Below, piece after piece: positions 1-63,840 of a DNA stretch of 63,840 nt. Both the position numbers and the translations under genes were made by a program. The notes under the pieces were generated by a model that was not told where the DNA came from, did not search any database, and saw only the letters and a program-made list of their open reading frames with translations. The stretch is from the NCBI GenBank assembly GCA_020049855.1, contig JAGVLJ010000006.1:1-63840 (forward strand). The letters run 5' to 3'. Source of the DNA: Bacteroidia bacterium (lineage in GTDB: Bacteria > Bacteroidota > Bacteroidia > UKL13-3). Numbering within the stretch: position 1 is the stretch's first letter; the number at the start of each line of letters is the position of its first letter.

Positions 1-37
1 AACCATGCGTTTATAAGAAAAGTGTGCTGGTCAGAAA

Positions 38-67
38 AAAGCGCTGGTCAGGATATTCATCCTGACC
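38..67 (-). terminator. Intrinsic terminator after tRNA-Arg
   Basis: A perfect 9-bp hairpin (46-54 pairing with 59-67, loop of 4) lies about 28 nt past the 3' end of the tRNA on the minus strand. It is followed, after a short GC stretch, by a run of T residues (minus strand, about 35-40). The position and T-run fit Rho-independent termination of the tRNA transcript. Confidence 0.65.
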
Positions 68-94
68 TTGACAAAGCCAATACGTTGTATTTTG

Positions 95-166
95 TAGTCT
101 CGAGCAGAATCGAACTGCTATCAAATGTTTAGGAAACATCTATTCTATCCGTTGAACTACGAGACC
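95..166 (-). tRNA. tRNA-Arg (anticodon CCT)
   Basis: The minus strand folds into a full cloverleaf. The 7-bp acceptor stem pairs GGTCTCG with CGAGACT (one G-U pair), and the T arm is perfect (AGCAG/CTGCT around TTCGATT). The anticodon arm has a 5-bp stem and loop TTCCTAA, giving anticodon CCT, which reads AGG arginine codons. The discriminator base is A and no CCA is encoded. A terminator follows, and a degraded copy of the same tRNA lies 37 bp upstream on the same strand. Confidence 0.93.
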
Positions 167-203
167 AATCTTTTTGAGAACTATCTTTTAGGCCTGCTCA
201 TCG

Positions 204-264
204 GAATCGAACTGCTATCAATCCCGCACGTGCGGGACTATTCTATCCGTTGAACTACGAGACC
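204..264 (-). pseudogene. Degenerate partial copy of tRNA-Arg
   Basis: Positions 239-266 repeat 141-168 of the intact tRNA-Arg region exactly (acceptor 5' strand and D arm), and 204-220 repeat 107-123 (T loop and half of the T stem). Between them the anticodon arm is replaced by a 14-bp perfect palindrome, CCCGCACGTGCGGG, at 223-236. The 3' half of the T stem and the 3' acceptor strand are lost: AGCAG now faces CCGAT. It cannot form a normal cloverleaf, and the anticodon loop would be 8 nt without T33. A tRNA pseudogene or duplication scar is the most likely reading. A recombination or integration scar is possible, but no integrase is nearby. Confidence 0.7.
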
Positions 265-391
265 AAATGTTCTGCAAAAATAGTTAGAAAGGGGATGAAA
301 TAAAAATGCAGGAGTTTATAAAGGAGATATCCTCACATTCCTGACTAAAAGTACGGATAATTCGATGCAGAATTACCTGGAAATAGTTGTC

Positions 392-2389
392 TTACTCTCC
401 GCTGAATTCTACTTTTTTTCCGATGGATGTTAGTCCGAGCAAGGCATCTTTAGTCGAAAATATTTCTTTTAAATAAGCTAATTCTGCGTCACTCCCCCGG
501 CCTTCCTGAATCAGTTTATCGGCAATTTGAATGGCAATGGGTGCTTTGTGTTTAATGGTGTTGAATAGTTTTTCCGCGTCCTCCTCTTTTATTCCGTTGG
601 CGGTATAAGTATGAGACAGCAATTGGTCGGTTGAGTTTGTTTCGAAAAAAGTTTGAATATTTTTTAACTTATCACTCAGCCCAATTACTTTGGGGTCGGG
701 TATCGGTTTTTCCCCTGAAAGCAGTTCTAAAACATCTTCGTTTGGAATGATGGCATCAATCAGTCCCATATCAAGTGCTTCAGTTGCCGAAAGTAATTTA
801 CCGGTGTGAATGAGGTATCTTGCTAAAGGTTTTCCGATTTTTCGGGCACTTCGTTGTGTGCCTCCAAGTCCGGGGTAAATACCTATTCCCGTTTCCGGGA
901 ATGACATCATGGCTTTTGGCGAGGCCAGCAATACATCGGCACACAAGGCAAGTTCGAGTCCGCCACCAAGTGTCAACCCATTCAGCAGGGCAACCACCTG
1001 TTTGTCCGAGTTGTCAATTTTCGAATAAACTTTTTGTCCGAAGGCTGTAAAGGTTTCAATTTCGTGAATCGTATTTTTACGGATATGGTTCACAAAAAAT
1101 TTGATATCGGCACCTGCCACAAATGCTTTACCCGAACCCGTGATGAAAATAGTTTTTACAGAGGTATCTTTTTCTGCTTCATCAAATTTTTCATCCAGTT
1201 GTTTAATCACCTCTTCGTTCAGCGCATTCAAATCTTCAGGCCGATTGATGGTGATAATGGCTACATTATTTTTTTTCTGAAGGTCAACATAACGCATTTC
1301 CCAAAAAACGTTGCCTACAGCTGCAGGCTTCGGTGTTTGATATAGGTCGGCTACCGTGGCTATCAGTTTTTGAACGGCATCCGTTCCGGCTTTTCGCATG
1401 ATTTCAACAGGACCGTTTTTCCATTGCAACCCTATCCGTGCGCCACGGTTAATATCCACGGCACGGCAAACTTTTTCATCCAGCAACTGCGAACAAACCA
1501 GAAAAACTACGCCAAGCATCCGGTCGCTTATTTGTTTGCGTACCTCTTCATCCTGCGAAACGTCACCCTGTAAATCCCAGTTTTGTTTGAGTTCAGTTTG
1601 CTCTTTCAGTTTTGGAGAAACTTTGTACAGCGATCCAAAAACTTCCAGTGTTTTTTGCGAATGGTATGCTACCGGAACACCTGTGGCATTCATCAGGGCA
1701 AACGGTCCCATACCAATGCCAAATGCTTTCATGCACACGTCATCAATGGTGGGGATATTGGCCACTTGTTCTTCCAGCAACCGGGCAGATTCATTAAGCC
1801 AGGGCACAAAAAAACGATTGACCACAAAACCGTAAGCATCGCGGCACGAAATGGCATCTTTGCCCGATAGCACCGAAAATAATTTGGCGGCTTCAAAGGT
1901 TTCGACACTTGTTTTTTCACCTGGAATAATTTCTACCAAGCGGTTTTTAGCAGCATGATAAAAATAATGCAGACCAATAAACCGTTCGGGATTTTTTACT
2001 GATTGTGCCAGTTCTGTAATAGAGAATGACGAGGTATTTGTAGCAATAATGGCATCGGATGTTAAAACGCTGCTAAGGGTTTTAAAAAGATCACATTTGG
2101 CATCGAAATTTTCAAAAATGGCTTCCACTACCAAATCACAATATTTCAAGTCACTTAAATTATCGCTTCCTTTGATGGTTGACAAAAATGCACCGGCCTG
2201 TTCAGGGGTAAATACTTTTTTCTCTACACCTTCATTCAACATATTGCGAATATTGGCTAATCCTTTTTCTACAATTAACATTTCTCTGTCGGCAAGTATT
2301 ACCTGAAAGTTTTCCTGAGCAAATTTTTGTGCCAGTGCTGCTCCCATTGTTCCGGCACCTACTACACCAACCTGTTTAACCGTTTTCAT
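392..2389 (-). CDS. 3-Hydroxyacyl-CoA dehydrogenase / enoyl-CoA hydratase fusion
   Basis: This is a bifunctional beta-oxidation enzyme of 665 residues. The N-terminal half has the NAD-binding motif GAGTMG and a GLHYFYH active-site motif, followed by 3HCDH C-terminal domains. The C-terminal 270 residues are a crotonase domain with AFVAGADI, GGGLELAL and FPETGIGIYPGLGGTQR, which keep both catalytic glutamates. The dehydrogenase-hydratase order is the reverse of FadB and resembles archaeal fusions. The start MKTVKQVG is chosen because it falls 10 bp after the upstream stop; a start 24 codons earlier would lie inside dch. It is the last gene of the bcr operon. It probably oxidises 3-hydroxypimeloyl-CoA and may hydrate enoyl intermediates such as crotonyl-CoA. 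The substrates are inferred. Confidence 0.88.
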   Translation of the reverse strand: MKTVKQVGVVGAGTMGAALAQKFAQENFQVILADREMLIVEKGLANIRNMLNEGVEKKVFTPEQAGAFLSTIKGSDNLSDLKYCDLVVEAIFENFDAKCDLFKTLSSVLTSDAIIATNTSSFSITELAQSVKNPERFIGLHYFYHAAKNRLVEIIPGEKTSVETFEAAKLFSVLSGKDAISCRDAYGFVVNRFFVPWLNESARLLEEQVANIPTIDDVCMKAFGIGMGPFALMNATGVPVAYHSQKTLEVFGSLYKVSPKLKEQTELKQNWDLQGDVSQDEEVRKQISDRMLGVVFLVCSQLLDEKVCRAVDINRGARIGLQWKNGPVEIMRKAGTDAVQKLIATVADLYQTPKPAAVGNVFWEMRYVDLQKKNNVAIITINRPEDLNALNEEVIKQLDEKFDEAEKDTSVKTIFITGSGKAFVAGADIKFFVNHIRKNTIHEIETFTAFGQKVYSKIDNSDKQVVALLNGLTLGGGLELALCADVLLASPKAMMSFPETGIGIYPGLGGTQRSARKIGKPLARYLIHTGKLLSATEALDMGLIDAIIPNEDVLELLSGEKPIPDPKVIGLSDKLKNIQTFFETNSTDQLLSHTYTANGIKEEDAEKLFNTIKHKAPIAIQIADKLIQEGRGSDAELAYLKEIFSTKDALLGLTSIGKKVEFSGE

Positions 2390-2399
2390 ACCTGTGTAT

Positions 2400-3191
2400 T
2401 TAGTTGTTTTTCCAATCGGGGGTACGTTTTTCAAGAAACGAAAGAATGCCTTCATTGGCATCGTGGGTATTCATCAAATCCTTTACATAAAGTTGTTCAA
2501 GCGTTGCGAGAAAGTTGGTAAGTACGTGATTAAATTTAGCTCTTGAAGCTTTTACACCAAAGCGCAGGGAGGACGCACTTTTAGGGAGGATGTAAGTTGC
2601 TATGAACTCATTTACTCCTGCTTCAAGCGCACTTCTATCATCGAATACCTCATTTATCAGGCCTAATTTTTTTGCTTCTTCGGCAGTAATACTTTTTCCC
2701 GTTAGCAAAATATCTTCGGCACGTGCAAGACCTATTTTTTCTGGAAGTATAATCGAAGCAGGAGGGGGAAATACGCCCAGTAGAATTTCTGGTTGTCCCA
2801 TTTTTGCTGTTTTGTCGGCAAAGAGGAAATGGCACATGATGGCTATTTCCATACCTCCGCCCAAGCATTGTCCGGATATTTTGGCCAGCGCTGGGATGGA
2901 CAAATCTCGTAGCGTATAAAACAACTGATGAAATGAATGGAGCATAACCTGGGCGGCATCTTTTTTATGCTCCTCTACACTTGCCCCGAAGGAGAAATGT
3001 TTTCCGGCACCTTCAAACATGATAAGTTTGATATTAGGATTTTTTTTGAAAGAGTTGAGTAACTCTTGTAATTCCCCCATCATCACGGAGTCAAGCACAT
3101 TTCCTTTTCCGTCATCAAAAATCAGTTGCGCTACTGCACCATCGTGAAGTAAATTGAATTTAATTTTTTCCATGTCCTGCTGTTGTAACAT
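2400..3191 (-). CDS. dch: Cyclohexa-1,5-diene-1-carbonyl-CoA hydratase
   Basis: This is a crotonase-family protein of 263 residues that hydrates the dienoyl-CoA product of benzoyl-CoA reductase to 6-hydroxycyclohex-1-ene-1-carbonyl-CoA. It shows the Dch-like motifs HFSFGASVEEH and GQCLGGGMEIA, then a GQPEILLGVFPP stretch. The start MLQQQDMEK lies 1 bp after the stop of oah. A more upstream start would overlap oah by about 70 bp and adds a sequence without family likeness. Its neighbours oah and had catalyse the next steps, which supports Dch over a generic enoyl-CoA hydratase. Confidence 0.88.
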   Translation of the reverse strand: MLQQQDMEKIKFNLLHDGAVAQLIFDDGKGNVLDSVMMGELQELLNSFKKNPNIKLIMFEGAGKHFSFGASVEEHKKDAAQVMLHSFHQLFYTLRDLSIPALAKISGQCLGGGMEIAIMCHFLFADKTAKMGQPEILLGVFPPPASIILPEKIGLARAEDILLTGKSITAEEAKKLGLINEVFDDRSALEAGVNEFIATYILPKSASSLRFGVKASRAKFNHVLTNFLATLEQLYVKDLMNTHDANEGILSFLEKRTPDWKNN

Positions 3192-3192
3192 A

Positions 3193-4299
3193 CTATACTC
3201 CTCTCTGTTTTTCTTTGTATTGTGGCGAAACGGTGCGATGCAATTCATCATTCCATTCATGCCCTTCGGCCAGCAACTGACGCAATAGAATAAAATCTAT
3301 TTCGCGGTTGTCTTTTGGCCCGTCATTAAATGCCCTGAATCCGGCCTTAGCTTCTGTCATCATGTTTAAGGCTAGCCATTCACGGCTTCCCTCTTTGTTT
3401 TTATCCCAATGCTCCAGTTTAAATTTGCGCACTTCTGTTAAGGTTTTGCTCATACAATTTGGGAAGGTGTGAAGAATTTTGGCGATTAAGTCATTTACGG
3501 CTTTATCAAGCAGGGAGAGGTCTGTTTCGGCTTTGGCGAGCACTTCTTTTGCGATGGCAAGTGCTTCTCCGGTTTTTAGTGTACCATAGGTAATTCTTCC
3601 AAATTCATCCGTCATTTTTTCAGTATTCACTATTGGGTTCGGAATAAATTTTCCATCAACTTTCAGCACAGGTACAATGTCGGTAATTACGCCATAGTAA
3701 TATGCCTGATGTGCAGTCCATGGTTCACACAGCGTTAACGACATCATGGCGCGTTCAACCCCAACATAAAGCGGAAGAAAATCTGTGGCACCACCTATTG
3801 CCGCACTTCCGTGTTTGGGCCCGGCCTGACCAAATCGAGCCATATCACTTGCCACGCTGAAATCACAGGCCATACCTATTTCCTGTCCTCCACCAATGCG
3901 CATGCCATTTACACGGCATACAACCGGTTTCTCGCACATGAGTATAGCCGATACCATATCGTTAAACAAACGCATGTATTGCGAATATTCCTGTGGGTTG
4001 CCTGCGTAGTATTCTGCATATTCTTTGGTGTTGCCACCTGTGCAAAAAGCTTTGTCGCCCACTCCGGTTAATACTACGGCCACTACGCTTCTATCGTTAT
4101 TAGCCGAACGGAAAGCGAGAATAATTTCTTTGATAGCTGCTGTGGTGTAGGAGTTAAATTGTTTTGGATTGTTCAGAATGATCCATGCGTTGTATAATTT
4201 ATCAACTGGGCTCCCGTCTTTATTTAGGCATGGGCGTTTTTCAAAGATTATTTCAGTGAAGGTGTTGTCAGTTAAATTGTGATTTTTTAATGCAGTCAT
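3193..4299 (-). CDS. oah: 6-Oxocyclohex-1-ene-1-carbonyl-CoA hydrolase
   Basis: This is a ring-opening hydrolase of the crotonase superfamily, 368 residues, close to the usual Oah/BamA length. Telling features are the long N-terminal extension before the crotonase core, the segment around AFCTGGNTKEYAEYYAGNP, and NGMRIGGGQEIGMACDFS followed by GQAGPKHGSAAIGGATDF. It converts the 6-oxo intermediate made by Had to 3-hydroxypimeloyl-CoA. It lies between had and dch in the operon, the expected company for this pathway. The family is a common functional marker for anaerobic aromatic degradation. Confidence 0.93.
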   Translation of the reverse strand: MTALKNHNLTDNTFTEIIFEKRPCLNKDGSPVDKLYNAWIILNNPKQFNSYTTAAIKEIILAFRSANNDRSVVAVVLTGVGDKAFCTGGNTKEYAEYYAGNPQEYSQYMRLFNDMVSAILMCEKPVVCRVNGMRIGGGQEIGMACDFSVASDMARFGQAGPKHGSAAIGGATDFLPLYVGVERAMMSLTLCEPWTAHQAYYYGVITDIVPVLKVDGKFIPNPIVNTEKMTDEFGRITYGTLKTGEALAIAKEVLAKAETDLSLLDKAVNDLIAKILHTFPNCMSKTLTEVRKFKLEHWDKNKEGSREWLALNMMTEAKAGFRAFNDGPKDNREIDFILLRQLLAEGHEWNDELHRTVSPQYKEKQRGV

Positions 4300-4328
4300 G
4301 TGTCAGTATTGTTTATGATGATGAATTT

Positions 4329-5396
4329 TTAAGATTGGTTAAAGTCGGGAACCAAAACCGCCCGTTTAGTATATTTATGTCGGAGTGTATTGGTGAAAAT
4401 TTCATTGATTTGTGACATCGGGAATGTTTGAACAAAGCGGTCTATTTTTAAATTTCCGTTTGCAACCAGTTCTACCACCTGCGGATATAGCTCGGGTTTA
4501 CATCCCCAGGTACCGATAAGTTTAGCATCAAAAGCCATTAGGTTACTTAAGCGTAACTCCAGTTTATCCATGGTAAATCCTACCACCGAAAGTGTAGAGG
4601 CAAAGGTGATGAGGTTAAAGGCGAGATCCTGTCCTGCTTTGGTTCCGGAGATTTCAAAAATTTTCCATCCCACTTTAGGGGCTTTGAGTTCTCTGGCAAA
4701 TTCTTTCACTTTTTCTTTGATAGTTTTGGTGTCAAGCCCTTTGATGTTGAGCGTGGCATCAATGCCGTTTTCTTTGGCGATGGCTAATTTTTCATCACTT
4801 ATATCTAGTGCCAATACTTTTGCACCGAATATTTTAGCTATCTGTGCGCCATAAATTCCTACTCCGCCCACCCCTATGACGATGGCAAAATCACCTGCGG
4901 TCAGCTCAGATTTTTTTACTACCTGATAGGGAGTTGAAATGGCATCGGCTATAACCGATAACTCTTCGAGAGAATATTTTTTCAGTACACTATCAGGTAC
5001 GTGGCATAAAAACCGGGAGGGAACGATGATGTGCGAGGCAAAGCCTCCGTGAAAATCATTACCGGGCATTAATTGATGGCGGCAGATATTGCTGCGTCCG
5101 TTTTTGCATAAGTCACATTCGCCACAGGGTAAGACAGCCGGAATAATCACGTTTTTCCGTATCCATGCAGGCCCTCCGGCTATTACTGTTCCGCTGATCT
5201 CGTGCCCCAGCGTTAACGGCAGCACATGTTTGGTTTGAACCCCATTATGCCAGAAACTTATATCGGTATGGCAGACTCCGCAACCGGCAATTTTAACCAA
5301 TGCTTCTCCCTCTTTTAGCTCGGGTAAATTGCTTGCGACAAGCTGAAAGGGTTTATCCAATTCAGTCATTTGCCACTGAAATATTTTTTCACTCAT
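4329..5396 (-). CDS. had: 6-Hydroxycyclohex-1-ene-1-carbonyl-CoA dehydrogenase
   Basis: This is a zinc-dependent medium-chain alcohol dehydrogenase of 355 residues. The catalytic-zinc region CGVCHTDISFWHNG and GHE are present, as are the structural-zinc cysteines CGECDLCKNGRSNIC and a Rossmann motif GVGGVGIYG. In this context it oxidises the 6-hydroxy product of Dch to the 6-oxo compound used by Oah, producing NADH. The start codon overlaps the end of the thiolase gene by 8 bp, indicating translational coupling. The assignment rests on family resemblance plus the flanking thiolase and oah-dch genes. Confidence 0.9.
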   Translation of the reverse strand: MSEKIFQWQMTELDKPFQLVASNLPELKEGEALVKIAGCGVCHTDISFWHNGVQTKHVLPLTLGHEISGTVIAGGPAWIRKNVIIPAVLPCGECDLCKNGRSNICRHQLMPGNDFHGGFASHIIVPSRFLCHVPDSVLKKYSLEELSVIADAISTPYQVVKKSELTAGDFAIVIGVGGVGIYGAQIAKIFGAKVLALDISDEKLAIAKENGIDATLNIKGLDTKTIKEKVKEFARELKAPKVGWKIFEISGTKAGQDLAFNLITFASTLSVVGFTMDKLELRLSNLMAFDAKLIGTWGCKPELYPQVVELVANGNLKIDRFVQTFPMSQINEIFTNTLRHKYTKRAVLVPDFNQS

Positions 5397-6663
5397 GTTT
5401 ATTAAGATTACAATTTTCTATCAGCACGGCCGTTCCCTGTCCGCCACCAATGCATGCCGAACCAATTCCGTATTTAACTTTTCGTTCGTTCATGGTGCGT
5501 GCAAGTGTTAAGGAAATGCGGGTGCCACTTGCAGCCAGCGGATGCCCAAAGGCAATGGCGCCTCCGTTCACATTTGCCAGTTCCCGGTCGAACCCAAGTT
5601 CCCGCTCGCAACCAATAAATTGGGCACCGAAGGCTTCGTTGATTTCAATTAAACCAATATCATCCATTTTCAGTCCGCTTATTTCTAGTAATAGTTTGAT
5701 AGCCGGAACTGGACCAAGTCCCATATATTTTGGATCAATTCCGCAGCAGGCTGATGCGGCAACTTTGGCAATGGGGTTTAGATTTTTGTGTTTAATGGTG
5801 TTTTTCCCGGCCACAATTACCGCAGCCGAACCATCAACAATTCCGCTTGAGTTGCCGGCCGATTGCACTCCGTCTTTTACAAATGCTGCGGGTAGTTTAC
5901 CCAATTGCTCAATGGTGGTGGCTCTTACGTTTTCATCTGTAATAAAATTTTCTACCCCGCGCGGAAGTTTTACTCTACGTGATTTCAGTCCTTCTATTTC
6001 AAAAGTTGTGGAGTTAAGCGGAACTATTTCATCTGTAAAAAAACCACGCTGAATGGCTGCAAGTGCCAGGTTATAGGAGCGTAGGGCAAATTCATCCACT
6101 TCTGCACGGGTGATGTTACATTTTTTTGCCACATTCTCTGCGGTAACGCCCATTGAATATCCTGCTGCCGTATCATCAAGGGCAACCCAAAGCATGTCTA
6201 AAAATTGCAATTGCCCCAGCGCATAACCCATCCTTCCGCCAAAACTCACTGTAGGAGCCAGCGACATATTTTCTGTTCCGCAGCATAACACGGTATCAGC
6301 TTTACCCAGCATTATTTGTTCGCTACCGGTGATGATGGTTTCAAAACCCGAAGCACATATACGTTGTACCATTATCGAGGGTACAGCTTGGTGGAGTCCG
6401 GCAAACAAGGCAATATGACGGGGCACAAAGTAGGCATCGCCACAAGCCTGACCAATATTCGCGATAATGGCCTGATCGATATCATACGGCTGGACTCCTG
6501 ATTTATTGATGGCAGCACGGGAAGAAAAAATGCCAAGATCTGTCGGGGAAATTTGCGATAAGCTGCCGCAGAATTTTCCGAAAGCTGTTCTGGCACCGTT
6601 TACCAAATAGATATCATCATAAACTATTCCTATTCCTCTTTCTTTATTATGGTATGATTTCAT
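5389..6663 (-). CDS. Acetyl-CoA acyltransferase (thiolase)
   Basis: This thiolase of 424 residues has the nucleophilic cysteine in QRICASGFE, the NEAFGAQ motif, the catalytic histidine in GGAIAFGHPLAASG and the C-terminal acid/base cysteine in GSACIGGGQG. All expected active-site residues are present, so it should be active. In this operon the logical role is thiolytic cleavage of 3-oxopimeloyl-CoA into glutaryl-CoA and acetyl-CoA, though acetoacetyl-CoA cleavage is also possible. The N-terminus is about 17 residues longer than the usual start near the DIYLVNGARTAFGKF segment. Confidence 0.88.
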   Translation of the reverse strand: MKSYHNKERGIGIVYDDIYLVNGARTAFGKFCGSLSQISPTDLGIFSSRAAINKSGVQPYDIDQAIIANIGQACGDAYFVPRHIALFAGLHQAVPSIMVQRICASGFETIITGSEQIMLGKADTVLCCGTENMSLAPTVSFGGRMGYALGQLQFLDMLWVALDDTAAGYSMGVTAENVAKKCNITRAEVDEFALRSYNLALAAIQRGFFTDEIVPLNSTTFEIEGLKSRRVKLPRGVENFITDENVRATTIEQLGKLPAAFVKDGVQSAGNSSGIVDGSAAVIVAGKNTIKHKNLNPIAKVAASACCGIDPKYMGLGPVPAIKLLLEISGLKMDDIGLIEINEAFGAQFIGCERELGFDRELANVNGGAIAFGHPLAASGTRISLTLARTMNERKVKYGIGSACIGGGQGTAVLIENCNLNKHE

Positions 6664-6700
6664 GGATTAATTTTTATACGAAGTCGTCAATTATTAACTA

Positions 6701-8548
6701 TTAAACTTTAACCGTTGAATATTCTGGCGGAACTTTCAGTTGCTTTGTTACCCATTGCTGTCGGGCAAGTAATGCAGCTCCGAATGCCACGGTGTGCTGG
6801 GGTTGCTCAATGGTTTTTATTTCCATATTAAATTTCTCACTCAGTATGGTACTTAAATACGGGTGATGTTCAATAACCCCTCCGATCATAAACGTGGGGA
6901 TGCTGGGCAGCAACCGCATTTTAGCTACTTTGTTGGCAATGGAGATATAAATTCCTCTGGCAATGTCCTGACGTTTCATGCCGTCAAAAACCCAGTTCAT
7001 AATTTCGGTTTTTGCAAATACGGTGCAAAAACTGTTTAGTTCCTTGTCGAAAGATGAGTGAGCAGCCAGGCTGCTCATGTCTGAGATGTTTATCTCGGCT
7101 CGTTCAGAAATTTCGGCCAGAAAGGAGCCAGTTCCCGCAGCACATTTATCATTCATATAAAAATTAGCCACGTTGTTGCCCGAGTTTACGTGTACCACTT
7201 TGATGTCCTCCCCTCCTATATCAATAATATTTTTAGCCCCGGTGTGGTATTCTGACACACCTGCGGCAGCACAGTTTATTTCAGTTTTTACAATTTCTGT
7301 TTCGCTAAAATGTTTTCTTCCATATCCGGTAGCACAACTGTATTTAATATTAAAGGCTGAGTGTATGGATTGCAAAACATGTTTCATCGCATGCCGATCT
7401 TTGTTCATGGTTTGTAACAGGTATCTGAAAACAGGAGTGCCGTTATGATCAATGATCACGAATTTGGTAAAGGCAGAACCTAAATCAATTCCAAGAAAAC
7501 AGTCGTGTTCCTTAAAGTAGATGGTGGATCTGTTTTTCCCCACCAGTCCTTTACTGATGATTTTTCTGTTCAATTCCCCTTCAATGCCGGGCATTCGGTT
7601 TAATATATTTTTATTGGTCATGGCTTTAACCATATTGGTGAAGGCCAGATTGAGCGATGTTTTTACATAATGTTTTTTTCCATACTCTACTATTTTCCCG
7701 TTGAAATAGTCAATTTCCGTTTCCCGATTATTGATTAGGTCAACTGCCAGTGAAGGGAAGTGGTCTCCGCCTTTTTTCAGGTATTGCAGGCATTTTCTTA
7801 CAAAGTCATCGGGGAATCTTATCTTTTCTTTTTCGGCCACATCTATACCTTCATTGATTATTTGCTCTATTAATTCCACTGTATCTTCATCGGCCATAGC
7901 CTCGGCCATCGTCAGGCGGCCTACTCCACACAAGGCACTGAGTGATGCATTCAGAATGGTTTTTTCCCAAATCCGTTTGGAAAGTTCAAATGAGTCGATA
8001 CAGGTGGTTGGAAAGTTAATAGCATCCAGCACATCGGCAAAACGCTGGGCTTCCTGAGTGCGTGTGTCGTCTATTGATCCGATGTAATTTGGAGGATTGA
8101 AAAACGAAACCCGTGCAGTATTTGGGGAGGCCATATTTCCTGCGTAATTGATAATAAGGCGGAGCGTTTTGGACTCACCAAAGGTGGCAGATATGATTTG
8201 TTCTGTATCAATTCCATTTTGGGCAGATATAAAAATTATTTTCTCGGTGTTTAGTAATTCGGCTTCTTTAATTGCTCCAACCGTCTGATATGACTTTAAG
8301 GAGAATATGAGGTAGTCCAAATCCAGATGACGTAGGTCGCTTACCGAGTCATATACATTATCGAAATAGGTAGTTGAATTAATTGTATGCTCCAGAATTA
8401 CTCCGTCAGCTCTTATTTTTTTCAGTTTAAAATCATCTTTATCGCAAATAGCCACTTCACACCCTGCCTCTTTTAGTTTTACAGCCAGAATCAATCCTAC
8501 AGGCCCCAGGCCCACTATACCAATTTTTATTTTTTCTGCATTTTCCAT
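6701..8548 (-). CDS. Ketopantoate-reductase-like dehydrogenase fused to a BcrA/HgdC-type ATPase
   Basis: One uninterrupted 615-residue frame joins two families. Residues 1-315 resemble PanE/ApbA ketopantoate reductase: NAD(P) motif GLGPVG at 13-18, K196 and N200 at the catalytic-lysine site, S266 and E278 of the PSLA...TEID region. Residues 350-605 resemble the ATP-hydrolysing activators of 2-hydroxyacyl-CoA dehydratase and the BcrA/D subunits: DLGSAFTK at 355-362, IGGED at 444-448, and cluster cysteines C469 (NDKCAAGTG) and C508 (FCTVFAKTE). Both halves look catalytically intact. I know of no described protein with this fusion. It lies downstream of an orphan dehydratase-type subunit and a 153-residue protein. 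By inference it feeds low-potential electrons to that subunit, or couples reduction of an oxo-acid to ATP-driven dehydration. Confidence 0.85.
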   Translation of the reverse strand: MENAEKIKIGIVGLGPVGLILAVKLKEAGCEVAICDKDDFKLKKIRADGVILEHTINSTTYFDNVYDSVSDLRHLDLDYLIFSLKSYQTVGAIKEAELLNTEKIIFISAQNGIDTEQIISATFGESKTLRLIINYAGNMASPNTARVSFFNPPNYIGSIDDTRTQEAQRFADVLDAINFPTTCIDSFELSKRIWEKTILNASLSALCGVGRLTMAEAMADEDTVELIEQIINEGIDVAEKEKIRFPDDFVRKCLQYLKKGGDHFPSLAVDLINNRETEIDYFNGKIVEYGKKHYVKTSLNLAFTNMVKAMTNKNILNRMPGIEGELNRKIISKGLVGKNRSTIYFKEHDCFLGIDLGSAFTKFVIIDHNGTPVFRYLLQTMNKDRHAMKHVLQSIHSAFNIKYSCATGYGRKHFSETEIVKTEINCAAAGVSEYHTGAKNIIDIGGEDIKVVHVNSGNNVANFYMNDKCAAGTGSFLAEISERAEINISDMSSLAAHSSFDKELNSFCTVFAKTEIMNWVFDGMKRQDIARGIYISIANKVAKMRLLPSIPTFMIGGVIEHHPYLSTILSEKFNMEIKTIEQPQHTVAFGAALLARQQWVTKQLKVPPEYSTVKV

Positions 8549-8589
8549 TAAAATAAGTGTTAATTTGATTCAGGAATTCGGGCTTACTT

Positions 8590-9051
8590 TTACATGTTTT
8601 TCATAAAATAAATTTCTTTGTCTGATGACGAATATCCACTGCTAATTTCCTCAAGTAGCAGATTGTATTTTTCAAGTTCCTGTTCGCGGGAGAATGACCC
8701 GTCCGCAGGTAAGTCATGATTAATGATGACTGCGGCATATATTTTCAGTGAACTTTCCCTAAAGGATTGGTTCAGATCTTCTAGGCATCCTGCTAAACAT
8801 TTTCCAATTTTTTTAATGCTTCGCGGGCTAAAACAGCCTTCTTCAGATGAGCGCACATAGTCGGGGTGATCGAATAACTTCTTATTTGGGAAATTCAGTG
8901 CGATTGTTTGCCCATGCTCTGCCTTTTTAATCACCGCATATTTCACGTAGCGGCATATATATAGTATTCGTTTTTCTATATCAAAAATATCAGCAGGGTC
9001 ACCGCTGGTCAGTTCGACTACATGGGGTTCAATTGGATCTGATTTGGCCAT
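8590..9051 (-). CDS. Hypothetical protein of the bcr operon, 153 residues
   Basis: I do not recognise this protein. It is soluble, with no signal peptide or membrane segment, and has four cysteines (C33, C73, C85, C89, the last two as CxxxC) and an acidic C-terminal half. Its start is 5 bp after the stop of the orphan dehydratase-like subunit and its stop is 41 bp before the dehydrogenase-ATPase fusion, so it is very probably co-translated with both. It could be a small structural or electron-transfer partner of that pair. The conserved operon placement is the only functional clue. Confidence 0.7.
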   Translation of the reverse strand: MAKSDPIEPHVVELTSGDPADIFDIEKRILYICRYVKYAVIKKAEHGQTIALNFPNKKLFDHPDYVRSSEEGCFSPRSIKKIGKCLAGCLEDLNQSFRESSLKIYAAVIINHDLPADGSFSREQELEKYNLLLEEISSGYSSSDKEIYFMKNM

Positions 9052-9056
9052 TATAT

Positions 9057-10289
9057 TTAAGATTGCTGACTTATTACTTTGGCACTCTCAATCTGTTCAA
9101 GGTAAGTTTCAATTTTAGTGATGCTTTGGCCTTCGGAGTAAAATCTCAGGTCGCACAGGTCTGCTTCAATTACCAAGGTGGGAATACCCAGTTTTTCGGT
9201 AATACGTTGTGGCATCCCGAACCGGTTGTTTGAATTGTTGGCGCAGGTTTTAGCATCGTGAAAAATCATTCCGTCAATACGAAAATCTTCTACCAGTCGG
9301 GCAAGAATTTTTTCTTTTGCCGACTCACTGCGGTTGATGAAAATTTCGGTATAAGCTTTGGCTGATGATTCAAACGGATTTTTCGGATCGAAAGAATCAA
9401 ATACCCAGCTATTGCAGTACGTGGAAGCCACCACAGCAGCATTGTTCTGAATAAATAAATCGGAGAGAGACCTTAGCTTACCCCAGATGGGCATGCCATC
9501 CCAGTAAATTCTGCATTTTTCTTTTTCCAGAAATCCGATTCCTTCTTTCAAATTTGCTGTAAGTTCTTTTAGCAGTTCGGTATAATAATTTTTGGCCGTT
9601 TCGGTACCGCGTAATACCACAATAGGCCCCATGTGAATGGTGGCGTCAAAAAAACTTATAGGGGCCGGTGTGGCTTTTGCAGTCCACAGCACATCTTTCC
9701 ATAAGTCGGTTGCTTCTTTGCTTAGGCGTAATGTTTCTCTGAATTTGTCAATATCGAATTTAGTTCCGCTTACCTGTTCACAAAGTGGGATAAGTGCCTT
9801 GAACTGGGCAGCTACGTCAGCAATTTCTTCTGGTGTTACCTCGTCAATATGACGTGGAGGGTTGATACCGAATGTAGGGCAGCCGATTTCTTTTCCGAAG
9901 TAAGTAAACCAATCTTGAACTTCCCGGCATTGGTTGGTGTTATAAACGATGATGGAGGGATTAGGTGGCCCTTCCAATCCATAATGTTCCTGCATTGGTG
10001 TTTGTTTTTTCAGGTAGGATCCGATGTCTGCCGTTAGATACGAACAAATATCGGTGGCGTATCCCAGTTTGGCCGATTCAGGAATCAAATCACCGGCAGT
10101 TCGGGTGGCACCAAGCAGGGCTCCGTGATTCTCCGGAAAGTGAATTTCAAATCCAAACGAGCGTAACAATTCAGCCGGACCTACACTGGTGCACCATGCA
10201 TATTTTTTGTTCGTGTCTTTCATACCAAGAAAATAATTCCCCATTATTTCCTTCATGAGCTTGGCCGTTTTTATTTTATAATCTCCCAT
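9057..10289 (-). CDS. 2-Hydroxyacyl-CoA dehydratase / benzoyl-CoA reductase-type subunit (orphan)
   Basis: This 410-residue protein belongs to the HgdB/BcrB/BcrC family. The three cysteines that normally hold a [4Fe-4S] cluster are visible in DICSYLTADIG (C82), NTNQCREVQDW (C121) and AKTCANNSNNRFG. It also has the GPIVVLRGTETAKNYYTEL segment found in BcrB. BcrB and BcrC are already encoded upstream, so this is a third family member without an obvious second large subunit. It may form a homodimer, as single-subunit members such as double-cubane-cluster proteins do, or pair with the 153-residue protein. A cognate ATPase is plausibly the fusion protein two genes downstream. The substrate is unknown. 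Confidence 0.85.
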   Translation of the reverse strand: MGDYKIKTAKLMKEIMGNYFLGMKDTNKKYAWCTSVGPAELLRSFGFEIHFPENHGALLGATRTAGDLIPESAKLGYATDICSYLTADIGSYLKKQTPMQEHYGLEGPPNPSIIVYNTNQCREVQDWFTYFGKEIGCPTFGINPPRHIDEVTPEEIADVAAQFKALIPLCEQVSGTKFDIDKFRETLRLSKEATDLWKDVLWTAKATPAPISFFDATIHMGPIVVLRGTETAKNYYTELLKELTANLKEGIGFLEKEKCRIYWDGMPIWGKLRSLSDLFIQNNAAVVASTYCNSWVFDSFDPKNPFESSAKAYTEIFINRSESAKEKILARLVEDFRIDGMIFHDAKTCANNSNNRFGMPQRITEKLGIPTLVIEADLCDLRFYSEGQSITKIETYLEQIESAKVISQQS

Positions 10290-10293
10290 GGTT

Positions 10294-12429
10294 CTATATT
10301 TTTATTCTTGCATCGGCAACCACTACTTTATCCTCAAAAGCCAGTATCGGATTGAGATCCATCTCTTTTATTTCCGGGAAATCGGTAACAAGTTGGGATA
10401 TCCGCAGGATAATCTCAATAACCCCTTGTTTATGTACACCCTTTTCTCCCCTTACTCCATCTAACAGTTTGGATGCTTTGATGGAAGAGATCATTTCAGT
10501 TGCTTCTAATTTTGTAACCGGGGCAATTTTGAAGGCGACATCATTTAATACCTCTACGTAAATACCTCCTACCCCAAACATAATCAAATGGCCGAGTTCA
10601 GGCTTGGTACTTACTCCGGCAATAAGCTCTTTGCCACCTGGCAAAAATTGCTGAATGAAGAAACTTAGGTCGGGGTAATTGAATTTTTTCTGCATTATTT
10701 CGATGGTTTCTTTTACCTCTTCCGTGTTTTTTATGTTAAGCATTACTCCACCCATATCGCTTTTGTGCACCAATGACGCGGCATCGGCTTTAATGACAAC
10801 CGGAAAACCAATTTCCTGTGCAGCTTTTACAGATTCGGTTACAGATTTGGCTGTTCTCCACTCAGCCACCGGTATACCATAAGCAGATAAAATAGAATAA
10901 GCGTCTGGTGCAGTCAGAAATTCATTTTTGTTCGATTTTGCTTTGGTTAAAATTTGTGCGACTTCATTTTTATGAACATTTAGGAATAGTGCAGGCTGGC
11001 CAATGTCTCTGCATTGTATCGCGTGATATTTGTATAAAGCCCCCATGGCTTTGGCTGCAGTGGTAGGAAAACTGTAACATGGCACACCTCCATCTTTTAA
11101 AATTTTTGCAGTAACCTTAAATCGTTCCAAACTTAAGTTGGTCATAAAATTACACACAATAGGCTTGCGTTTAAGGTTACTTACCTCCACAATATTTCTG
11201 GCTACCTCGTCTGTATCAGTGAATGGTGCGGTAACAAAATTGATAAATATGGCATCAATGTTTTCTTCGTTTATCATCACATCCAGTGCACTGCGAAAAT
11301 GTTTTCCTCCACCCGTGGCCACTACATCAATGGGGTTGCCTATGGTTGCTTCGGGAAGAAGCGTTTCTTTTAAAATCTGTTTCGCTTTTTCGGATAAGGG
11401 AGGGATTTGTAAACCGGCACATACCAATTCATCGGTGGCAATTACAGCTGGTCCGCCTGTGTTGGTAATAATGCCCACGCGATTACCTTTAGGAATGGGT
11501 TGGGTTGAAAAGGCCATAGACGCCTGACACATTTCTTCTTCGTTGGAAAAAGAAAGTATGCCAACCTTTTCAAAAATGAGTTCAGTTGAAATATCTATAC
11601 CGGCAAGGGAGCCTGTGTGCGATGCTGCGGCTTTTGATCCTTCCTCTGTTCGACCCGATTTCATAGCCAGAATGGGCTTTTTCTTTGCTATAAATTTTGC
11701 TGCATCCATAAAATCTTTCGGATTTGCAAATCCTTCGGTATATAATATGATAGCTTTAGTTCCTTCATCATCGCCATAGTAATTTATCACTTCAGAAATG
11801 GACACATCGCAGGCATTTCCGTTCGATGCATACATACGCATGCCAATGTCAAGGTCAAATAAACTTTGCATAATAAAAGCTCCCACTCCTCCGCTTAGTG
11901 CCACGATGGACACAGAGCCGGGAGATGGAAAAGTGAATGTGAAATCGCAGTAGGCTTTAAGGGATGGATCGGTGTTAATAATACCCTGGCAATTTGGCCC
12001 AAAAATGCGTACCCCGTACTTCTTTGCGTTTTCCAGAAATGCTTTCTGCAAAGCCATACCTTCATCACCCATTTCGCTAAACCCTGCCGAATTAATAATG
12101 ACCGATTTTATCCCCCGTTTTCCGCAATCCTCAATAATTTGTGGCACAAATTTGCTGGGAATAATTACGTGAGCAAGATCAATATCTCCCGGCACATCGA
12201 AAATATTTTCATACGCTTTTACTCCGCGTATTTCCGGTTCTTTCGGATTAATTGGATATATGTTTCCTGTGTATCCATAATAGAGGAGATTCTTTAAAAT
12301 AACATTTCCAATAGAAAGTTCTTTCGATGAAGCTCCGATAATGGCAATTGATTTTGGTTTAAAGAGTGAATCTAATTCGCTAATCCCTCCTGTTTTTACT
12401 TTTTTTTCAGCAGCTTCTGTGATACTCAT
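10294..12429 (-). CDS. ADP-forming acyl-CoA synthetase (fused alpha-beta)
   Basis: This single-chain NDP-forming acid:CoA ligase has 711 residues. Residues 25-125 form the CoA-binding Rossmann domain (IAIIGASS). Residues 150-470 are the succinyl-CoA-ligase-like region with the phospho-accepting histidine H271 in SHTGSLAG. Residues 490-705 form the ATP-grasp domain (FPVVIKADAASLVHKSDMGG). No acetyltransferase domain is fused, unlike Pat-type homologues. It lies between bcrD and the orphan dehydratase subunit, 4 bp from the latter. No AMP-forming benzoate-CoA ligase is seen in this window. It could activate an aromatic acid at the cost of only one phosphate bond, or run in reverse to conserve ATP from acetyl-CoA or another acyl-CoA. 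The direction is inferred. Confidence 0.87.
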   Translation of the reverse strand: MSITEAAEKKVKTGGISELDSLFKPKSIAIIGASSKELSIGNVILKNLLYYGYTGNIYPINPKEPEIRGVKAYENIFDVPGDIDLAHVIIPSKFVPQIIEDCGKRGIKSVIINSAGFSEMGDEGMALQKAFLENAKKYGVRIFGPNCQGIINTDPSLKAYCDFTFTFPSPGSVSIVALSGGVGAFIMQSLFDLDIGMRMYASNGNACDVSISEVINYYGDDEGTKAIILYTEGFANPKDFMDAAKFIAKKKPILAMKSGRTEEGSKAAASHTGSLAGIDISTELIFEKVGILSFSNEEEMCQASMAFSTQPIPKGNRVGIITNTGGPAVIATDELVCAGLQIPPLSEKAKQILKETLLPEATIGNPIDVVATGGGKHFRSALDVMINEENIDAIFINFVTAPFTDTDEVARNIVEVSNLKRKPIVCNFMTNLSLERFKVTAKILKDGGVPCYSFPTTAAKAMGALYKYHAIQCRDIGQPALFLNVHKNEVAQILTKAKSNKNEFLTAPDAYSILSAYGIPVAEWRTAKSVTESVKAAQEIGFPVVIKADAASLVHKSDMGGVMLNIKNTEEVKETIEIMQKKFNYPDLSFFIQQFLPGGKELIAGVSTKPELGHLIMFGVGGIYVEVLNDVAFKIAPVTKLEATEMISSIKASKLLDGVRGEKGVHKQGVIEIILRISQLVTDFPEIKEMDLNPILAFEDKVVVADARIKI

Positions 12430-12452
12430 GCTTTGTTTTGATTAGGGTTGAG

Positions 12453-13292
12453 TTAAGCAAGTACGGCTTGTTTTTCTTTGAGTTTTATGTGCCGGAATCC
12501 TCCCCACAAGGCGGCTCCTAGGGCTCCTGCATAAATGGCATCAGGATGTGTTGTGATTAGGTATTTTTTTCCTGTTGCGGCAAGTTGCTCTTCAATGGCC
12601 TGAATCATTCCTTTGTTTAATGACATGCCACCGGTAATCACAATGGGTGATTCGGCTTTGAGTGAACTGAGCAATTTAATGATTCGGTTGGCAATGGATA
12701 GGTGTATTCCTTTGATAATATTAGGGGTGGTAATGCCGCGCGACACCATGTTGATTACGTCTGTTTCGGCAAGCACGGCACATATACCTGAAGAAATTTC
12801 AGGCGTATCCGCTTGCAGCGACACATCGCCTACTTCCTCTATGGAAAGCCCTAGGTAACGCGAAATATTTTCTACAAACTGTCCGGAACCTGAAGCACAT
12901 TGGCCGGTCATTTTGTAATCTTCAACACGCGCCTCTTTTGAAATTTTTACTGCCCGTACGTACAAGGCACCCATGTCAACTGCTGTAACGGCATTAGGAA
13001 AGAAATAGTTTGCACCTTTGGCGTGGGTTGTCATTCCGTAAAAGTGTCCGCGTTTTCTTTTTACCAAATCTCCCTCGCCTGTTGATGCCAGATATGCAAT
13101 GTCTTCATACTTTAGTTGATTTTTGACAAGCATTGTCTGTATCATTTCATCGGCAACCTGAGTGGGGTTACGTTTGCGTATTTTTTCAGTTTGCTTATCA
13201 AGGATGGTTGGATGATCGGAGTAATCTACAAGAACCAATTTGATAAAATTGCTTCCTACATCAATCCCCATGGTATAAAATGAATTTTTCAT
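12453..13292 (-). CDS. bcrD: Benzoyl-CoA reductase ATPase subunit, small (BcrD/BadG type)
   Basis: This protein has 279 residues, matching the small ATPase subunit of class I benzoyl-CoA reductases. It has the ATPase fold motif MGIDVGSNFIKLVLVD and the BcrD-type cluster signature GQCASGSGQFVENIS with a second cysteine in GICAVLAETD. Together with BcrA it would bind a bridging [4Fe-4S] cluster and drive ATP-dependent electron transfer onto the BcrBC active site. It directly follows bcrA, in the same C-B-A-D order as in Thauera. Confidence 0.93.
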   Translation of the reverse strand: MKNSFYTMGIDVGSNFIKLVLVDYSDHPTILDKQTEKIRKRNPTQVADEMIQTMLVKNQLKYEDIAYLASTGEGDLVKRKRGHFYGMTTHAKGANYFFPNAVTAVDMGALYVRAVKISKEARVEDYKMTGQCASGSGQFVENISRYLGLSIEEVGDVSLQADTPEISSGICAVLAETDVINMVSRGITTPNIIKGIHLSIANRIIKLLSSLKAESPIVITGGMSLNKGMIQAIEEQLAATGKKYLITTHPDAIYAGALGAALWGGFRHIKLKEKQAVLA

Positions 13293-13329
13293 TTTCGTTT
13301 ACGTTGAATGTTTATTATTATAAATCCGG

Positions 13330-14751
13330 CTATGCTTCGGCTTTAGTTTTTTTTACCGATGGCAGATCTGCTTTTATATTTCTTCGGGCAAACATTGCAC
13401 CTCCCAGTGCTCCCATAAAAATGGAGTCGGTGTGAATATTTATTCTGATGTCATTCCCGTAATTCTCTCTTACCAGTTGGGTCAGGTACTTTATTACTGC
13501 CTGATTTCTGGCTACCCCTCCGGTAAAAGTAAATTCATTGAACACACCACCAGATCGGGCAATCAGTGACATGGCACGCATGATGATGGCTTTATGCAAG
13601 CCGCCTAAAATATCTTCCCGTTTTTCTCCCAGATTTGTTAATTCACGCAATTCGGCTCCTGCAAAAACTGTACAGGTGGAGCAGATCGTTACTTCTTTTT
13701 CTGCCTGCATGGCCATTGGGCCAAGTTCATTGATAGAAATACTCATCTCGTCAGCTATATACCCAAGATACCTACCACAACCGGCAGCACATCGGTCATT
13801 CATCTGAAAACTGGTAACCAATCCGTATTTGTCTACCTGAATGGCTTTTGTATCTTGTCCGCCTATATCCAGCACCGTTCTTGTTTCGGGGAAAACGGCA
13901 TGGGCTCCGAAAGCGTGACACAAAATCTCTGATCGGATACAATCTTCAGGAAAGGGCAACAAGGCGCGGCCATACCCTGTTCCGGTCATGTTGGCTATAT
14001 TGAACTCAAGGTCGGCAATCTCGTCAATATGTTTCCTGAGGGTATCGGATACACGATCAAAATTTCCTTTAAGCAAGTTCATTTCGGCATCAAAATTCAC
14101 ACTCTTGTTTTCTGTTGACGTGTCGGGAAGATTTTTGTATTTCTCCTTCAGTTCATCCATGGCTTTATGTATAAGTTCTTTAAAGTTGAATTGAACTCTT
14201 TCGTTCTCTGCCGGACTAATACTTTTATCCCATATGGTCATCAGGGGTTCAAATAATGCCATGTCAAGTTTATTCACTTCTTCGTTGTACTTTTCAGAAA
14301 CAATATCTCTGAAGAACTGATTTTTGCTTCCCAGGCTGTGATAGATGTATTCGTGCTTTATTATGGGTTTAAATGCTTTACGGATGTTGATTAAGTGGCC
14401 AAGCATCATGTTTCTTTTTTCTACATTAGCAAACATGGTGTTACATGTTTTTACCAATTCTTCCCCCAATCGGTCGAGGCGAACTTTAAACTGCTCGTAT
14501 TGAAATACGCTTTCCAGATCGGTTATGTATTTTTTGTACTCCACGTTAAAGTCGGTTTCCTTACGTATGTTTTTTTGAAGAATGGAGAAACGTGCATTGT
14601 AAATAGCTTCATCTCGGGCTATGTCGGCCGCAACCGAATAGTTGGAACGTGTGTTAGTAATACCACGTCCAATAATTTCGTCTTGTTCGTTTATGATTAC
14701 TGCTTTTGATGTGGTTGAGCCGAGGTCAACTCCAAGATAATATTTATTCAT
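13330..14751 (-). CDS. bcrA: Benzoyl-CoA reductase ATPase subunit, large (BcrA/BadF type)
   Basis: This is the large ATPase subunit, 473 residues. It begins with YYLGVDLGSTTSKAV. Residues of roughly 50-250 form a long, mostly helical insertion between the ATPase lobes, as in BcrA/BadF and longer than in HgdC. The cluster cysteines appear in NDRCAAGCGRYLG and CSTCTVFAGAEL. It is somewhat longer than the about 437 residues I recall for proteobacterial members. Whether it is nearer the Thauera (bcrA) or Azoarcus (bzd) subtype cannot be decided here. Confidence 0.93.
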   Translation of the reverse strand: MNKYYLGVDLGSTTSKAVIINEQDEIIGRGITNTRSNYSVAADIARDEAIYNARFSILQKNIRKETDFNVEYKKYITDLESVFQYEQFKVRLDRLGEELVKTCNTMFANVEKRNMMLGHLINIRKAFKPIIKHEYIYHSLGSKNQFFRDIVSEKYNEEVNKLDMALFEPLMTIWDKSISPAENERVQFNFKELIHKAMDELKEKYKNLPDTSTENKSVNFDAEMNLLKGNFDRVSDTLRKHIDEIADLEFNIANMTGTGYGRALLPFPEDCIRSEILCHAFGAHAVFPETRTVLDIGGQDTKAIQVDKYGLVTSFQMNDRCAAGCGRYLGYIADEMSISINELGPMAMQAEKEVTICSTCTVFAGAELRELTNLGEKREDILGGLHKAIIMRAMSLIARSGGVFNEFTFTGGVARNQAVIKYLTQLVRENYGNDIRINIHTDSIFMGALGGAMFARRNIKADLPSVKKTKAEA

Positions 14752-14763
14752 GTGACAACTAAT

Positions 14764-16065
14764 TTAAACTGTAGCTTCCTCTTGTTTCAAAATAATTTTT
14801 CGTTGTTCAAGCATCTGGAAGTATGACTCGAGCCTGTTTTTGATATTGGCATACGAAAAGTAGCGTGGGTCTACTAAATCAGATTCAATAAATCCAACCG
14901 GAACACCGGCACGTTGTTCAATCTCCCGCATAATCATCAACTGACCTGCCGAGAAAGAATTGCAACTTTTTATTGAGTTAATTAAAAAGCCGTCTGCTTT
15001 GTATTCGTTCACATATTTTTCCAGCATATCAACGCGCTGAGGAAGGTTCATGTTGGTATAAACGCCCATGCAATATTTCGCCAGACTTTCCAATGGCTCT
15101 TTGGGGTCGTGCCTGAACCCAAGGTCGTACACTCCACCTACTTTTGTGTAGGAAGATGCTACGATGACTGCCCCCATATCATAGAATATTTTCCAAAACT
15201 CCCGAAAGTTTGTCCAGTTAGGCGGACCTTCTACCACAAGCCTGAACTTTTCTTCTTTTATTTCACCTTCAGGGGTAACGGGTCCAAGCCCAAGTTTTAT
15301 TCGTTGCTGAACTTCATTCCAAAGCTCGGTATAATAATCAACTGCCTCCCCCGTGCCACGGAAAGCTGTAAAAATAGGTCCGATATAGTACACTCCGGCA
15401 AAATAGGCATCAATGGGTGAAGGAACGATTTTAGCACTTTCCAGTATCTTTACAAGCAAGTCTTCTGCCTTGGCCGAGTTTTCCATCATTTTCGACAAAC
15501 GTGCGTGATCATATTTTTGGCCTGACACCTGTTCCATTTTTGGAATGACCTCTTCCTTTAATTGCTTTACCATGTAATTAATCTGGTCTTCGGTCATTAC
15601 ACCATCTTCTTGGTAAGGGGTATGCAGCATGGCAACCGGAACACCCGGATATAAACGTTCCAGATTTTCGAACCATTTTAAAAAGGTGAAACATCCGGTG
15701 TAACTAAGAAGTAAAAGATCAGGGGGGGGGATTTTTTCTCCTGTTGGGCCGATATTGCCATTCAGCATCATCCCAATATCACACTTTACATATGTACAAA
15801 CGTCTTCGGAAAAACCAATTTTTTCAGCATCCCTGATATACTCTGCAGATTTTTTTCTCATACCTGACTGTAATGCGTTTATTTCAGGATAAACGGGTAA
15901 CATATCAAAGGAAAGAATCAACTCTGTTAGGTTGCCTGGAACAAACGTGTAAACAACTTTTTTACCCAGTTCCTTAGCCATACTCAAATCTTTAAATTGT
16001 CTGGCAAGCATTTCTTTCTGAATTATCATGCTATTCTCTTTGATAGCTTCTTTAGGGTCGGCCAT
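14764..16065 (-). CDS. bcrB: Benzoyl-CoA reductase subunit B
   Basis: This 433-residue member of the dehydratase D-component family matches the BcrB/BadE length. The cluster-binding cysteines occur in EDVCTYVKCDIG, SYTGCFTFLKWF and IKSCNSFSAGQ, and the typical PIFTAFRGTGEAVDYYTEL segment is present. With BcrC it forms the substrate-binding module that reduces the aromatic ring of benzoyl-CoA to cyclohexa-1,5-diene-1-carbonyl-CoA. It starts 50 bp after bcrC and ends 12 bp before bcrA. Confidence 0.94.
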   Translation of the reverse strand: MADPKEAIKENSMIIQKEMLARQFKDLSMAKELGKKVVYTFVPGNLTELILSFDMLPVYPEINALQSGMRKKSAEYIRDAEKIGFSEDVCTYVKCDIGMMLNGNIGPTGEKIPPPDLLLLSYTGCFTFLKWFENLERLYPGVPVAMLHTPYQEDGVMTEDQINYMVKQLKEEVIPKMEQVSGQKYDHARLSKMMENSAKAEDLLVKILESAKIVPSPIDAYFAGVYYIGPIFTAFRGTGEAVDYYTELWNEVQQRIKLGLGPVTPEGEIKEEKFRLVVEGPPNWTNFREFWKIFYDMGAVIVASSYTKVGGVYDLGFRHDPKEPLESLAKYCMGVYTNMNLPQRVDMLEKYVNEYKADGFLINSIKSCNSFSAGQLMIMREIEQRAGVPVGFIESDLVDPRYFSYANIKNRLESYFQMLEQRKIILKQEEATV

Positions 16066-16114
16066 AATTATTTTTTATTTACGTGATGTATGTGGTTGTT
16101 TCTTTTGCACTTTA

Positions 16115-17278
16115 TTAAGCCCAGAGTTTAATGGAGTCAGAAAAGGTACCTGCCTGCTCTTTTATAATTTTGAACTGACCGGTATTTTCATGAAACTGAA
16201 AATTGATGTGTGGTATGCCTGCAGCATCTGCTTCTTTTTGCAATTCCGGACGGTCGAGAAGGGCAGGGTCGCAAAAACTCGCAGCGCAAAAAATAATTCC
16301 GTCCGATGCTCTTTTTCTGACCAGTTCAACCAGTCGTTTCCCTTTTGGATTGCCTACATCGTAAAAAGCCGAAGAAAAGGTACTTTGATGGAGGTATGCT
16401 TCAGATAGTGCATGTAATGGGTCTTCCGAGTCATCAGTTATATTACCCTGAATAAATCTTGAGCCCAGCATAAAATCGTCATCCAGAATATAGCATCCAG
16501 CAAGTTCAATAGATTTAATTAGGCCTATGGGGGGTTGTTCGCAGAAAGAACCGGAAACAACCACACGTATGTTATCCATCGGTTCTCCTCTTTCTTTCTG
16601 TATATGAGCCACCACCTGTTCAAGTATGTCATTATGATCTTCTACCGGCATACATTGCCCAGCCCGCAGGATATAATAAGTTTCAACGGCCGAAAGTCTC
16701 CATGGAGTTGATTGGCGAATAGTGTAAATTGTCTCAATCAGGTGGCGGTTTTTATTATACAAACCGATAGAGTGGTTTAGTGCCTTAGCTGTAACCCTCA
16801 CTCCGTTTACATTAAAAATATCTTCCAGTACCTTCTCCAGTTCCTGTATATAAAACTTGCCTCCGATGGAAGAACTGAAATTCTGCGGATAGTCAAAATA
16901 ACGTTGAAACTTTCCTTTTTTGGAGAGTTTAAACATGCCTGAAAGATTTCGGATGCAATCACAAATAGCAGGAAATAAAAACCCGTCAAACGCATCCAGA
17001 TTGTTATCTAAGGCCATTTCTATTACGCCACGCGGAAGATGGCATATGTAAGACTGGTAGTATGCGTCTCCTTTAATAATTTGCTTCCTGTCACCGGTAC
17101 CCATAATGCCAACTGAAATCCCATTTGCTGCGTGAATAATCTCGCGGGGAACATACGTTGGAAGATACCCTACTATTACCCGGTTGTCTTGTTCATCTTT
17201 CCATTTTCTGGCTCTGGAAAATTTAAGGTCAAAGGCAATTTCTTCACACTCTGCAATTATTTGGTCTAATGATTTCAT
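16115..17278 (-). CDS. bcrC: Benzoyl-CoA reductase subunit C
   Basis: This is the first gene of the operon, 387 residues, the usual BcrC/BadD length. Cysteines are placed as in the family: YICHLPRGV, PAICDCIRNLSG and ASFCDPALLD. It pairs with BcrB to bind benzoyl-CoA. The start ATG lies about 70 nt downstream of the predicted transcription start, and the promoter carries tandem TGA-N6-TCA dyads. No ferredoxin gene is present in the operon although these enzymes need a low-potential ferredoxin, so the electron donor must be encoded elsewhere. Confidence 0.93.
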   Translation of the reverse strand: MKSLDQIIAECEEIAFDLKFSRARKWKDEQDNRVIVGYLPTYVPREIIHAANGISVGIMGTGDRKQIIKGDAYYQSYICHLPRGVIEMALDNNLDAFDGFLFPAICDCIRNLSGMFKLSKKGKFQRYFDYPQNFSSSIGGKFYIQELEKVLEDIFNVNGVRVTAKALNHSIGLYNKNRHLIETIYTIRQSTPWRLSAVETYYILRAGQCMPVEDHNDILEQVVAHIQKERGEPMDNIRVVVSGSFCEQPPIGLIKSIELAGCYILDDDFMLGSRFIQGNITDDSEDPLHALSEAYLHQSTFSSAFYDVGNPKGKRLVELVRKRASDGIIFCAASFCDPALLDRPELQKEADAAGIPHINFQFHENTGQFKIIKEQAGTFSDSIKLWA

Positions 17279-17352
17279 TTAAATTAAATATTAAAATTTG
17301 GATCATTTTTTATCGCTCCTGTAAGCAAAAAAAATATTTCGCTTCAGCTAAA

Positions 17353-17360
17353 CAAAGTGA
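17353..17360 (-). promoter_or_regulatory. Predicted -7 box of the bcr operon promoter
   Basis: The minus strand reads TCACTTTG, one mismatch from the Bacteroidota -7 consensus TAnnTTTG. Its first base is 29.5 bp from the centre of the nearest TGA-N6-TCA dyad (17384-17395), the same geometry as at the hcr, NrfD-module, ccoNO and usp promoters. Transcription would begin near 17348, leaving a leader of about 70 nt before bcrC. A second T-rich candidate (17326-17336) is less well placed. Confidence 0.6.
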
Positions 17361-17383
17361 TACGGAAATGACAATATTTAACA

Positions 17384-17461
17384 TGACTTCCATCAGGAAC
17401 CATTATGACTTGCATCATGCACCATTATGACGGAAGGCAATACCTCTCCTGACTTTTGTCA
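17384..17461. promoter_or_regulatory. Four-site Crp/Fnr-like operator array between bcr and hcr
   Basis: Dyads of the form TGA-N6-TCA start at 17384 (TGACTTCCATCA), 17406 (TGACTTGCATCA), 17428 (degenerate, TGACGGAAGGCA) and 17450 (TGACTTTTGTCA), with an exact 22-bp period. The outer two are symmetric with respect to the divergent promoters: each dyad centre is 29.5 bp from the predicted -7 box. The half-site spacing is that of the Crp/Fnr family, whose Fnr consensus is TTGAT-N4-ATCAA. Two sites would serve bcr and two hcr. The first two 22-mers are identical at 19 of 22 positions. Confidence 0.75.
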
Positions 17462-17484
17462 TGTTTTGTTTTTCGTTTGGAATC

Positions 17485-17492
17485 TAATTTTA
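17485..17492 (+). promoter_or_regulatory. Predicted -7 box of the hcr operon promoter
   Basis: TAATTTTA differs from TAnnTTTG only in the last base. Its first base is 29.5 bp downstream of the centre of the dyad at 17450-17461. A TTTTG element at 17464-17468 lies 16 bp upstream in the place of a -33 element. The transcription start would fall near 17497, leaving a very short leader before the ATG at 17503. Confidence 0.55.
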
Positions 17493-17502
17493 CCTCACGA
17501 TT

Positions 17503-18105
17503 ATGTCGAAAAAAAAAGGATGCGTTATTATTTTATCCGGTGGGAAATCAGAGCGAATGAAATTTCCAAAACCTTACCTAACTATTAAGGGTAAAACATT
17601 TGTCGAAAAAATTATTGATGAGTATCGAATAGCCGAAGTACAGGAAATAATTTTAGTACTGAATAAGGATTTTTGCGATAGAGAGTGGGAAGATAAACTT
17701 ACCAAAGTTTTACCTGTGTGCAAACTGGTCATCAATTCTCATCCTGAGGAAGGACGACTTTATTCACTTAAGCTAGGCATAGAAAAAATAACCATCCCGG
17801 GTTATTGCTATATACAACAAGTTGATAATCCATTTGTGACCAAGAGCGTAATTGATGCATTGTGGGAAAACAGAAGGCTAGATGGATTTGTTTCACCTAC
17901 ATTTAACGGCAAGGGAGGACATCCGGTTTTGTTGCCGGAGAAGATTATTAAGTACATACAGTTAATGTTGGATGCCGAGGTAACATTAAAGGAAGTATTA
18001 AAAAAAATTACGCGATATGAAATGTTGATGAGTGATGACTGCATATTGCGTAATATAAATACTCCCGAGGATTATTTTCAACTGGCAAATGAAACAGTAA
18101 CGTGA
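17503..18105 (+). CDS. Molybdenum cofactor nucleotidyltransferase (MocA/MobA-like)
   Basis: This 200-residue NTP-transferase protein has the nucleotide-binding signature LSGGKSERMKFPK at its N-terminus and the QQVDNPF motif, equivalent to the metal-binding D-x-P segment. It is followed by xdhC and 4-hydroxybenzoyl-CoA reductase genes. The likely job is therefore attaching CMP to molybdopterin to make the dinucleotide cofactor used by this enzyme family. CTP rather than GTP as substrate is inferred from the partner enzyme. Its stop overlaps the GTG start of xdhC. Confidence 0.82.
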   Translation: MSKKKGCVIILSGGKSERMKFPKPYLTIKGKTFVEKIIDEYRIAEVQEIILVLNKDFCDREWEDKLTKVLPVCKLVINSHPEEGRLYSLKLGIEKITIPGYCYIQQVDNPFVTKSVIDALWENRRLDGFVSPTFNGKGGHPVLLPEKIIKYIQLMLDAEVTLKEVLKKITRYEMLMSDDCILRNINTPEDYFQLANETVT

Positions 18106-18869
18106 GTATTATTTATAACCTGATATATGATTCGCAACGAAAAAATATACCTGTGGCTTTGTGCACCATTGTATCTGTTAAGGGATCAACCCCGCGCAAA
18201 GTGGGAGCCAAGATGCTGGTGTTCGAAGATGGCAGTATATCGGGCACCATTGGTGGCGGGAATTTAGAAAAGAAAGTAATTGAGAATGCATTAAATGTAT
18301 TGATTGGCAGGGAAGCGAAATTGTTTAAGCACGACTTGCTGCATCAATTAGATATGTGCTGCGGTGGTACGGTAGAAATATTTATAGAACCGATTTTGGA
18401 ACGAAACAGATTATACATTTTTGGAGCCGGACACACCGGTCACAAACTTGCACAGTACGCAGTAAACTTAGACTTCGAAATTTTTTTGATAGATGACAGA
18501 AAAGAACATCTGGACGGGTGTCGTATTCCGGGAGTAAGTAAAATGCACATGAATTTTCAGGAATCATTGCCGCTTTTGCCATTTGATGAAAATGTGTTTG
18601 CCTGTATCATGACCTACAGCCATCCAATGGACAGGGAAATATTGTCCTATTGTATCAACAAGCCTTTTGCCTACTTGGGCATGATAGGAAGTCAGCGAAA
18701 GGTTGAGGTAACCAAAAAGATGTTTGCCGAAGGATTAGGTATTACGAAAAGTCAATTGGATAAAGTGGATATGCCCATGGGATTGGACATTATGGCTGAA
18801 GGACCCGATGAAATTGCTATCAGTATTCTGGCAAAGCTGATAGACGTAAAACACAAAAAAAAGTTATGA
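18102..18869 (+). CDS. xdhC: XdhC/CoxI-family molybdenum cofactor maturation protein
   Basis: This 255-residue protein has the XdhC_CoxI N-terminal domain (CTIVSVKGSTPRKVGAKM, then GTIGGGNLE) and a C-terminal Rossmann domain (FGAGHTGHKL). XdhC proteins bind the molybdenum cofactor and help sulfurate it before insertion into xanthine-dehydrogenase-type enzymes; the client here would be HcrCA. It starts with GTG, overlapping the previous stop (GTGA), and its own stop overlaps the ATG of the SDR gene. These overlaps point to tight translational coupling. Confidence 0.88.
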   Translation: MSIIYNLIYDSQRKNIPVALCTIVSVKGSTPRKVGAKMLVFEDGSISGTIGGGNLEKKVIENALNVLIGREAKLFKHDLLHQLDMCCGGTVEIFIEPILERNRLYIFGAGHTGHKLAQYAVNLDFEIFLIDDRKEHLDGCRIPGVSKMHMNFQESLPLLPFDENVFACIMTYSHPMDREILSYCINKPFAYLGMIGSQRKVEVTKKMFAEGLGITKSQLDKVDMPMGLDIMAEGPDEIAISILAKLIDVKHKKKL

Positions 18870-19606
18870 GTAGAAAGAGAATAGCAGTGATTACCGGAGC
18901 GGCAAAAGGCATTGGAAAGGCAATTGTTCAACGGTTTGTTCATGATGGATATTTTGTCGTTGCCATTGATGTGGACGTTGAAAATGGTAAACTAATGGCT
19001 GATGAACAGGGTAAGAAAAATGTACAATTTGTACAAACAGATATTTGCAATGAAAAGGAAGTAATCGCGCTTTTTGAAAATCTGAAGACTAACTTTAGAG
19101 AATTGGATGTGCTGGTAAATAATGCAGGTATCATCCGCGATAATATGATATGGAATATGCCTGTGGAAGATTTTGATGCAGTGGTAAACATAAATTTAAA
19201 AGGTACTTGGTTGCTGTGTCGTGAAGCGGCAAAAATGATGAAGTGGCAGAATAAAGGGAGAATTGTCAATATTGCTTCCCGTGCCTGGTTGGGTAACCGC
19301 GGACAAAGTAACTACTCCGCATCGAAGGCCGGAGTAGTGGCCATGACTAGAGTTTTGGCGCTTGAACTGGGTAAATACAATGTATGGGTAAATGCAGTAG
19401 CCCCCGGATTAATTGATACACCACTCACGCAAAATCTTGATAAGGCAGTGCTGAAAAAATTGATTCAGGCTCAGCCCACTCAAACTATGGGATGCGCGGA
19501 GGATGTAGCCAATGCAGTGGCTTTTTTGGCCGATGAGAAAACTCATTTTATCACCGGCCAAACTATTTATGTGGATGGAGGGAAAAGTATTGGTGCCGGC
19601 TTGTAA
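18866..19606 (+). CDS. Short-chain dehydrogenase/reductase
   Basis: This classical SDR of 246 residues has the cofactor motif GAAKGIGKA, NNAG, a serine in NIASRAW, and the YSASK catalytic pair. The C-terminus matches FabG-like reductases (FITGQTIYVDGGKS). An aspartate after the second beta strand (AIDVDV) suggests NAD preference. It is overlapped by xdhC and followed, 82 bp later, by the reductase genes. Its substrate is unknown. An alcohol or alicyclic hydroxyacyl-CoA dehydrogenase feeding 4-hydroxybenzoate or related compounds into the pathway is possible but unsupported beyond context. Confidence 0.82.
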   Translation: MSRKRIAVITGAAKGIGKAIVQRFVHDGYFVVAIDVDVENGKLMADEQGKKNVQFVQTDICNEKEVIALFENLKTNFRELDVLVNNAGIIRDNMIWNMPVEDFDAVVNINLKGTWLLCREAAKMMKWQNKGRIVNIASRAWLGNRGQSNYSASKAGVVAMTRVLALELGKYNVWVNAVAPGLIDTPLTQNLDKAVLKKLIQAQPTQTMGCAEDVANAVAFLADEKTHFITGQTIYVDGGKSIGAGL

Positions 19607-19688
19607 TTACCCAAGGCAGTAGAGGGTAAGATTAGGGTAGAGGTTTTTTCCAATGCGGGGTACTTAAACACTATAAAGAAAGAACTAA

Positions 19689-22484
19689 ATGAATCAGATT
19701 AAGTTAAAGATAAACGGAAAAAGTTTTGACCTGCTGGTAGGCGATCAGGAAATGCTCTCCACGGTAATTCGCGAAAAGGCGGGTTTAACCGGAACAAAGA
19801 TTGGCTGTGAACAGGGAAGTTGCGGTGCATGTACGGTACTGGTCGATAACAAACCCGTTCTGAGTTGTATCACCCCCGTGATGCGGTTTAATGGAGCCGA
19901 TATAACTACCATTGAGGGGGTTTCTCATAATGGGAAATTACATCCCCTTCAGGAAAAGTTTGTAGAGAAAGGAGCGGTACAATGCGGATTTTGTACTTCA
20001 GGAATGACCATAACGGCTCTCGATTTTGTTAATAAGAATCCGAATCCTTCCCTGAACGAAATTAAGGATGCCCTATCCGGAAATTTGTGTCGGTGCACAG
20101 GTTATAAAAAAATAATAGAGGCGGTAAGTGAATATGCTATTGAAAAACTTTTAGGCAAACAGCCTTCAAACCACGCCAAGCCTTCCAAAGGTGGAACAGT
20201 AGGGGTAAGCCGACCATACATTGAAGCTGCAAAAAAAGTTCAGGGAATTGCCGACTATGCGGATGACATAAAACTCAAAGGTTCGCTGAAGGTAAAATTT
20301 GTACGGAGTATTTTTCCTCATGCTAAAATTGAATCTATTGATACCGCAGAGGCATTAAAGCTGGAAGGGGTGCGCTATATTGCTACGGGAGTTGAATTAC
20401 CCGTGACTTTTGGCGTTTTACCTATTTCTCAGGACGAAAATGCAATAGCTATCAAAAAGACCCGATACGTTGGGGAAATTGTGGCCGCTGTTGCTGCCGA
20501 TTCGGAAGAAATTGCGGAGGCAGCCTGCAAAATTATCAAAGTACATTATACCCCGTTAAGGGAATTTTTAACTATTGACGATTCATTGGCCGATGTTGGA
20601 GAATATGAAAAGATACACCCGGAGCATGGTAAACAAAATAATAATGTTCACAAAAAAGCAGAGTTGCGTTTTGGTGATCAGGAACAAGGATTAAAAGATG
20701 CGGAGGTTGTAAGTAAAATGTCATTCGAAATGGAAGGCATAAACCATGGATTTACTGAGCCACATGCGGCTTCTGCTTATTGGGATGAAAATGGATTAAC
20801 CGTAATCTCTGCTACTCAGATATCGCATTACCTGCATCGTGCATTAGCCAAAACTATGGAGATTCCTTTGAACAGGGTTAGGGTAATTAAACCGTATGTT
20901 GGCGGTGGATTTGGAGGAAAAGGCGATCCGTTTCCACACGAGATTATTGTAGCTCACCTGGCTCGTAAAACCGGCAAACCTGTTAGTGTTAGGTTGACAA
21001 GAGAAGAAGTTTTTTTGACAAACCACGGTCGCCATCCTTCAAAAATGACTGTACAACTTGGGGCAGATAAAAACGGAATGTTGAAAGTACTTGATGCCGA
21101 TATAGCTATTGACGGTGGGGCATACGGAAGTTTTGGAGTGGTTACTTCTTATTACAATGGAGTGCTTTTACAGGCTCCTTACAAGTTAAATAATTTTGGT
21201 TTCAGAACATACAGGGTGTACACCAACAAACCTCAATGTGGTGCCATGCGCGGACACGGTGCCGTGAATTCCCGTTTTGCCGTGGAGTCATTGATTGATG
21301 ATATTTCACACAAATTAAAAATGGATCCCGTAGAATTACGAATGAAAAATTTTCTCGATTCTCATACCCTAACAGTTGGTCAGTATCGAATCACTTCTAA
21401 CGGAAGCCGGGAGTCTGTTCAAAAAGTGGCCCACCAATCTGACTGGCAAAACAAGCATGGCAAGATGCCTTTCGGTCATGGATTTGGCGTGGGGTGCGGA
21501 TTTTTTATCAGTGGTAGTGCCTTGCCAATTATATGGAATGAATTGCCTCAATCTACCGTTCACCTCAAAGTTGATTTTGACGGAAGGGTACTTATTGCTT
21601 CGGGGGCAAATGATATCGGACAAGGGAGTGATACCATGCTTGCAATTATTGTAGCGGAGGTGCTGGGTATAAGTATGGATAAGATTTTTGTGATTGCGGC
21701 CGACACCTTAATCACGCCTGTTGATCTGGGGTCATACTCAAGCAGGGTTACATTTATGGCCGGCAATGCGGCAAAAAATGCAGCTGAAAACCTGAAAAAG
21801 GAAATTGCTTTGGCCGTAGCAACTAAGTTCAACCTAAGCGTGTACGACCTGTATTTTTCAGATAACAAAATTTTCAGTAATGATAAACAGGTAGACATTG
21901 ACTGGCTGGCCGGTGTCGAAATTGTTACGGCCAACAGGGGTGCTGTGACTGTGAGCGGGAAATACATTTCACCAAAACTGGGCGGAGACTTCAAAGGTGC
22001 CGGTGCCGGTTTAAGTCCTTCATATTCCTTTGGAGCTTGTGTGGCTGAGGTGAAAGTGGAAACCGAAACGGGGCATGTTAAAATTTTGAATGTATGGGGT
22101 GCCCACGATTGCGGAAAGGCATTGAACCCAATGGCTGTGGAAGGACAACTGGAAGGATCATGGCATATGGGAATAGGACAGGCCATGAGCGAGGAAATGA
22201 ACTATTACAACGGACTTCTGGTAAATAACAATTTTTTGGATTATAAAATTCCTACTGCTCTTGATACCCCGGACTTTCATACCAATATCATTGAGACAAA
22301 TGACCCGGAAGGGCCATTTGGTGCTAAGGAATGCGGGGAGGGAGCTTTACATCCGGTTATACCGGCAATTGCCAATGCTATTTATGATGCCGTTGGGGTA
22401 CGAATTACCAAATTGCCGATAAAAAGCGAAGAAGTACTGCGGCTAATGAAACAAGCTAAACAGAAGAGCGAACAAATGGTATAA
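19689..22484 (+). CDS. hcrA: 4-Hydroxybenzoyl-CoA reductase, fused iron-sulfur (HcrC) and molybdenum (HcrA) subunits
   Basis: This single chain of 931 residues equals the sum of the separate HcrC (about 161) and HcrA (about 769) of Thauera. Residues 1-160 hold two [2Fe-2S] sites: CEQGSCGACTVL...C, then QCGFCTSGM...NLCRCTGYK. Residues 175-931 are the molybdopterin domain with GGGFGGKGDPF, AMRGHGAVNSRF, GQGSDTM and the active-site glutamate region GAKECGEGALHP. It removes the phenolic hydroxyl from 4-hydroxybenzoyl-CoA, giving benzoyl-CoA for BcrCBAD. The identity is fixed by the partner hcrB; without it, aldehyde oxidase or xanthine dehydrogenase would be alternatives. Confidence 0.88.
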   Translation: MNQIKLKINGKSFDLLVGDQEMLSTVIREKAGLTGTKIGCEQGSCGACTVLVDNKPVLSCITPVMRFNGADITTIEGVSHNGKLHPLQEKFVEKGAVQCGFCTSGMTITALDFVNKNPNPSLNEIKDALSGNLCRCTGYKKIIEAVSEYAIEKLLGKQPSNHAKPSKGGTVGVSRPYIEAAKKVQGIADYADDIKLKGSLKVKFVRSIFPHAKIESIDTAEALKLEGVRYIATGVELPVTFGVLPISQDENAIAIKKTRYVGEIVAAVAADSEEIAEAACKIIKVHYTPLREFLTIDDSLADVGEYEKIHPEHGKQNNNVHKKAELRFGDQEQGLKDAEVVSKMSFEMEGINHGFTEPHAASAYWDENGLTVISATQISHYLHRALAKTMEIPLNRVRVIKPYVGGGFGGKGDPFPHEIIVAHLARKTGKPVSVRLTREEVFLTNHGRHPSKMTVQLGADKNGMLKVLDADIAIDGGAYGSFGVVTSYYNGVLLQAPYKLNNFGFRTYRVYTNKPQCGAMRGHGAVNSRFAVESLIDDISHKLKMDPVELRMKNFLDSHTLTVGQYRITSNGSRESVQKVAHQSDWQNKHGKMPFGHGFGVGCGFFISGSALPIIWNELPQSTVHLKVDFDGRVLIASGANDIGQGSDTMLAIIVAEVLGISMDKIFVIAADTLITPVDLGSYSSRVTFMAGNAAKNAAENLKKEIALAVATKFNLSVYDLYFSDNKIFSNDKQVDIDWLAGVEIVTANRGAVTVSGKYISPKLGGDFKGAGAGLSPSYSFGACVAEVKVETETGHVKILNVWGAHDCGKALNPMAVEGQLEGSWHMGIGQAMSEEMNYYNGLLVNNNFLDYKIPTALDTPDFHTNIIETNDPEGPFGAKECGEGALHPVIPAIANAIYDAVGVRITKLPIKSEEVLRLMKQAKQKSEQMV

Positions 22485-22487
22485 ATT

Positions 22488-23414
22488 ATGGTTACAACAA
22501 AAACATATATCAAAGCAGGTTCGGTAGAAGAAGCAATTGCTGGTGCAAAAGGAAGTGAAGTGCCTTTTAAATACCTGGCAGGCGGAACAGATGTGGTGGT
22601 GAACAAATTTCAGGGTACAGATGAATCAATATGCCTGATTGATATCTCGGGAATAGATGAGTTACGGCAAATTAGAACCGAAGGCAACTATTTAAAAGTA
22701 GGCTCGTTGATTACGCTGGATGAGTTACAAAAGCATCAGGTAATTCTTACTCACTTTCCTGCATTGGCAAAAGCTGCCCACGCAGCCGCATCTCCAGTGA
22801 TTAGAAAAACCGGAACCATTGGTGGAAATATTTTGTGCGAAAATAGGTGTTCGTTCTTTAACCAAAGTGAATTTTGGCGTGAATCCGTTGGCTATTGCCT
22901 AAAATGCGAAGGTGATGTGTGCATTGCTACCGGAGGAACAAAGGCCTGTTTTTCCAAATTTGTTTCCGATACTGCTCCGGTTTTGATTGCAGCGGATGCC
23001 GATATTGAGGTGTATGACGAAGCAGGACTATCACGAGTTTCACTGCAAAATATTTATACCGGTGATGGAATTAACCCCCGCTGCTTATCCAAAACGGCAG
23101 TTATCAAAAGTATCATATTGCCTTTAAACAGAAATTTAAGTATGGTTTTTAAAAAACTCAGACCCCGTGAAGCGGTTGATTTTACCTCTCTTACCTCAGT
23201 AGTTGCTATTGACAAACACGGAAAAATAAAAATTGTACTGGGTGGTGTTGACCCAATGCCTGTGGTGGTAGAAGGAATGATGGAGGATAGGAATGCTCTT
23301 ATAAACTCGGCTATCAAAAAAGCACGTATGGTAAACAATGATTATTACAGTCGTGGTTATCGGAAGGAAATGATTACAGTATTTTTGCAGAAAAGCTTTA
23401 AAGAATTAATATAA
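22488..23414 (+). CDS. hcrB: 4-Hydroxybenzoyl-CoA reductase FAD subunit with extra 4Fe-4S loop
   Basis: This 308-residue FAD-binding subunit has YLAGGTDVVVN and GTIGGNI motifs. Between about residues 122 and 160 it carries a cysteine-rich insertion (NRCSFFNQSEFWRES, YCLKCEGDVC, KACFSKF). This insertion is diagnostic of HcrB, where it binds an additional [4Fe-4S] cluster absent from other xanthine dehydrogenase relatives. The cluster lets electrons run from low-potential ferredoxin to the molybdenum site. It starts 3 bp after hcrCA. Confidence 0.93.
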   Translation: MVTTKTYIKAGSVEEAIAGAKGSEVPFKYLAGGTDVVVNKFQGTDESICLIDISGIDELRQIRTEGNYLKVGSLITLDELQKHQVILTHFPALAKAAHAAASPVIRKTGTIGGNILCENRCSFFNQSEFWRESVGYCLKCEGDVCIATGGTKACFSKFVSDTAPVLIAADADIEVYDEAGLSRVSLQNIYTGDGINPRCLSKTAVIKSIILPLNRNLSMVFKKLRPREAVDFTSLTSVVAIDKHGKIKIVLGGVDPMPVVVEGMMEDRNALINSAIKKARMVNNDYYSRGYRKEMITVFLQKSFKELI

Positions 23415-23421
23415 AATATAC

Positions 23422-23964
23422 ATGAATAAAACAGTAAAATTGCTTTATGAGGAGCATGAAACAATAATAAACGCAATCGATGCCGCTGGAATGGCCAAAT
23501 CACTAATTGGAAAGGATGATCAGGCATATGAGCATATGATACGAACGCTGCTAGTATTCTTCAGGCAGTACGCAGATAAATATCATCACTATAAAGAAGA
23601 AGAAGTTTTGTTTCCTGAAATGTGCAAACGAAATGAACTTATTGCGGAAGGGATAGTGCGGGAAATGCTGGAGAATCATGAGGACTTCAGAAAAAAAATT
23701 GCACAAATTGAAAGGAGTCTGAATGAAAAAAACTTTAGCAGAACCCAATCATTGCTGATAGAATACACAGAGGCATTGTTGGATCATATTGCAGTTGAAA
23801 ATGATGAAGTCTTTCAGGTGGCAGAGTCACTCTTTACAGAAATTGAACTGGATAAAATGTATTACCAATTTATAGATATTGATGTTGCCATAGGAGGTGG
23901 AAAGAAGGATGAGTTGAAAGAACTTGTCGATACATTACGCAAGAATATTCTGATGGCAGAATAA
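23422..23964 (+). CDS. Hemerythrin-domain protein
   Basis: This 180-residue four-helix protein has the di-iron ligands of the HHE family: EEHE near residue 12, YHHYKEEE near 55-60, NHEDF near 87 and LDHIAVENDE near 121. It starts 7 bp after hcrB and appears to be the last gene of the hcr operon. Hemerythrins bind oxygen or nitric oxide. Here it may protect the extremely oxygen-sensitive reductases or sense oxygen. No output domain is attached. Confidence 0.85.
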   Translation: MNKTVKLLYEEHETIINAIDAAGMAKSLIGKDDQAYEHMIRTLLVFFRQYADKYHHYKEEEVLFPEMCKRNELIAEGIVREMLENHEDFRKKIAQIERSLNEKNFSRTQSLLIEYTEALLDHIAVENDEVFQVAESLFTEIELDKMYYQFIDIDVAIGGGKKDELKELVDTLRKNILMAE

Positions 23965-24432
23965 CCTATTACATTGCCGTTAACAATAGCAATGTTCATA
24001 GCAAACCATACATTTGTGCAGGATTTTCCGTTCTTAATGAAACCTGCTACCAAGTATTCCGTCCGTTGCAATTTTGTACTGTGGGTGTATTGCAGTTCAC
24101 ACGATGATTACGGAACGGGGTATAGGCTAATACATAAAAACCGGTTAATACCGGAATAAATATACAAATTGGAGGTAGTGGTAATTTCGCTGTTAAGGAC
24201 AATTTCGCTTCGCGCACGGAGAATCGGGCTTTCGCCCTTTCCTTCTCCTAATTTTCCTTAACGCGCAGCATTTCATGCGATTTAAAACTATGCCCTTTGC
24301 GATTGGTTTTGTATTTGATTTAAGCTTAAATAAGACCCCGTAGGCAAATAGTTTGATTTAAATACACAACCCCAAAGGTATCTGTTTCCTTGAGTTTGGA
24401 CAAAACGGGGGTAGAAGAAACCAAACGGTAGG
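23965..24432. other. Convergent intergenic region, hcr operon / metG
   Basis: This 468-bp gap separates the ends of the hcr operon and metG. I see no convincing gene. It contains a nested inverted repeat (24193-24261, listed separately) and a 9-bp direct repeat AATTTCGCT at 24183-24191 and 24201-24209. No classical terminator with a T-run is obvious for either operon. Confidence 0.6.
24193..24261. repeat. Nested imperfect inverted repeat, 69 bp
   Basis: Outer arms TTAAGGACAAT (24193-24203) and ATTTTCCTTAA (24251-24261) pair at 10 of 11 positions. Inside them GGAGAA (24218-24223) pairs with TTCTCC (24243-24248), and GGGC (24226-24229) with GCCC (24234-24237). The nested arms make a long hairpin with internal loops. 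It resembles a REP-like or miniature palindromic element, or a remnant of one, more than a terminator because no T-run follows either side. Confidence 0.5.
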
Positions 24433-26628
24433 CTAGGCTACGCAACTACCATTGCCGGTAATTAGCTCAGGAGAAACAAAAACCAGTTTCCCGGTAGTAT
24501 CTTTCGCCATCAAAATCATTCCCTGCGATTCAATTCCTTTCATTTTGCGTGGAGCTAAATTAATGAGTATACACACTTGCTTGCCGATAATATCTTGTGG
24601 TTGGTGGTATTCGGCAATACCCGAAACCACTGTGCGTTGATCTATACCTGTATCAATTTTTAACTTCAGTAATTTATCGGTTTTAGGAACCCGCTCTGCT
24701 TCCAGAATGGTTCCTACACGAATATCATTTTTTGCAAAATCATCAAACGTAATTTCCGGTTTAGCGGGCTCAGTAGATGAAAAAGTTTCGGGGGTATTCA
24801 TATTTTTGATGGCTTCTAACTTAGCCAATTGTTTTTCAATTTCGGAGTCTTCGATTTTGTTGAAAAGAATATCAGCCTCATTTAGTTTGTGACCATTTTC
24901 CAGAAGTCTAAAATAAATGGGGTTCTCCCAAAAGTCCTTAACCACTTTTTCAGGTAAATTTAACATTCTTTTTAACCTTACTGAAGTAGTAGGAAGAAAT
25001 GGTTCTGATGCAATCGCAATTATAGAAGCCAGCTGCAAAGAAAAGTTAAGGATAACTTCAACCGCTTCTTTATCTGTTTTAACAAGCTTCCACGGTTCTG
25101 TTTCAGCAAGAAATTTATTGCCTAACCGTGCTAATTTCATTAACTCAAATTGCCCATCTCGGAATTTATAGTTCTGCAACAAATTAAAGATGCTTTCGGG
25201 TTTCGTTCGGCTGGTTAGATCAGCAATTTTTAAGCGAATCTCATTACAAACTTTATTGATGTGTTTTCGTACTTCTGATGTTTCATCAAGTCGTTTTGTC
25301 ATTTCAGTTGGAACAACTCCATCAAAATTTTTCCAACACATTACCATCACTCGATTAATAAAGTTTCCTAGAATGTCAGCTAACTCATTATTCACCCTTG
25401 CCTGATAATCCTTCCAACTGAAATCGCTGTCTTTGGTTTCGGGGGCAATGGAAGTGAGAACATACCTCAACTCATCCTGTCGTCCCGGAAAATCTTCGAG
25501 GTATTCGTGCAGCCACACCGCCCAGTTGCGCGAGGTAGAAATTTTTTCACCCTCTAAATTTAAAAATTCATTGGCCGGAACATTTATCGGTAAATTATAA
25601 CCTCCATGTTCCATAAGCATCATCGGAAAAATGATGGCATGAAATACAATATTGTCTTTCCCTATAAAATGGATGAGAGCGGCCTCGCCACTTTGCCAGT
25701 ATTTTTTCCACTCGTCCTGATGATTTTCTCCCAGTTGCAGGCTTTTGAGTTCATCGTTTGTCAATACCGATTCTGTACTGTCAATAGTTGAGTTGTATTT
25801 CTGTTCAAAATATTCTTTCGTAGCCGAGATATAGCCAATGGGAGCATCAAACCACACATACAATACTTTTCCTTCGGCATCTTTTAGGGGTACCGGTACT
25901 CCCCAATCTAAGTCACGCGTCATGGCACGAGGTTGTAAACCCTCCTTCAGCCAACTTCCACACTGCCCTTTAATATTACTTTTCCAACTGTCAAATCGTT
26001 GGATATATTTCTTAAATTCGGTTGATTGTTGGATTTCTCCCATAGGCAAAAACCAGTTTTTGGTTTCTTTTAAAACAGGAGCAGCACCACTTAGTGCCGA
26101 GCGGGGATTAATCAAATCCATCGGATTTAAACTGCTGCCGCATTTTTCGCATTGATCGCCATAGGCGTTTTCGCTGCTGCATTTGGGGCAGGTACCCGTA
26201 ATGTAGCGGTCGGCTAAAAACTGGTTGGCTGTTTCATCAAAATATTGCTGCGTGATTTCTTCTTTAAACACCCCTTTCTCGTAAAGTGTTTTGAAAAATT
26301 CCTGAGCAGTGTCATGATGGGTTTTGGATGTGGTACGACCGTAATAGTCAAATTTTATCCCAAAATTTTGAAAAGCATCACTCATTAATTGGTGATAATG
26401 GTTCACAACCTCCTGTGGCCTTTTACCTTCTTTTTTTGCTTTGATGGTAATGGGAACTCCATGCTCATCGCTTCCGCAAATAAAAAGCACGTCTTTCCCT
26501 GCAGCACGCAGATATCGTACATAAATATCCGCAGGCAAGTAACAACCAGCCAAATGGCCTATATGCACCGGGCCATTAGCATACGGAAGGGCAGCTGTCA
26601 CCGTGTAACGTTTAAATTCTTTGATCAT
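24433..26628 (-). CDS. metG: Methionyl-tRNA synthetase
   Basis: This class I synthetase of 731 residues charges tRNA-Met. It shows the HIGH-type motif PVHIGHL, a zinc domain with paired cysteines ([18 protein letters not shown]), the KMSKS-equivalent [12 protein letters not shown] and a C-terminal EMAP/Trbp111-like tRNA-binding domain ([26 protein letters not shown]). The start [19 protein letters not shown] is chosen because family members begin just before the TAALPYANG strand. A TATCTTTG -7-like box at 26638-26645 is only about 10 bp upstream, which would give an almost leaderless mRNA if used. Confidence 0.95.
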
Positions 26629-27337
26629 ATGAGGACACAAAGATAATTTTTTGGCACATTTAATCGGGGATTCATTACTGGTGCTATCGGGTTTGGTTAT
26701 TTTCACTGGATAAACATTTTTATTTACTACTTCTTTGTTATATCGTCAATCTCTTTTGCACTCATAAAAACCTCTGATAATCTGATGAAATATTTTAGCA
26801 ACCGAACTTTTTACATCCGGAAGCCTTATTTGTAGTTTATTTTTTCTTGATACCATCTCTGGATGCTTAGCAAATGTAAAACTGTTGGCAACGATGAAGG
26901 AAACGATCAGGTGCAGGATAACGCATATGCTTCTTAGGGCTACGGATATGAGTGGCAAGTTGATAGGGATAGATATGGGGTTTGATCCCTGAAATGGTAT
27001 TTTAGGTTTTTCTACCCCAATTGAGTAATACGATGGGGATGCAGAATAAATACACTAAGTTTGGCTACTAGGTGTGATAATCTAAGCAAAGCAACTTTCA
27101 ATAACCATTAGGTTGCAGTATTTACCCGATGGAATTTGCAATGCAAAGATTAGAGAAGGTTTACAAAAGAAAGTTCGAAAATTTACGGGCAAGAGTGCTT
27201 TTTGAGGATGTATAGGCTTCACAGTAGATTTGATATTTCGCGAGTCTAAATTAGTTTAAAATTACGAGCTGTGTTCAAGTAATAAGTTAAAAAACTTATT
27301 ATCGCAAGTTATTGGCCAAATAGTATTTTTGTGGATC
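26629..27337. other. Divergent intergenic region, metG / LD-carboxypeptidase
   Basis: About 700 bp carry no convincing gene. An open frame on the minus strand (26746-26958) has no recognisable features. A perfect hairpin AATAAGTT/AACTTATT spans 27281-27300. A -7-like box TATTTTTG at 27324-27331 lies 6 bp before the ATG of the next gene, too close for a normal leader. The rest shows nothing I can name. Confidence 0.55.
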
Positions 27338-28249
27338 ATGAGTCAGCCCACACATTTAGAAAAGGGAAGCAGGATTGGCATAGTAGCTACTGCCCGCAAA
27401 ATAGCAATGGCAGAATTACAGCCGGCTGTAGATGTTCTCAACTCATGGGGGTTGGAAGTGGTGCTTGGAAAAAATTTGTTTGAATCAAGTAACCAGTTTT
27501 CAGGAACCGATGTACAACGAGCTGCTGATTTGCAGCAGATGCTGGATGATGTTACTATTAGTGCTGTAATTATTGCACGAGGTGGATATGGTACTGTTCG
27601 AATTATAGATAGAATTGATTTTACTTTGTTTCAACAGTACCCTAAATGGATAATTGGTTACAGCGATATTACGGTATTGCATTCTCATATTCATCAGCTC
27701 ACGGGCATTTCAACTTTACATGCCACCATGCCCATTAATTTTATGTCTCAAGTGAACAACGGAGAAGCACTCACAACGTTGCAACAAACTTTGTTTGGCA
27801 AAAGGTTAAGTCATGTATTCGATCCTCAACCACTTAATAAGACAGGAGAAGCAAATGGAGTTTTGATTGGCGGAAATCTTTCGGTGTTGTATAGTCTATT
27901 GGGGTCTGTTTCATTTCCTGATACAGATGGGAAAATTTTATTTTTGGAAGACCTTGACGAGTACCTGTATCATATTGACCGGATGATGACAGGACTCAAA
28001 CGTGCCGGTGTGATGAGCAACCTGGCAGCATTGGTTGTAGGCGGAATGAGCAATATGAAAGACAATACGATTTCGTTCGGGGAAACCCATGAAGATATTA
28101 TTTTGAATATTGTGAAAGAATATAATTATCCTGTGTGTTTCGGTTTTCCTGCTGGTCACATCATAAATAACCGTGCCTTGAAAATGGGCGCAAAATATCA
28201 TATAATTGTAGGCGAAAATTGTTTGTTAATTGAATCCAATGAAGATTAA
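27338..28249 (+). CDS. LD-carboxypeptidase (peptidase family S66)
   Basis: This 303-residue S66 serine peptidase resembles LdcA, the cytoplasmic muramoyltetrapeptide L,D-carboxypeptidase of peptidoglycan recycling. Family features are the N-terminal GSRIGIVATARKI strand, ARGGYG, the nucleophile motif IGYSDITVLH, GGNLSVLYSLLGS, ILFLEDLDEY and a C-terminal catalytic histidine in GHIINNRALKMG. The MccF branch of S66 is an alternative. The start is the ATG followed by SQPTHLEKG; an in-frame TTG three codons earlier is less likely. The 3' end overlaps the next gene. Confidence 0.9.
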   Translation: MSQPTHLEKGSRIGIVATARKIAMAELQPAVDVLNSWGLEVVLGKNLFESSNQFSGTDVQRAADLQQMLDDVTISAVIIARGGYGTVRIIDRIDFTLFQQYPKWIIGYSDITVLHSHIHQLTGISTLHATMPINFMSQVNNGEALTTLQQTLFGKRLSHVFDPQPLNKTGEANGVLIGGNLSVLYSLLGSVSFPDTDGKILFLEDLDEYLYHIDRMMTGLKRAGVMSNLAALVVGGMSNMKDNTISFGETHEDIILNIVKEYNYPVCFGFPAGHIINNRALKMGAKYHIIVGENCLLIESNED

Positions 28250-28712
28250 TAACTATGTGGCTCTTATTTTGGTTTTGTTTGCCGGAGTGGCTAATGGCCA
28301 GACGAAGAAAGAATATATTCTCCTTGAGGCCATAACAGCCGATTCATTGCGAAATGATACCGCGTGTGGTTGGTTTAGCCATCCACCATCTTATATTCCT
28401 AACGAAGTATTCATTGCAAAGTTGACTGAGTTGGCTGATAAACTTTTTGTGAAAATTTACTGCGGAAATTGGTGCGAGGATACGCAACGGGAATTACCAC
28501 GTTTTATAAAAGTGGCCGAAGCAACAGGTTTAAAGTATTCAATGTATTTTCTCGATAGAAATAAAAATAGTGTGAAAGGAGTGGAGAAAATGGACTCCAT
28601 ATTATTTATTCCCACCTTTATTTTGATGAAGGATGGTATAGAGGTAGGGCGTGTAGTGGAGAGTGCTCCTTACGGAATAGAAAAGCACTTAGCCGATTTA
28701 CTTACAAAATAA
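28239..28712 (+). CDS. Exported thioredoxin-like protein
   Basis: This 157-residue protein has a signal peptide (about residues 1-20, ending near ANGQ) and a thioredoxin fold with active site CGNWCEDTQ. The CxxC is followed by a cis-proline region (FIPTFILMKDG). It should act as a periplasmic thiol-disulfide or thiol-redox protein; the exact partner is unknown. The ATG at 28239 overlaps the end of the LD-carboxypeptidase gene by 11 bp. Its stop faces the infB stop only 5 bp away. Confidence 0.85.
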   Translation: MKINNYVALILVLFAGVANGQTKKEYILLEAITADSLRNDTACGWFSHPPSYIPNEVFIAKLTELADKLFVKIYCGNWCEDTQRELPRFIKVAEATGLKYSMYFLDRNKNSVKGVEKMDSILFIPTFILMKDGIEVGRVVESAPYGIEKHLADLLTK

Positions 28713-28717
28713 GTTAA

Positions 28718-31700
28718 TTACAACGATCGTTTTTCTTCCACCTCTTCGTACCCTTCCAGCACATCACCCTCTCGTATATCATTGTACCCGTCAATATTCA
28801 AACCGCACTCATAGCCTGTTGCCACCTCTTTCACATCGTCTTTGAAACGTTTTAGTGATGCAAGGTGACCGCTAAACATAACCACACCGTCACGTATCAA
28901 ACGTATTTTGGTGTTACGGTTTATTTTTCCTTCAGTTACATAACATCCGGCAATAGTCCCTACCTTACTTATTTTAAACACTTCGCGTATTTCAACGTTG
29001 CAGGTAATTTTCTCTACCATTTTAGGGGCAAGCATGCCCTCCATTGCTGCCTTTACTTCTTCTATGGCATCGTAAATAATAGAATATAAGCGCATGTCAA
29101 TGGATTCGTTTTCGGCCAACTTACGTGCCTGTGTTGACGGTCGGACGTTAAAACCTATAATAATGGCATCAGAAGCTGCAGCCAGTAATACATCACTCTC
29201 GCTAATTTGCCCAACCGAACGATGAATTACATTTACGTGAATTTCGTTGGTGCCTAATTTTAAGAGGGAGTCGCTTAATGCTTCCATAGAACCATCCACA
29301 TCTGCCTTTACAATCAAATTAAGTTCTTTAAAGTTTCCTATGGCTAAACGTCTTCCAATTTCGTCAAGGGTAATATGTTTGTGTGTACGTATACCTTGTT
29401 CTCGTTGCAACTGTGTTCGTTTATTGGAAACTTCTTTGGCCTCCTGTTCTGTTTTGGTGGCGATAAATTTATCACCTGCGGTGGGTGTTCCGTCAAATCC
29501 GAGTAATACAACCGGGGTGGACGGGCCGGCTTCTTTCATTTTTTTGCCGCGCTCATCAAACATGGCTTTTACTTTTCCAGAGTGTATTCCGGCTAAAATC
29601 GGGTCGCCAACTCTCAATGTTCCGGACTGCACCATCACGGTAGTTACAATACCGCGGCCTTTATCAAGGGTAGCTTCAATCACACTTCCTACAGCACGTT
29701 TATCAGGGTTTGCTTTCAGGTCAAGCATTTCTGCTTCTAGTAGTACTTTTTCAAGTAAAGCTTCTACATTTAATCCTTTCTTAGCCGAAATTTCCTGACA
29801 CTGGTATTTTCCTCCCCATTCTTCCACCAAAATATTCATTGCAGACAACTGCTCCCTGATTTTTTCGGGATTAGAAGTTTCGCGGTCTATTTTATTCAGT
29901 GCAAATACAATTGGAACGCCAGCAGCCTGTGCATGACTTATAGCCTCTTTGGTTTGTGGCATTACACTATCATCGGCAGCAATTACAATAATTACAATAT
30001 CGGTTATTTTAGCCCCTCTGGCTCGCATAGCAGTAAATGCTTCGTGACCGGGGGTGTCAAGGAAAGTAACTCGCTTCCCATTGGTAAGCGTAACCTCATA
30101 TGCTCCTATATGCTGCGTAATTCCTCCTGCCTCACCCGCTATAACATTGGTTTTACGGATATAATCAAGAAGGGATGTTTTGCCATGGTCAACGTGCCCC
30201 ATTACGGTAACAATGGGAGGACGTGGTTTTAAATCGGCTGGAGTGTCTTCGTCCTCTTCTACGGTTTCTACACTTTCAGCAGTTACAAAATCTACTTCGT
30301 ACCCAAAATGGTCGGCTACAATGGTAATGGTTTCAGCATCCAATCGTTGGTTAATGGAAACCATCATACCCAAACTCATGCAGGCAGAAATAATATCACT
30401 GATGGAAACATCCATCATTTTTGCCAGTTCATTGGCAGAAACAAACTCGGTTACTTTAATTTTTTTGTGCTCGGTTTCATTTTCCTGCTCCATTTCCTCG
30501 GCACGTGCATCCCGTTTTTGCTTTCGTATTTTTGACCGTATGGCTCCTATATTAGGTTGTTTACTTCCTGGATTTAAACGGGCAAGGGTTTCTTTAAGTT
30601 TGTCCTGAATTTCCTTTTCGGTAATTTCTTCTTTTGGTTGTTCAGGTCCTGAAGGACGTCCGGAACCTTTGCGAAAGTCGCGACCACCACCCGGACGGTT
30701 TTGATTTCCACCGCCTGGTCTGAAATTTTGATTCCCTCCACTCGGTCTATTGTTGCGGTTATCTGGAGGTCGGTTAGTTGTTCCTGATGCCGTAGTATTG
30801 TTATTCCCCCCTTTATCGTCTTTCTTAAAGTTTGAGTCTGTTCCGCCTACAAACGTAATCTGTTTACGCTTGCGTTTTTTCTTCATCCCGTCCACATTAT
30901 CACTTGAGGCAACTGGTTTTTTCTTTGGTTGCTCTAGCGGTAATTCTATTTTGCCCATTACTTTTAAACCTTGAAGTTTATCGGCTTTGGCCACAATCAA
31001 GTTTGATTCTTCTTCGGGAACTTCTGTTAGGGGTTGTATTACTGCAACAGGTTCTGCCTCCAGTGTTATTTTTTCTTTTTCAACTTCAACGGGTGGTTTT
31101 ATTTCGGCAACCGGTTCCAAAATTTCTGCTGGTTTTAACTCCTCAATTGGAACTATTGGTTGAACTGCTTCATGGGCTTCTTCTTTTTTTAATTTCTTAG
31201 TTTTGGCCTTTGAAACTTCTTCTTCTTTTACAGAGGATGTTTCCGGAGTTCTTTCTTTAGAGAGTTTTTTAGATCCTTTTCCTTTTTTGCCTGTTTCTTC
31301 CAAATTTATTTTTCCAACAACCTTCACCTCAATTTTGGCTGTTTCATCTTCCGGTTCTTTGGATTCAACCAACTTTATTATTTCCGGTTTGGCAATCGGT
31401 TCAGTAGGTATAATTACTTCCGAGTCTTCTTTCTTTTTGCTTTTTGGCGTAAGTCTTTCTGTTGGAATAGAGTGCTTATTTACCAGTGCCCCGGCATTTT
31501 TAATTAAAATTTCTTCCTCCTCCTCTTCCGGAGTAGCTTCTTTAATCACTGGGGCAACAGGTTTGCTGCTTACTTCTTCGCGTGGTTTATTGCGAAAAGA
31601 AGTTACCAGTTGTTTCGATTCCTGTTTTGCTTTTTTGTCCGACTGGAAATCATTCAGGAGGATTTTATACATTTCCTCATTGATTTTGGCTGTAGGTTTA

Positions 31701-31804
31701 TTATCAATTGCAAAGCCCTTTTTGCCAAGGTGCTCTACAATCGTAGCAATGCCCACATTCAATTCGGAAGCAACTTTTTGTAACCTATACGTTGTTTCTG
31801 CCAT
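28718..31804 (-). CDS. infB: Translation initiation factor IF-2
   Basis: IF-2 of 1028 residues carries initiator tRNA to the ribosome. It has an N-terminal IF2_N domain ([13 protein letters not shown]), a long low-complexity charged region (about 90-440, K/E/P-rich, then a G/R/N-rich stretch) and the GTPase core with G1 [12 protein letters not shown]3 DTPGHEAF and G4 NKID. The beta-barrel and C-terminal fMet-tRNA-binding domains follow. The G/N/R-rich stretch and large size are usual for this phylum. It is the third gene of the rimP-nusA-infB operon. Confidence 0.98.
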
Positions 31805-31862
31805 TCAATATCCTTTAACGTTATTTAAAATTCAATTACGGGTTGGGTTATAGTAAAAAGGC

Positions 31863-33098
31863 TTATTCAAACTCTGTTTTCAGCACATTCATTACTTCTT
31901 TTACTGTTTCTTCTTCGAGGTCTGTCCTTCGAACAATATCGTCAATAGTAAGGTTCAATACACTTTTTGCCGTATCACATCCTATGGCTTTTAACTCGTC
32001 AATAATCCAGCTATCAATTTCGTCTGAAAATTCATCAAGGTCAATATCGGTATTGTCGTCATCAGCTTCGCGATAAACGTCAATTTCGTATCCTACTAAT
32101 TTACCGGCAAGTTTAATATTATGGCCACCCTTACCTATCGCTAATGAAACCTGATCGGGCTTAAGGAATACGGCCACACGTTTACTTTCTTCTTCAATTT
32201 TTACTGAGGAGATTTTGGCCGGACTCAACGAGCGCTGTATAAGCAGCGCCATATTGCTGGTGTAATTAATTACATCAATATTTTCATTTCGTAACTCACG
32301 AACGATTCCATGAATACGTGAACCTTTCATACCTACACAAGCTCCAACCGGATCAATCCGGTCATCATAACTTTCTACTGCAACTTTGGCTCTTTCTCCC
32401 GGCTCGCGCACAATTTTCTTAACGGTGATAAGGCCATCCAGTATTTCAGGAACCTCTTGTTCAAATAACCGCTCAAGTAAGGCGGGTGAGGTGCGCGAAA
32501 GGATAATTTTAGGGGTAGCATTTTGGGTTTCTACCTTATGTACTATGGCACGAATAGAATCGCCTTTTTTATAATGGTCAGCCGGAATCATTTCCGTTTT
32601 TGGAAGTATTAGCTCATTTCCTTCATCATCCAAGATCATTAATTCTTTTTTCCAAATCTGATATACTTCTCCGGTAACAATTTCGCCAACACGATCTTTG
32701 TATTTACGGTATAATTCGTCTTTCTCCAATTCAAGCACACGAGACATAAGTGTTTGGCGAGCGGTAAGAATGGCCCTGCGGCCAAATACTTCCAAAGCTA
32801 CTGTTTCAATGGCATCTTCTCCAACTTCAAAATCTGGCTCTATCAGTTTGGCTTCCGTAATACTGATTTCTGTTTTTGGGTCTAACACTTCACCGTCTTC
32901 AACAATTTTACGGTTGCGGTACATTTCAAGGTCTCCGCTGGTGTCGTTAATAATGATGTCGAAGTTTTCATCTGTTCCGTATTTCTTACGCAGCATGGTT
33001 CTGAATACATCTTCCAGCACACGAATCATTGTGGCCCGATCAATGTTTTTGAACTCTTTGAACTCCGAAAATGAATCAATTAATCCTACGCTTTGCAT
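31863..33098 (-). CDS. nusA: Transcription elongation/termination factor NusA
   Basis: NusA of 411 residues has the N-terminal RNA-polymerase-binding domain, an S1 domain (GEIVTGEVYQIWKKE) and two KH domains (CVGMKGSRIHGIVREL and AIGKGGHNIKLAG). A short acidic C-terminal tail replaces the long repeat region of enterobacteria. It modulates pausing and intrinsic termination. That is notable because a strong terminator hairpin lies in the leader of this very operon, giving a plausible autoregulatory loop. Confidence 0.97.
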   Translation of the reverse strand: MQSVGLIDSFSEFKEFKNIDRATMIRVLEDVFRTMLRKKYGTDENFDIIINDTSGDLEMYRNRKIVEDGEVLDPKTEISITEAKLIEPDFEVGEDAIETVALEVFGRRAILTARQTLMSRVLELEKDELYRKYKDRVGEIVTGEVYQIWKKELMILDDEGNELILPKTEMIPADHYKKGDSIRAIVHKVETQNATPKIILSRTSPALLERLFEQEVPEILDGLITVKKIVREPGERAKVAVESYDDRIDPVGACVGMKGSRIHGIVRELRNENIDVINYTSNMALLIQRSLSPAKISSVKIEEESKRVAVFLKPDQVSLAIGKGGHNIKLAGKLVGYEIDVYREADDDNTDIDLDEFSDEIDSWIIDELKAIGCDTAKSVLNLTIDDIVRRTDLEEETVKEVMNVLKTEFE

Positions 33099-33110
33099 GG
33101 TACTATTGAG

Positions 33111-33578
33111 TTATTTAAACTTTAAAATCACTGTTGCCTCTTTTATATCGGGGAAAGAAATTACCTTTTCTTTTCCTAAATTTTTATTTCCTGCCCCCTT
33201 CTGGTTTTGAACCAGCGTGAGCTTATTGTCTTCAAATGCCTTTAACTTGCCCGCTATTACGGTTCCATCAGTAAGAGTTACCTGTAGATCCCGACCCACA
33301 TGCTGCCTGTATTGGCGGGCAAGTTTCAACGGACTATCAGCTCCGGGGGATGAAACATCGAATGAGTATGGATGTTCTTCACCATAGGATTCTTCCAGCT
33401 TAACATTTAATAAACGACTCATTTCCACGCATTGGCCAATTGGAACACCATGATCTCCATCAATGAGCACGGAGAACTGAAGCTTTTTTTCATTAAAGCG
33501 AACCTCAAGTAGAAAAAAGGTGCTTTCAGCCATTGCCTCGTTCAACCAATTAGTTACCTGTTCTTTAATGTTCATCAT
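33111..33578 (-). CDS. rimP: Ribosome maturation factor RimP
   Basis: RimP of 155 residues takes part in 30S subunit assembly. Family motifs are VLIDGDHGVPIGQCVEMSRLLN and YSFDVSSPGADSPL. It heads the conserved rimP-nusA-infB operon, with 12 bp to nusA. Two adjacent ATG codons could serve as start (33578 or 33575). The start lies only a few bases after the T8 tract of a terminator hairpin. Confidence 0.95.
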   Translation of the reverse strand: MMNIKEQVTNWLNEAMAESTFFLLEVRFNEKKLQFSVLIDGDHGVPIGQCVEMSRLLNVKLEESYGEEHPYSFDVSSPGADSPLKLARQYRQHVGRDLQVTLTDGTVIAGKLKAFEDNKLTLVQNQKGAGNKNLGKEKVISFPDIKEATVILKFK

Positions 33579-33582
33579 ACGG

Positions 33583-33610
33583 AAAAAAAAGAGGGGACCG
33601 CTGTCCCCTC
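33583..33610 (-). terminator. Leader terminator/attenuator of rimP-nusA-infB
   Basis: On the minus strand an 8-bp perfect GC-rich hairpin (GAGGGGAC, loop AGCG, GTCCCCTC) is followed at once by eight T residues, the textbook intrinsic terminator. Its T-run ends 4 nt before the rimP start, and the promoter lies upstream of it (33630-33659). Every rimP-nusA-infB transcript from that promoter must pass it. The layout suggests transcription attenuation, possibly by NusA itself. Confidence 0.75.
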
Positions 33611-33629
33611 ATCGTTTTAAAATCTGGTA

Positions 33630-33659
33630 CAAAGATAAGAAAAACAGGCAAAGGGGCAA
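33630..33659 (-). promoter_or_regulatory. Promoter of rimP-nusA-infB
   Basis: The minus strand has TTG (33659-33657), a 19-bp spacer, and TATCTTTG (33637-33630), a perfect match to the Bacteroidota TTG-N19-TAnnTTTG promoter. Transcription would start near 33625, about 15 nt before the leader terminator hairpin. Confidence 0.75.
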
Positions 33660-33744
33660 GAATTTTATATTTTTTAGTAAGGTAGGTTAAGAGAATTAAA
33701 TGGACTTATCAATTAAAAAATCTCATAATCAACGAGAAATAATT

Positions 33745-34005
33745 TTAAACTTTAATTTTAAACGGATGAATTGAGATATGGATGATGGAAATTTCCAGTT
33801 GGGACTGGATTATATCGCATCTAATAATATTGTTTGAAAATAATTTCCAATATTCAATTTGATAGGTAAGGTAAAAATTACCATTCGTATTTTTTACAAT
33901 TTTTTTACAATTGAAACCATTTTTAAGCAGTTTCAGTTTAGGTATAAATCCGTTTGGTGGTAAAGTGGGTGATTGAGCAGGCGGGTTTATAGATTGCTTT
34001 GCCAT
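33745..34005 (-). CDS. Small hypothetical protein, doubtful
   Basis: An 86-codon frame with ATG start and a proline-rich N-terminus (AQSPTLPPNG), followed by lysine-, asparagine- and isoleucine-rich sequence. I recognise no domain. AT-rich composition and lack of neighbours in the same operon make it uncertain. Confidence 0.25.
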   Translation of the reverse strand: MAKQSINPPAQSPTLPPNGFIPKLKLLKNGFNCKKIVKNTNGNFYLTYQIEYWKLFSNNIIRCDIIQSQLEISIIHISIHPFKIKV

Positions 34006-34103
34006 ATAGTTTAGAATTCTATAAATATCTGAATAAGTAAATTTTATGTAAAAAGGGTGGCGATGAATATAACAGTTACGCTCATTTTAGGGGGTAATTT
34101 TTG

Positions 34104-34159
34104 TGACTTTTATCACTTTTAAAGTTGAGAACTATCAGATAAAAACTTGATTACCGTCA
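34104..34159. promoter_or_regulatory. Three-site Crp/Fnr-like operator array of the NrfD module
   Basis: TGA-N6-TCA dyads start at 34104 (TGACTTTTATCA), 34126 (TGAGAACTATCA) and 34148 (TGATTACCGTCA), again with an exact 22-bp period. The centre of the last is 30.5 bp upstream of a perfect TAACTTTG -7 box. All three dyads have intact half-sites. Confidence 0.78.
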
Positions 34160-34183
34160 TTGACCTACCTTATGCAACCCAAC

Positions 34184-34191
34184 TAACTTTG
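34184..34191 (+). promoter_or_regulatory. Predicted -7 box of the NrfD-module promoter
   Basis: TAACTTTG fits TAnnTTTG exactly. Its placement puts the proximal dyad near -41.5, the position used by Fnr-type activators. The first confident gene of the module begins at 34679, so the leader would be nearly 490 nt. A second promoter closer to 34640 cannot be excluded. Confidence 0.6.
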
Positions 34192-34678
34192 ACCTCGTAA
34201 AAAATTGGTTAACCAATAAAAGTACATGAATATTTTTTTAAATAAACTCAACAGATTCATTAAAATAATTGCTTTTGAATGGAATTACTTGTTTTTTCAC
34301 AAAAAAATCAAAAAAGTTTACTCTAAAGTTTGAAGGAGGTAACGTGACTCATGACAAGGCACTTTCAGTAAATACCGCAAATAAATACAATAATGTGTTT
34401 GGAAGGCTATATATTTACTTGGCACTTAACAGAATTACGTTATGTGGCAATCGAAATAGTACGACTTTTTTAACCCCTATTTTGTCGGTTATTTTGCTGA
34501 TTCTGGCTTTGCGGCTCAATTCTGGTTCTGCTCAAATGGATACTTTATGAATTTTAAATTGAAAAATAGTTTATTTATTAATAAATCATCTCATTCCTTT
34601 ATACTGGTTCGTTTTTTTTATGTACGCCCTTTTTTTATCTAAGTTTATACTACCCGTATTGTTAAAATTTATTTAATC
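34192..34678 (+). other. Long leader before the NrfD module
   Basis: About 490 bp between the predicted transcription start and the first lipoprotein gene. It holds a perfect 14-bp palindrome ATTGGTTAACCAAT (34204-34217). A 93-codon open frame (34269-34550) has a hydrophobic C-terminus, but I do not consider it a supported gene. No known riboswitch was recognised. Confidence 0.45.
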
Positions 34679-36055
34679 ATGAAAAATAAAATAAAAAATT
34701 CAATCCCCTATTTCAGTGTGTTATTTCTTTTTGTGTTGGCCCTTGCCTGTAAAAAAGATTATAATTACGAACCGCCTAAACCACCACAAGCAGGTCAAAC
34801 CAACACCCTTGAGGCATCGCCCACACTTATAGCTCCTAAGGACGTGAATCATTCGTACTGGAACACGGCAAACTATTATAAAGTAGTAGCCGAAAACATG
34901 AGTACAGGAACGCTTTATACTGACGGTTGGCTTAATATGACCGGAACTTTTGATGGATTAAGTGATTTTAATGAAGGAAATAATCCTAACCTCGTACTAA
35001 AGGCCGCATACGATCAGGAGAATTTATACATTCTTGCCGAATGGCGTGATACAACTGTAAATCTTTCACAGGGCAGTTGGTTATTTTTTGGCCCCAGCGA
35101 TCCTAAAAAAGGAGATAACGCTGATAACTGGACCTCACAGCGCAATGCGGATCACATAGCTTTTGCGTTTGATGTTGATGGCAATGCCAGCGGTGCTGCG
35201 GGCACATTTGCATCGGTTGGATGTCAGGCATCCTGTCACGGCACAGGGCCTTCAGCTAATATGCAACCGCTAGCAGGCAAGGTTGATATCTGGGATTGGA
35301 ATATGGCCACTTCAGTGCCTATGAATTACGTACATGATAAAATCTCAACCGCCTCAGGTTTCAGTGATGATGCCGGAACTCCGGTTGCCGTACGCAATGC
35401 AAAAATTTTAAGCGACCCTTCACGTTCAGGCCCGGCTTACGAGTCCGATTCCAGCAACCAATATTATACAAATCCATTTGGGCAAAAAGTATTACTCAAT
35501 AAAGCATTCTATATACTAAACAAAACCGATATGGTGGGCAATGCAGCTGATGGAAGAGCCATTTTTGAGGATCCAGATAAGTGCTTTTCATGCCATGGAG
35601 CCGGTGGTACTGGAGGAAGCGATGATTTGCCCGTCAACGGAATAGCACAAAACAAAAAATCAAGACTGGCATTAATGACACGAATGGACAATGTACCAGA
35701 CATGACCCCATATTGGTCTCCATTATCTGCTTCGCAAAAAGACGATGTAATCGCTTACCTGCGCGGACTAAGCGGTGTTCCCGGGTATTACCTACAAGTG
35801 CCTTCCGGCAGTTGCAGTGATATTACCACTATGTCGAATATTACACCTATTAATATTGACAATGCTATGGATGAGGACAAAAATCGGCACGGAACCTATA
35901 AAGTACTTATTATCCGGAAGCTTAAAACTAATAATGCAGATGACGTGCAGTTTGACCTTACCAAATCAAGGGAATACAAATTTGGGGTGGCCTTAATGGA
36001 TAATGATGGTAAAAATCATATAGGATCTAAAGTAATTACGTTAACTTTTAAATAA
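34679..36055 (+). CDS. Multihaem lipoprotein with ethylbenzene-dehydrogenase-type haem domain
   Basis: This 458-residue exported lipoprotein has a lipobox LALAC (C24) after a hydrophobic signal. The N-terminal two thirds resemble the haem-b-binding EB_dh/gamma-subunit fold of type II DMSO-reductase-family enzymes (NLVLKAAYDQENLYILAEWRDTT, then DHIAFAFDVDG). It also carries an unusual CxxxCH (C182-C186-H187) and a normal CxxCH (C302-C305-H306) haem-c motif. It opens a module with an NrfD-type subunit but no molybdenum alpha subunit. A periplasmic or surface electron carrier is likely. The haem content is predicted, not known. Confidence 0.78.
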   Translation: MKNKIKNSIPYFSVLFLFVLALACKKDYNYEPPKPPQAGQTNTLEASPTLIAPKDVNHSYWNTANYYKVVAENMSTGTLYTDGWLNMTGTFDGLSDFNEGNNPNLVLKAAYDQENLYILAEWRDTTVNLSQGSWLFFGPSDPKKGDNADNWTSQRNADHIAFAFDVDGNASGAAGTFASVGCQASCHGTGPSANMQPLAGKVDIWDWNMATSVPMNYVHDKISTASGFSDDAGTPVAVRNAKILSDPSRSGPAYESDSSNQYYTNPFGQKVLLNKAFYILNKTDMVGNAADGRAIFEDPDKCFSCHGAGGTGGSDDLPVNGIAQNKKSRLALMTRMDNVPDMTPYWSPLSASQKDDVIAYLRGLSGVPGYYLQVPSGSCSDITTMSNITPINIDNAMDEDKNRHGTYKVLIIRKLKTNNADDVQFDLTKSREYKFGVALMDNDGKNHIGSKVITLTFK

Positions 36056-36063
36056 AAATTATT

Positions 36064-36441
36064 ATGAAGAAAATATTTATATCTTCTTTTTTACTTACGC
36101 TGACTTTTGTTACGGCTTGTAAAAGAGATTTTTTTGAAGCTCCTCCACCCCTTGATTTAGCCACACCGGTTAGCTTTAGCTTAGATATTATGCCAATTTT
36201 TAAGGCTAATTGTTACGGCTCCGGTTGCCACAACACCGGAACCGTACCCGATCTTTCGGAAGGTAATGCATATGACCAACTCACACAACTTGGTTATGTT
36301 GATACCACCAATGCAGAAGGATCAAAAATTTACATTAGAATTACGGATGCAAACAAACCTATGCCTCCAGGTGGAACTATGCCCGGAGAGGAAACCAATA
36401 AAATTTTAGCGTGGATTAAACAGGGAGCAAAGAACGACTAA
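36064..36441 (+). CDS. Small cytochrome c-like lipoprotein with CX4CH motif
   Basis: This 125-residue lipoprotein has lipobox FVTAC (C19). The only haem motif is C50-x4-C55-H56 (CYGSGCH), one residue wider than CxxxCH and two wider than the standard. A methionine in KPMPPGG (M100) could be the distal ligand. It lies 8 bp after the previous cytochrome gene. Spaced haem motifs of this type occur in Bacteroidota cytochromes, so attachment is plausible. Confidence 0.75.
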   Translation: MKKIFISSFLLTLTFVTACKRDFFEAPPPLDLATPVSFSLDIMPIFKANCYGSGCHNTGTVPDLSEGNAYDQLTQLGYVDTTNAEGSKIYIRITDANKPMPPGGTMPGEETNKILAWIKQGAKND

Positions 36442-36459
36442 TTTGAAACAGCACCAAGT

Positions 36460-37374
36460 ATGAAAAAAATAAATAATAACTCAGTAAACGTAATCAGAAT
36501 TGTATTTTACACTCTTCTGGTTTGCCTTTGGACTCCATTGGCCAATGCACAGGATAACAACCCCTCACCCACGGTTGATCCTGTTAAGAATACCTTTGAA
36601 AACAGTATTTCCATCAACAACCAAACTATTGAAACCAACAATAAACATGAATTAGGGTTTCTCATTCAGCACAGGTTTGGTGTTATAAAGGACGGGACTG
36701 ACCTTTACGGTATTTATGCACCGGCCAATATTCGCATGGGTTTAAATTATGGGATCACTAAAAAACTTACTATCGGAGTAGGAGTTACTAAATCCAGAAT
36801 GCAGTATGATTTGGAATGGAAGTATAAGATTCTTAGCCAACGTAAAGGAAGTGGTTCACCGGTTTCGCTTGTTTATTACGGAGATATTGCCCGCAGCGGA
36901 GCACCCGATTCCAAATTCCGCAATCAGGACGGAAAGATAATAGGAAGCAATCGTCTCACTTTTTATCATGAATTGATGGTGGCTCGAAAATTTACTGACA
37001 AATTCTCGGCTCAGTTAGGAATTAATTATTCACACCAAAATATTGTTGACAGCATTACCCTTACTCACGATCGCATTGGGGTATCACTAATTGCCCGGTA
37101 TAAATTCAGTCCTCAGTCATCGGTACTGTTAGGGTTCAATAAAAATATCATATCGTTTGATAACAATTTGAAACCATTGAATAATCCAAAAGATCCGCTG
37201 AAATCTGATTTTTCTGTGGGATATGAGGTATCCACGGGAAGTCACCAATTTCAAATTTTCCTTGGTTCGGCCGATGGAATACTGAACCAAGATGTTCGTT
37301 TTTTTAATACCAACAATTTCTTCAAAAAAGAAATACTGATTGGATTTAATATAACCCGTCAGTGGGGCCTTTAA
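36460..37374 (+). CDS. Outer-membrane beta-barrel protein, DUF5777-like
   Basis: This 304-residue exported protein has a signal peptide ending near ANAQ, then many alternating beta strands typical of an outer-membrane barrel, ending in an aromatic-containing strand (FNITRQWGL). It resembles the DUF5777 family, often found near cytochromes in Bacteroidota. Between two haem lipoproteins and the inner-membrane components, it could be the barrel of a porin-cytochrome conduit or a plain porin. The function is inferred. Confidence 0.7.
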   Translation: MKKINNNSVNVIRIVFYTLLVCLWTPLANAQDNNPSPTVDPVKNTFENSISINNQTIETNNKHELGFLIQHRFGVIKDGTDLYGIYAPANIRMGLNYGITKKLTIGVGVTKSRMQYDLEWKYKILSQRKGSGSPVSLVYYGDIARSGAPDSKFRNQDGKIIGSNRLTFYHELMVARKFTDKFSAQLGINYSHQNIVDSITLTHDRIGVSLIARYKFSPQSSVLLGFNKNIISFDNNLKPLNNPKDPLKSDFSVGYEVSTGSHQFQIFLGSADGILNQDVRFFNTNNFFKKEILIGFNITRQWGL

Positions 37375-37402
37375 TAACAGACACCTTTTAAAAATCGACC
37401 TT

Positions 37403-38341
37403 ATGAATGAGAACGAAAATTCAGGGACTAGTCGAAGAAATTTCCTGAAACTTGGATTGCTTTCCGGTGGTTCAGTAATTGCCGGAGCAGGTATTACCAA
37501 TCTGGTTAGCTGTGATGAAAAAAAGGAATCCGGTAAAAAGGTAAAAGTACTTACTGCCGATGGAAAATTGGTAGAAGTTGACAGTTCGCATGTACATGAA
37601 GGCAAATTTGAAAAGCTGGCCAATCGCGAAATACGTGAAGGAATTGAAGGACGTAAATTTGTGATGGTAATAGATTTGGCTAAATGCGCCAATGCCCGTA
37701 AATGTATTGAAGGCTGCCAGAAAATGCACTTCAAGCAATCACCCGTTGAGTGGATTAAGGTGAAAAAAATGCAGGATGCTCAAACAACCGCACCTTACTG
37801 GATGCCGCAACCATGTTTTCATTGCGATAATCCGCCTTGCACCAAAGTTTGCCCGGTTGATGCTACATTTAAACGGCAGGATGGTATTGTTTTAATTGAC
37901 AATGAACGATGCATAGGCTGTCGCTTTTGTATGGCCGCATGTCCTTACAATGCTCGTTCATTTAACTGGGGCGAAAACTGGGGGCAGTCAGTGCAGCAAT
38001 CAAAAGAATGTCATTCTTCTGCTTATTCTCCTGAAACAGGCAGTCCATCTGTAATGGGTACAGTAGAAAAATGTGATTTTTGTGCGGATATGGCCAAGAA
38101 AGAAGAATTACCTGATTGTGTAACGTCTTGTCCCAACGGAACCATTTTTTATGGTGATGCCAACGAAGATTCGGTAACAAACGGAGAAGATACTTTCAGG
38201 TTAAGTGAACTGATTAAAAAACGTGCAGGGTATCGTTATCTGGAAGAACTGGGAACCGAACCGCGTGTATATTACCTGCCTCCTGTAAATCGCGATTTCG
38301 CTTTTGAAGAAGATACAGAAGTTCACAACACACATGAATGA
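37403..38341 (+). CDS. Tat-exported ferredoxin-type electron-transfer subunit
   Basis: This 312-residue protein has a twin-arginine signal (SRRNFLKLG) and several 4Fe-4S motifs, as in PsrB, NrfC or TtrB (CFHCDNPPCTKVCPVDA, CIGCRFCMAACPYNA, CDFCADMAKKEELPDC). The first motif is CANARKCIEGC: the usual second cysteine is alanine, so that site may hold a [3Fe-4S] or altered cluster. It would pass electrons between the NrfD-type membrane subunit and periplasmic cytochromes. A cysteine soon after the Tat segment (NLVSC) could make it a lipoprotein. Confidence 0.88.
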   Translation: MNENENSGTSRRNFLKLGLLSGGSVIAGAGITNLVSCDEKKESGKKVKVLTADGKLVEVDSSHVHEGKFEKLANREIREGIEGRKFVMVIDLAKCANARKCIEGCQKMHFKQSPVEWIKVKKMQDAQTTAPYWMPQPCFHCDNPPCTKVCPVDATFKRQDGIVLIDNERCIGCRFCMAACPYNARSFNWGENWGQSVQQSKECHSSAYSPETGSPSVMGTVEKCDFCADMAKKEELPDCVTSCPNGTIFYGDANEDSVTNGEDTFRLSELIKKRAGYRYLEELGTEPRVYYLPPVNRDFAFEEDTEVHNTHE

Positions 38342-38363
38342 TAATTAATAATTAGCTTTTACC

Positions 38364-39728
38364 ATGGAACATCATTCAAATTTAACAATAGAACAGCAAA
38401 AGATTGAACGGGAAAGAATGCGGGCAGCCGTATTAAAGCCGCTTCGAACTTCTACCATCTGGAGCAAGCTCTGGATTTTTTTCCTTGTTACTGTAATTGG
38501 CATTGGGTTGTATGCTTATTATATTCAATTATCCAACGGTCTTAAAGTAACGGCTCTGCGCGATTATGCTTCATGGGGAGCATACATTTCCAATTTTATC
38601 TTTTTTGTGGCTATCAGCCTTTGCGGATCTTTGATATCATCCATACTACGCCTCACCAATTTTGAGTGGCACTGGCCCATTACGCGTATTGCCGAAATCA
38701 TTGCTGTTTCGGCCATCATGTTTGCCGGGCTTATCATTATTGTTGACATGGGTAGACCCGACAGAATTTATTACCTGTTTATGTACTATCGCCTGCAATC
38801 TCCCATTGTTTGGGATGTGGTAGTAGTGGCAACTTATTTCACAGTAAGTTTCCTGTTTCTTTATTTTCCGCTGCTGCCAAGTATTGCCATGTGCCGCGAT
38901 TTACTTACCGAAAAACCTAAATGGCAAAGGAAGATGTATAAAATTCTGGCACTTGGCTGGGATGGTAATCATGCCCAATGGAAAATAGTGAAACGTTGTG
39001 TAAATATCTTGAGTATTCTTGTGATTCCCTTGGCTGTTTCTATTCACACCGTTACTGCATGGTTATTTGCCACCACCCTGCGCCCGGGATGGGACAGTAC
39101 CAACTTCGGGCCTTACTTTGTCGCTGGGGCTTTCTTAGCCGGAACAGGTTGTGTTATTCTTGGAATGGCCGTGTTCAGAAAGGCTTATCATCTGGAAGAA
39201 TACATTACAGAAAGACATTTCAATTTTATGGGTAAACTGATGGTTTTTTTATGCCTGATTTATACTTACTTTAATGTAAACGAATACCTGGTACCAGCCT
39301 ACAAAATGAAAGTAGCCGAATCACATCATTTAAACGAGTTGTTTACCGGGAACGAGGCCTGGTTGTATTGGTCAATACAGATTATTGGGATGGCCTTGCC
39401 GGCTTTGCTGCTTTTGTTAAAACCATTCAGAAAACCGATACCGCTTACTGTTATTGCCTTTTTTGTGGTGGTAGGAGCCTGGCTTAAACGTTACATTATT
39501 GTTTCACCCATTATGCTCAATCCATATTTGCCCATTCAAAATGTTCCGGATAATTGGAAACATTATTTTCCCACTTGGGTCGAAATTGCTATTATCTCTG
39601 CTTCGCTGGCAGGGGTACTTTTTATAATTACATTGTTCTCCAGATTTTTTCCTATCATATCAAATTGGGAGGTATTGGAAGGAAAAGGAATTGACCTTGA
39701 AGAACTTGACGAAAAAACTCAAAAATAA
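38364..39728 (+). CDS. NrfD/PsrC-type membrane quinol oxidoreductase subunit
   Basis: This integral membrane protein of 454 residues has about ten predicted transmembrane helices and NrfD/PsrC likeness (IVDMGRPDRIYYLFMYYRLQSPIVWDV). Such subunits exchange electrons between menaquinol and an attached iron-sulfur subunit, here the preceding gene. No catalytic molybdoprotein is encoded in the module. It starts 22 bp after the ferredoxin gene. Confidence 0.88.
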   Translation: MEHHSNLTIEQQKIERERMRAAVLKPLRTSTIWSKLWIFFLVTVIGIGLYAYYIQLSNGLKVTALRDYASWGAYISNFIFFVAISLCGSLISSILRLTNFEWHWPITRIAEIIAVSAIMFAGLIIIVDMGRPDRIYYLFMYYRLQSPIVWDVVVVATYFTVSFLFLYFPLLPSIAMCRDLLTEKPKWQRKMYKILALGWDGNHAQWKIVKRCVNILSILVIPLAVSIHTVTAWLFATTLRPGWDSTNFGPYFVAGAFLAGTGCVILGMAVFRKAYHLEEYITERHFNFMGKLMVFLCLIYTYFNVNEYLVPAYKMKVAESHHLNELFTGNEAWLYWSIQIIGMALPALLLLLKPFRKPIPLTVIAFFVVVGAWLKRYIIVSPIMLNPYLPIQNVPDNWKHYFPTWVEIAIISASLAGVLFIITLFSRFFPIISNWEVLEGKGIDLEELDEKTQK

Positions 39729-39737
39729 ATTGCCATT

Positions 39738-40313
39738 ATGAAAAGGGTTATAATTTTGAAATGTAAACGGGTTATGCTATTTTTGGGCATGGGGTGTTTA
39801 GCAATATGTGCTCAAGGTCAAGACGAGGAGGCTGTTGCAGCTTCCTTAAATTTGAAGTTGCAGCCAAAAGATACCCTCACCGTTTGTGCCGCCACACTTG
39901 CCACTAATGAAGGCAAGCCGATTTCTGAAGTAGAAGTACGGTTTTACATAAAACGCAGCTTTGGGTTATTGCCCATAGGCGAAGCGGTTAGTACAGACGA
40001 AAATGGAGAGGCATCGGTACCTTTTCCACTTGATATTCCCAAAGATTTTGGGGGCAAAGTAACTGTAATTGCCAAAATTGAAGATGATGAAAAGGTAGGG
40101 TCGCTTGATGCTGAGGTGGTAACTACCTCATTGGGCATAAACCCTAAGCATACTGATGAATGGAATAAAAGGTCATTATCTGCTTCGCGGGAAAAAGTTC
40201 CCTGGATGTTAATGTTTGCTTCCTACAGTATTATTGCGGGTATTTGGGCAACCATTATATATGTGGCATACCAATTGTTTGCTATAAAGAAGCTAAGAAC
40301 TAAAAAAAGCTAG
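39738..40313 (+). CDS. Exported membrane-anchored protein of the NrfD module
   Basis: This 191-residue protein has a signal segment (ending near CAQGQ), a periplasmic beta-rich domain of about 110 residues resembling an Ig or carrier-type fold (KPISEVEVRFYIKRSF, DENGEASVPF), and one C-terminal transmembrane helix with a basic tail. I do not recognise a named family. Its position between nrfD and a cytochrome suggests an assembly or scaffolding role. Confidence 0.7.
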   Translation: MKRVIILKCKRVMLFLGMGCLAICAQGQDEEAVAASLNLKLQPKDTLTVCAATLATNEGKPISEVEVRFYIKRSFGLLPIGEAVSTDENGEASVPFPLDIPKDFGGKVTVIAKIEDDEKVGSLDAEVVTTSLGINPKHTDEWNKRSLSASREKVPWMLMFASYSIIAGIWATIIYVAYQLFAIKKLRTKKS

Positions 40314-40348
40314 GTAACAACGTACACAACCATTTTAATTCTAATATT

Positions 40349-40768
40349 ATGAATACAAATTTCAAGAAAATTTTCAGTGCAGTTTCAGTAGTTTCTTTCA
40401 GCTTTTTTGTAATGAGTTTCTCGGTAAATGATGGTAAACCAGCGGGTAAACCTTGGAATGCACCAGCCGATGCAGTTAAAAAAACTAACCCCATGAAAGG
40501 ACCTGAGGCTTTAAAACAAGGCAAGGATCTGTACAGCCAGCATTGCAAATCATGCCACGGGGTTAAAGGAAAAGGTGACGGGCCAAAAGCTGAAAAAATT
40601 GATATTTCATGCAACGATTTCTCTACAGCAGAATTTGCTAAAATACCGGATGGAGAATTGTATTGGAAACTCACGGAAGGACGCAAACCAATGCCTTCAT
40701 TTAAAGAAAAACTGAGCGATAATGAACGATGGGCTGTAATTTTGTACGTTAAATCACTAAGTAAATAA
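40349..40768 (+). CDS. Periplasmic monohaem cytochrome c
   Basis: This 139-residue protein has an N-terminal signal or anchor and a single CKSCH motif (C66-C69-H70) followed by GVKGKGDG. A methionine in RKPMPSF is a likely distal haem ligand. It closes the module and may link the quinol-oxidising part to the lipoprotein cytochromes or a terminal reductase. A strong terminator follows 17 bp after the stop. Confidence 0.85.
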   Translation: MNTNFKKIFSAVSVVSFSFFVMSFSVNDGKPAGKPWNAPADAVKKTNPMKGPEALKQGKDLYSQHCKSCHGVKGKGDGPKAEKIDISCNDFSTAEFAKIPDGELYWKLTEGRKPMPSFKEKLSDNERWAVILYVKSLSK

Positions 40769-40784
40769 TAGCTAAGAAAAATTG

Positions 40785-40828
40785 AAAATAGCCAATCCGC
40801 AGAAGTAAACCGGATTGGCTATTTTTTT
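40785..40828 (+). terminator. Terminator of the NrfD module
   Basis: A perfect 15-bp stem (40785-40799 with 40811-40825, loop of 11) ends in a T-run. It is a strong Rho-independent terminator just after the cytochrome gene. Confidence 0.9.
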
Positions 40829-40935
40829 AATGCCCTATCCTGCTTTATACAAGCAACATAAATCTGCCTTAGCTAAATAACTAATTAAATAAGAAAAATG
40901 CCTGTACCACTTCTGAGTAGAAGTAGCAGCATATC

Positions 40936-41145
40936 TTAAATCCAAAAAAATGTTATTGGCCTCTTTGCGTTCCGTAATTCGAGGTATTCTTCACCTTTCA
41001 ACCTGTTATGTAACGTAAAGCTATTTTTATAGGCGTTGCTGCTGTTGGGTCTTAATTCTTCTTCGGTCAAAAAGCAACGGAAACTACCATTCATTATTGG
41101 GGATGCATCCAAATTTTTATCATAAAATAGGGTGATGGAAATCAT
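40936..41145 (-). CDS. Small hypothetical protein
   Basis: A 69-codon frame with ATG start. The sequence has balanced composition (MISITLFYDKNLD..., KGEEYLELRNAKRP) that looks more protein-like than random, but I recognise no family. It stands alone on the minus strand. A single TGA-N6-TCA at 41133 overlaps its first codons and is probably chance. Confidence 0.35.
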   Translation of the reverse strand: MISITLFYDKNLDASPIMNGSFRCFLTEEELRPNSSNAYKNSFTLHNRLKGEEYLELRNAKRPITFFWI

Positions 41146-41232
41146 AATTTAATCGGATATCCATTTTCAACTTTGTTAACTTAATTTGTATCACTTGTGT
41201 AGAGTGTTAAATCAGGCTTTAATTTTTACCCC

Positions 41233-42057
41233 ATGTTCTCATTGTCTTTACGTTTATTGCTTAAAAGCTGTAGCACAAAATCTGTAGCGGGTTTATTAGA
41301 ATTGTCACTTCTCTTGCTCCTATGCAATTCGGTACAGGCACAAGAGCCTATTCCTTCTTTCACGCACCATCAGGAAAGCTGGCAATTGCATCCTGCCGAT
41401 AGTCATTCAATTTCAACTAATGTAGATGACGAACGGGAGCATCCGAAACATGAAAATTTGGAAACAGAGATGGAACTTTATCCGTTAAATATGGTGATAA
41501 TAGATGAGCCGGTGATAAAAAGCGAAGCCATGTTTGACTACCACCAACACTCTCATACTGGAAAAATGCTGGGAGGTATTCGTTTTTATGCCAATACCAA
41601 TACTCACTGGGCAAAAACCCGAGATATGAAAGATCTAATACTTTACAGCGAAGCATATTACGGATTCAAACATTTTCAACTGGGTGGTGAAACAGGAAGT
41701 ATTACGGGGGAGGAGTTTATGACCATTGGCCCGCAGTTTGCTGTTTATGACAACAAAATATTTAAACGCGGAGCACTGATTACACGTTTATTTCCTGATT
41801 ATGTCTTCGGGTATGAATATACCACACAGGAAGCACACCTTTTTCATGGAATGACCCTTTCATCAACGGGAGTGGCACGCTTAATAGCCCCATCAAATAA
41901 GGCGATTATTCAGGGTGCAGTCTGGGTTTCATTTAGGAGGTTGCACGGATTATACTTTGGAATAGAGTATGAGCACAATAACTCAAAGTATTTTAATACC
42001 TACAAATTCGAGGTAAACGATGAACTTTTTCTTGGAATAAAAGCTGAATTACATTAA
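41233..42057 (+). CDS. Exported protein, probable outer-membrane barrel
   Basis: I do not recognise this 274-residue protein. It has a signal peptide (cleavage near VQAQE), a histidine- and glutamate-rich segment (about 40-110, with HHQ, EHPKHEN and YHQHSHTG), then alternating beta strands with aromatic residues to the C-terminus. The histidines suggest metal binding. It stands alone downstream of the NrfD-module terminator. Confidence 0.65.
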   Translation: MFSLSLRLLLKSCSTKSVAGLLELSLLLLLCNSVQAQEPIPSFTHHQESWQLHPADSHSISTNVDDEREHPKHENLETEMELYPLNMVIIDEPVIKSEAMFDYHQHSHTGKMLGGIRFYANTNTHWAKTRDMKDLILYSEAYYGFKHFQLGGETGSITGEEFMTIGPQFAVYDNKIFKRGALITRLFPDYVFGYEYTTQEAHLFHGMTLSSTGVARLIAPSNKAIIQGAVWVSFRRLHGLYFGIEYEHNNSKYFNTYKFEVNDELFLGIKAELH

Positions 42058-42385
42058 CCGGAAGAAGCCTTAACGAAAATGGGAAAACCTGCTAACTGAG
42101 AGGTAAACTAAGGTTATACTTTTAGATGGAGTCTTATACAGAAAGAGGAATGGGTGGTACACAATTATTTTAACCCAGATTATGCATTAAAAAAGCAGAA
42201 TGATTTGTGATTTTGTTTAACGATGTCGAATAATCCATCCGGCCATTTTTGTTTTTACAAAGAGGCAGCGTACCAATTGCTACAATAGCCTTTACTTTTA
42301 TACTAATAAAAATGTTTTTTCTATGATGAAATATTACAAAATATTTGATGCAAACGGAAAGATAGCAACGGATCGTACGGTTGCG
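42058..42385. other. Intergenic region without recognised features
   Basis: About 330 bp of AT-rich sequence between the exported protein gene and the DUF3127 gene. I see no gene, RNA, repeat or convincing hairpin in it. Confidence 0.5.
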
Positions 42386-42751
42386 TTAAAAAGGCAGGTC
42401 GTCCGAGGTATTGTCGGGAACAAAATTGGGCTCGGCATCGGGATAAAAATCTTCTCCTGAAGTGGCCGCCCCACGAGTATTGGCTTCCAGTCGCCCCGCT
42501 CCCACATTGGTGTACCATTTTCCATTATACTCGCGTGATTCAATGTTTAAGTGGGCTTTCACTTCATCGCCTACTTTAAATTTTTTCAGTTCTTGCAGTT
42601 TATCCCCCATCATGCTGATGCAAACTTTTTTCGGATAGGTTTCCTGTGTTTCAAGAATAAATTCCTGTTTTACCCAAGTTTTACCTGCTTTGCTTTGTCC
42701 TCCGGTTTCGGGGAGAATTTGAATGATCTTTCCAATTAAATCAAGTGCCAT
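42386..42751 (-). CDS. DUF3127 protein with SSB-like C-terminal tip
   Basis: This 121-residue protein begins MALDLIGKIIQILPE and matches the DUF3127 family of Bacteroidota, an OB-fold-like domain. The C-terminus ends DDLPF after an acidic, disordered stretch. This is the same kind of tip that single-stranded-DNA-binding proteins use to recruit partners. The ATG at 42751 is chosen over an upstream TTG. A DNA-metabolism role is inferred. Confidence 0.8.
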   Translation of the reverse strand: MALDLIGKIIQILPETGGQSKAGKTWVKQEFILETQETYPKKVCISMMGDKLQELKKFKVGDEVKAHLNIESREYNGKWYTNVGAGRLEANTRGAATSGEDFYPDAEPNFVPDNTSDDLPF

Positions 42752-42890
42752 ATACGTGTTTATTTTTTTCAAACAATAATCTCAGTTGCTCAAGGTTATT
42801 TCCTTCCTCAGAAAGGACTGCAATAATATTTAATGAAATGCTAAAAACAGGTGGTGTGAATAAATTCAGTGCATCTTCTCCCTTTTGGGG

Positions 42891-44324
42891 TTAAAAATAC
42901 AACCCGCAGATAAAAATAGCCGAGAGTACGCATACCAAATCGACCAACAGCATAATACCCAGGGTGTAACGGGTGTCCTTTACATTTACCGACCCGAAAT
43001 AAAGGGCAATAACATAAAATGTAGTTTCGGCAGCCCCCTGAAACAAACACGAAAGCTGTCCGGCCATACTATCAGGGCCATAGGTTTTCATGGCATCAAG
43101 CATAAAGCCTCTGGAGCCGCCTGCACTAAACGGACGCATGAGTGCCACCGGAATGGCATTGATAATTTGCGCATCTACCCCAAACACACTGAGCGAAGAA
43201 CTGACCCCTTCCATTGCCATATTCATAAGTCCCGAGTTGCGAAAAATACTGAGTGCAACCAGCATGGCAATCATGTAAGGCAACACGCGCACCCCTGTAG
43301 TAAAACCATCCTTTGCTCCGGTTACAAATGAGTCAAAAATATTGGTGCCGTTTTGTTTAAATATCTTTTCGTTAACAATGCAATAGGCCACTATAAGTAA
43401 AATGATAAACAGCAACACACCGTTGCTCAGGTTGCCTGTGAAATGAAATTTTTCAATACCGCTCAACTTGTTTACATAAAACAATAAGAAGCCTATCACT
43501 GCGCTTACAGCAGTCACCAACCCTATAACAACTCCATTGAGAAGGTTGATACCTTGTTTGATGCTCACAAAAACTAACGCGGCCAGAGTACCCACAAAGG
43601 AGGTAATGATACAGGGCAACATAATATCGGCCGGATTGGAAGCATGTTGTGCAGCCCGATAGCCAATGATGGAAGTGGGAATAAGGGTAAGTCCGGCAGC
43701 ATGCAAGCACAAAAACATAATCTGGCTGTTGGAGGCGCGGTCTTTATCTTCATTAACCTCCTGCATACTTTCCATGGCTTTTAAACCAAAGGGTGTAGCG
43801 GCATTATCCAGCCCAAGAAAGTTGGCGGCAAAGTTCATGGTCATAAATCCGTAAGCCGAATGTCCTTTGGGTAACTCAGGAAATACACGTACAAAAAAAG
43901 GAGCCAGCACACGAGCCAGTTTTTCTATTGCATTGGAATCGTTGAGCAAATGTAACAGTCCGCAAAAAAAGGTGAGGTACCCGATAAGCGGCAACCAAAT
44001 GTCCATGATGGTATTTTTACAGGTAGCGAAAATACCGTCAGCAGTTTGTTTACCGTGGCACACCTGAATAATGCCGTTGTCCTGCAATACGTAAGTGCTG
44101 TCTCCAACGGCCAGACCGGTAGTTTTTGCGGCCAATAATTGTGCATAAAATGTGGTATCACCGATTTTGATATTATCAGCTGGGAACTCGGCAACAACCA
44201 ACGCATCGTTTTGTTTACCGTTTACCACATGCCCTATGGAATACATATTGCCTTTAGCGAGCAGGTAAAAAATAAAAATCACGCTAAGTACAATGATATA
44301 AGACCAGAATCTGCTTAATGCCAT
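42891..44324 (-). CDS. Fused SpmA-SpmB nucleoside-recognition membrane protein
   Basis: This 477-residue membrane protein has two Gate/nucleoside-recognition domains, equivalent to the separate SpmA and SpmB of spore formers: one around residues 120-260 (MTMNFAANFLGLDNAATPFGLKAM) and one around 330-470 (GVRVLPYMIAMLVALSIFRNSG, MRPFSAGGSRG). There are roughly ten transmembrane helices. The organism need not sporulate: the fusion is widespread in Bacteroidota. The transported substrate is unknown. Confidence 0.85.
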   Translation of the reverse strand: MALSRFWSYIIVLSVIFIFYLLAKGNMYSIGHVVNGKQNDALVVAEFPADNIKIGDTTFYAQLLAAKTTGLAVGDSTYVLQDNGIIQVCHGKQTADGIFATCKNTIMDIWLPLIGYLTFFCGLLHLLNDSNAIEKLARVLAPFFVRVFPELPKGHSAYGFMTMNFAANFLGLDNAATPFGLKAMESMQEVNEDKDRASNSQIMFLCLHAAGLTLIPTSIIGYRAAQHASNPADIMLPCIITSFVGTLAALVFVSIKQGINLLNGVVIGLVTAVSAVIGFLLFYVNKLSGIEKFHFTGNLSNGVLLFIILLIVAYCIVNEKIFKQNGTNIFDSFVTGAKDGFTTGVRVLPYMIAMLVALSIFRNSGLMNMAMEGVSSSLSVFGVDAQIINAIPVALMRPFSAGGSRGFMLDAMKTYGPDSMAGQLSCLFQGAAETTFYVIALYFGSVNVKDTRYTLGIMLLVDLVCVLSAIFICGLYF

Positions 44325-44446
44325 GAGAAATTAATTACTGAATCAAGATTAAGGTATTTTGCGCGAATCGTAAAAAGAAGTTATCCCGTGTGTAGAGAGA
44401 AGTGTGCAGGTAAATTACACATTGTTTTAATCCAGTCCATGCTGTG

Positions 44447-44767
44447 TTAGTCAAACATTACTTCTTTTACTTCTCTTGTGCTATAATTTAAAATCAAAAA
44501 TCTGTCTCTTGCCACGCCTACAATTGGAAAGTTGTTTTTTACACTCGAATATTCGACATTTTTACGAGCTATTTCTACACCATGAAGGGTGTATTTGATT
44601 AAGAAATATACACCATGAATTCTAATAAAACTATAATAGTTCCTTAACTTTCTAACACAACTAAATTGCCAATTTAAACCCAGTTCGATAAACGGGGCAC
44701 TTACACAAATGCATAAATATTGCACCATTTGCATATTTGTAATAAATTCGTTAAAATAATCATCCAT
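44447..44767 (-). CDS. Hypothetical protein divergent from an XRE regulator
   Basis: A 106-codon frame whose start codon is 1 bp from the start of the divergent helix-turn-helix gene. The C-terminal half looks protein-like (NNFPIVGVARDRFLILNYSTREVKEVMFD), but no family is recognised. Back-to-back starts leave no room for separate leaders, so one of the two annotated starts may be wrong. Confidence 0.35.
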   Translation of the reverse strand: MDDYFNEFITNMQMVQYLCICVSAPFIELGLNWQFSCVRKLRNYYSFIRIHGVYFLIKYTLHGVEIARKNVEYSSVKNNFPIVGVARDRFLILNYSTREVKEVMFD

Positions 44768-44768
44768 T

Positions 44769-45086
44769 ATGTCTGTAAAATTTAACTATGCTCAGCTTGG
44801 TGGTGCTATCAAATCAATTCGAGAACTAAGGTGTTATACGCAATCATATATTGCCATTGTATTTGATATTAACCAAAGCGTTTATTCGCGAATTGAAAAC
44901 GGCATCTGTGCGATTACGATAGAAAAGTTTTTAGCCACTTGTGATGTACTGAGCATTTCTCCTTTCATTTTGTTGCATATTGCCAGTTATACCGCAGCAT
45001 ACATTACACCACAAAATTCAGAAGAAGAAATCAAATTTATTATTGAAATAAAAGAGCGTATGGCCCTGTCGGAATGGGGGGGGTAA
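44769..45086 (+). CDS. XRE-family helix-turn-helix protein
   Basis: This 105-residue protein has an N-terminal HTH domain (LGGAIKSIRELRCYTQSYIA...QSVYSRIENGICAI) of the Cro/C1 type and a short C-terminal region without further domain. It is a likely DNA-binding regulator of unknown target. No operator palindrome was recognised at its start. Confidence 0.7.
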   Translation: MSVKFNYAQLGGAIKSIRELRCYTQSYIAIVFDINQSVYSRIENGICAITIEKFLATCDVLSISPFILLHIASYTAAYITPQNSEEEIKFIIEIKERMALSEWGG

Positions 45087-45251
45087 AAGATGACATACGA
45101 AGTTTTCAAACCCTTCGTTTGCGTCTCGTATGTGAACACCTCATCACAGCGACAACATTTTAAGCGTCTTTACTGGGTGTATTGATTTTTGCCGACTTCA
45201 TCAGTTTATTAGGCCTTACCTACTTCATCAGCAAATCAAAACGCAGCGTGT

Positions 45252-45289
45252 AAGTCAGGTTCTTTCGAGCCTGCCTGACTTCTTTTTAG
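45252..45289 (+). terminator. Probable intrinsic terminator
   Basis: An 8-bp stem AAGTCAGG/CCTGACTT (45252-45259 and 45274-45281) is followed by a T-rich tract on the plus strand, about 165 bp after the XRE gene. It is probably its terminator. Confidence 0.6.
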
Positions 45290-45354
45290 TTTATCAATGA
45301 TTTAGTGTTATCGGGGTTATTCATGTGTTTAAAGCAACACAAAAATAGTAATTT

Positions 45355-45639
45355 TTATTCATTTTGGGTTTTGTCGCAGTAGCTTGGGGACAGTAATGAC
45401 CCTATTACTTTTTTGTTAATACGAGTGTGTCCTGCAAATCTGAACCCAAATGTGTTTCGGTACTTTTTAATAGTTATTACTTGAGGGGTTGAAATAAATT
45501 TGTTAGCATAGCTGCCTGTAATAATTCCTAATGAAGCATAGAGTTGTCCGTTTACTGGATCATCCGTTATGAATGCTATGACTATAAATACAATCATTAA
45601 TGTTAAAAAAAGAGAAGTCTTTAGTGTAACTGCATTCAT
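45355..45639 (-). CDS. Small membrane protein, unknown
   Basis: This 94-residue protein has one or two transmembrane segments (LFLTLMIVFIVIAFI, then a glycine-rich stretch near LYASLGIITGSYA) and a basic C-terminal half. The start at 45639 directly follows the stop of the coiled-coil protein. No family was recognised. Confidence 0.5.
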   Translation of the reverse strand: MNAVTLKTSLFLTLMIVFIVIAFITDDPVNGQLYASLGIITGSYANKFISTPQVITIKKYRNTFGFRFAGHTRINKKVIGSLLSPSYCDKTQNE

Positions 45640-45640
45640 A

Positions 45641-45883
45641 TTAATCAATTTTTATTGTTCCCTCTATTAGATAACTCTTGTTTTTCGAGTTAATGTTCTC
45701 TCTTAATTCGTAGAGTTCTTTTTGCAGCTTCTTTATTTTTGATTCACGAGACTTTATATCTTCCTCGGTGCTATTATTTACTATTTTGTTTTCGTGATAC
45801 TTTATTTTAATATGTATCATTTGAGTTAATAATTCCAAAGCATCCTTTGGGTTAAACTCGCCTTGTATAAGTTGTATGTCCAT
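45641..45883 (-). CDS. Small coiled-coil protein, unknown
   Basis: This 80-residue protein has a central heptad-like coiled-coil (residues about 35-68, rich in E, K, L). It begins MDIQLIQGEFNPKDALELLTQMI. It lies 11 bp downstream of isocitrate dehydrogenase and 1 bp before the small membrane protein, so it is probably in the same transcript. Confidence 0.6.
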   Translation of the reverse strand: MDIQLIQGEFNPKDALELLTQMIHIKIKYHENKIVNNSTEEDIKSRESKIKKLQKELYELRENINSKNKSYLIEGTIKID

Positions 45884-45894
45884 GTTTTTATGTT

Positions 45895-47331
45895 TTATTG
45901 TCCTTGTCCTAATGAGTAAGCTGCTTTTCCATCAAAGGCATAGAGGTTTTCTGTTTTTATTGTGTCAATATTTTCAGAAATCGAGTTGTCTAATAGTTTA
46001 ATTACGTCAGTTTGGGTTATACCTAAACCATCTTGAGGTTTAAATCTGCATCTCCAATGATCCGTACAAAAAGTTTCTTTAAACCCATCAGGCCAAACTT
46101 TAATTCCCCTGTTTGTAATCATAGAGAGTTTTATTCCATTACTTTCAATTCTTTGTACTTTCTCTGCCAATTCGATTGGATCAGATCCGCTCCAATGAAC
46201 AAAAATATCTACCCCAACCAGTTCTTTTCTCGCAGCTGGCTTACGTTCATATTTTGGTAAATTAAGTGCCGAGTTATTGGCATAAGAAACAGCCTTAAGT
46301 ACGGATGGCTTTTGACCAAGATTAGTGATTACGGCCTTGGCAAATTCCTTAGTACCCACCTTTTGTTGGCTGGTTCCTTCCTTAAAAATGTCGTAGGTAT
46401 GAATGCCATCTTCCAAGGTTTTTAACCAGGCATTTTGAACTTTTTCAGCAACCTCTGTTTGCCCAATATGGTTTAGCATCATTATAGCTCCCTGCAACAA
46501 ACCTGAAGGGTTGGCTACGTTTTGCCCTGCTCGTCTTGGGGCAGAACCGTGTATGGCTTCGAACATGGAACATTCCTCGCCTATATTAGCTGAGCCTGCT
46601 AAGCCAACCGAACCCGTTATTTGTGCTGCCACATCACTAAGAACATCCCCATATAAATTTGGCACGACTATAACATCAAATGCTTCGGGCGTATCAGCCA
46701 TTTTTGCCGCCCCAATATCTATAATCCAATGCTCGTTTTCTATTTCGGGGTATTCCTTAGCAATCTCATCAAATACTTGATGAAACAAGCCATCGGTTTG
46801 TTTCATTATATTATCCTTAGTGAAGCAGGTTACTTTTTTACGGTTTTGCTGCTTAGCGTATTCAAAAGCATAGCGAACTATTTTTTCGCAACCTGGTCTG
46901 CTGATTAGTTTTAAGCATTGTATTACTTCGTCTGTTTGTTGGTGTTCTATTCCTGCATATAAATCCTCTTCATTCTCTCTTACAATTACAATATCCATAA
47001 CCGGATGCTTGGTGCTCACAAAAGGATGTAAACTCATGCAGGGTCTAACATTTGAGTATAACCCCATAAATTTGCGCGTTGTAACATTTAAGCTTTTGTA
47101 TCCACCACCTTGAGGTGTGGTGATAGGAGCTTTTAAGAAAATTTTGTTTCGCCTGATTGTTTCCCATGATTCGGATGCGATGCCGGAAGTATTACCAGCG
47201 AGATAAACTTTTTCGCCAACTTCAATTTCGTCAATTTCGATTTTTGCACCTGCTGCTAAAATTATTTCTAATGTGGCCTCCATTATCTCAGGACCAATTC
47301 CGTCTCCTTTTGCTACTGTTATTTTTGTCAT
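45895..47331 (-). CDS. icd: NADP-type isocitrate dehydrogenase
   Basis: This 478-residue isocitrate/isopropylmalate dehydrogenase-family protein has the N-terminal KGDGIGPEIMEATLE, substrate-binding KAPITTPQGGGYKSLNVTTRK, VRENEEDLYAGIEH and NLYGDVLSDVAAQITGSVG. A C-terminal extension of about 140 residues makes it longer than E. coli Icd and matches the Thermus-type enzyme. It oxidises isocitrate to 2-oxoglutarate in the TCA cycle. A LysR gene is divergent across a 93-bp gap, suggesting that it regulates icd. Confidence 0.9.
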   Translation of the reverse strand: MTKITVAKGDGIGPEIMEATLEIILAAGAKIEIDEIEVGEKVYLAGNTSGIASESWETIRRNKIFLKAPITTPQGGGYKSLNVTTRKFMGLYSNVRPCMSLHPFVSTKHPVMDIVIVRENEEDLYAGIEHQQTDEVIQCLKLISRPGCEKIVRYAFEYAKQQNRKKVTCFTKDNIMKQTDGLFHQVFDEIAKEYPEIENEHWIIDIGAAKMADTPEAFDVIVVPNLYGDVLSDVAAQITGSVGLAGSANIGEECSMFEAIHGSAPRRAGQNVANPSGLLQGAIMMLNHIGQTEVAEKVQNAWLKTLEDGIHTYDIFKEGTSQQKVGTKEFAKAVITNLGQKPSVLKAVSYANNSALNLPKYERKPAARKELVGVDIFVHWSGSDPIELAEKVQRIESNGIKLSMITNRGIKVWPDGFKETFCTDHWRCRFKPQDGLGITQTDVIKLLDNSISENIDTIKTENLYAFDGKAAYSLGQGQ

Positions 47332-47424
47332 TTTACTTTGTTTTAAAGTTTAATGCTGCAAAATTGTGAGTTCTAATTAATAAGTTTTTATTTATCTTTA
47401 TAATGTAATATATAAATTTATTTT

Positions 47425-48348
47425 ATGAACTATACATTGAATCAATTGCAGATATTTTTGAAAATAGTACAAACACAAAGCGTTACAAAGGCTTCGGAAG
47501 AATTACACCTTACGCAACCAGCAGTTTCTATTCAGTTAAAAAACTTTCAGGACCAGTTTGATATTCCATTAACAGAAGTGGTTGGGCGAAAAATTTACAT
47601 CACAGATTTTGGATTGGAAATAGCAGCAGCGGCTGAAAACATAATCAATCAGGTTTATGCCATAAATTATAAGACCTTAGCTTACAAGGGTCAACTAACC
47701 GGGCGTTTAAAAGTTTCAGTAGTATCAACCGGAAAATATGTAATGCCTTACTTCTTAACCAATTTTATGCAACAACATCCCGGAATAGAATTAATGATGG
47801 ATGTTACTAACAAAAATAAAGTTGTTGAAAGTTTGGAAAATAACGAAGTTGATTTTGCGCTTGTTTCTATTTTACCCAATACATTAAACATTGAAGAACT
47901 CGATTTACTTCAAAATAAGTTGTACTTGGTAGGGAGTGCCAAAACAAAATTTAAAAAGGGTGCCAGCACAAAAGAAATATTTAAAGACTTACCTTTAATA
48001 TTCAGAGAAAAAGGCTCCGGCACAAGACAAACTATGGAAAGCTTTATTGAGCGTAACAACATATCTGTCTTAAAAAAGATGGAGTTAACATCAAATGAAG
48101 CGGTTAAGCAATCAATATTGGCTGGTTTGGGATATTCTATTATGCCGTTAATTGGAATTAAAAATGAATTACACAATAATGAATTGCAAATTATATCAAT
48201 CAAAGGTCTTCCAATTAAAACAACATGGAGTTTAATATGGTTAAAAGGGAAAAAACACTCCCCGGTTTCTAAGTCCTTTTTGGATTTTTTAAAGAAAAAA
48301 AAATCAGAAATTGTACACGATAAATTTAGCTGGTATGAGCAGTATTAG
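47425..48348 (+). CDS. LysR-family transcriptional regulator
   Basis: This 307-residue LysR protein has an N-terminal winged helix (LNQLQIFLKIVQTQSVTKASEELHLTQPAVSIQLKNFQ) and a periplasmic-binding-like effector domain resembling the CbbR/CysB group. It is divergent from icd and shares its upstream region. Dedicated control of isocitrate dehydrogenase by a citrate-cycle effector is inferred from arrangement alone. Confidence 0.88.
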   Translation: MNYTLNQLQIFLKIVQTQSVTKASEELHLTQPAVSIQLKNFQDQFDIPLTEVVGRKIYITDFGLEIAAAAENIINQVYAINYKTLAYKGQLTGRLKVSVVSTGKYVMPYFLTNFMQQHPGIELMMDVTNKNKVVESLENNEVDFALVSILPNTLNIEELDLLQNKLYLVGSAKTKFKKGASTKEIFKDLPLIFREKGSGTRQTMESFIERNNISVLKKMELTSNEAVKQSILAGLGYSIMPLIGIKNELHNNELQIISIKGLPIKTTWSLIWLKGKKHSPVSKSFLDFLKKKKSEIVHDKFSWYEQY

Positions 48349-48650
48349 GTTTTGGGACTCTTTTGGGTGCTACATTAGTATGGCTGTTGGCAGGATAAAT
48401 ATCCTGCATTAAGATATTGCTTTGTTGAATACTTCATGGAAAAAGGGATGATTTTCATCCTCCCTGACCGGAGAACCTGTAACTTCAACTTTGCTTCACA
48501 AAGACTGCAGTCAAAAGTTTTTGATCTTATTTACTGCTTCTTTTCTTAAATTTCCATTTTCATCAAACAATTTGCAAATACCCCTAAAATTACGTCTGTT
48601 CTTATTGAATGATTTTAAATTAAATTTGATACATATAAAGAACTAAAGCT

Positions 48651-49348
48651 ATGTCTCAAAAAATTATGACACCTGCGGAATTTGTGGGGAGCATGAACAA
48701 TTATCCTATGAACATTTCCTTCCTAAGAAAAGTTTTAATGACAAGTCTATTTTCATTCATAATCACAGAAATATGATAGATGAGTCGAACCCATTCTATG
48801 GTAAGGCTCGGAGAAGTGCCAGAGGTTTTGGGGATTATACCTTATGCATCAAATGTAACAGTGATACGGGAGGATGGTATGCGAAATCATATATTGACTG
48901 GGCGCATCTTGGAATGTCCATCTTGGAAAATTCCAGCTTCAACCCCAAACAAATATACCAATTCACTATAAAACCACTCAACGTACTAAAACAGGTTTTA
49001 ACCATGTTTATGTCTGCGGATAAAATAGGGGAGCTGAGAAAGGATTAAGAATTGGTAAAATTTTTATTAAATCCCAAAGAGCAGAGCTTACTCAATAAAT
49101 TTAATGTTTATGCCTATTTCACTAATTCTAAGAAAAAAAGGTTCTTTGGTTATTCTCATATTGCGGACTTTACTGAGGGATATACCCTTTACAAATGGGC
49201 GGAAATATCTTTTAAGCCCTTTGGCTATTTACTTACCTTGGAAAGCCCACCCGCACACAAAGAAATGATGAATAAAACGCACTTTAAAAATTATTGCTAT
49301 GACCATACTACAGAAGTCAGATTAGGGATTTATTGGTATCTTCGTTAA
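48651..49348 (+). pseudogene. Broken HNH-like gene (A-tract frameshift plus stop)
   Basis: The frame begins with ATG at 48651 but runs into a stop after 41 codons. Adding one A to the six-A run at 48658-48663 restores the sequence MSQKNYDTCGICGEHEQ, continuing into SYEHFLPKKSFND. That segment has the CxxC...EH...P look of HNH-type proteins. The frame continues with LCIKCNSDTGGWYAKSYIDW, meets an in-frame TAA at 49046-49048, and then reads coherently to 49348. One frameshift and one nonsense change disrupt a protein of about 230 residues. A sequencing error in the A-run is possible for the first change. Confidence 0.6.
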
Positions 49349-49500
49349 TTAGTATGCCATCATCGGGATAGGTGCGATCATTTATCTATCCTTTTGTTTA
49401 TTCTCTAATTTCATGAATTGATTCAAAAAAATGTTTACCTCAGATAAAAAAACGACCAGTGCCGAACCTCTTAAATAAATTGGATATTCCTATTGCTCAC

Positions 49501-49567
49501 CCGCCAGCAGCAGGATTTGGCGGATAAAAAATCGGCATACCGGGATTAAATCCCGGTATGCCGATTT
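49501..49567 (-). terminator. Terminator of tRNA-Met
   Basis: A perfect 17-bp hairpin (49529-49545 with 49551-49567, loop of 5) abuts the encoded CCA end of the tRNA and is followed by a T-run on the minus strand. A second small hairpin CCGCCA/TGGCGG (49501-49506 and 49518-49523) follows. Confidence 0.88.
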
Positions 49568-49643
49568 GGTAGCGGGAAGCAGGATCGAACTGCCGACCTC
49601 AGGGTTATGAATCCTGCGCTCTAACCATCTGAGCTACCCCGCC
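49567..49643 (-). tRNA. tRNA-Met (anticodon CAT)
   Basis: The cloverleaf has acceptor stem GGCGGGG/TCCCGCT (two G-U pairs), anticodon loop TTCATAA, T loop TTCGATC, discriminator A and encoded CCA. Position 1-72 is paired and the anticodon stem lacks the three G-C pairs of initiators, so this is an elongator-type CAT tRNA. A lysidine-modified Ile tRNA is less likely but not excluded. Positions 31-39 form an A-C mismatch. Confidence 0.92.
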
Positions 49644-49702
49644 ATTTATAGGGGGTGCAAATATATAAATTTTTAGTTTTGTGAAAAGCCTAAGTTTCAT
49701 AA

Positions 49703-50809
49703 TCACCGGAATCCATAGAATTTCATCATCTTATAAAACAATTCGGTGTTTTCATAAATACCTGCAAACTGTTCAGATCCTGGGCCGAAGGCAAAAACTG
49801 GAACCATAATACCTGTGTGAGCCTTTGACGAAAACTTAGCCGATACCTTTTTTTGCCGATACGAAGTTCCCTCATTCAGAGACAACCCTCCCGTTTCGTG
49901 ATCGGCTGTTACAATTACCAACGTATTACCATCGTTGGCTGCATAATCAAGCACTGCGCCTATTGTGCGGTTAAAATCAAGCATTTCGGCAGTAATGTAT
50001 TCAATATTATTCTCATGCCCCCCCCAATCAATTTGCGAGCCTTCCACCATTAAAAAAAAACCATTAAGATTATTGCTCATGAGTTGTATAGCCTGTAAAG
50101 TGGCATTACGCAGGTAAGAGGTATCGCGTCCCAGATATACGGCTTTAGGATCTTTATCAGCTATAAATCCGGCCAGTTTTCCATTCTTCACGGCAGCCAC
50201 CGAAGCCGTATCGGTTTTTACCTGGTATCCTTTAGCCGAGAGTTCCGTAAGTAAATTTCGACCGTCTGCTCTTTTATCGAAGAAAATTTTACCGCCTCCT
50301 ATAAAAACATCAATATCCGTTTTCAGAAAATCGAGGGCAATCTGTTCATCCATGCTACGCGATGCCTGATGAGCAATAAACGATGCCGGAGTGGCATGAG
50401 TTATAGGGCAGGTAACAACCATGCCCGTTGCGTATTTGTTTTCTTCGGCATATTCTAAAATGGTTTTTAAAGGCAATGAATCTACGCCTACGCCTATAGC
50501 TTTGTTATAAGTTTTTTTACCCGTAGAAATAGCGGTGGCTCCCGCAGCACTATCGGTTATATAATCATCGGCCGAACTGGTGCGGCTTAGCCCTATAACC
50601 TTAAATCGTTGAAAATGCGAATATCCACCATTAGCTACAGTTCCGGCACATATCTGTGCCAGCCCCATGCCATCACCTATCATCAGTATTATTTTTCGGG
50701 GCTTTTTTTCTTCGCTCTTTTTCTTTTTTGCGTGAAGTGTAAAAGCGGTAAGAAAAATTACTGTAAACAAGGTAAAAAGAACCCGTGAATGAGAGCCTAA
50801 TTGTTTCAT
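49703..50809 (-). CDS. Alkaline phosphatase
   Basis: This 368-residue exported PhoA-family enzyme has a signal peptide ending near LHAKKK. Metal and active-site motifs are LMIGDGMG, the nucleophile serine in DSAAGATAISTGKKT, DWGGHEN and TADHETGG. It hydrolyses phosphate monoesters in the periplasm. The start overlaps the stop of dprA by 4 bp. A secreted phosphatase in one transcript with a DNA-uptake protein has no clear functional logic. Confidence 0.9.
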   Translation of the reverse strand: MKQLGSHSRVLFTLFTVIFLTAFTLHAKKKKSEEKKPRKIILMIGDGMGLAQICAGTVANGGYSHFQRFKVIGLSRTSSADDYITDSAAGATAISTGKKTYNKAIGVGVDSLPLKTILEYAEENKYATGMVVTCPITHATPASFIAHQASRSMDEQIALDFLKTDIDVFIGGGKIFFDKRADGRNLLTELSAKGYQVKTDTASVAAVKNGKLAGFIADKDPKAVYLGRDTSYLRNATLQAIQLMSNNLNGFFLMVEGSQIDWGGHENNIEYITAEMLDFNRTIGAVLDYAANDGNTLVIVTADHETGGLSLNEGTSYRQKKVSAKFSSKAHTGIMVPVFAFGPGSEQFAGIYENTELFYKMMKFYGFR

Positions 50810-51915
50810 GCGTTACTGAGTTGATAATATTTGCCCGGCAAAGAACGGATGATTCCTTTAAATTCCATATCTAATAATATGAGTGCCATATTTCCCTGCT
50901 CTGCTTTTAGTTTTAAACAAATATCATCAATACCCAGTTTGCCGGTATTCGAAAATAAATTGACAATGGATTGCTCTTCAATGGTGAGATTTAGGGGTAA
51001 TGCTTTTTTACGGTTAATTTTTCCTTTAGTGACTTGCTGCTCCCATCCCATTTGAAAGAGAAAATCTGCGGCATTTTCAATTAGAGCTGCCTTATTTTTT
51101 TTGATAAGCAAATTACATCCACCCGAAAGTTCATCGGTAGTTCTGCCCGGAACGGCAAATACATCCCGGTTGTATCCATTGGCCAAATCAGCGGTAATCA
51201 TTGCCCCCCCCCGCTGTGCAGTTTCAATAACAAGAGTTGCATCACACATAGCTGCTACAATGCGGTTGCGCTTGGGAAAGTTTTCCTTATCGGCATCCTG
51301 ACCCATTAAAAACTCGGTGAGCAACCCTCCGTTTTCTTTCATTCTTTTGGCTGTGGCCTGATGGGATGACGGATACAGGGTATGAAGACCGTGGGCTAAT
51401 ACTCCCACGGTAGGTAATTGATTTTGTACCGCTGCCCTGTGGGCAAAAATATCAATTCCGTATGCCATGCCACTTACTACTAAACAACCGGACGAAGCAA
51501 GATCGGCCACAAAACGCTCGGTAAATGCTTTACCATACTCCGAAGCTTTACGGGTACCTACTATGGCGAGTGTTTTTGGTGCATTGAGGTTGGCGTTTCC
51601 AAGGTAATAGATTACTACGGGTGCGTCTTCAGCCTCTTTAAGCCTGAATGGATACTCGGGATGGGTGTAGGGAAGTGCTTTTATCGAATGCCTTTTAATA
51701 AATTCAACTTCTTGTTCGGCTCGTTCAAAATTGGTGAAGGAAGCGATGGCGGAAGCAGTAATTTCTCCAATACCCGGAACGCGCATAAGCCTTGTTTTAC
51801 TCTTTTTAAAAACCTCTTCAGGGCTTCCGCAATAACTGATTAAAGTTTTGGCATTAACCGACCCAACTCCGGGTACCTGTGTAAGCGCAATCCAATGCAA
51901 CAAATCGTGATTCAT
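50806..51915 (-). CDS. dprA: DNA processing protein DprA
   Basis: This protein of about 369 residues has an N-terminal helix-hairpin-helix region (LTQVPGVGSVNAKTLI), the Rossmann-like DprA core (LAIVGTRKASEYGKAF, VSGMAYGIDIFAHRAA, RNRIVAAMCDATLVIE, TADLANGYNRDVFAVPG) and a C-terminal winged helix (LNLTIEEQSIVNLFSNTG). DprA loads RecA on incoming single-stranded DNA in natural transformation. The ATG at 51915 is preferred to an upstream TTG. Confidence 0.95.
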   Translation of the reverse strand: MNHDLLHWIALTQVPGVGSVNAKTLISYCGSPEEVFKKSKTRLMRVPGIGEITASAIASFTNFERAEQEVEFIKRHSIKALPYTHPEYPFRLKEAEDAPVVIYYLGNANLNAPKTLAIVGTRKASEYGKAFTERFVADLASSGCLVVSGMAYGIDIFAHRAAVQNQLPTVGVLAHGLHTLYPSSHQATAKRMKENGGLLTEFLMGQDADKENFPKRNRIVAAMCDATLVIETAQRGGAMITADLANGYNRDVFAVPGRTTDELSGGCNLLIKKNKAALIENAADFLFQMGWEQQVTKGKINRKKALPLNLTIEEQSIVNLFSNTGKLGIDDICLKLKAEQGNMALILLDMEFKGIIRSLPGKYYQLSNA

Positions 51916-52012
51916 TGAATGCAAGATTCTGAAAGGGTGCGTAAAATCAAAAGAAAAGGATTGATTTTTTTAAACATTTTATTAAATTCGTTTATTGTAA
52001 AACATAAAAGTC

Positions 52013-52138
52013 ATGAAAAAACTACTTTAAATTTCGTTGCTGCTGGTATGTAATTTTTTAATCAAAGCTCAAATTACCTCAGCATTAAGAATGGGGCTAA
52101 AGGTGAATACCTTGAGGCTTGCTTCCGATTACATTTAG
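52013..52138 (+). pseudogene. Remnant of an exported-protein gene
   Basis: ATG at 52013 begins a typical signal peptide that is interrupted by TAA at codon 6 (52028-52030). The frame then reads a hydrophobic core and cleavage-like end (LLLVCNFLIKAQ) plus about 20 residues to a second stop at 52136-52138. It looks like the surviving 5' end of a deleted gene. The surrounding sequence (51925-52255) shows nothing else I recognise. Confidence 0.45.
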
Positions 52139-52255
52139 AATAATACAGCTACTAAAAACTACCGTATTAGGCATCAAATAAAATAACTGAGGCCGTTTTT
52201 TAAAAGGATTTCTACTGAAATTATAATTTATCGTTTTGGTTGCTGCATTTTCGGC

Positions 52256-52951
52256 TTACTTTCGGTGACAATTTTTCACATGTTTATGATCAGAACTGAG
52301 CTTAGGACTCAAATATGGTATCCCCAAATTCATTCCTCTCAGAATAAAAATGCACCCGATAAGAATGGCGAATACAGGTGTGAGTTTGCGAAAAATGCCT
52401 CGTGTTTTTACAGATACAAATTGCCCAAAAATTGAAACCCCAAACATGAGCGGAAAAGTTCCTAAACCAAAAAAGAACATAAACAAAGAACCCTGCAAGG
52501 CACTTTGAGTTGCTACCGAACCGATAAGCCCTACATAGACAAAGCCGCAGGGTAAAAGGCCGTTTAACAGGCCAATTAAAAAAAGGGCTCGCATACTTCG
52601 TAGTTGAAACAATTTCTGAATAACATTTCCCCTTAGCAACGAAAATGGATTACCTATTTTTTTCTCGAGCCATGCCGTACTGAAAATACCTGTTAAAACA
52701 ATAAGCCCCCCGGCTGTTATGCTTACCCCTTGCTGAATACCGGCCAGTTTCAATCCCCAGCCAAAGCTTCCCAATAAAAATCCAAGAAGACTATACGTAA
52801 ACAAGCGCCCGAAGTTATAGAGTACACGGCCAAAAATTTTCTCCCCGTTTGTATGCCCTACCACAGGCAAAGCCATAGCAATGGGGCCACACATTCCCAT
52901 ACAATGCATACTCCCCAAAAGTCCGGTTAAAAAAGCGATCTGAACAAACAT
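52256..52951 (-). CDS. Sulfite exporter TauE/SafE-family membrane protein of the cco cluster
   Basis: This 231-residue membrane protein has about six transmembrane helices. It opens with the motif FLTGLLGSMHCMGMCGPIAMALP, whose cysteines and histidine can bind metal, and has GLLNGLLPCGFVYVGLIGS. Such proteins regularly follow ccoG/ccoH in Bacteroidota and are suspected copper or cytochrome-oxidase assembly factors. It starts 3 bp after fixH and ends the operon. Confidence 0.85.
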   Translation of the reverse strand: MFVQIAFLTGLLGSMHCMGMCGPIAMALPVVGHTNGEKIFGRVLYNFGRLFTYSLLGFLLGSFGWGLKLAGIQQGVSITAGGLIVLTGIFSTAWLEKKIGNPFSLLRGNVIQKLFQLRSMRALFLIGLLNGLLPCGFVYVGLIGSVATQSALQGSLFMFFFGLGTFPLMFGVSIFGQFVSVKTRGIFRKLTPVFAILIGCIFILRGMNLGIPYLSPKLSSDHKHVKNCHRK

Positions 52952-52954
52952 GAT

Positions 52955-53410
52955 TTATTGTACATAAAACTCTTTACTGAACGCCACTGGTTTTCCGGCT
53001 AAACTCCATTCACAGGTAACTTTCCACAAACCGATTTGCATGGAAGCAACGGATACCACTATGTTGCCGGAAGTATCCGTCATCAGTTCATTTTTAAAAT
53101 CTTGTTTTGAATCCGATGCCCGGTAAAAGGTAAGTTTTGCCCCTAGGTTGTTTGCTCCGTTCAGGTGTACAAGCACCTGCTGTTTCCCTGCCACATATTG
53201 AAAAGTAAAATCACGGTTTTCTCTGGCAGAAAACTTATCGAGTTCCGTCTGGTAATTAATTCCCTTCTCATAATAATCGTCAGCCACCAGTTCTACTGAC
53301 TGACGCGAAATATAATAGACCATGCCAAGTATGAAAAGCATGAAGCTTACTGCGAAAAAAACCAATTTATGCCCCCAGTGAATTTTCATAAAGCGTATAA
53401 ATAAAAACAA
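52955..53410 (-). CDS. ccoH: FixH/CcoH-like oxidase assembly protein
   Basis: This 151-residue protein has an N-terminal membrane anchor (residues 10-32) and a periplasmic beta domain (YYEKGINYQTELDKFSARENRDFTF, LWKVTCEWSLAGKP). The YYxxGxxYQxxLDK motif is typical of FixH-type proteins, which assist cbb3 oxidase assembly and copper delivery. It lies between ccoG and the safE-like gene. Confidence 0.86.
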   Translation of the reverse strand: MFLFIRFMKIHWGHKLVFFAVSFMLFILGMVYYISRQSVELVADDYYEKGINYQTELDKFSARENRDFTFQYVAGKQQVLVHLNGANNLGAKLTFYRASDSKQDFKNELMTDTSGNIVVSVASMQIGLWKVTCEWSLAGKPVAFSKEFYVQ

Positions 53411-53419
53411 TAATAACTG

Positions 53420-54847
53420 CTAATTTAATACAGGTCCTACAAAATTAGTCTTAATTTCATCCATAAGCACGCCATTGCTGTAAACCTTTATGGTAGCAGG
53501 TGTGTTATTTTCCTGAATATATTTTTTATCAAGGATAAGAAAAAAAGAGCCTTTGATAATATCATCCTCTTTAAGTTGCAGTACACTTTTCTCCCTATCA
53601 ACCATCTTTAAGGTAATATGTTCGGGCGAGACAACTTTTATTTCTACCTGCTGTTCGGCAAAAGTTTTATTGACTACTTCAAAATTATACATATTACTTA
53701 CATCATGACCTGTTTGGTTTTGAAACAGCATACCGGGAGTACGTAATACTACGGCTTCTACCTCGTTGCGGGTTAAAAGGAGATAACTTAATACACAAAT
53801 TAAACAGGTAAGTACGCCCATATACGCTGCACTCCTGAATGTAATTCGCTTAACACTTCCTTTTGCTATTTCTTCCTGCGAAGCATACCTGATTAATCCA
53901 TGTGGTTTATGCATGCGTTCCATCACGTCATTACATTCATCAATACATGCCGTACAATTTACACATTCCAGCTGTGTTCCGTTTCTTATATCAATACCTG
54001 TTGGGCACACATGCACGCAGCGATGGCAATCCACGCAATCCCCCAAATTTTCCGACTCATTACGTTTGTGCTGCCCCCTGGGTTCTCCTCTAATAAAATC
54101 GTAGGCCACAACAATAGAATTTTTGTCGAGCATAAGTCCCTGAAGTCTTCCATAAGGGCAAACCACTATGCACACCAGTTCGCGCATTTTTGAAAACACA
54201 ATGTAGAATACAATGGAGAAAATACATAAGGCAATAAACTGCCCTAAATGTTGAGAGGGCCCATCGGTAATTAGTTTTTCAATTTCATCAATACCTATTA
54301 AATAAGATAGAAATGTATTGGCAATAAAAAACGAAAGCAGGAAAAACACAATATTTTTGGTGCCGCGCTTTAGTAGTTTTTCTCCATTCCACCGCATTTG
54401 GGTAATACGCTTCTGATCCTTTGCATCACCTTCAAAAAAATATTCTATTTTTCGAAAAAGCATCTCCATAAAAATAGTTTGGGGGCAGGCCCACCCGCAC
54501 CACATTCGGCCAAAAACCACCGTAAATACAATGATAAATACTACGAAGGTGAGCATTAAAAGGGCAAACAGGGGCAAATCCTGAGACCAGAACGGAATAC
54601 CAAAAATGATAAACTTACGCTCCAGAATATTTAGCAACAAAACAGGATGCCCATTAATTTTCATGAAAGGCCCAGAGAACATTAATGCCATTAAGGCAAT
54701 ACTAAACCATGTGCGTCCGGTGTATAATCTCCCACTCGGTTTTTTTGGAAAAATCCAGTTACGGTTACCTGTTCGTTCATCAACTACTCCAATTGCATCT
54801 CTGAAATGGTTAGGTGCCTGGCTGTCCTGCTGAACGTTCTTGGTCAT
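53420..54847 (-). CDS. ccoG: Cytochrome c oxidase accessory protein CcoG
   Basis: This 475-residue polyferredoxin has four or five transmembrane helices and a conserved GRMWCGWACPQTIFMEMLFRK motif. Two 4Fe-4S clusters lie in CHRCVHVCPTGIDIRNG and CVNCTACIDECNDVM, followed by a C-terminal periplasmic Ig-like domain. CcoG reduces copper for insertion into cbb3 oxidase. It is separated from ccoP by a terminator, so it may depend on read-through or its own promoter. Confidence 0.94.
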   Translation of the reverse strand: MTKNVQQDSQAPNHFRDAIGVVDERTGNRNWIFPKKPSGRLYTGRTWFSIALMALMFSGPFMKINGHPVLLLNILERKFIIFGIPFWSQDLPLFALLMLTFVVFIIVFTVVFGRMWCGWACPQTIFMEMLFRKIEYFFEGDAKDQKRITQMRWNGEKLLKRGTKNIVFFLLSFFIANTFLSYLIGIDEIEKLITDGPSQHLGQFIALCIFSIVFYIVFSKMRELVCIVVCPYGRLQGLMLDKNSIVVAYDFIRGEPRGQHKRNESENLGDCVDCHRCVHVCPTGIDIRNGTQLECVNCTACIDECNDVMERMHKPHGLIRYASQEEIAKGSVKRITFRSAAYMGVLTCLICVLSYLLLTRNEVEAVVLRTPGMLFQNQTGHDVSNMYNFEVVNKTFAEQQVEIKVVSPEHITLKMVDREKSVLQLKEDDIIKGSFFLILDKKYIQENNTPATIKVYSNGVLMDEIKTNFVGPVLN

Positions 54848-54871
54848 ACTATGCTAAATGTTACAGTTGTA

Positions 54872-54901
54872 TAAAAAAACAAACCCCTTCATAAGAAGGG
54901 G
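54872..54901 (-). terminator. Terminator after ccoP
   Basis: On the minus strand CCCCTTC-TTAT-GAAGGGG (54901-54884) is followed by TTTGTTTTTTT, a standard intrinsic terminator 7 nt past the ccoP stop. It separates the structural oxidase genes from ccoG-fixH-safE and may lower expression of the assembly genes. Confidence 0.85.
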
Positions 54902-54908
54902 TCGGTTA

Positions 54909-55790
54909 CTATTTTTGTGTTGTATCCGCCTTTTGTACAGTTAATGAATCGGGGACGGCAGCCGGGACTCCTTCCGGAATATATTTTTCGCCCTGCGGTT
55001 CTTTGGCACCGGGAGGGTTTGTTCCTTGTAAAGAAAGAATGTAACTGGCTACTTCCTGCATTTGGGCAGCGTTTAATGTGTTTTGCCATGCCACCATTCC
55101 CTTGGCCGGCATCCCATATTTAATTGTTTTAAAAACATTTTTAATTCCACCCCCATGAATCCAGAATTCGTCAGTTAAATTTGGTCCAACTTTTCCCTCT
55201 CCTTTTTCACCATGACAGGCTGCACAACGGGCAATAAAAGTAACAGCCCCTGCCTCTATTTTTCCTTTCTCTGTTAATAGGGTTACACTGTTTTCATCAA
55301 TAAGGTTTCCTGCTTTTTTCAGGTACTCCTGCTTTTGCTTTTCGGCAAGCACCAATTCGTTTTCAAATTCTTTTCCTTGCAAGGGAGCCATATAAGCCAC
55401 ATGATAAATAAGGAGGTAAAATATGGCAAAAACTACGGTTCCGTAAAACAACACATTAAACCATGTTGGAATGGGATTATTTAATTCTTTGATACCATCG
55501 TAATCGTGGTCCAGTTCAATATCTTTCTCTGCCGCCAATGGTTTAAGTGAGAGTAGTTTTTCCCATCCGGAGCGGCTGTCTTCGTATTTACTCGCTCCTT
55601 CCTGTTCGGCTTTTATTACGTTTACTACTTTTTGCAAGGTAAACACTACCATTACCAAAACAATTGTAAGAACGAAAATAATTGCCATAAGAATTCCATG
55701 AAATGTGGCAATAGGTTGCGGGGCGGCTCCTTGTGCTCCTGCTGTAAAGGTTAATGCCAGCAACAAAGCGGTTATATTAATCTTTTTCAT
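54909..55790 (-). CDS. ccoP: cbb3 oxidase cytochrome c subunit CcoP
   Basis: This 293-residue subunit has an N-terminal signal or helix, a transmembrane segment around residues 115-135 (WFNVLFYGTVVFAIFYLLIYHVAYM) and one C-terminal haem-c domain with CAACHGEKGEGKVGPNL. Proteobacterial CcoP usually has two haem domains; one is common in Bacteroidota. A methionine near GMPAKGMVAW is the likely second ligand. A second hydrophobic helix at about 28-55 gives the longer N-terminus. Confidence 0.92.
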   Translation of the reverse strand: MKKINITALLLALTFTAGAQGAAPQPIATFHGILMAIIFVLTIVLVMVVFTLQKVVNVIKAEQEGASKYEDSRSGWEKLLSLKPLAAEKDIELDHDYDGIKELNNPIPTWFNVLFYGTVVFAIFYLLIYHVAYMAPLQGKEFENELVLAEKQKQEYLKKAGNLIDENSVTLLTEKGKIEAGAVTFIARCAACHGEKGEGKVGPNLTDEFWIHGGGIKNVFKTIKYGMPAKGMVAWQNTLNAAQMQEVASYILSLQGTNPPGAKEPQGEKYIPEGVPAAVPDSLTVQKADTTQK

Positions 55791-55803
55791 ATTGTGTCAG
55801 GTA

Positions 55804-55965
55804 TTAACTGTTTTTTTCTAATGGAAGGTTTTTCATTTTTTGAATATACGATTTATCAACTCTTATCACCCACCAAAGCAGGCCGATGAAAAAGGTAATG
55901 AAAATCATCATGGAGAATATCAGATACCCTTCCATTCCCGTGACATTTGCTAAAAACTGTTTCAT
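55804..55965 (-). CDS. ccoQ: cbb3 oxidase small subunit CcoQ-like
   Basis: This 53-residue protein starts MKQFLANVTGMEGYLIFSM, has a single transmembrane helix (residues 14-36, ending in LLWWVIRVD) and a short basic tail. It lies between ccoNO and ccoP, the CcoQ position. CcoQ stabilises the cbb3 complex. Confidence 0.8.
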   Translation of the reverse strand: MKQFLANVTGMEGYLIFSMMIFITFFIGLLWWVIRVDKSYIQKMKNLPLEKNS

Positions 55966-55985
55966 ATTATATCTGGAATTAAGGG

Positions 55986-58115
55986 TTATCTGCTAACAGT
56001 ATTCTGCTTTTTAATATCAATCCCTAAACGTTGCAGGTAAGCAATAAGGGCGACCAGTTCTTTATCGCTACTTATTTTAAAGCCGTCCTTTTGAAGGCCC
56101 GCAGATATTTTATCGGCCTGTTTCTTCAAATCTGCATTACCACTTACTATTTCGTCATCGGTATATGGAACGCCAAGCGTTTGCATTGCTTTCATTTTAG
56201 GAGTAGTAGAATTTACATCAATCGCCTGTTCGGCCAACCATGGATAACGAGGCATGATAGAGCCGGGCGACATGGTTCGTGGATCTATCATATGGTTATA
56301 GTGCCAGCTATCCGGATATTTACCCCCCAACCGATGCAAATCAGGACCAGTACGTTTTGACCCCCACAAAAACGGATGGTCATACACAAATTCTCCGGCC
56401 TTTGAATATTCGCCCTGATAGCGCTCCGTTTCTGACCTGAAGGGCCGTACCCACTGGGTGTGGCAACTATTACAACCTTCTCGGATATAAATATCACGCC
56501 CCTGCAATTCTAATGGTGTATATGGTTTTACGCTGGCAATAGTTGGGATGTTGGATTTAATCAGGAAGGTTGGGAGCATTTCAACTGCCCCGCCAATCAA
56601 AATCATCAGAATTGCTAACAAAGTAAACGTTATCGGTTTTTTCTCGAGTACAGCATGCCAGAATTCTCCGGGAACAAACAATTTTGTTTTCTCGATGGCA
56701 GGAGCTTCGTCCGGCTCATCAGCAACCAGTGAACCCTTCCCGATAGTTTTAATGATATTGTAAATAAGAACCAAGAACCCTGAGAGGTAAAGTAACCCTC
56801 CGAATGAACGAAGAACATGCAACGGCAAAATTTGAATAGTTATCTTTAAAAACTCAGGATATTGCAGTGTTCCCTCTGCAGTAAATTCCTTCCACATTAA
56901 TCCCTGAGTAAATCCTGACCAATACATAGGGATGGCATAAAATACAATTCCCAAAGTAGCAAGCCAGAAATGCACATTCATCAATTTCTTTGAGAAAATT
57001 GTTGTATTGTAAATTTTAGGAATCATATAATAAATCATGGCAAAAGTGAGCAAGCCGTTCCATCCAAGTGCTCCTACATGCACGTGACCCACTATCCAGT
57101 CGGTGAAGTGTGCAATAGCGTTTACATTTTTTAATGAAAGCATTGGGCCTTCAAATGTGGCCATGCCATAAGCGGTAACGCCCACAGCAAACATTTTCAG
57201 AATAGGTTCATCACGCACCTTATCCCAAGCACCGCGCAGGGTGAGTAACCCGTTAATCATACCTCCCCATGATGGAGCTATAAGCATAATGGAAAATGCC
57301 ACTCCAAGTGATTGAGCCCAATCGGGTAGCGAAGAATATAATAAATGGTGTGGCCCTGCCCAAATATAAATAAATATTAATGACCAAAAATGGAGAATGG
57401 AAAGCTTATAAGAATAAACCGGACGTCCTGCTGCCTTAGGAAGAAAATAATACATCAGCCCTAAAAATGGCGTAGTAAGAAAAAATGCGACTGCATTGTG
57501 CCCATACCACCATTGTACCAACGCATCCTGAACTCCGGCATAAACCATATAACTTTTGGTAGCACTCACAGGCAATTCAATTGAATTAACAATATGCAAA
57601 ATTGCAACGGTAACAAATGTGGCAATGTAAAACCAAATGGCTACATACATTTGTTTTTCCCTGCGTTTCACAATTGTCATAATCATGTTTATACCAAAAA
57701 CTACCCATACCAACGCAATTAAAATATCGATAGGCCATTCCAGTTCGGCATATTCTTTTGATGAGGTAAATCCTAAAGGTAAAGTGATAGCTGCACATAG
57801 TATGATTAATTGCCAACCCCAGAAATGAACTTGGCTTAACAAATCACTATACATTCTGGATTTACACAATCGTTGAAGAGAATAATACACTCCTGCAAAA
57901 ATGGCATTCCCAACAAATGCAAAAATAATGGCATTTGTGTGTAAAGGTCTGATGCGCCCGAAGGTGGTGTATTGCAACCCCAGATTAGCAGCCGGGTAAT
58001 ACAACTGCACAGCCGCCAGCAATCCCACAAGCATTCCCACTACACCAAAGATCATGGTAGCGATAATAAAGTTGCGAACAATCTTGTTGTCGTAGTTAAA
58101 TTTCTCTATTTGCAT
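55986..58115 (-). CDS. ccoNO: cbb3 oxidase fused subunits I and II (CcoN-CcoO)
   Basis: This 709-residue fusion reduces oxygen at high affinity. Residues 1-480 are the haem-copper oxidase subunit I with haem/CuB histidines in RPLHTNAIIF, WWYGHNAVAFFL, GPHHLLYSSLP and DWIVGHVHVGALGWNG. Residues 520-700 are CcoO with a haem-c motif CNSCHTQWVRPFRSE and GPDLHRLGGKYPDSWH. The fusion is usual in this phylum. Its promoter has tandem TGA-N6-TCA dyads, predicting microaerobic induction by the Crp/Fnr protein encoded nearby. Confidence 0.95.
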   Translation of the reverse strand: MQIEKFNYDNKIVRNFIIATMIFGVVGMLVGLLAAVQLYYPAANLGLQYTTFGRIRPLHTNAIIFAFVGNAIFAGVYYSLQRLCKSRMYSDLLSQVHFWGWQLIILCAAITLPLGFTSSKEYAELEWPIDILIALVWVVFGINMIMTIVKRREKQMYVAIWFYIATFVTVAILHIVNSIELPVSATKSYMVYAGVQDALVQWWYGHNAVAFFLTTPFLGLMYYFLPKAAGRPVYSYKLSILHFWSLIFIYIWAGPHHLLYSSLPDWAQSLGVAFSIMLIAPSWGGMINGLLTLRGAWDKVRDEPILKMFAVGVTAYGMATFEGPMLSLKNVNAIAHFTDWIVGHVHVGALGWNGLLTFAMIYYMIPKIYNTTIFSKKLMNVHFWLATLGIVFYAIPMYWSGFTQGLMWKEFTAEGTLQYPEFLKITIQILPLHVLRSFGGLLYLSGFLVLIYNIIKTIGKGSLVADEPDEAPAIEKTKLFVPGEFWHAVLEKKPITFTLLAILMILIGGAVEMLPTFLIKSNIPTIASVKPYTPLELQGRDIYIREGCNSCHTQWVRPFRSETERYQGEYSKAGEFVYDHPFLWGSKRTGPDLHRLGGKYPDSWHYNHMIDPRTMSPGSIMPRYPWLAEQAIDVNSTTPKMKAMQTLGVPYTDDEIVSGNADLKKQADKISAGLQKDGFKISSDKELVALIAYLQRLGIDIKKQNTVSR

Positions 58116-58150
58116 ATTAAGTTCGGTTTTATTTTATTACAAACGTGTGA

Positions 58151-58158
58151 CAAAAGTA
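58151..58158 (-). promoter_or_regulatory. Predicted -7 box of the ccoNO promoter
   Basis: The minus strand reads TACTTTTG, an exact TAnnTTTG match, starting 30.5 bp from the centre of the proximal dyad (58183-58194). The start of transcription would be near 58146, with a leader of about 30 nt. Confidence 0.7.
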
Positions 58159-58182
58159 CTTTTTACAGCTATATTTTGAAAA

Positions 58183-58216
58183 TGATAAAAGCCAATTGAA
58201 AAGATGATTTTAGTCA
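58183..58216. promoter_or_regulatory. Two-site Crp/Fnr-like operator of ccoNO
   Basis: Dyads start at 58183 (TGATAAAAGCCA, one half-site mismatch) and 58205 (TGATTTTAGTCA, intact and extended to ATGA...TCAT), 22 bp apart. They sit between the end of ccoS and the ccoNO promoter. Confidence 0.72.
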
Positions 58217-58230
58217 TGTCAATTCTGTTT

Positions 58231-58407
58231 CTATGGCTTTGTATCGCCCGTTGATTCAGGCTTCGATTTCAAGTCATCAAACAATATTCGGATTGAAGGT
58301 GTATAGTCATCATCCATTTGCCCCGATTTTACGATCCAGATGAAAGCCCCCAGAGCACACAGGGCAAGAAACAAGCTGCAACCGATTAATATATACATTA
58401 CACTCAT
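58231..58407 (-). CDS. ccoS: cbb3 oxidase maturation protein CcoS
   Basis: This 58-residue membrane protein (MSVMYILIGCSLFLALCALGAF...) has one N-terminal helix and the acidic MDDDYTPSIRILFDD segment typical of CcoS. It is needed to insert haem and copper into cbb3 oxidase. Its ATG overlaps the stop of ccoI by 4 bp. Confidence 0.9.
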   Translation of the reverse strand: MSVMYILIGCSLFLALCALGAFIWIVKSGQMDDDYTPSIRILFDDLKSKPESTGDTKP

Positions 58408-60827
58408 TTTAATCCTCCATTTTTAGCAAAAATAGTTGTAGCAACAGTTGTAAACCCGATAACAGTAACCGAACTCAGGGGCATAAGGATAGCAGCAATA
58501 AGGGGAGAAAGTGTGCCCTGTACAGCAAAACTTAACCCCACAACATTATATAATAACGAAATAACAAAACTCCAGTGAATTACCCTTAGAGTATTTCTAG
58601 ATAATTGAATAAACGCTGGCAATTTTTCAAACATAGAGGCATCCATAATTACATCAGATGCTGGAGCGAAATGAGCTGTATTTTCTGTAACAGAAATTCC
58701 AACATTACCGGCCTTTAGTGCGCCTGCATCATTTAACCCATCACCCACCATAAGTACCCGCTTCCCTTCATTTTGTAAGCGTTCAATAAACTGCAGTTTT
58801 TCTAATGGTGATTGTCTGAAAAAAAGTCTATCGGAATCACCAAAATATTCAGTCAGCCTGCTGCGCTCACTTTCATTATCGCCCGATAAAAGATAGAGGT
58901 TATATTTTAAATTAAACAAGGCAAGTACTTTCTTTAACCCATTGCGGTAACTATGTTTTATTTGGAAATAACCGGGTACTTTCCCATTTAATTCGATATA
59001 TACACGAGTAGCCAGCACATCTGGATTTTCGCCCGAAAAACCCATCGGTTCATGCATCGGAAAAATATACGCATAAGACCCAATTCTAATTTTATTCCCG
59101 ACTACCTTTCCCTCAACACCTCTGCCATTAAATTCGGTAAAATTTGATGTTGGAAGGTGAGGCCTCTCACCCAAATAATTTTTTATCTTTTTGCTTAGCG
59201 GATGTACAGAATGTTTAACCAGAGAAGAAATCCACGTTTTCTCTTCATCATACAATAGCTCCCCCAAATAGGTAATGGAAGATTCGGCCGGCTGAGTTAT
59301 TGTTCCGGTTTTATCAAAAACCATAGTATCTATTTCGGCAATTTGTTCAACTACCTCCGGAGATTTAAGGTAAAACTTAAACTTGCCTAAAATACGCATG
59401 GCAGTTCCTAATGCAAAAGGACTTGACAACGCCAATGCACATGGACAGGCAATAATTAAAACGGAAGTAAAAGCATTTAATGCCAGCGATGGGTTTACAA
59501 TAAGCCACCAGATTGCCGAACCAAATGCTACTAACAACAATCCAAAAGTAAAATAACGACTTACCACCTGCTGAAAACTTTGTATCGGGCTTGCATTATC
59601 TTTGGTAAACTGCTCATTATTCCAAAGCTGGGTGAGGTAACTTTGAGAAACCTTTTTGACAACTTCCAGTTCAATGGTACTACCAAGTTGCTTACCCCCT
59701 GCGTAAATAACCTCGCCCGGCACTTTTGGTAAGGGACTGGTTTCTCCGGTTACAAAACTAAAGTCAATATTGGCTTCCCCCTGTACTAAAATAGAATCAG
59801 CCGGAATAAGTTCATTGTTTTTAATAATGATTCTGTGTCCAATAGTCAAATTAGTAACTGGCATCGTTTCTTCATTTCCATCTTTCACGGTAGTAACAGC
59901 AACCGGAAAATACGACTTATAATCGCGCTCGAACGAAAGCGTATCAAATGTTTTTTGCTGAAACCACTTTCCAATCAATAAAAAGAACACAAGCCCTGCA
60001 TGTGTATCAAAATATCCTATACCGGTGTGAGAAATTACTTCATAGGAACTACGCACAAACAATACAAAAATTCCGAGTGCTAATGGAACATCAATACCAA
60101 TATGTCGTTTTTGCAATCCTTTAAATGCAGTAGTAAAATAATCACTGGCACTATAGAAAAAAACCGGAACGGATAATGCCATGTTGAGGTATCCAAAAAA
60201 ACGAGAAAAAGCACTTTTGGTGAAGGCATCAAGACCGAAGTACTCTGGAAAACTAATGAGCATAATATTACCAAAACAAAAAGCCGCCACCCCTATGCGG
60301 TAAATAAGTTTTCTATCGGCACTTTTTCTACCTTCGGTTTCAATATCATTCAAATTAATCGCAGGTTCATACCCTATTGAAGCAAGCAATTCAACCATTT
60401 TTCGTAATGATGATTCTTTATTTTTATACGTTACAGTCAGGTGCTTTTTTAGAAAGTTCACTCTGGAGTTAACCACAGCTTCATCGAGTTTATACAGGTG
60501 TTCCAGCAACCATATACACGAGCTGCAGTGCATAATGGGAATAAAAAAAGTTACCTTGGTTATTTGCTCATCTGTAAAGTCAATCAGCCTTTGTTTTACC
60601 TGTGCATCATCCAGGTAATTAAATTTACCGCTAAGTAATGGAACTTTCAGCCCCGGACTATTTTGAATAAGATAATAATCACACAGGTTGTTAGAAGAAA
60701 TAATCTGATAAACCCTGCTGCATCCCTCGCAGCAAAATTCGTGGGCATCAACCACCACCGGTTCAGCCACAGTTTTATCCCCGCAATGGTAACAGGTAAT
60801 CTGGTTAGTTTTAAAGGTGATTTTCAT
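58404..60827 (-). CDS. ccoI: Copper-transporting P-type ATPase CcoI
   Basis: This 807-residue P1B ATPase has an N-terminal zinc-ribbon-like domain (CYHCGDKT...FCCEGC), then an HMA domain with MHCSSCIWLLEHLY. It has eight predicted transmembrane helices with the CPC metal site (IIACPCALALSSPFA), the phosphorylated aspartate in DKTGTITQ and the hinge GDGLNDAGAL. This CcoI/FixI architecture exports copper for cbb3 assembly. It starts 7 bp after usp. Confidence 0.94.
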   Translation of the reverse strand: MKITFKTNQITCYHCGDKTVAEPVVVDAHEFCCEGCSRVYQIISSNNLCDYYLIQNSPGLKVPLLSGKFNYLDDAQVKQRLIDFTDEQITKVTFFIPIMHCSSCIWLLEHLYKLDEAVVNSRVNFLKKHLTVTYKNKESSLRKMVELLASIGYEPAINLNDIETEGRKSADRKLIYRIGVAAFCFGNIMLISFPEYFGLDAFTKSAFSRFFGYLNMALSVPVFFYSASDYFTTAFKGLQKRHIGIDVPLALGIFVLFVRSSYEVISHTGIGYFDTHAGLVFFLLIGKWFQQKTFDTLSFERDYKSYFPVAVTTVKDGNEETMPVTNLTIGHRIIIKNNELIPADSILVQGEANIDFSFVTGETSPLPKVPGEVIYAGGKQLGSTIELEVVKKVSQSYLTQLWNNEQFTKDNASPIQSFQQVVSRYFTFGLLLVAFGSAIWWLIVNPSLALNAFTSVLIIACPCALALSSPFALGTAMRILGKFKFYLKSPEVVEQIAEIDTMVFDKTGTITQPAESSITYLGELLYDEEKTWISSLVKHSVHPLSKKIKNYLGERPHLPTSNFTEFNGRGVEGKVVGNKIRIGSYAYIFPMHEPMGFSGENPDVLATRVYIELNGKVPGYFQIKHSYRNGLKKVLALFNLKYNLYLLSGDNESERSRLTEYFGDSDRLFFRQSPLEKLQFIERLQNEGKRVLMVGDGLNDAGALKAGNVGISVTENTAHFAPASDVIMDASMFEKLPAFIQLSRNTLRVIHWSFVISLLYNVVGLSFAVQGTLSPLIAAILMPLSSVTVIGFTTVATTIFAKNGGLK

Positions 60828-60834
60828 TCAGAAG

Positions 60835-61674
60835 CTAATACATAAACACAGAGCGGTTGCCCTGTAGAAAGAATGAATGTAGCCGGTTAAAAATCATATC
60901 TTCAATTATCTCATTCCTGTTTACTCCGGTTACCAGTAAAAATTCATTAAGGTCGGCAAGTGTTTTTAACATCTCGGTGTAATAACTCTCGGGGAAAATG
61001 CGGTAAACTGAGAAAAATGGCTGATGAATTTTTAGGTAATCACAGAGATTTTTTTCCGTTTCCATGGTTTGTTCATTCACTACGGTAAACAACGTAACCC
61101 GATTGGTTTTTAATTGATCAGACACCAGGTAAACAAATAATTTGATAGCTTCAAAACTTTTTTCACTTCCGTCAAAAAGCAATACAATATTTTTAAATGT
61201 AATCGATTCGTTTGGAGTTATCAGTATTGGACATTTTGCTGTATGCAGCATGGCCTCAAGCAGGTCGCAACATGACTGATCGTTTGCATTACGCAATAAA
61301 ATATTCTTGCCAATAACCAGCAGGTCGGAATATAAACTGTCTTTAATAAACCCCTTCTCAAAGCTATCTTCGTTAAGGTAAATCCTTGTTTTAATATTCA
61401 GTTCTTCGCATTTATTCACAAACCGCTTAATAAATTCGTTGCTGTTATCGCTTTCGGTATGCAGTATTTTATCTAAAATTTCGGCATACGAATAGTAAGA
61501 ATTTAAGACACTCCCGGGTAATTCAAAAAGATTATCGAGATTTTTATTTCGCAACCCATTTACAAATGTTGCATTAATACTGCTGTCGCGGTTATCAAAT
61601 AACCTTATGGAAAGATCCAGCAACTTTTCTGAATCCTGCGTTCCGTCCATTAGTATTAGCATATTTCTTACCAC
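60835..61674 (-). CDS. Universal stress protein (tandem UspA domains)
   Basis: This 279-residue protein consists of two UspA-like domains (MLILMDGTQDSEKLLDLS and KNIVLLFDGSEKSFEAIKLF). The glycine-rich ATP-binding loop is weak, so nucleotide binding is uncertain. It is the first gene of a usp-ccoI-ccoS operon and has a Crp/Fnr-like operator. The start may be GTG at 61674 or ATG at 61662; the GTG gives the usual MVRNMLILMDG N-terminus. Confidence 0.85.
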   Translation of the reverse strand: MVRNMLILMDGTQDSEKLLDLSIRLFDNRDSSINATFVNGLRNKNLDNLFELPGSVLNSYYSYAEILDKILHTESDNSNEFIKRFVNKCEELNIKTRIYLNEDSFEKGFIKDSLYSDLLVIGKNILLRNANDQSCCDLLEAMLHTAKCPILITPNESITFKNIVLLFDGSEKSFEAIKLFVYLVSDQLKTNRVTLFTVVNEQTMETEKNLCDYLKIHQPFFSVYRIFPESYYTEMLKTLADLNEFLLVTGVNRNEIIEDMIFNRLHSFFLQGNRSVFMY

Positions 61675-61701
61675 GGTATATTGAGATTAAAATTATTCAC
61701 T

Positions 61702-61709
61702 CAAAAATA
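61702..61709 (-). promoter_or_regulatory. Predicted -7 box of the usp-ccoI-ccoS promoter
   Basis: The minus strand reads TATTTTTG, an exact TAnnTTTG match, 29.5 bp from the centre of the proximal dyad (61733-61744). The start of transcription would be near 61697, about 23 nt before the GTG start. Confidence 0.7.
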
Positions 61710-61732
61710 CTTTGGAGAAGTGCCCTAAAATA

Positions 61733-61766
61733 TGACGCTACTCAGGGTCAAACATGATTTTTATCA
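61733..61766. promoter_or_regulatory. Two-site Crp/Fnr-like operator of usp-ccoI-ccoS
   Basis: Dyads start at 61733 (TGACGCTACTCA) and 61755 (TGATTTTTATCA), both intact and 22 bp apart. They lie immediately downstream of the fnr-type gene stop, between it and usp. Confidence 0.75.
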
Positions 61767-61770
61767 CCTG

Positions 61771-62478
61771 CTAAACGGAAGCGTGTGAGATCTTTTCAAG
61801 GCTGCTTTTATTGAGGATTCTGATTTTTTTCCCTTCCAGTTCTATCAGCTTATCCGACTTAAACTCGGACAACAAACGAATGACCGTTTCCGTAGCTGTT
61901 CCTACAATATTGGCTATGTCCTCCCGTGGCAAGGTAATAGGAATTACCTCATCGGCCTGCTCATCGGTTTTAAAAGTTGTTTGTAAAAATAAAAGGGTTT
62001 CTGCCAACCGCTCGCGTACACTTTTTTGTGCTAAACTTTGTATGCGTTCTTCCACTACCCCAAGGTCGTGGCATAATGCTTTCAAAAGCTGTTTGCTCAC
62101 CTGAGGGTTTTCGTCAAGCACTTCCATGAAAACTTTCTTGGGAACAAAACAAGCAATCGTGTCTTCCACACAAATGGCGGTAGCCACTAAAGGTTCATCT
62201 GCGATCAGTGCCCGATAGCCCAGAAAATCTCCGGCCTGAGCAAAACGAAGAATTTGCTCCTTCCCGTCATGATTTGTGCGAACAAGTTTAACCACTCCCT
62301 GACTAATACAATGTATCCCCAACGGAATATTTCCCTCGTAAAATATATTTTGCCCCTTTTTAAAATGACTGCATGATTTAACAGCGGTTATTTTTTCAGC
62401 CTGTTCAGGAGAGCAATCCTTCATGAAGGATATTGATTTAGAGTCGCAATGCTGGCAATCCAAGTGAATTTTTTGCAT
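61771..62478 (-). CDS. Crp/Fnr-family transcriptional regulator
   Basis: This 235-residue regulator has a cyclic-nucleotide-binding-type sensor domain and a C-terminal winged helix with recognition helix E197-T-V-I-R201. The glutamate and arginine align with those that read the TGA core in Fnr. N-terminal cysteines C8, C11, C22 and C36 plus C103/C110 could bind an oxygen-labile cluster, although spacing differs from E. coli Fnr. It is next to the usp-cco genes and is the best candidate to bind the tandem TGA-N6-TCA operators. Its own promoter lacks such a dyad. Confidence 0.9.
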   Translation of the reverse strand: MQKIHLDCQHCDSKSISFMKDCSPEQAEKITAVKSCSHFKKGQNIFYEGNIPLGIHCISQGVVKLVRTNHDGKEQILRFAQAGDFLGYRALIADEPLVATAICVEDTIACFVPKKVFMEVLDENPQVSKQLLKALCHDLGVVEERIQSLAQKSVRERLAETLLFLQTTFKTDEQADEVIPITLPREDIANIVGTATETVIRLLSEFKSDKLIELEGKKIRILNKSSLEKISHASV

Positions 62479-62562
62479 AAATTTAAGGCAATATTAATGG
62501 GTAATCGGCACTAAATTTATAAAATCTATGTTTAATTTGCGTAAGCATACACCTTAACCCCT

Positions 62563-63840
62563 GTGAAACAGATACTCATATTTTCATTAATCTTATTAAG
62601 CCTTGAGGGTTTAGCCCAAAATTATCAGATAAAAGGCTCTGTATCGGATGGACTTACAGGTGAAAAACTGGCTGGTGTCTCCGTTCGCACCAACAACAAT
62701 GGAACAGCAACTGATGCAAAAGGAGCATTTACCCTAACCGTAAACGCAACTAACATTACCCTCTGGTTTAGTTACCTTGGATATGACACGCTACACAAAT
62801 ACATTCACGATGCCGACTTTACTGCTAACAGTTGCAACCTGTCCGTAGCACTATTTCCATCCTTACACGAGTTAAAACAAATTGTAGTCAGTGCCGGACG
62901 ATTTGAGCAAAACATAAATGAGGTCACTCTTTCTATGGAAATACTTAAACCCAACCTGATTGAAGCTACCAACACCACTAAACTAGATCAGGCACTTGAC
63001 CAGCTTCCCGGGGTAAATCTGGTGAACGGGCAAGTAAATATTCGTGGTGGCAGCGGTTTTAGCTATGGTGCTGGCAGCCGAGTAAGTGTGTTGGTTGATG
63101 GCTTACCGCTTTTAAGTGCTGATGCTGGCGATATTAAATGGGATGCCTTGCCCTTAGAAAATATTGAACAGGTAGAAGTAATTAAAGGGGCATCATCGGC
63201 CTTGTTTGGCTCGGGGGCTTTAGGCGGAGTGATTAATTTAAGAACCGTGGCACCGGGGAAAAAACCAATTACCAAAGTGCGTATTTTTTCAGGAATATAT
63301 GATGACCCTAAAAAAGCAGCTTATAGATATTGGAGCAAAAGTCCGGTACAAACCGGGATCAGTGCTTTCCACAGCAGAAAAATTGGTAAATACGAAGGGG
63401 GACTTGGATTTTACTACCTGAATGATGAAGGATATCGGCAGGGAGAAAATACCGAAACAGTAAGAATAACATTAAATAATACCTGGAGAAACGCAAAGGT
63501 TAAAGGCTTAAATTACGGAATAAACGTGAATGGAATTTTTACATCGGGGGGTAATTTTTTATTTTGGAAAAGTGCCGATTTACCTTTTATTCCGGCCGAT
63601 AAAACCCTAAGCCGCATTCAAAACAACAAATTCAATCTTGATCCCTTTGTTCAATATACAACCAAAGGAGGGTACAAGCATGCCTTTCGCAACCGTTATT
63701 TTTTAACCGACAATCGGAATAATACCAATCAGGGTTCGAAAGCACACTTGTGGTATAACGAATATCAGTTTCAGAAAATGATGCAACCAGCCGCCAATAT
63801 TCAACTCACTTTTACCGCAGGTATAAGTGCCACGTTTAAT
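62563..63840 (+). CDS. TonB-dependent receptor, 3' end outside window
   Basis: The frame opens with GTG (no in-frame ATG after the upstream stop) and runs for 426 codons to the window edge. A signal peptide ends near EGLAQN. Residues 22-105 form a carboxypeptidase-regulatory-like domain (YQIKGSVSDGLTGEKLAGVSV), and residues about 125-235 form the plug (LDQALDQLPGVNLVNGQ, IRGGSGFSYGAGSRVSVLVDG, VEVIKGASSALFGSGALGGVI). Barrel strands follow. It takes up an unknown ligand. It is divergent from the Crp/Fnr gene across 84 bp; a TATGTTTA box at 62527-62534 is a possible -7 element. Confidence 0.88.
   Translation, partial: MKQILIFSLILLSLEGLAQNYQIKGSVSDGLTGEKLAGVSVRTNNNGTATDAKGAFTLTVNATNITLWFSYLGYDTLHKYIHDADFTANSCNLSVALFPSLHELKQIVVSAGRFEQNINEVTLSMEILKPNLIEATNTTKLDQALDQLPGVNLVNGQVNIRGGSGFSYGAGSRVSVLVDGLPLLSADAGDIKWDALPLENIEQVEVIKGASSALFGSGALGGVINLRTVAPGKKPITKVRIFSGIYDDPKKAAYRYWSKSPVQTGISAFHSRKIGKYEGGLGFYYLNDEGYRQGENTETVRITLNNTWRNAKVKGLNYGINVNGIFTSGGNFLFWKSADLPFIPADKTLSRIQNNKFNLDPFVQYTTKGGYKHAFRNRYFLTDNRNNTNQGSKAHLWYNEYQFQKMMQPAANIQLTFTAGISATFN

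Follow-up and report, generated by a model that had tools for sequence, protein, structure and literature searches.

Seven genes at positions 34679 to 40768 of the window (the whole stretch of 63,840 nucleotides that was analysed) encode a ferredoxin and an NrfD-type membrane protein together with haem lipoproteins and an outer-membrane barrel. This raises the question of what such a unit does when no catalytic molybdoprotein is encoded with it. To our knowledge, the electron route to the NO and N2O reductases of Bacteroidota is not settled. NosZ is common in Bacteroidota (89 of the 247 class genomes sampled have it), so their electron supply matters. This block of seven genes most likely encodes a membrane unit that, at low oxygen, moves electrons out of the quinone pool and on to small haem proteins, and it is most likely found mostly in NO- and N2O-reducing bacteria.

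All seven open reading frames are intact and are read in one direction, on the forward strand. The first (34679 to 36055) encodes a lipoprotein with an EB_dh fold (Pfam, E=1.4e-18) and an inserted monohaem cytochrome c domain (CXXCH). A conserved CX3CH motif lies within the EB_dh fold, with C182, C186 and H187 near-invariant, and the structural model matches NxrC (7b04_C, 8.6e-8) and EbdC (2ivf_C, 2.5e-6) in Foldseek. The second (36064 to 36441) encodes a small haem lipoprotein of 125 aa that has a CX4CH motif and no match in the Pfam search; most of its 52 homologues share CX4CH and the rest have CXXCH or a different spacing. The third (36460 to 37374) is a DUF5777 outer-membrane barrel (Pfam, 5.3e-69), whose model (pLDDT 88.7) has 12 long strands and gives porin-like structural matches. 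We found no mention of DUF5777 in the literature searched, which is not proof of novelty. The two haem lipoproteins and the barrel of the preliminary description are thus present as described, and its export signals can be recognised in part. KKD and KRD directly follow the lipobox cysteines (CKKDY and CKRDF, respectively), as had been noted. The optimal lipoprotein export signal is C-X-K-(D/E)2-X (PMC5080379), and both sequences come near to it but fall short of a full match.

The remaining four genes form the core. The ferredoxin (37403 to 38341; Pfam 4Fe-4S) has a twin-arginine start that predicts Tat export and four clusters. It retains 15 of the 16 cysteine ligands; motif I is without its second Cys and is predicted to hold a [3Fe-4S] or altered cluster. 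The next gene (38364 to 39728; Pfam NrfD, 2.4e-33) encodes a predicted NrfD/ActC-like quinone-reactive membrane subunit. It is followed by a protein with an Ig-like periplasmic domain (weak Big_1 match) and a C-terminal transmembrane helix (39738 to 40313), a putative anchor for cytochrome c that in three other loci (L102, L124 and L128) carries a fused cytochrome c domain. The block ends with a periplasmic monohaem cytochrome c, cytC (40349 to 40768; Pfam, 2.6e-14), a conserved core member. None of the seven gene products is a multihaem protein.

The nearest solved relative of the NrfD protein is ActC (profile A1, E about 1e-76; 31% identity). Its S146 corresponds to ActC S164, a serine that quinone-reactive NrfDs are reported to conserve strictly, and D128, D151 and R376 correspond to known quinone-site and gate residues. 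The quinone-site Ser, the TMH2 Asp/His and the gate Arg are all present, in keeping with the quinone-reactive pair proposed earlier. The TMH2 proton-exchange position is Ala in 19 of 89 NrfDs, which counts against the menaquinol reading favoured below. ActC Asp253 is Leu in this protein, a position given no weight in the argument on function. A first impression that the quinone site had been lost (Leu for His in 'GIGHAG', Ile for Ser in 'RSAE') was rejected: these substitutions fall at other positions, and the protein retains the residues that the literature names. The protein belongs to a separate clade (99% SH-aLRT) in a tree that did not include DsrP, QrcD, NrfD and MccD references. Against the DsrP model it reaches 125.8 bits, below the curated cut-off of 350. 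The ferredoxin scores best against DsrO (179.3 bits, below the curated cut-off of 200), with 108 against NrfC (cut-off 378) and 83.4 bits against the type II beta model TIGR03478 (cut-off 480.7). By these comparisons the closest relatives, distant in both cases, are ActC for NrfD and DsrO for the ferredoxin, and for this reason the earlier framing of the operon as part of a type II DMSO-reductase-family complex is misleading. Only the EB_dh fold is shared with that family; the ferredoxin and NrfD lie far below the type II models.

The reported absence of a catalytic molybdoprotein holds at every level. No alpha (Mo-bisMGD) subunit was found in the operon, in homologous operons, or elsewhere in the genome, which is 99.4% complete and whose only PF00384 protein is a formate dehydrogenase that appears to be cytosolic. 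A molybdenum subunit consistently adjacent in homologous operons would have pointed to rearrangement here, and those operons lack it as well. Across Bacteroidota the core of ferredoxin, NrfD and Ig-like anchor, most often with cytC, was present in 68-82 of 82 loci. Because the core with its cytochrome c is found in about 80 named Bacteroidota loci, with a molybdoprotein almost never adjacent, the missing subunit is not a local loss. Cultured carriers include Flavobacterium fluvii, F. franklandianum, F. soyangense, Solitalea agri, Niastella vici and Limnovirga soli. The outer-membrane triad (EB_dh lipoprotein, small haem lipoprotein and barrel) is missing from many core operons. A survey of NrfD proteins lists for Bacteroidetes only ActC/F and two NhcC, although it predates many of the genomes used here (PMC8076601). 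A literature search combining NrfD, ethylbenzene dehydrogenase and Bacteroidetes found nothing. The module is widespread in Bacteroidota and seems not to have been described before.

The shared operator of low-oxygen type that had been described also exists. Two copies of the FNR/CRP-type motif TGAY-N4-RTCA, TGACTTTTATCA (34104 to 34115) and TGATTACCGTCA (34148 to 34159), lie upstream of the operon, and another (58205 to 58216) precedes ccoNO, the cbb3 oxidase gene on the minus strand (55986-58115). The window holds 10 copies against 3.5 +/- 1.7 in shuffled sequence, and 10 were reached in 0 of 100 shuffles. The motif is enriched family-wide: in the same loci its density is 3.28/kb before module operons and 0.90/kb before other operons (about fourfold), and it is present before 40 of 66 and 21 of 116, respectively (p=1e-8). 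Within this genome it also precedes the nos, norCB and ccoNO operons. A CRP/FNR-family protein with N-terminal cysteines C8, C11 and C22 (61771 to 62478, minus strand; Pfam and sequence) is a candidate regulator of the operator.

Co-occurrence points to particular respiratory enzymes. The class-level sample comprised 247 genomes, 24 with the module and 223 without. Cytochrome-c NO reductase (cNOR) was found in 17/24 module genomes and 39/223 others (p=1.3e-7), and NosZ in 19/24 and 70/223 (p=7e-6); tested by genus, the values were p=3e-5 and p=3e-4. Among 62 genomes at family level, 14 of 15 module carriers had NosZ (p=4e-6) and 14 of 15 had NOR (p=8e-7). In L176, norCB lies about 2.5 kb downstream of the module on the same strand, and in L177/L178 the module is surrounded by NarK, RIC-like and FNR-like genes and norCB. 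The co-occurrence of NorBC and NosZ and the direct norCB linkage in one genome favour the earlier suggestion that the module is a donor for a reductase whose gene lies elsewhere. Other candidate partners were not supported. NarG showed no association at class level (4/24 versus 27/223, p=0.5), and neither NrfA nor NarG is a consistent partner by genome co-occurrence; this genome has no PF02335 (NrfA) match at 1e-40. NirK was above cut-off in only 6 of the 62 family genomes, of which four carry the module and belong to one genus, and NirS gave only weak, partial PF02239 matches. Since 39 of the 223 module-less genomes carry cNOR, the module is not required for it. Co-occurrence and the shared operator indicate co-regulation and lifestyle, not electron flow.

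We favour, at a probability of roughly 0.55 and on sequence evidence, a low-oxygen menaquinol:cytochrome c complex of the NrfCD kind that works without a molybdenum subunit and has cNOR, NosZ and cbb3 oxidase as acceptors. NrfD would oxidise menaquinol at its periplasmic site. The electrons would then cross the Tat-exported ferredoxin by way of its four clusters and reach the monohaem cytochrome c, kept beside the ferredoxin by the Ig-like membrane protein. From there they would reach the periplasmic acceptors; we infer this direction, these partners and the localisation. As in NrfCD/MccCD, a periplasmic four-cluster ferredoxin and NrfD would feed c-type cytochromes without a molybdoprotein. 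The module differs in that the genome is without NrfA, the NrfC score is low, and the last carrier is a monohaem cytochrome held by an Ig-like anchor. If true, such a dedicated low-oxygen quinol:cytochrome c link fills a gap in the electron supply of NO and N2O reductases and adds one more respiratory complex to those surveyed for Bacteroidetes. The preferred reading accounts for the core. The outer-membrane triad, which it does not explain, would be a swappable add-on, with electron buffering, outer-membrane electron exchange or passage of small molecules as candidate roles.

Against this reading, alternative complex III could do the same job, and a genuine one is encoded separately in this genome (at C73). 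The module would work alongside this constitutive complex, under control of an FNR-type regulator. The two are alike in that ActC is the nearest solved NrfD relative, both follow a quinol to cytochrome c logic, and both are found in Bacteroidota. The module, however, is without the ActA multihaem protein, the ActB molybdopterin-like domain and ActF, and the missing Cys is in motif III of ActB but in motif I of the module ferredoxin. A bolder and rather unlikely proposal is that the module is a short, molybdopterin-free equivalent of alternative complex III and that its swappable triad exchanges electrons between the quinone pool and the outer membrane or surface in NO/N2O respiration.

A general low-oxygen or nitrosative-stress branch, running mainly to oxygen reductases and tied to denitrification by lifestyle only, seems a similarly slim prospect. 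In L116 the module has ccoNO nearby and in L128 a CtaD-type oxidase, ccoNO shares the operator, and both cNOR and NosZ are absent from three module genomes (G194, G196 and G221), of which two have NrfA and NarG; these genomes count against the preferred reading as well. The norCB linkage in L176 speaks against it.

The surface conduit of the preliminary description, from quinol through NrfD/ferredoxin and cytC to outer-membrane haem lipoproteins and extracellular acceptors, is also improbable. Haem lipoproteins with near-optimal export signals and a barrel do share one operon, as in the MtrCAB porin-cytochrome conduits, and four Flavobacterium loci (L099, L107, L111 and L122) have a hexahaem lipoprotein in place of the EB_dh protein, that of L099 matching MtrC/MtrF domain II/IV at 1.3e-7. 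However, MtrB has about 26 strands and holds a cytochrome; a porin-cytochrome wire is unlikely here because the barrel has just 12 predicted strands, too narrow for one, and an MtrAB-like route through it was ruled out on size. The operon has no decahaem MtrA-like protein or other multihaem wire for the barrel, many core operons lack the triad, the export signals match incompletely, and a conduit does not predict the cNOR/NosZ association.

Reverse flow, from a periplasmic or outer-membrane donor through cytC and the ferredoxin to the menaquinone pool, is less probable again. QrcABCD, a proven quinone reductase (PMC13059093), is the precedent; the top family scores are to DsrO, DsrP and QrcC/D, and NrfD has Asp at the QrcD/DsrP position. 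The likeness to DsrMKJOP is limited to the DsrO and DsrP scores, which are under the cut-offs, and the operon lacks DsrM, K and J. No donor enzyme recurs in the neighbourhoods of homologous loci, and it is the acceptor-side cNOR, NosZ and oxidases that co-occur and share the operator. A remnant or rearranged type II DMSO-reductase complex (EbdABC, NxrABC, SerABC) with its alpha subunit elsewhere, suggested by the EB_dh fold, is ruled out for practical purposes by the beta score (the beta-like ferredoxin is of another type), by the lack of a second DMSO-family alpha candidate in the genome and of alpha in homologous operons; moreover, the module EB_dh protein differs in its CX3CH motif and inserted cytochrome c domain.

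Downstream of the block, a possible accessory outer-membrane protein (41233 to 42057, forward strand; cluster 37) has its own operator copy (41133-41144); only two other loci, L082 and L091, have it after cytC.

The operon at 34679-40768 (plus strand) comprises seven intact, co-directional genes in a 2.9 Mb Bacteroidota assembly of 99.4% completeness. Pfam identified an EB_dh domain with a cytochrome c domain, DUF5777, 4Fe-4S domains, NrfD, and cytochrome c (cytC). No Pfam family matches the second protein (cytS, 125 aa), whose CX4CH haem motif is shared by most of 52 homologues. The preliminary description reported no catalytic molybdoprotein, and indeed none was found in the operon by gene calls and Pfam. 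A PF00384 search of the genome returned a single protein: a formate dehydrogenase that has a NuoF-like neighbour and is presumed cytosolic, since no export signal is visible. Gene calling around the module covered 24 family loci and 80 named loci spanning the phylum. The absence is not a local loss: no molybdoprotein occurs among the recurrent gene clusters inspected. In these clusters and in the part of the flanking genes scanned with Pfam, NarG in locus L124 is the single molybdoprotein adjoining a module.

Family NrfD matches form three groups: the module (48-88% identity; 16/64 family genomes), the near-universal ActC of alternative complex III (ACIII; about 31-35%), and weak ActF-like proteins. 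The closest solved relatives of the module NrfD are ActC chains, from which it separates as a well-supported clade in a quick tree with a long ActF branch and reference DsrP and QrcD left out. Of the quinone-binding and gating residues named for the NrfD family (PMC8076601), the module NrfD keeps S146 (S164 in ActC), D128, D151 (D169) and R376 (R395). D128 occupies the position of ActC H139, which is Asp in DsrP and QrcD; of 89 homologues, 60 have Asp there and 19 have Ala.

In the module ferredoxin, which has 15 Cys, motif I is without its second Cys; in ActB the missing one is instead the second of motif III. Most readable homologues have Ala, Leu, Glu, Val or Lys at the motif I position; the Cys is kept in three and is also present in the ferredoxin of this genome's second module. 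By sequence, the protein may carry a [3Fe-4S] or otherwise altered cluster. In NarH-type subunits it is the cluster of motif I that faces the alpha subunit, and by analogy an altered cluster would fit the absence of that subunit. The second module (locus L037 on contig C23, 2953-6706; NrfD identity 48%) has a ferredoxin with the full 16 Cys and an NrfD of the His-Ser subtype, and adjoins a porin-like protein and a small haem lipoprotein.

The core of ferredoxin, NrfD, Ig anchor and cytC recurs across the loci, and more than half of the core loci have an attached triad, putatively at the outer membrane, of variable lipoprotein, cytS and barrel. The variable slot holds EB_dh with or without an inserted cytochrome, a YceI-like lipoprotein, a dihaem lipoprotein or, in Flavobacterium (L099, L107, L111, L122), a hexahaem lipoprotein; the only one scanned, from L099, matches MtrC/MtrF domain II/IV and cytochrome c552 models. 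The best evidence that anchor and cytC act as one unit is their fusion in L102, L124 and L128. The EB_dh lipoprotein model (pLDDT 79) matches NxrC and EbdC, with a conserved CX3CH within the EB_dh fold and an additional cytochrome domain inserted at about 289-365. The barrel, modelled with 12 strands (pLDDT 88.7), is predicted to be too small to sheath a cytochrome. The K- and D-rich export signals described after the lipid cysteine come close to the optimal surface signal C-X-K-(D/E)2-X (PMC5080379) in the triad lipoproteins, and a full match is not reached. In L077 (540-794) and 19 other loci, the gene immediately 5' of the ferredoxin encodes a protein of about 84 aa with a Tat signal, which resembles the ferredoxin N-terminus but has no clusters. 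L059 (15133-16800), L079 (2072-3052) and L094 (14931-15944) have proteins with 10 to 11 CXXCH motifs near their modules.

The suggestion that the module is a donor line to a reductase encoded elsewhere is favoured by co-occurrence. NosZ is found in 14/15 module carriers versus 26/62 family genomes overall (p=4e-6), and a NOR-type COX1 match in 14/15 versus 24/62 (p=8e-7). In a class sample of 247 genomes (completeness at least 85%), the 24 with the module were compared with the 223 others for NosZ (19 versus 70, p=7e-6), cNorB of cytochrome-c NO reductase (cNOR; 17 versus 39, p=1.3e-7), NarG (4 versus 27, p=0.5) and NrfA (2 versus 4, p=0.1). Both NosZ (p=3e-4) and cNOR (p=3e-5) remain significant when collapsed by genus; these tests take genomes or genera as independent, without a tree. 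Since 39 genomes have cNOR without the module, it is not required for cNOR. In L176 the module is followed by norC-norB on the same strand, and in L177 and L178 norCB lies close by, together with NarK, RIC-like and FNR-like genes. Other modules are linked to narGH (L124), terminal oxidases (L116, L128) or molybdenum-cofactor genes (L107, L111, L130, L181). Contig C27 of this genome unites norCB, a CRP/FNR regulator and a nos cluster (cytochrome c, nosZ, nosB-like, nosL, nosD, nosF, nosY).

Menaquinol would reduce NrfD, which would pass electrons to the ferredoxin and on to cytC held on its anchor; cytC would then supply periplasmic NO, N2O or O2 reductases. This electron direction, like the partners and energetics, is putative, and ACIII is the obvious alternative donor. 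In a survey of NrfD families (PMC8076601), the entries for Bacteroidetes are limited to ActC/F and two NhcC, and DUF5777 is mentioned in none of the papers searched. We rate the module as NrfCD-type with a distinct subunit set.

The shared operator mentioned earlier exists: its motif, TGAYN4RTCA, precedes the module operon, ccoNO, usp-copA genes, nos, norCB and the second module, and the window holds 10 copies versus 3.5 expected. Because the motif was chosen after viewing this window, independent evidence comes from the cross-locus test: density reaches 3.28/kb ahead of module operons, against 0.90 ahead of other operons and 0.18 overall, and the motif precedes 40/66 module operons versus 21/116 others (p=1e-8). 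In roughly one sixth of the loci, genes of the CRP/FNR family, in some cases encoding N-terminal cysteines, are found no more than about ten genes from the module. The signal behind the operator is probably low oxygen. Positions 52256-62478 of the window encode the cbb3 oxidase (ccoNO, ccoP), ccoG, a CopA-type ATPase and a CRP/FNR regulator; the operator recurs there at 58205 and 61755.

An aromatic-degradation region occupies 392-17278 (minus strand) and 17503-22484 (plus strand). It encodes benzoyl-CoA reductase subunits B and C above NCBIfam cut-offs (695.9 and 470.8 bits), a BcrAD-type ATPase, beta-oxidation enzymes, and a molybdenum enzyme like 4-hydroxybenzoyl-CoA reductase (under cut-off) with MobA-like and XdhC-like genes. 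To our knowledge, anaerobic benzoyl-CoA metabolism would be unusual in a Bacteroidota genome. Between the benzoyl-CoA reductase genes and the divergently oriented MobA/XdhC genes, three operator copies fall within 80 bp (17384, 17406, 17450), which suggests that these genes may belong to the same low-oxygen regulon.
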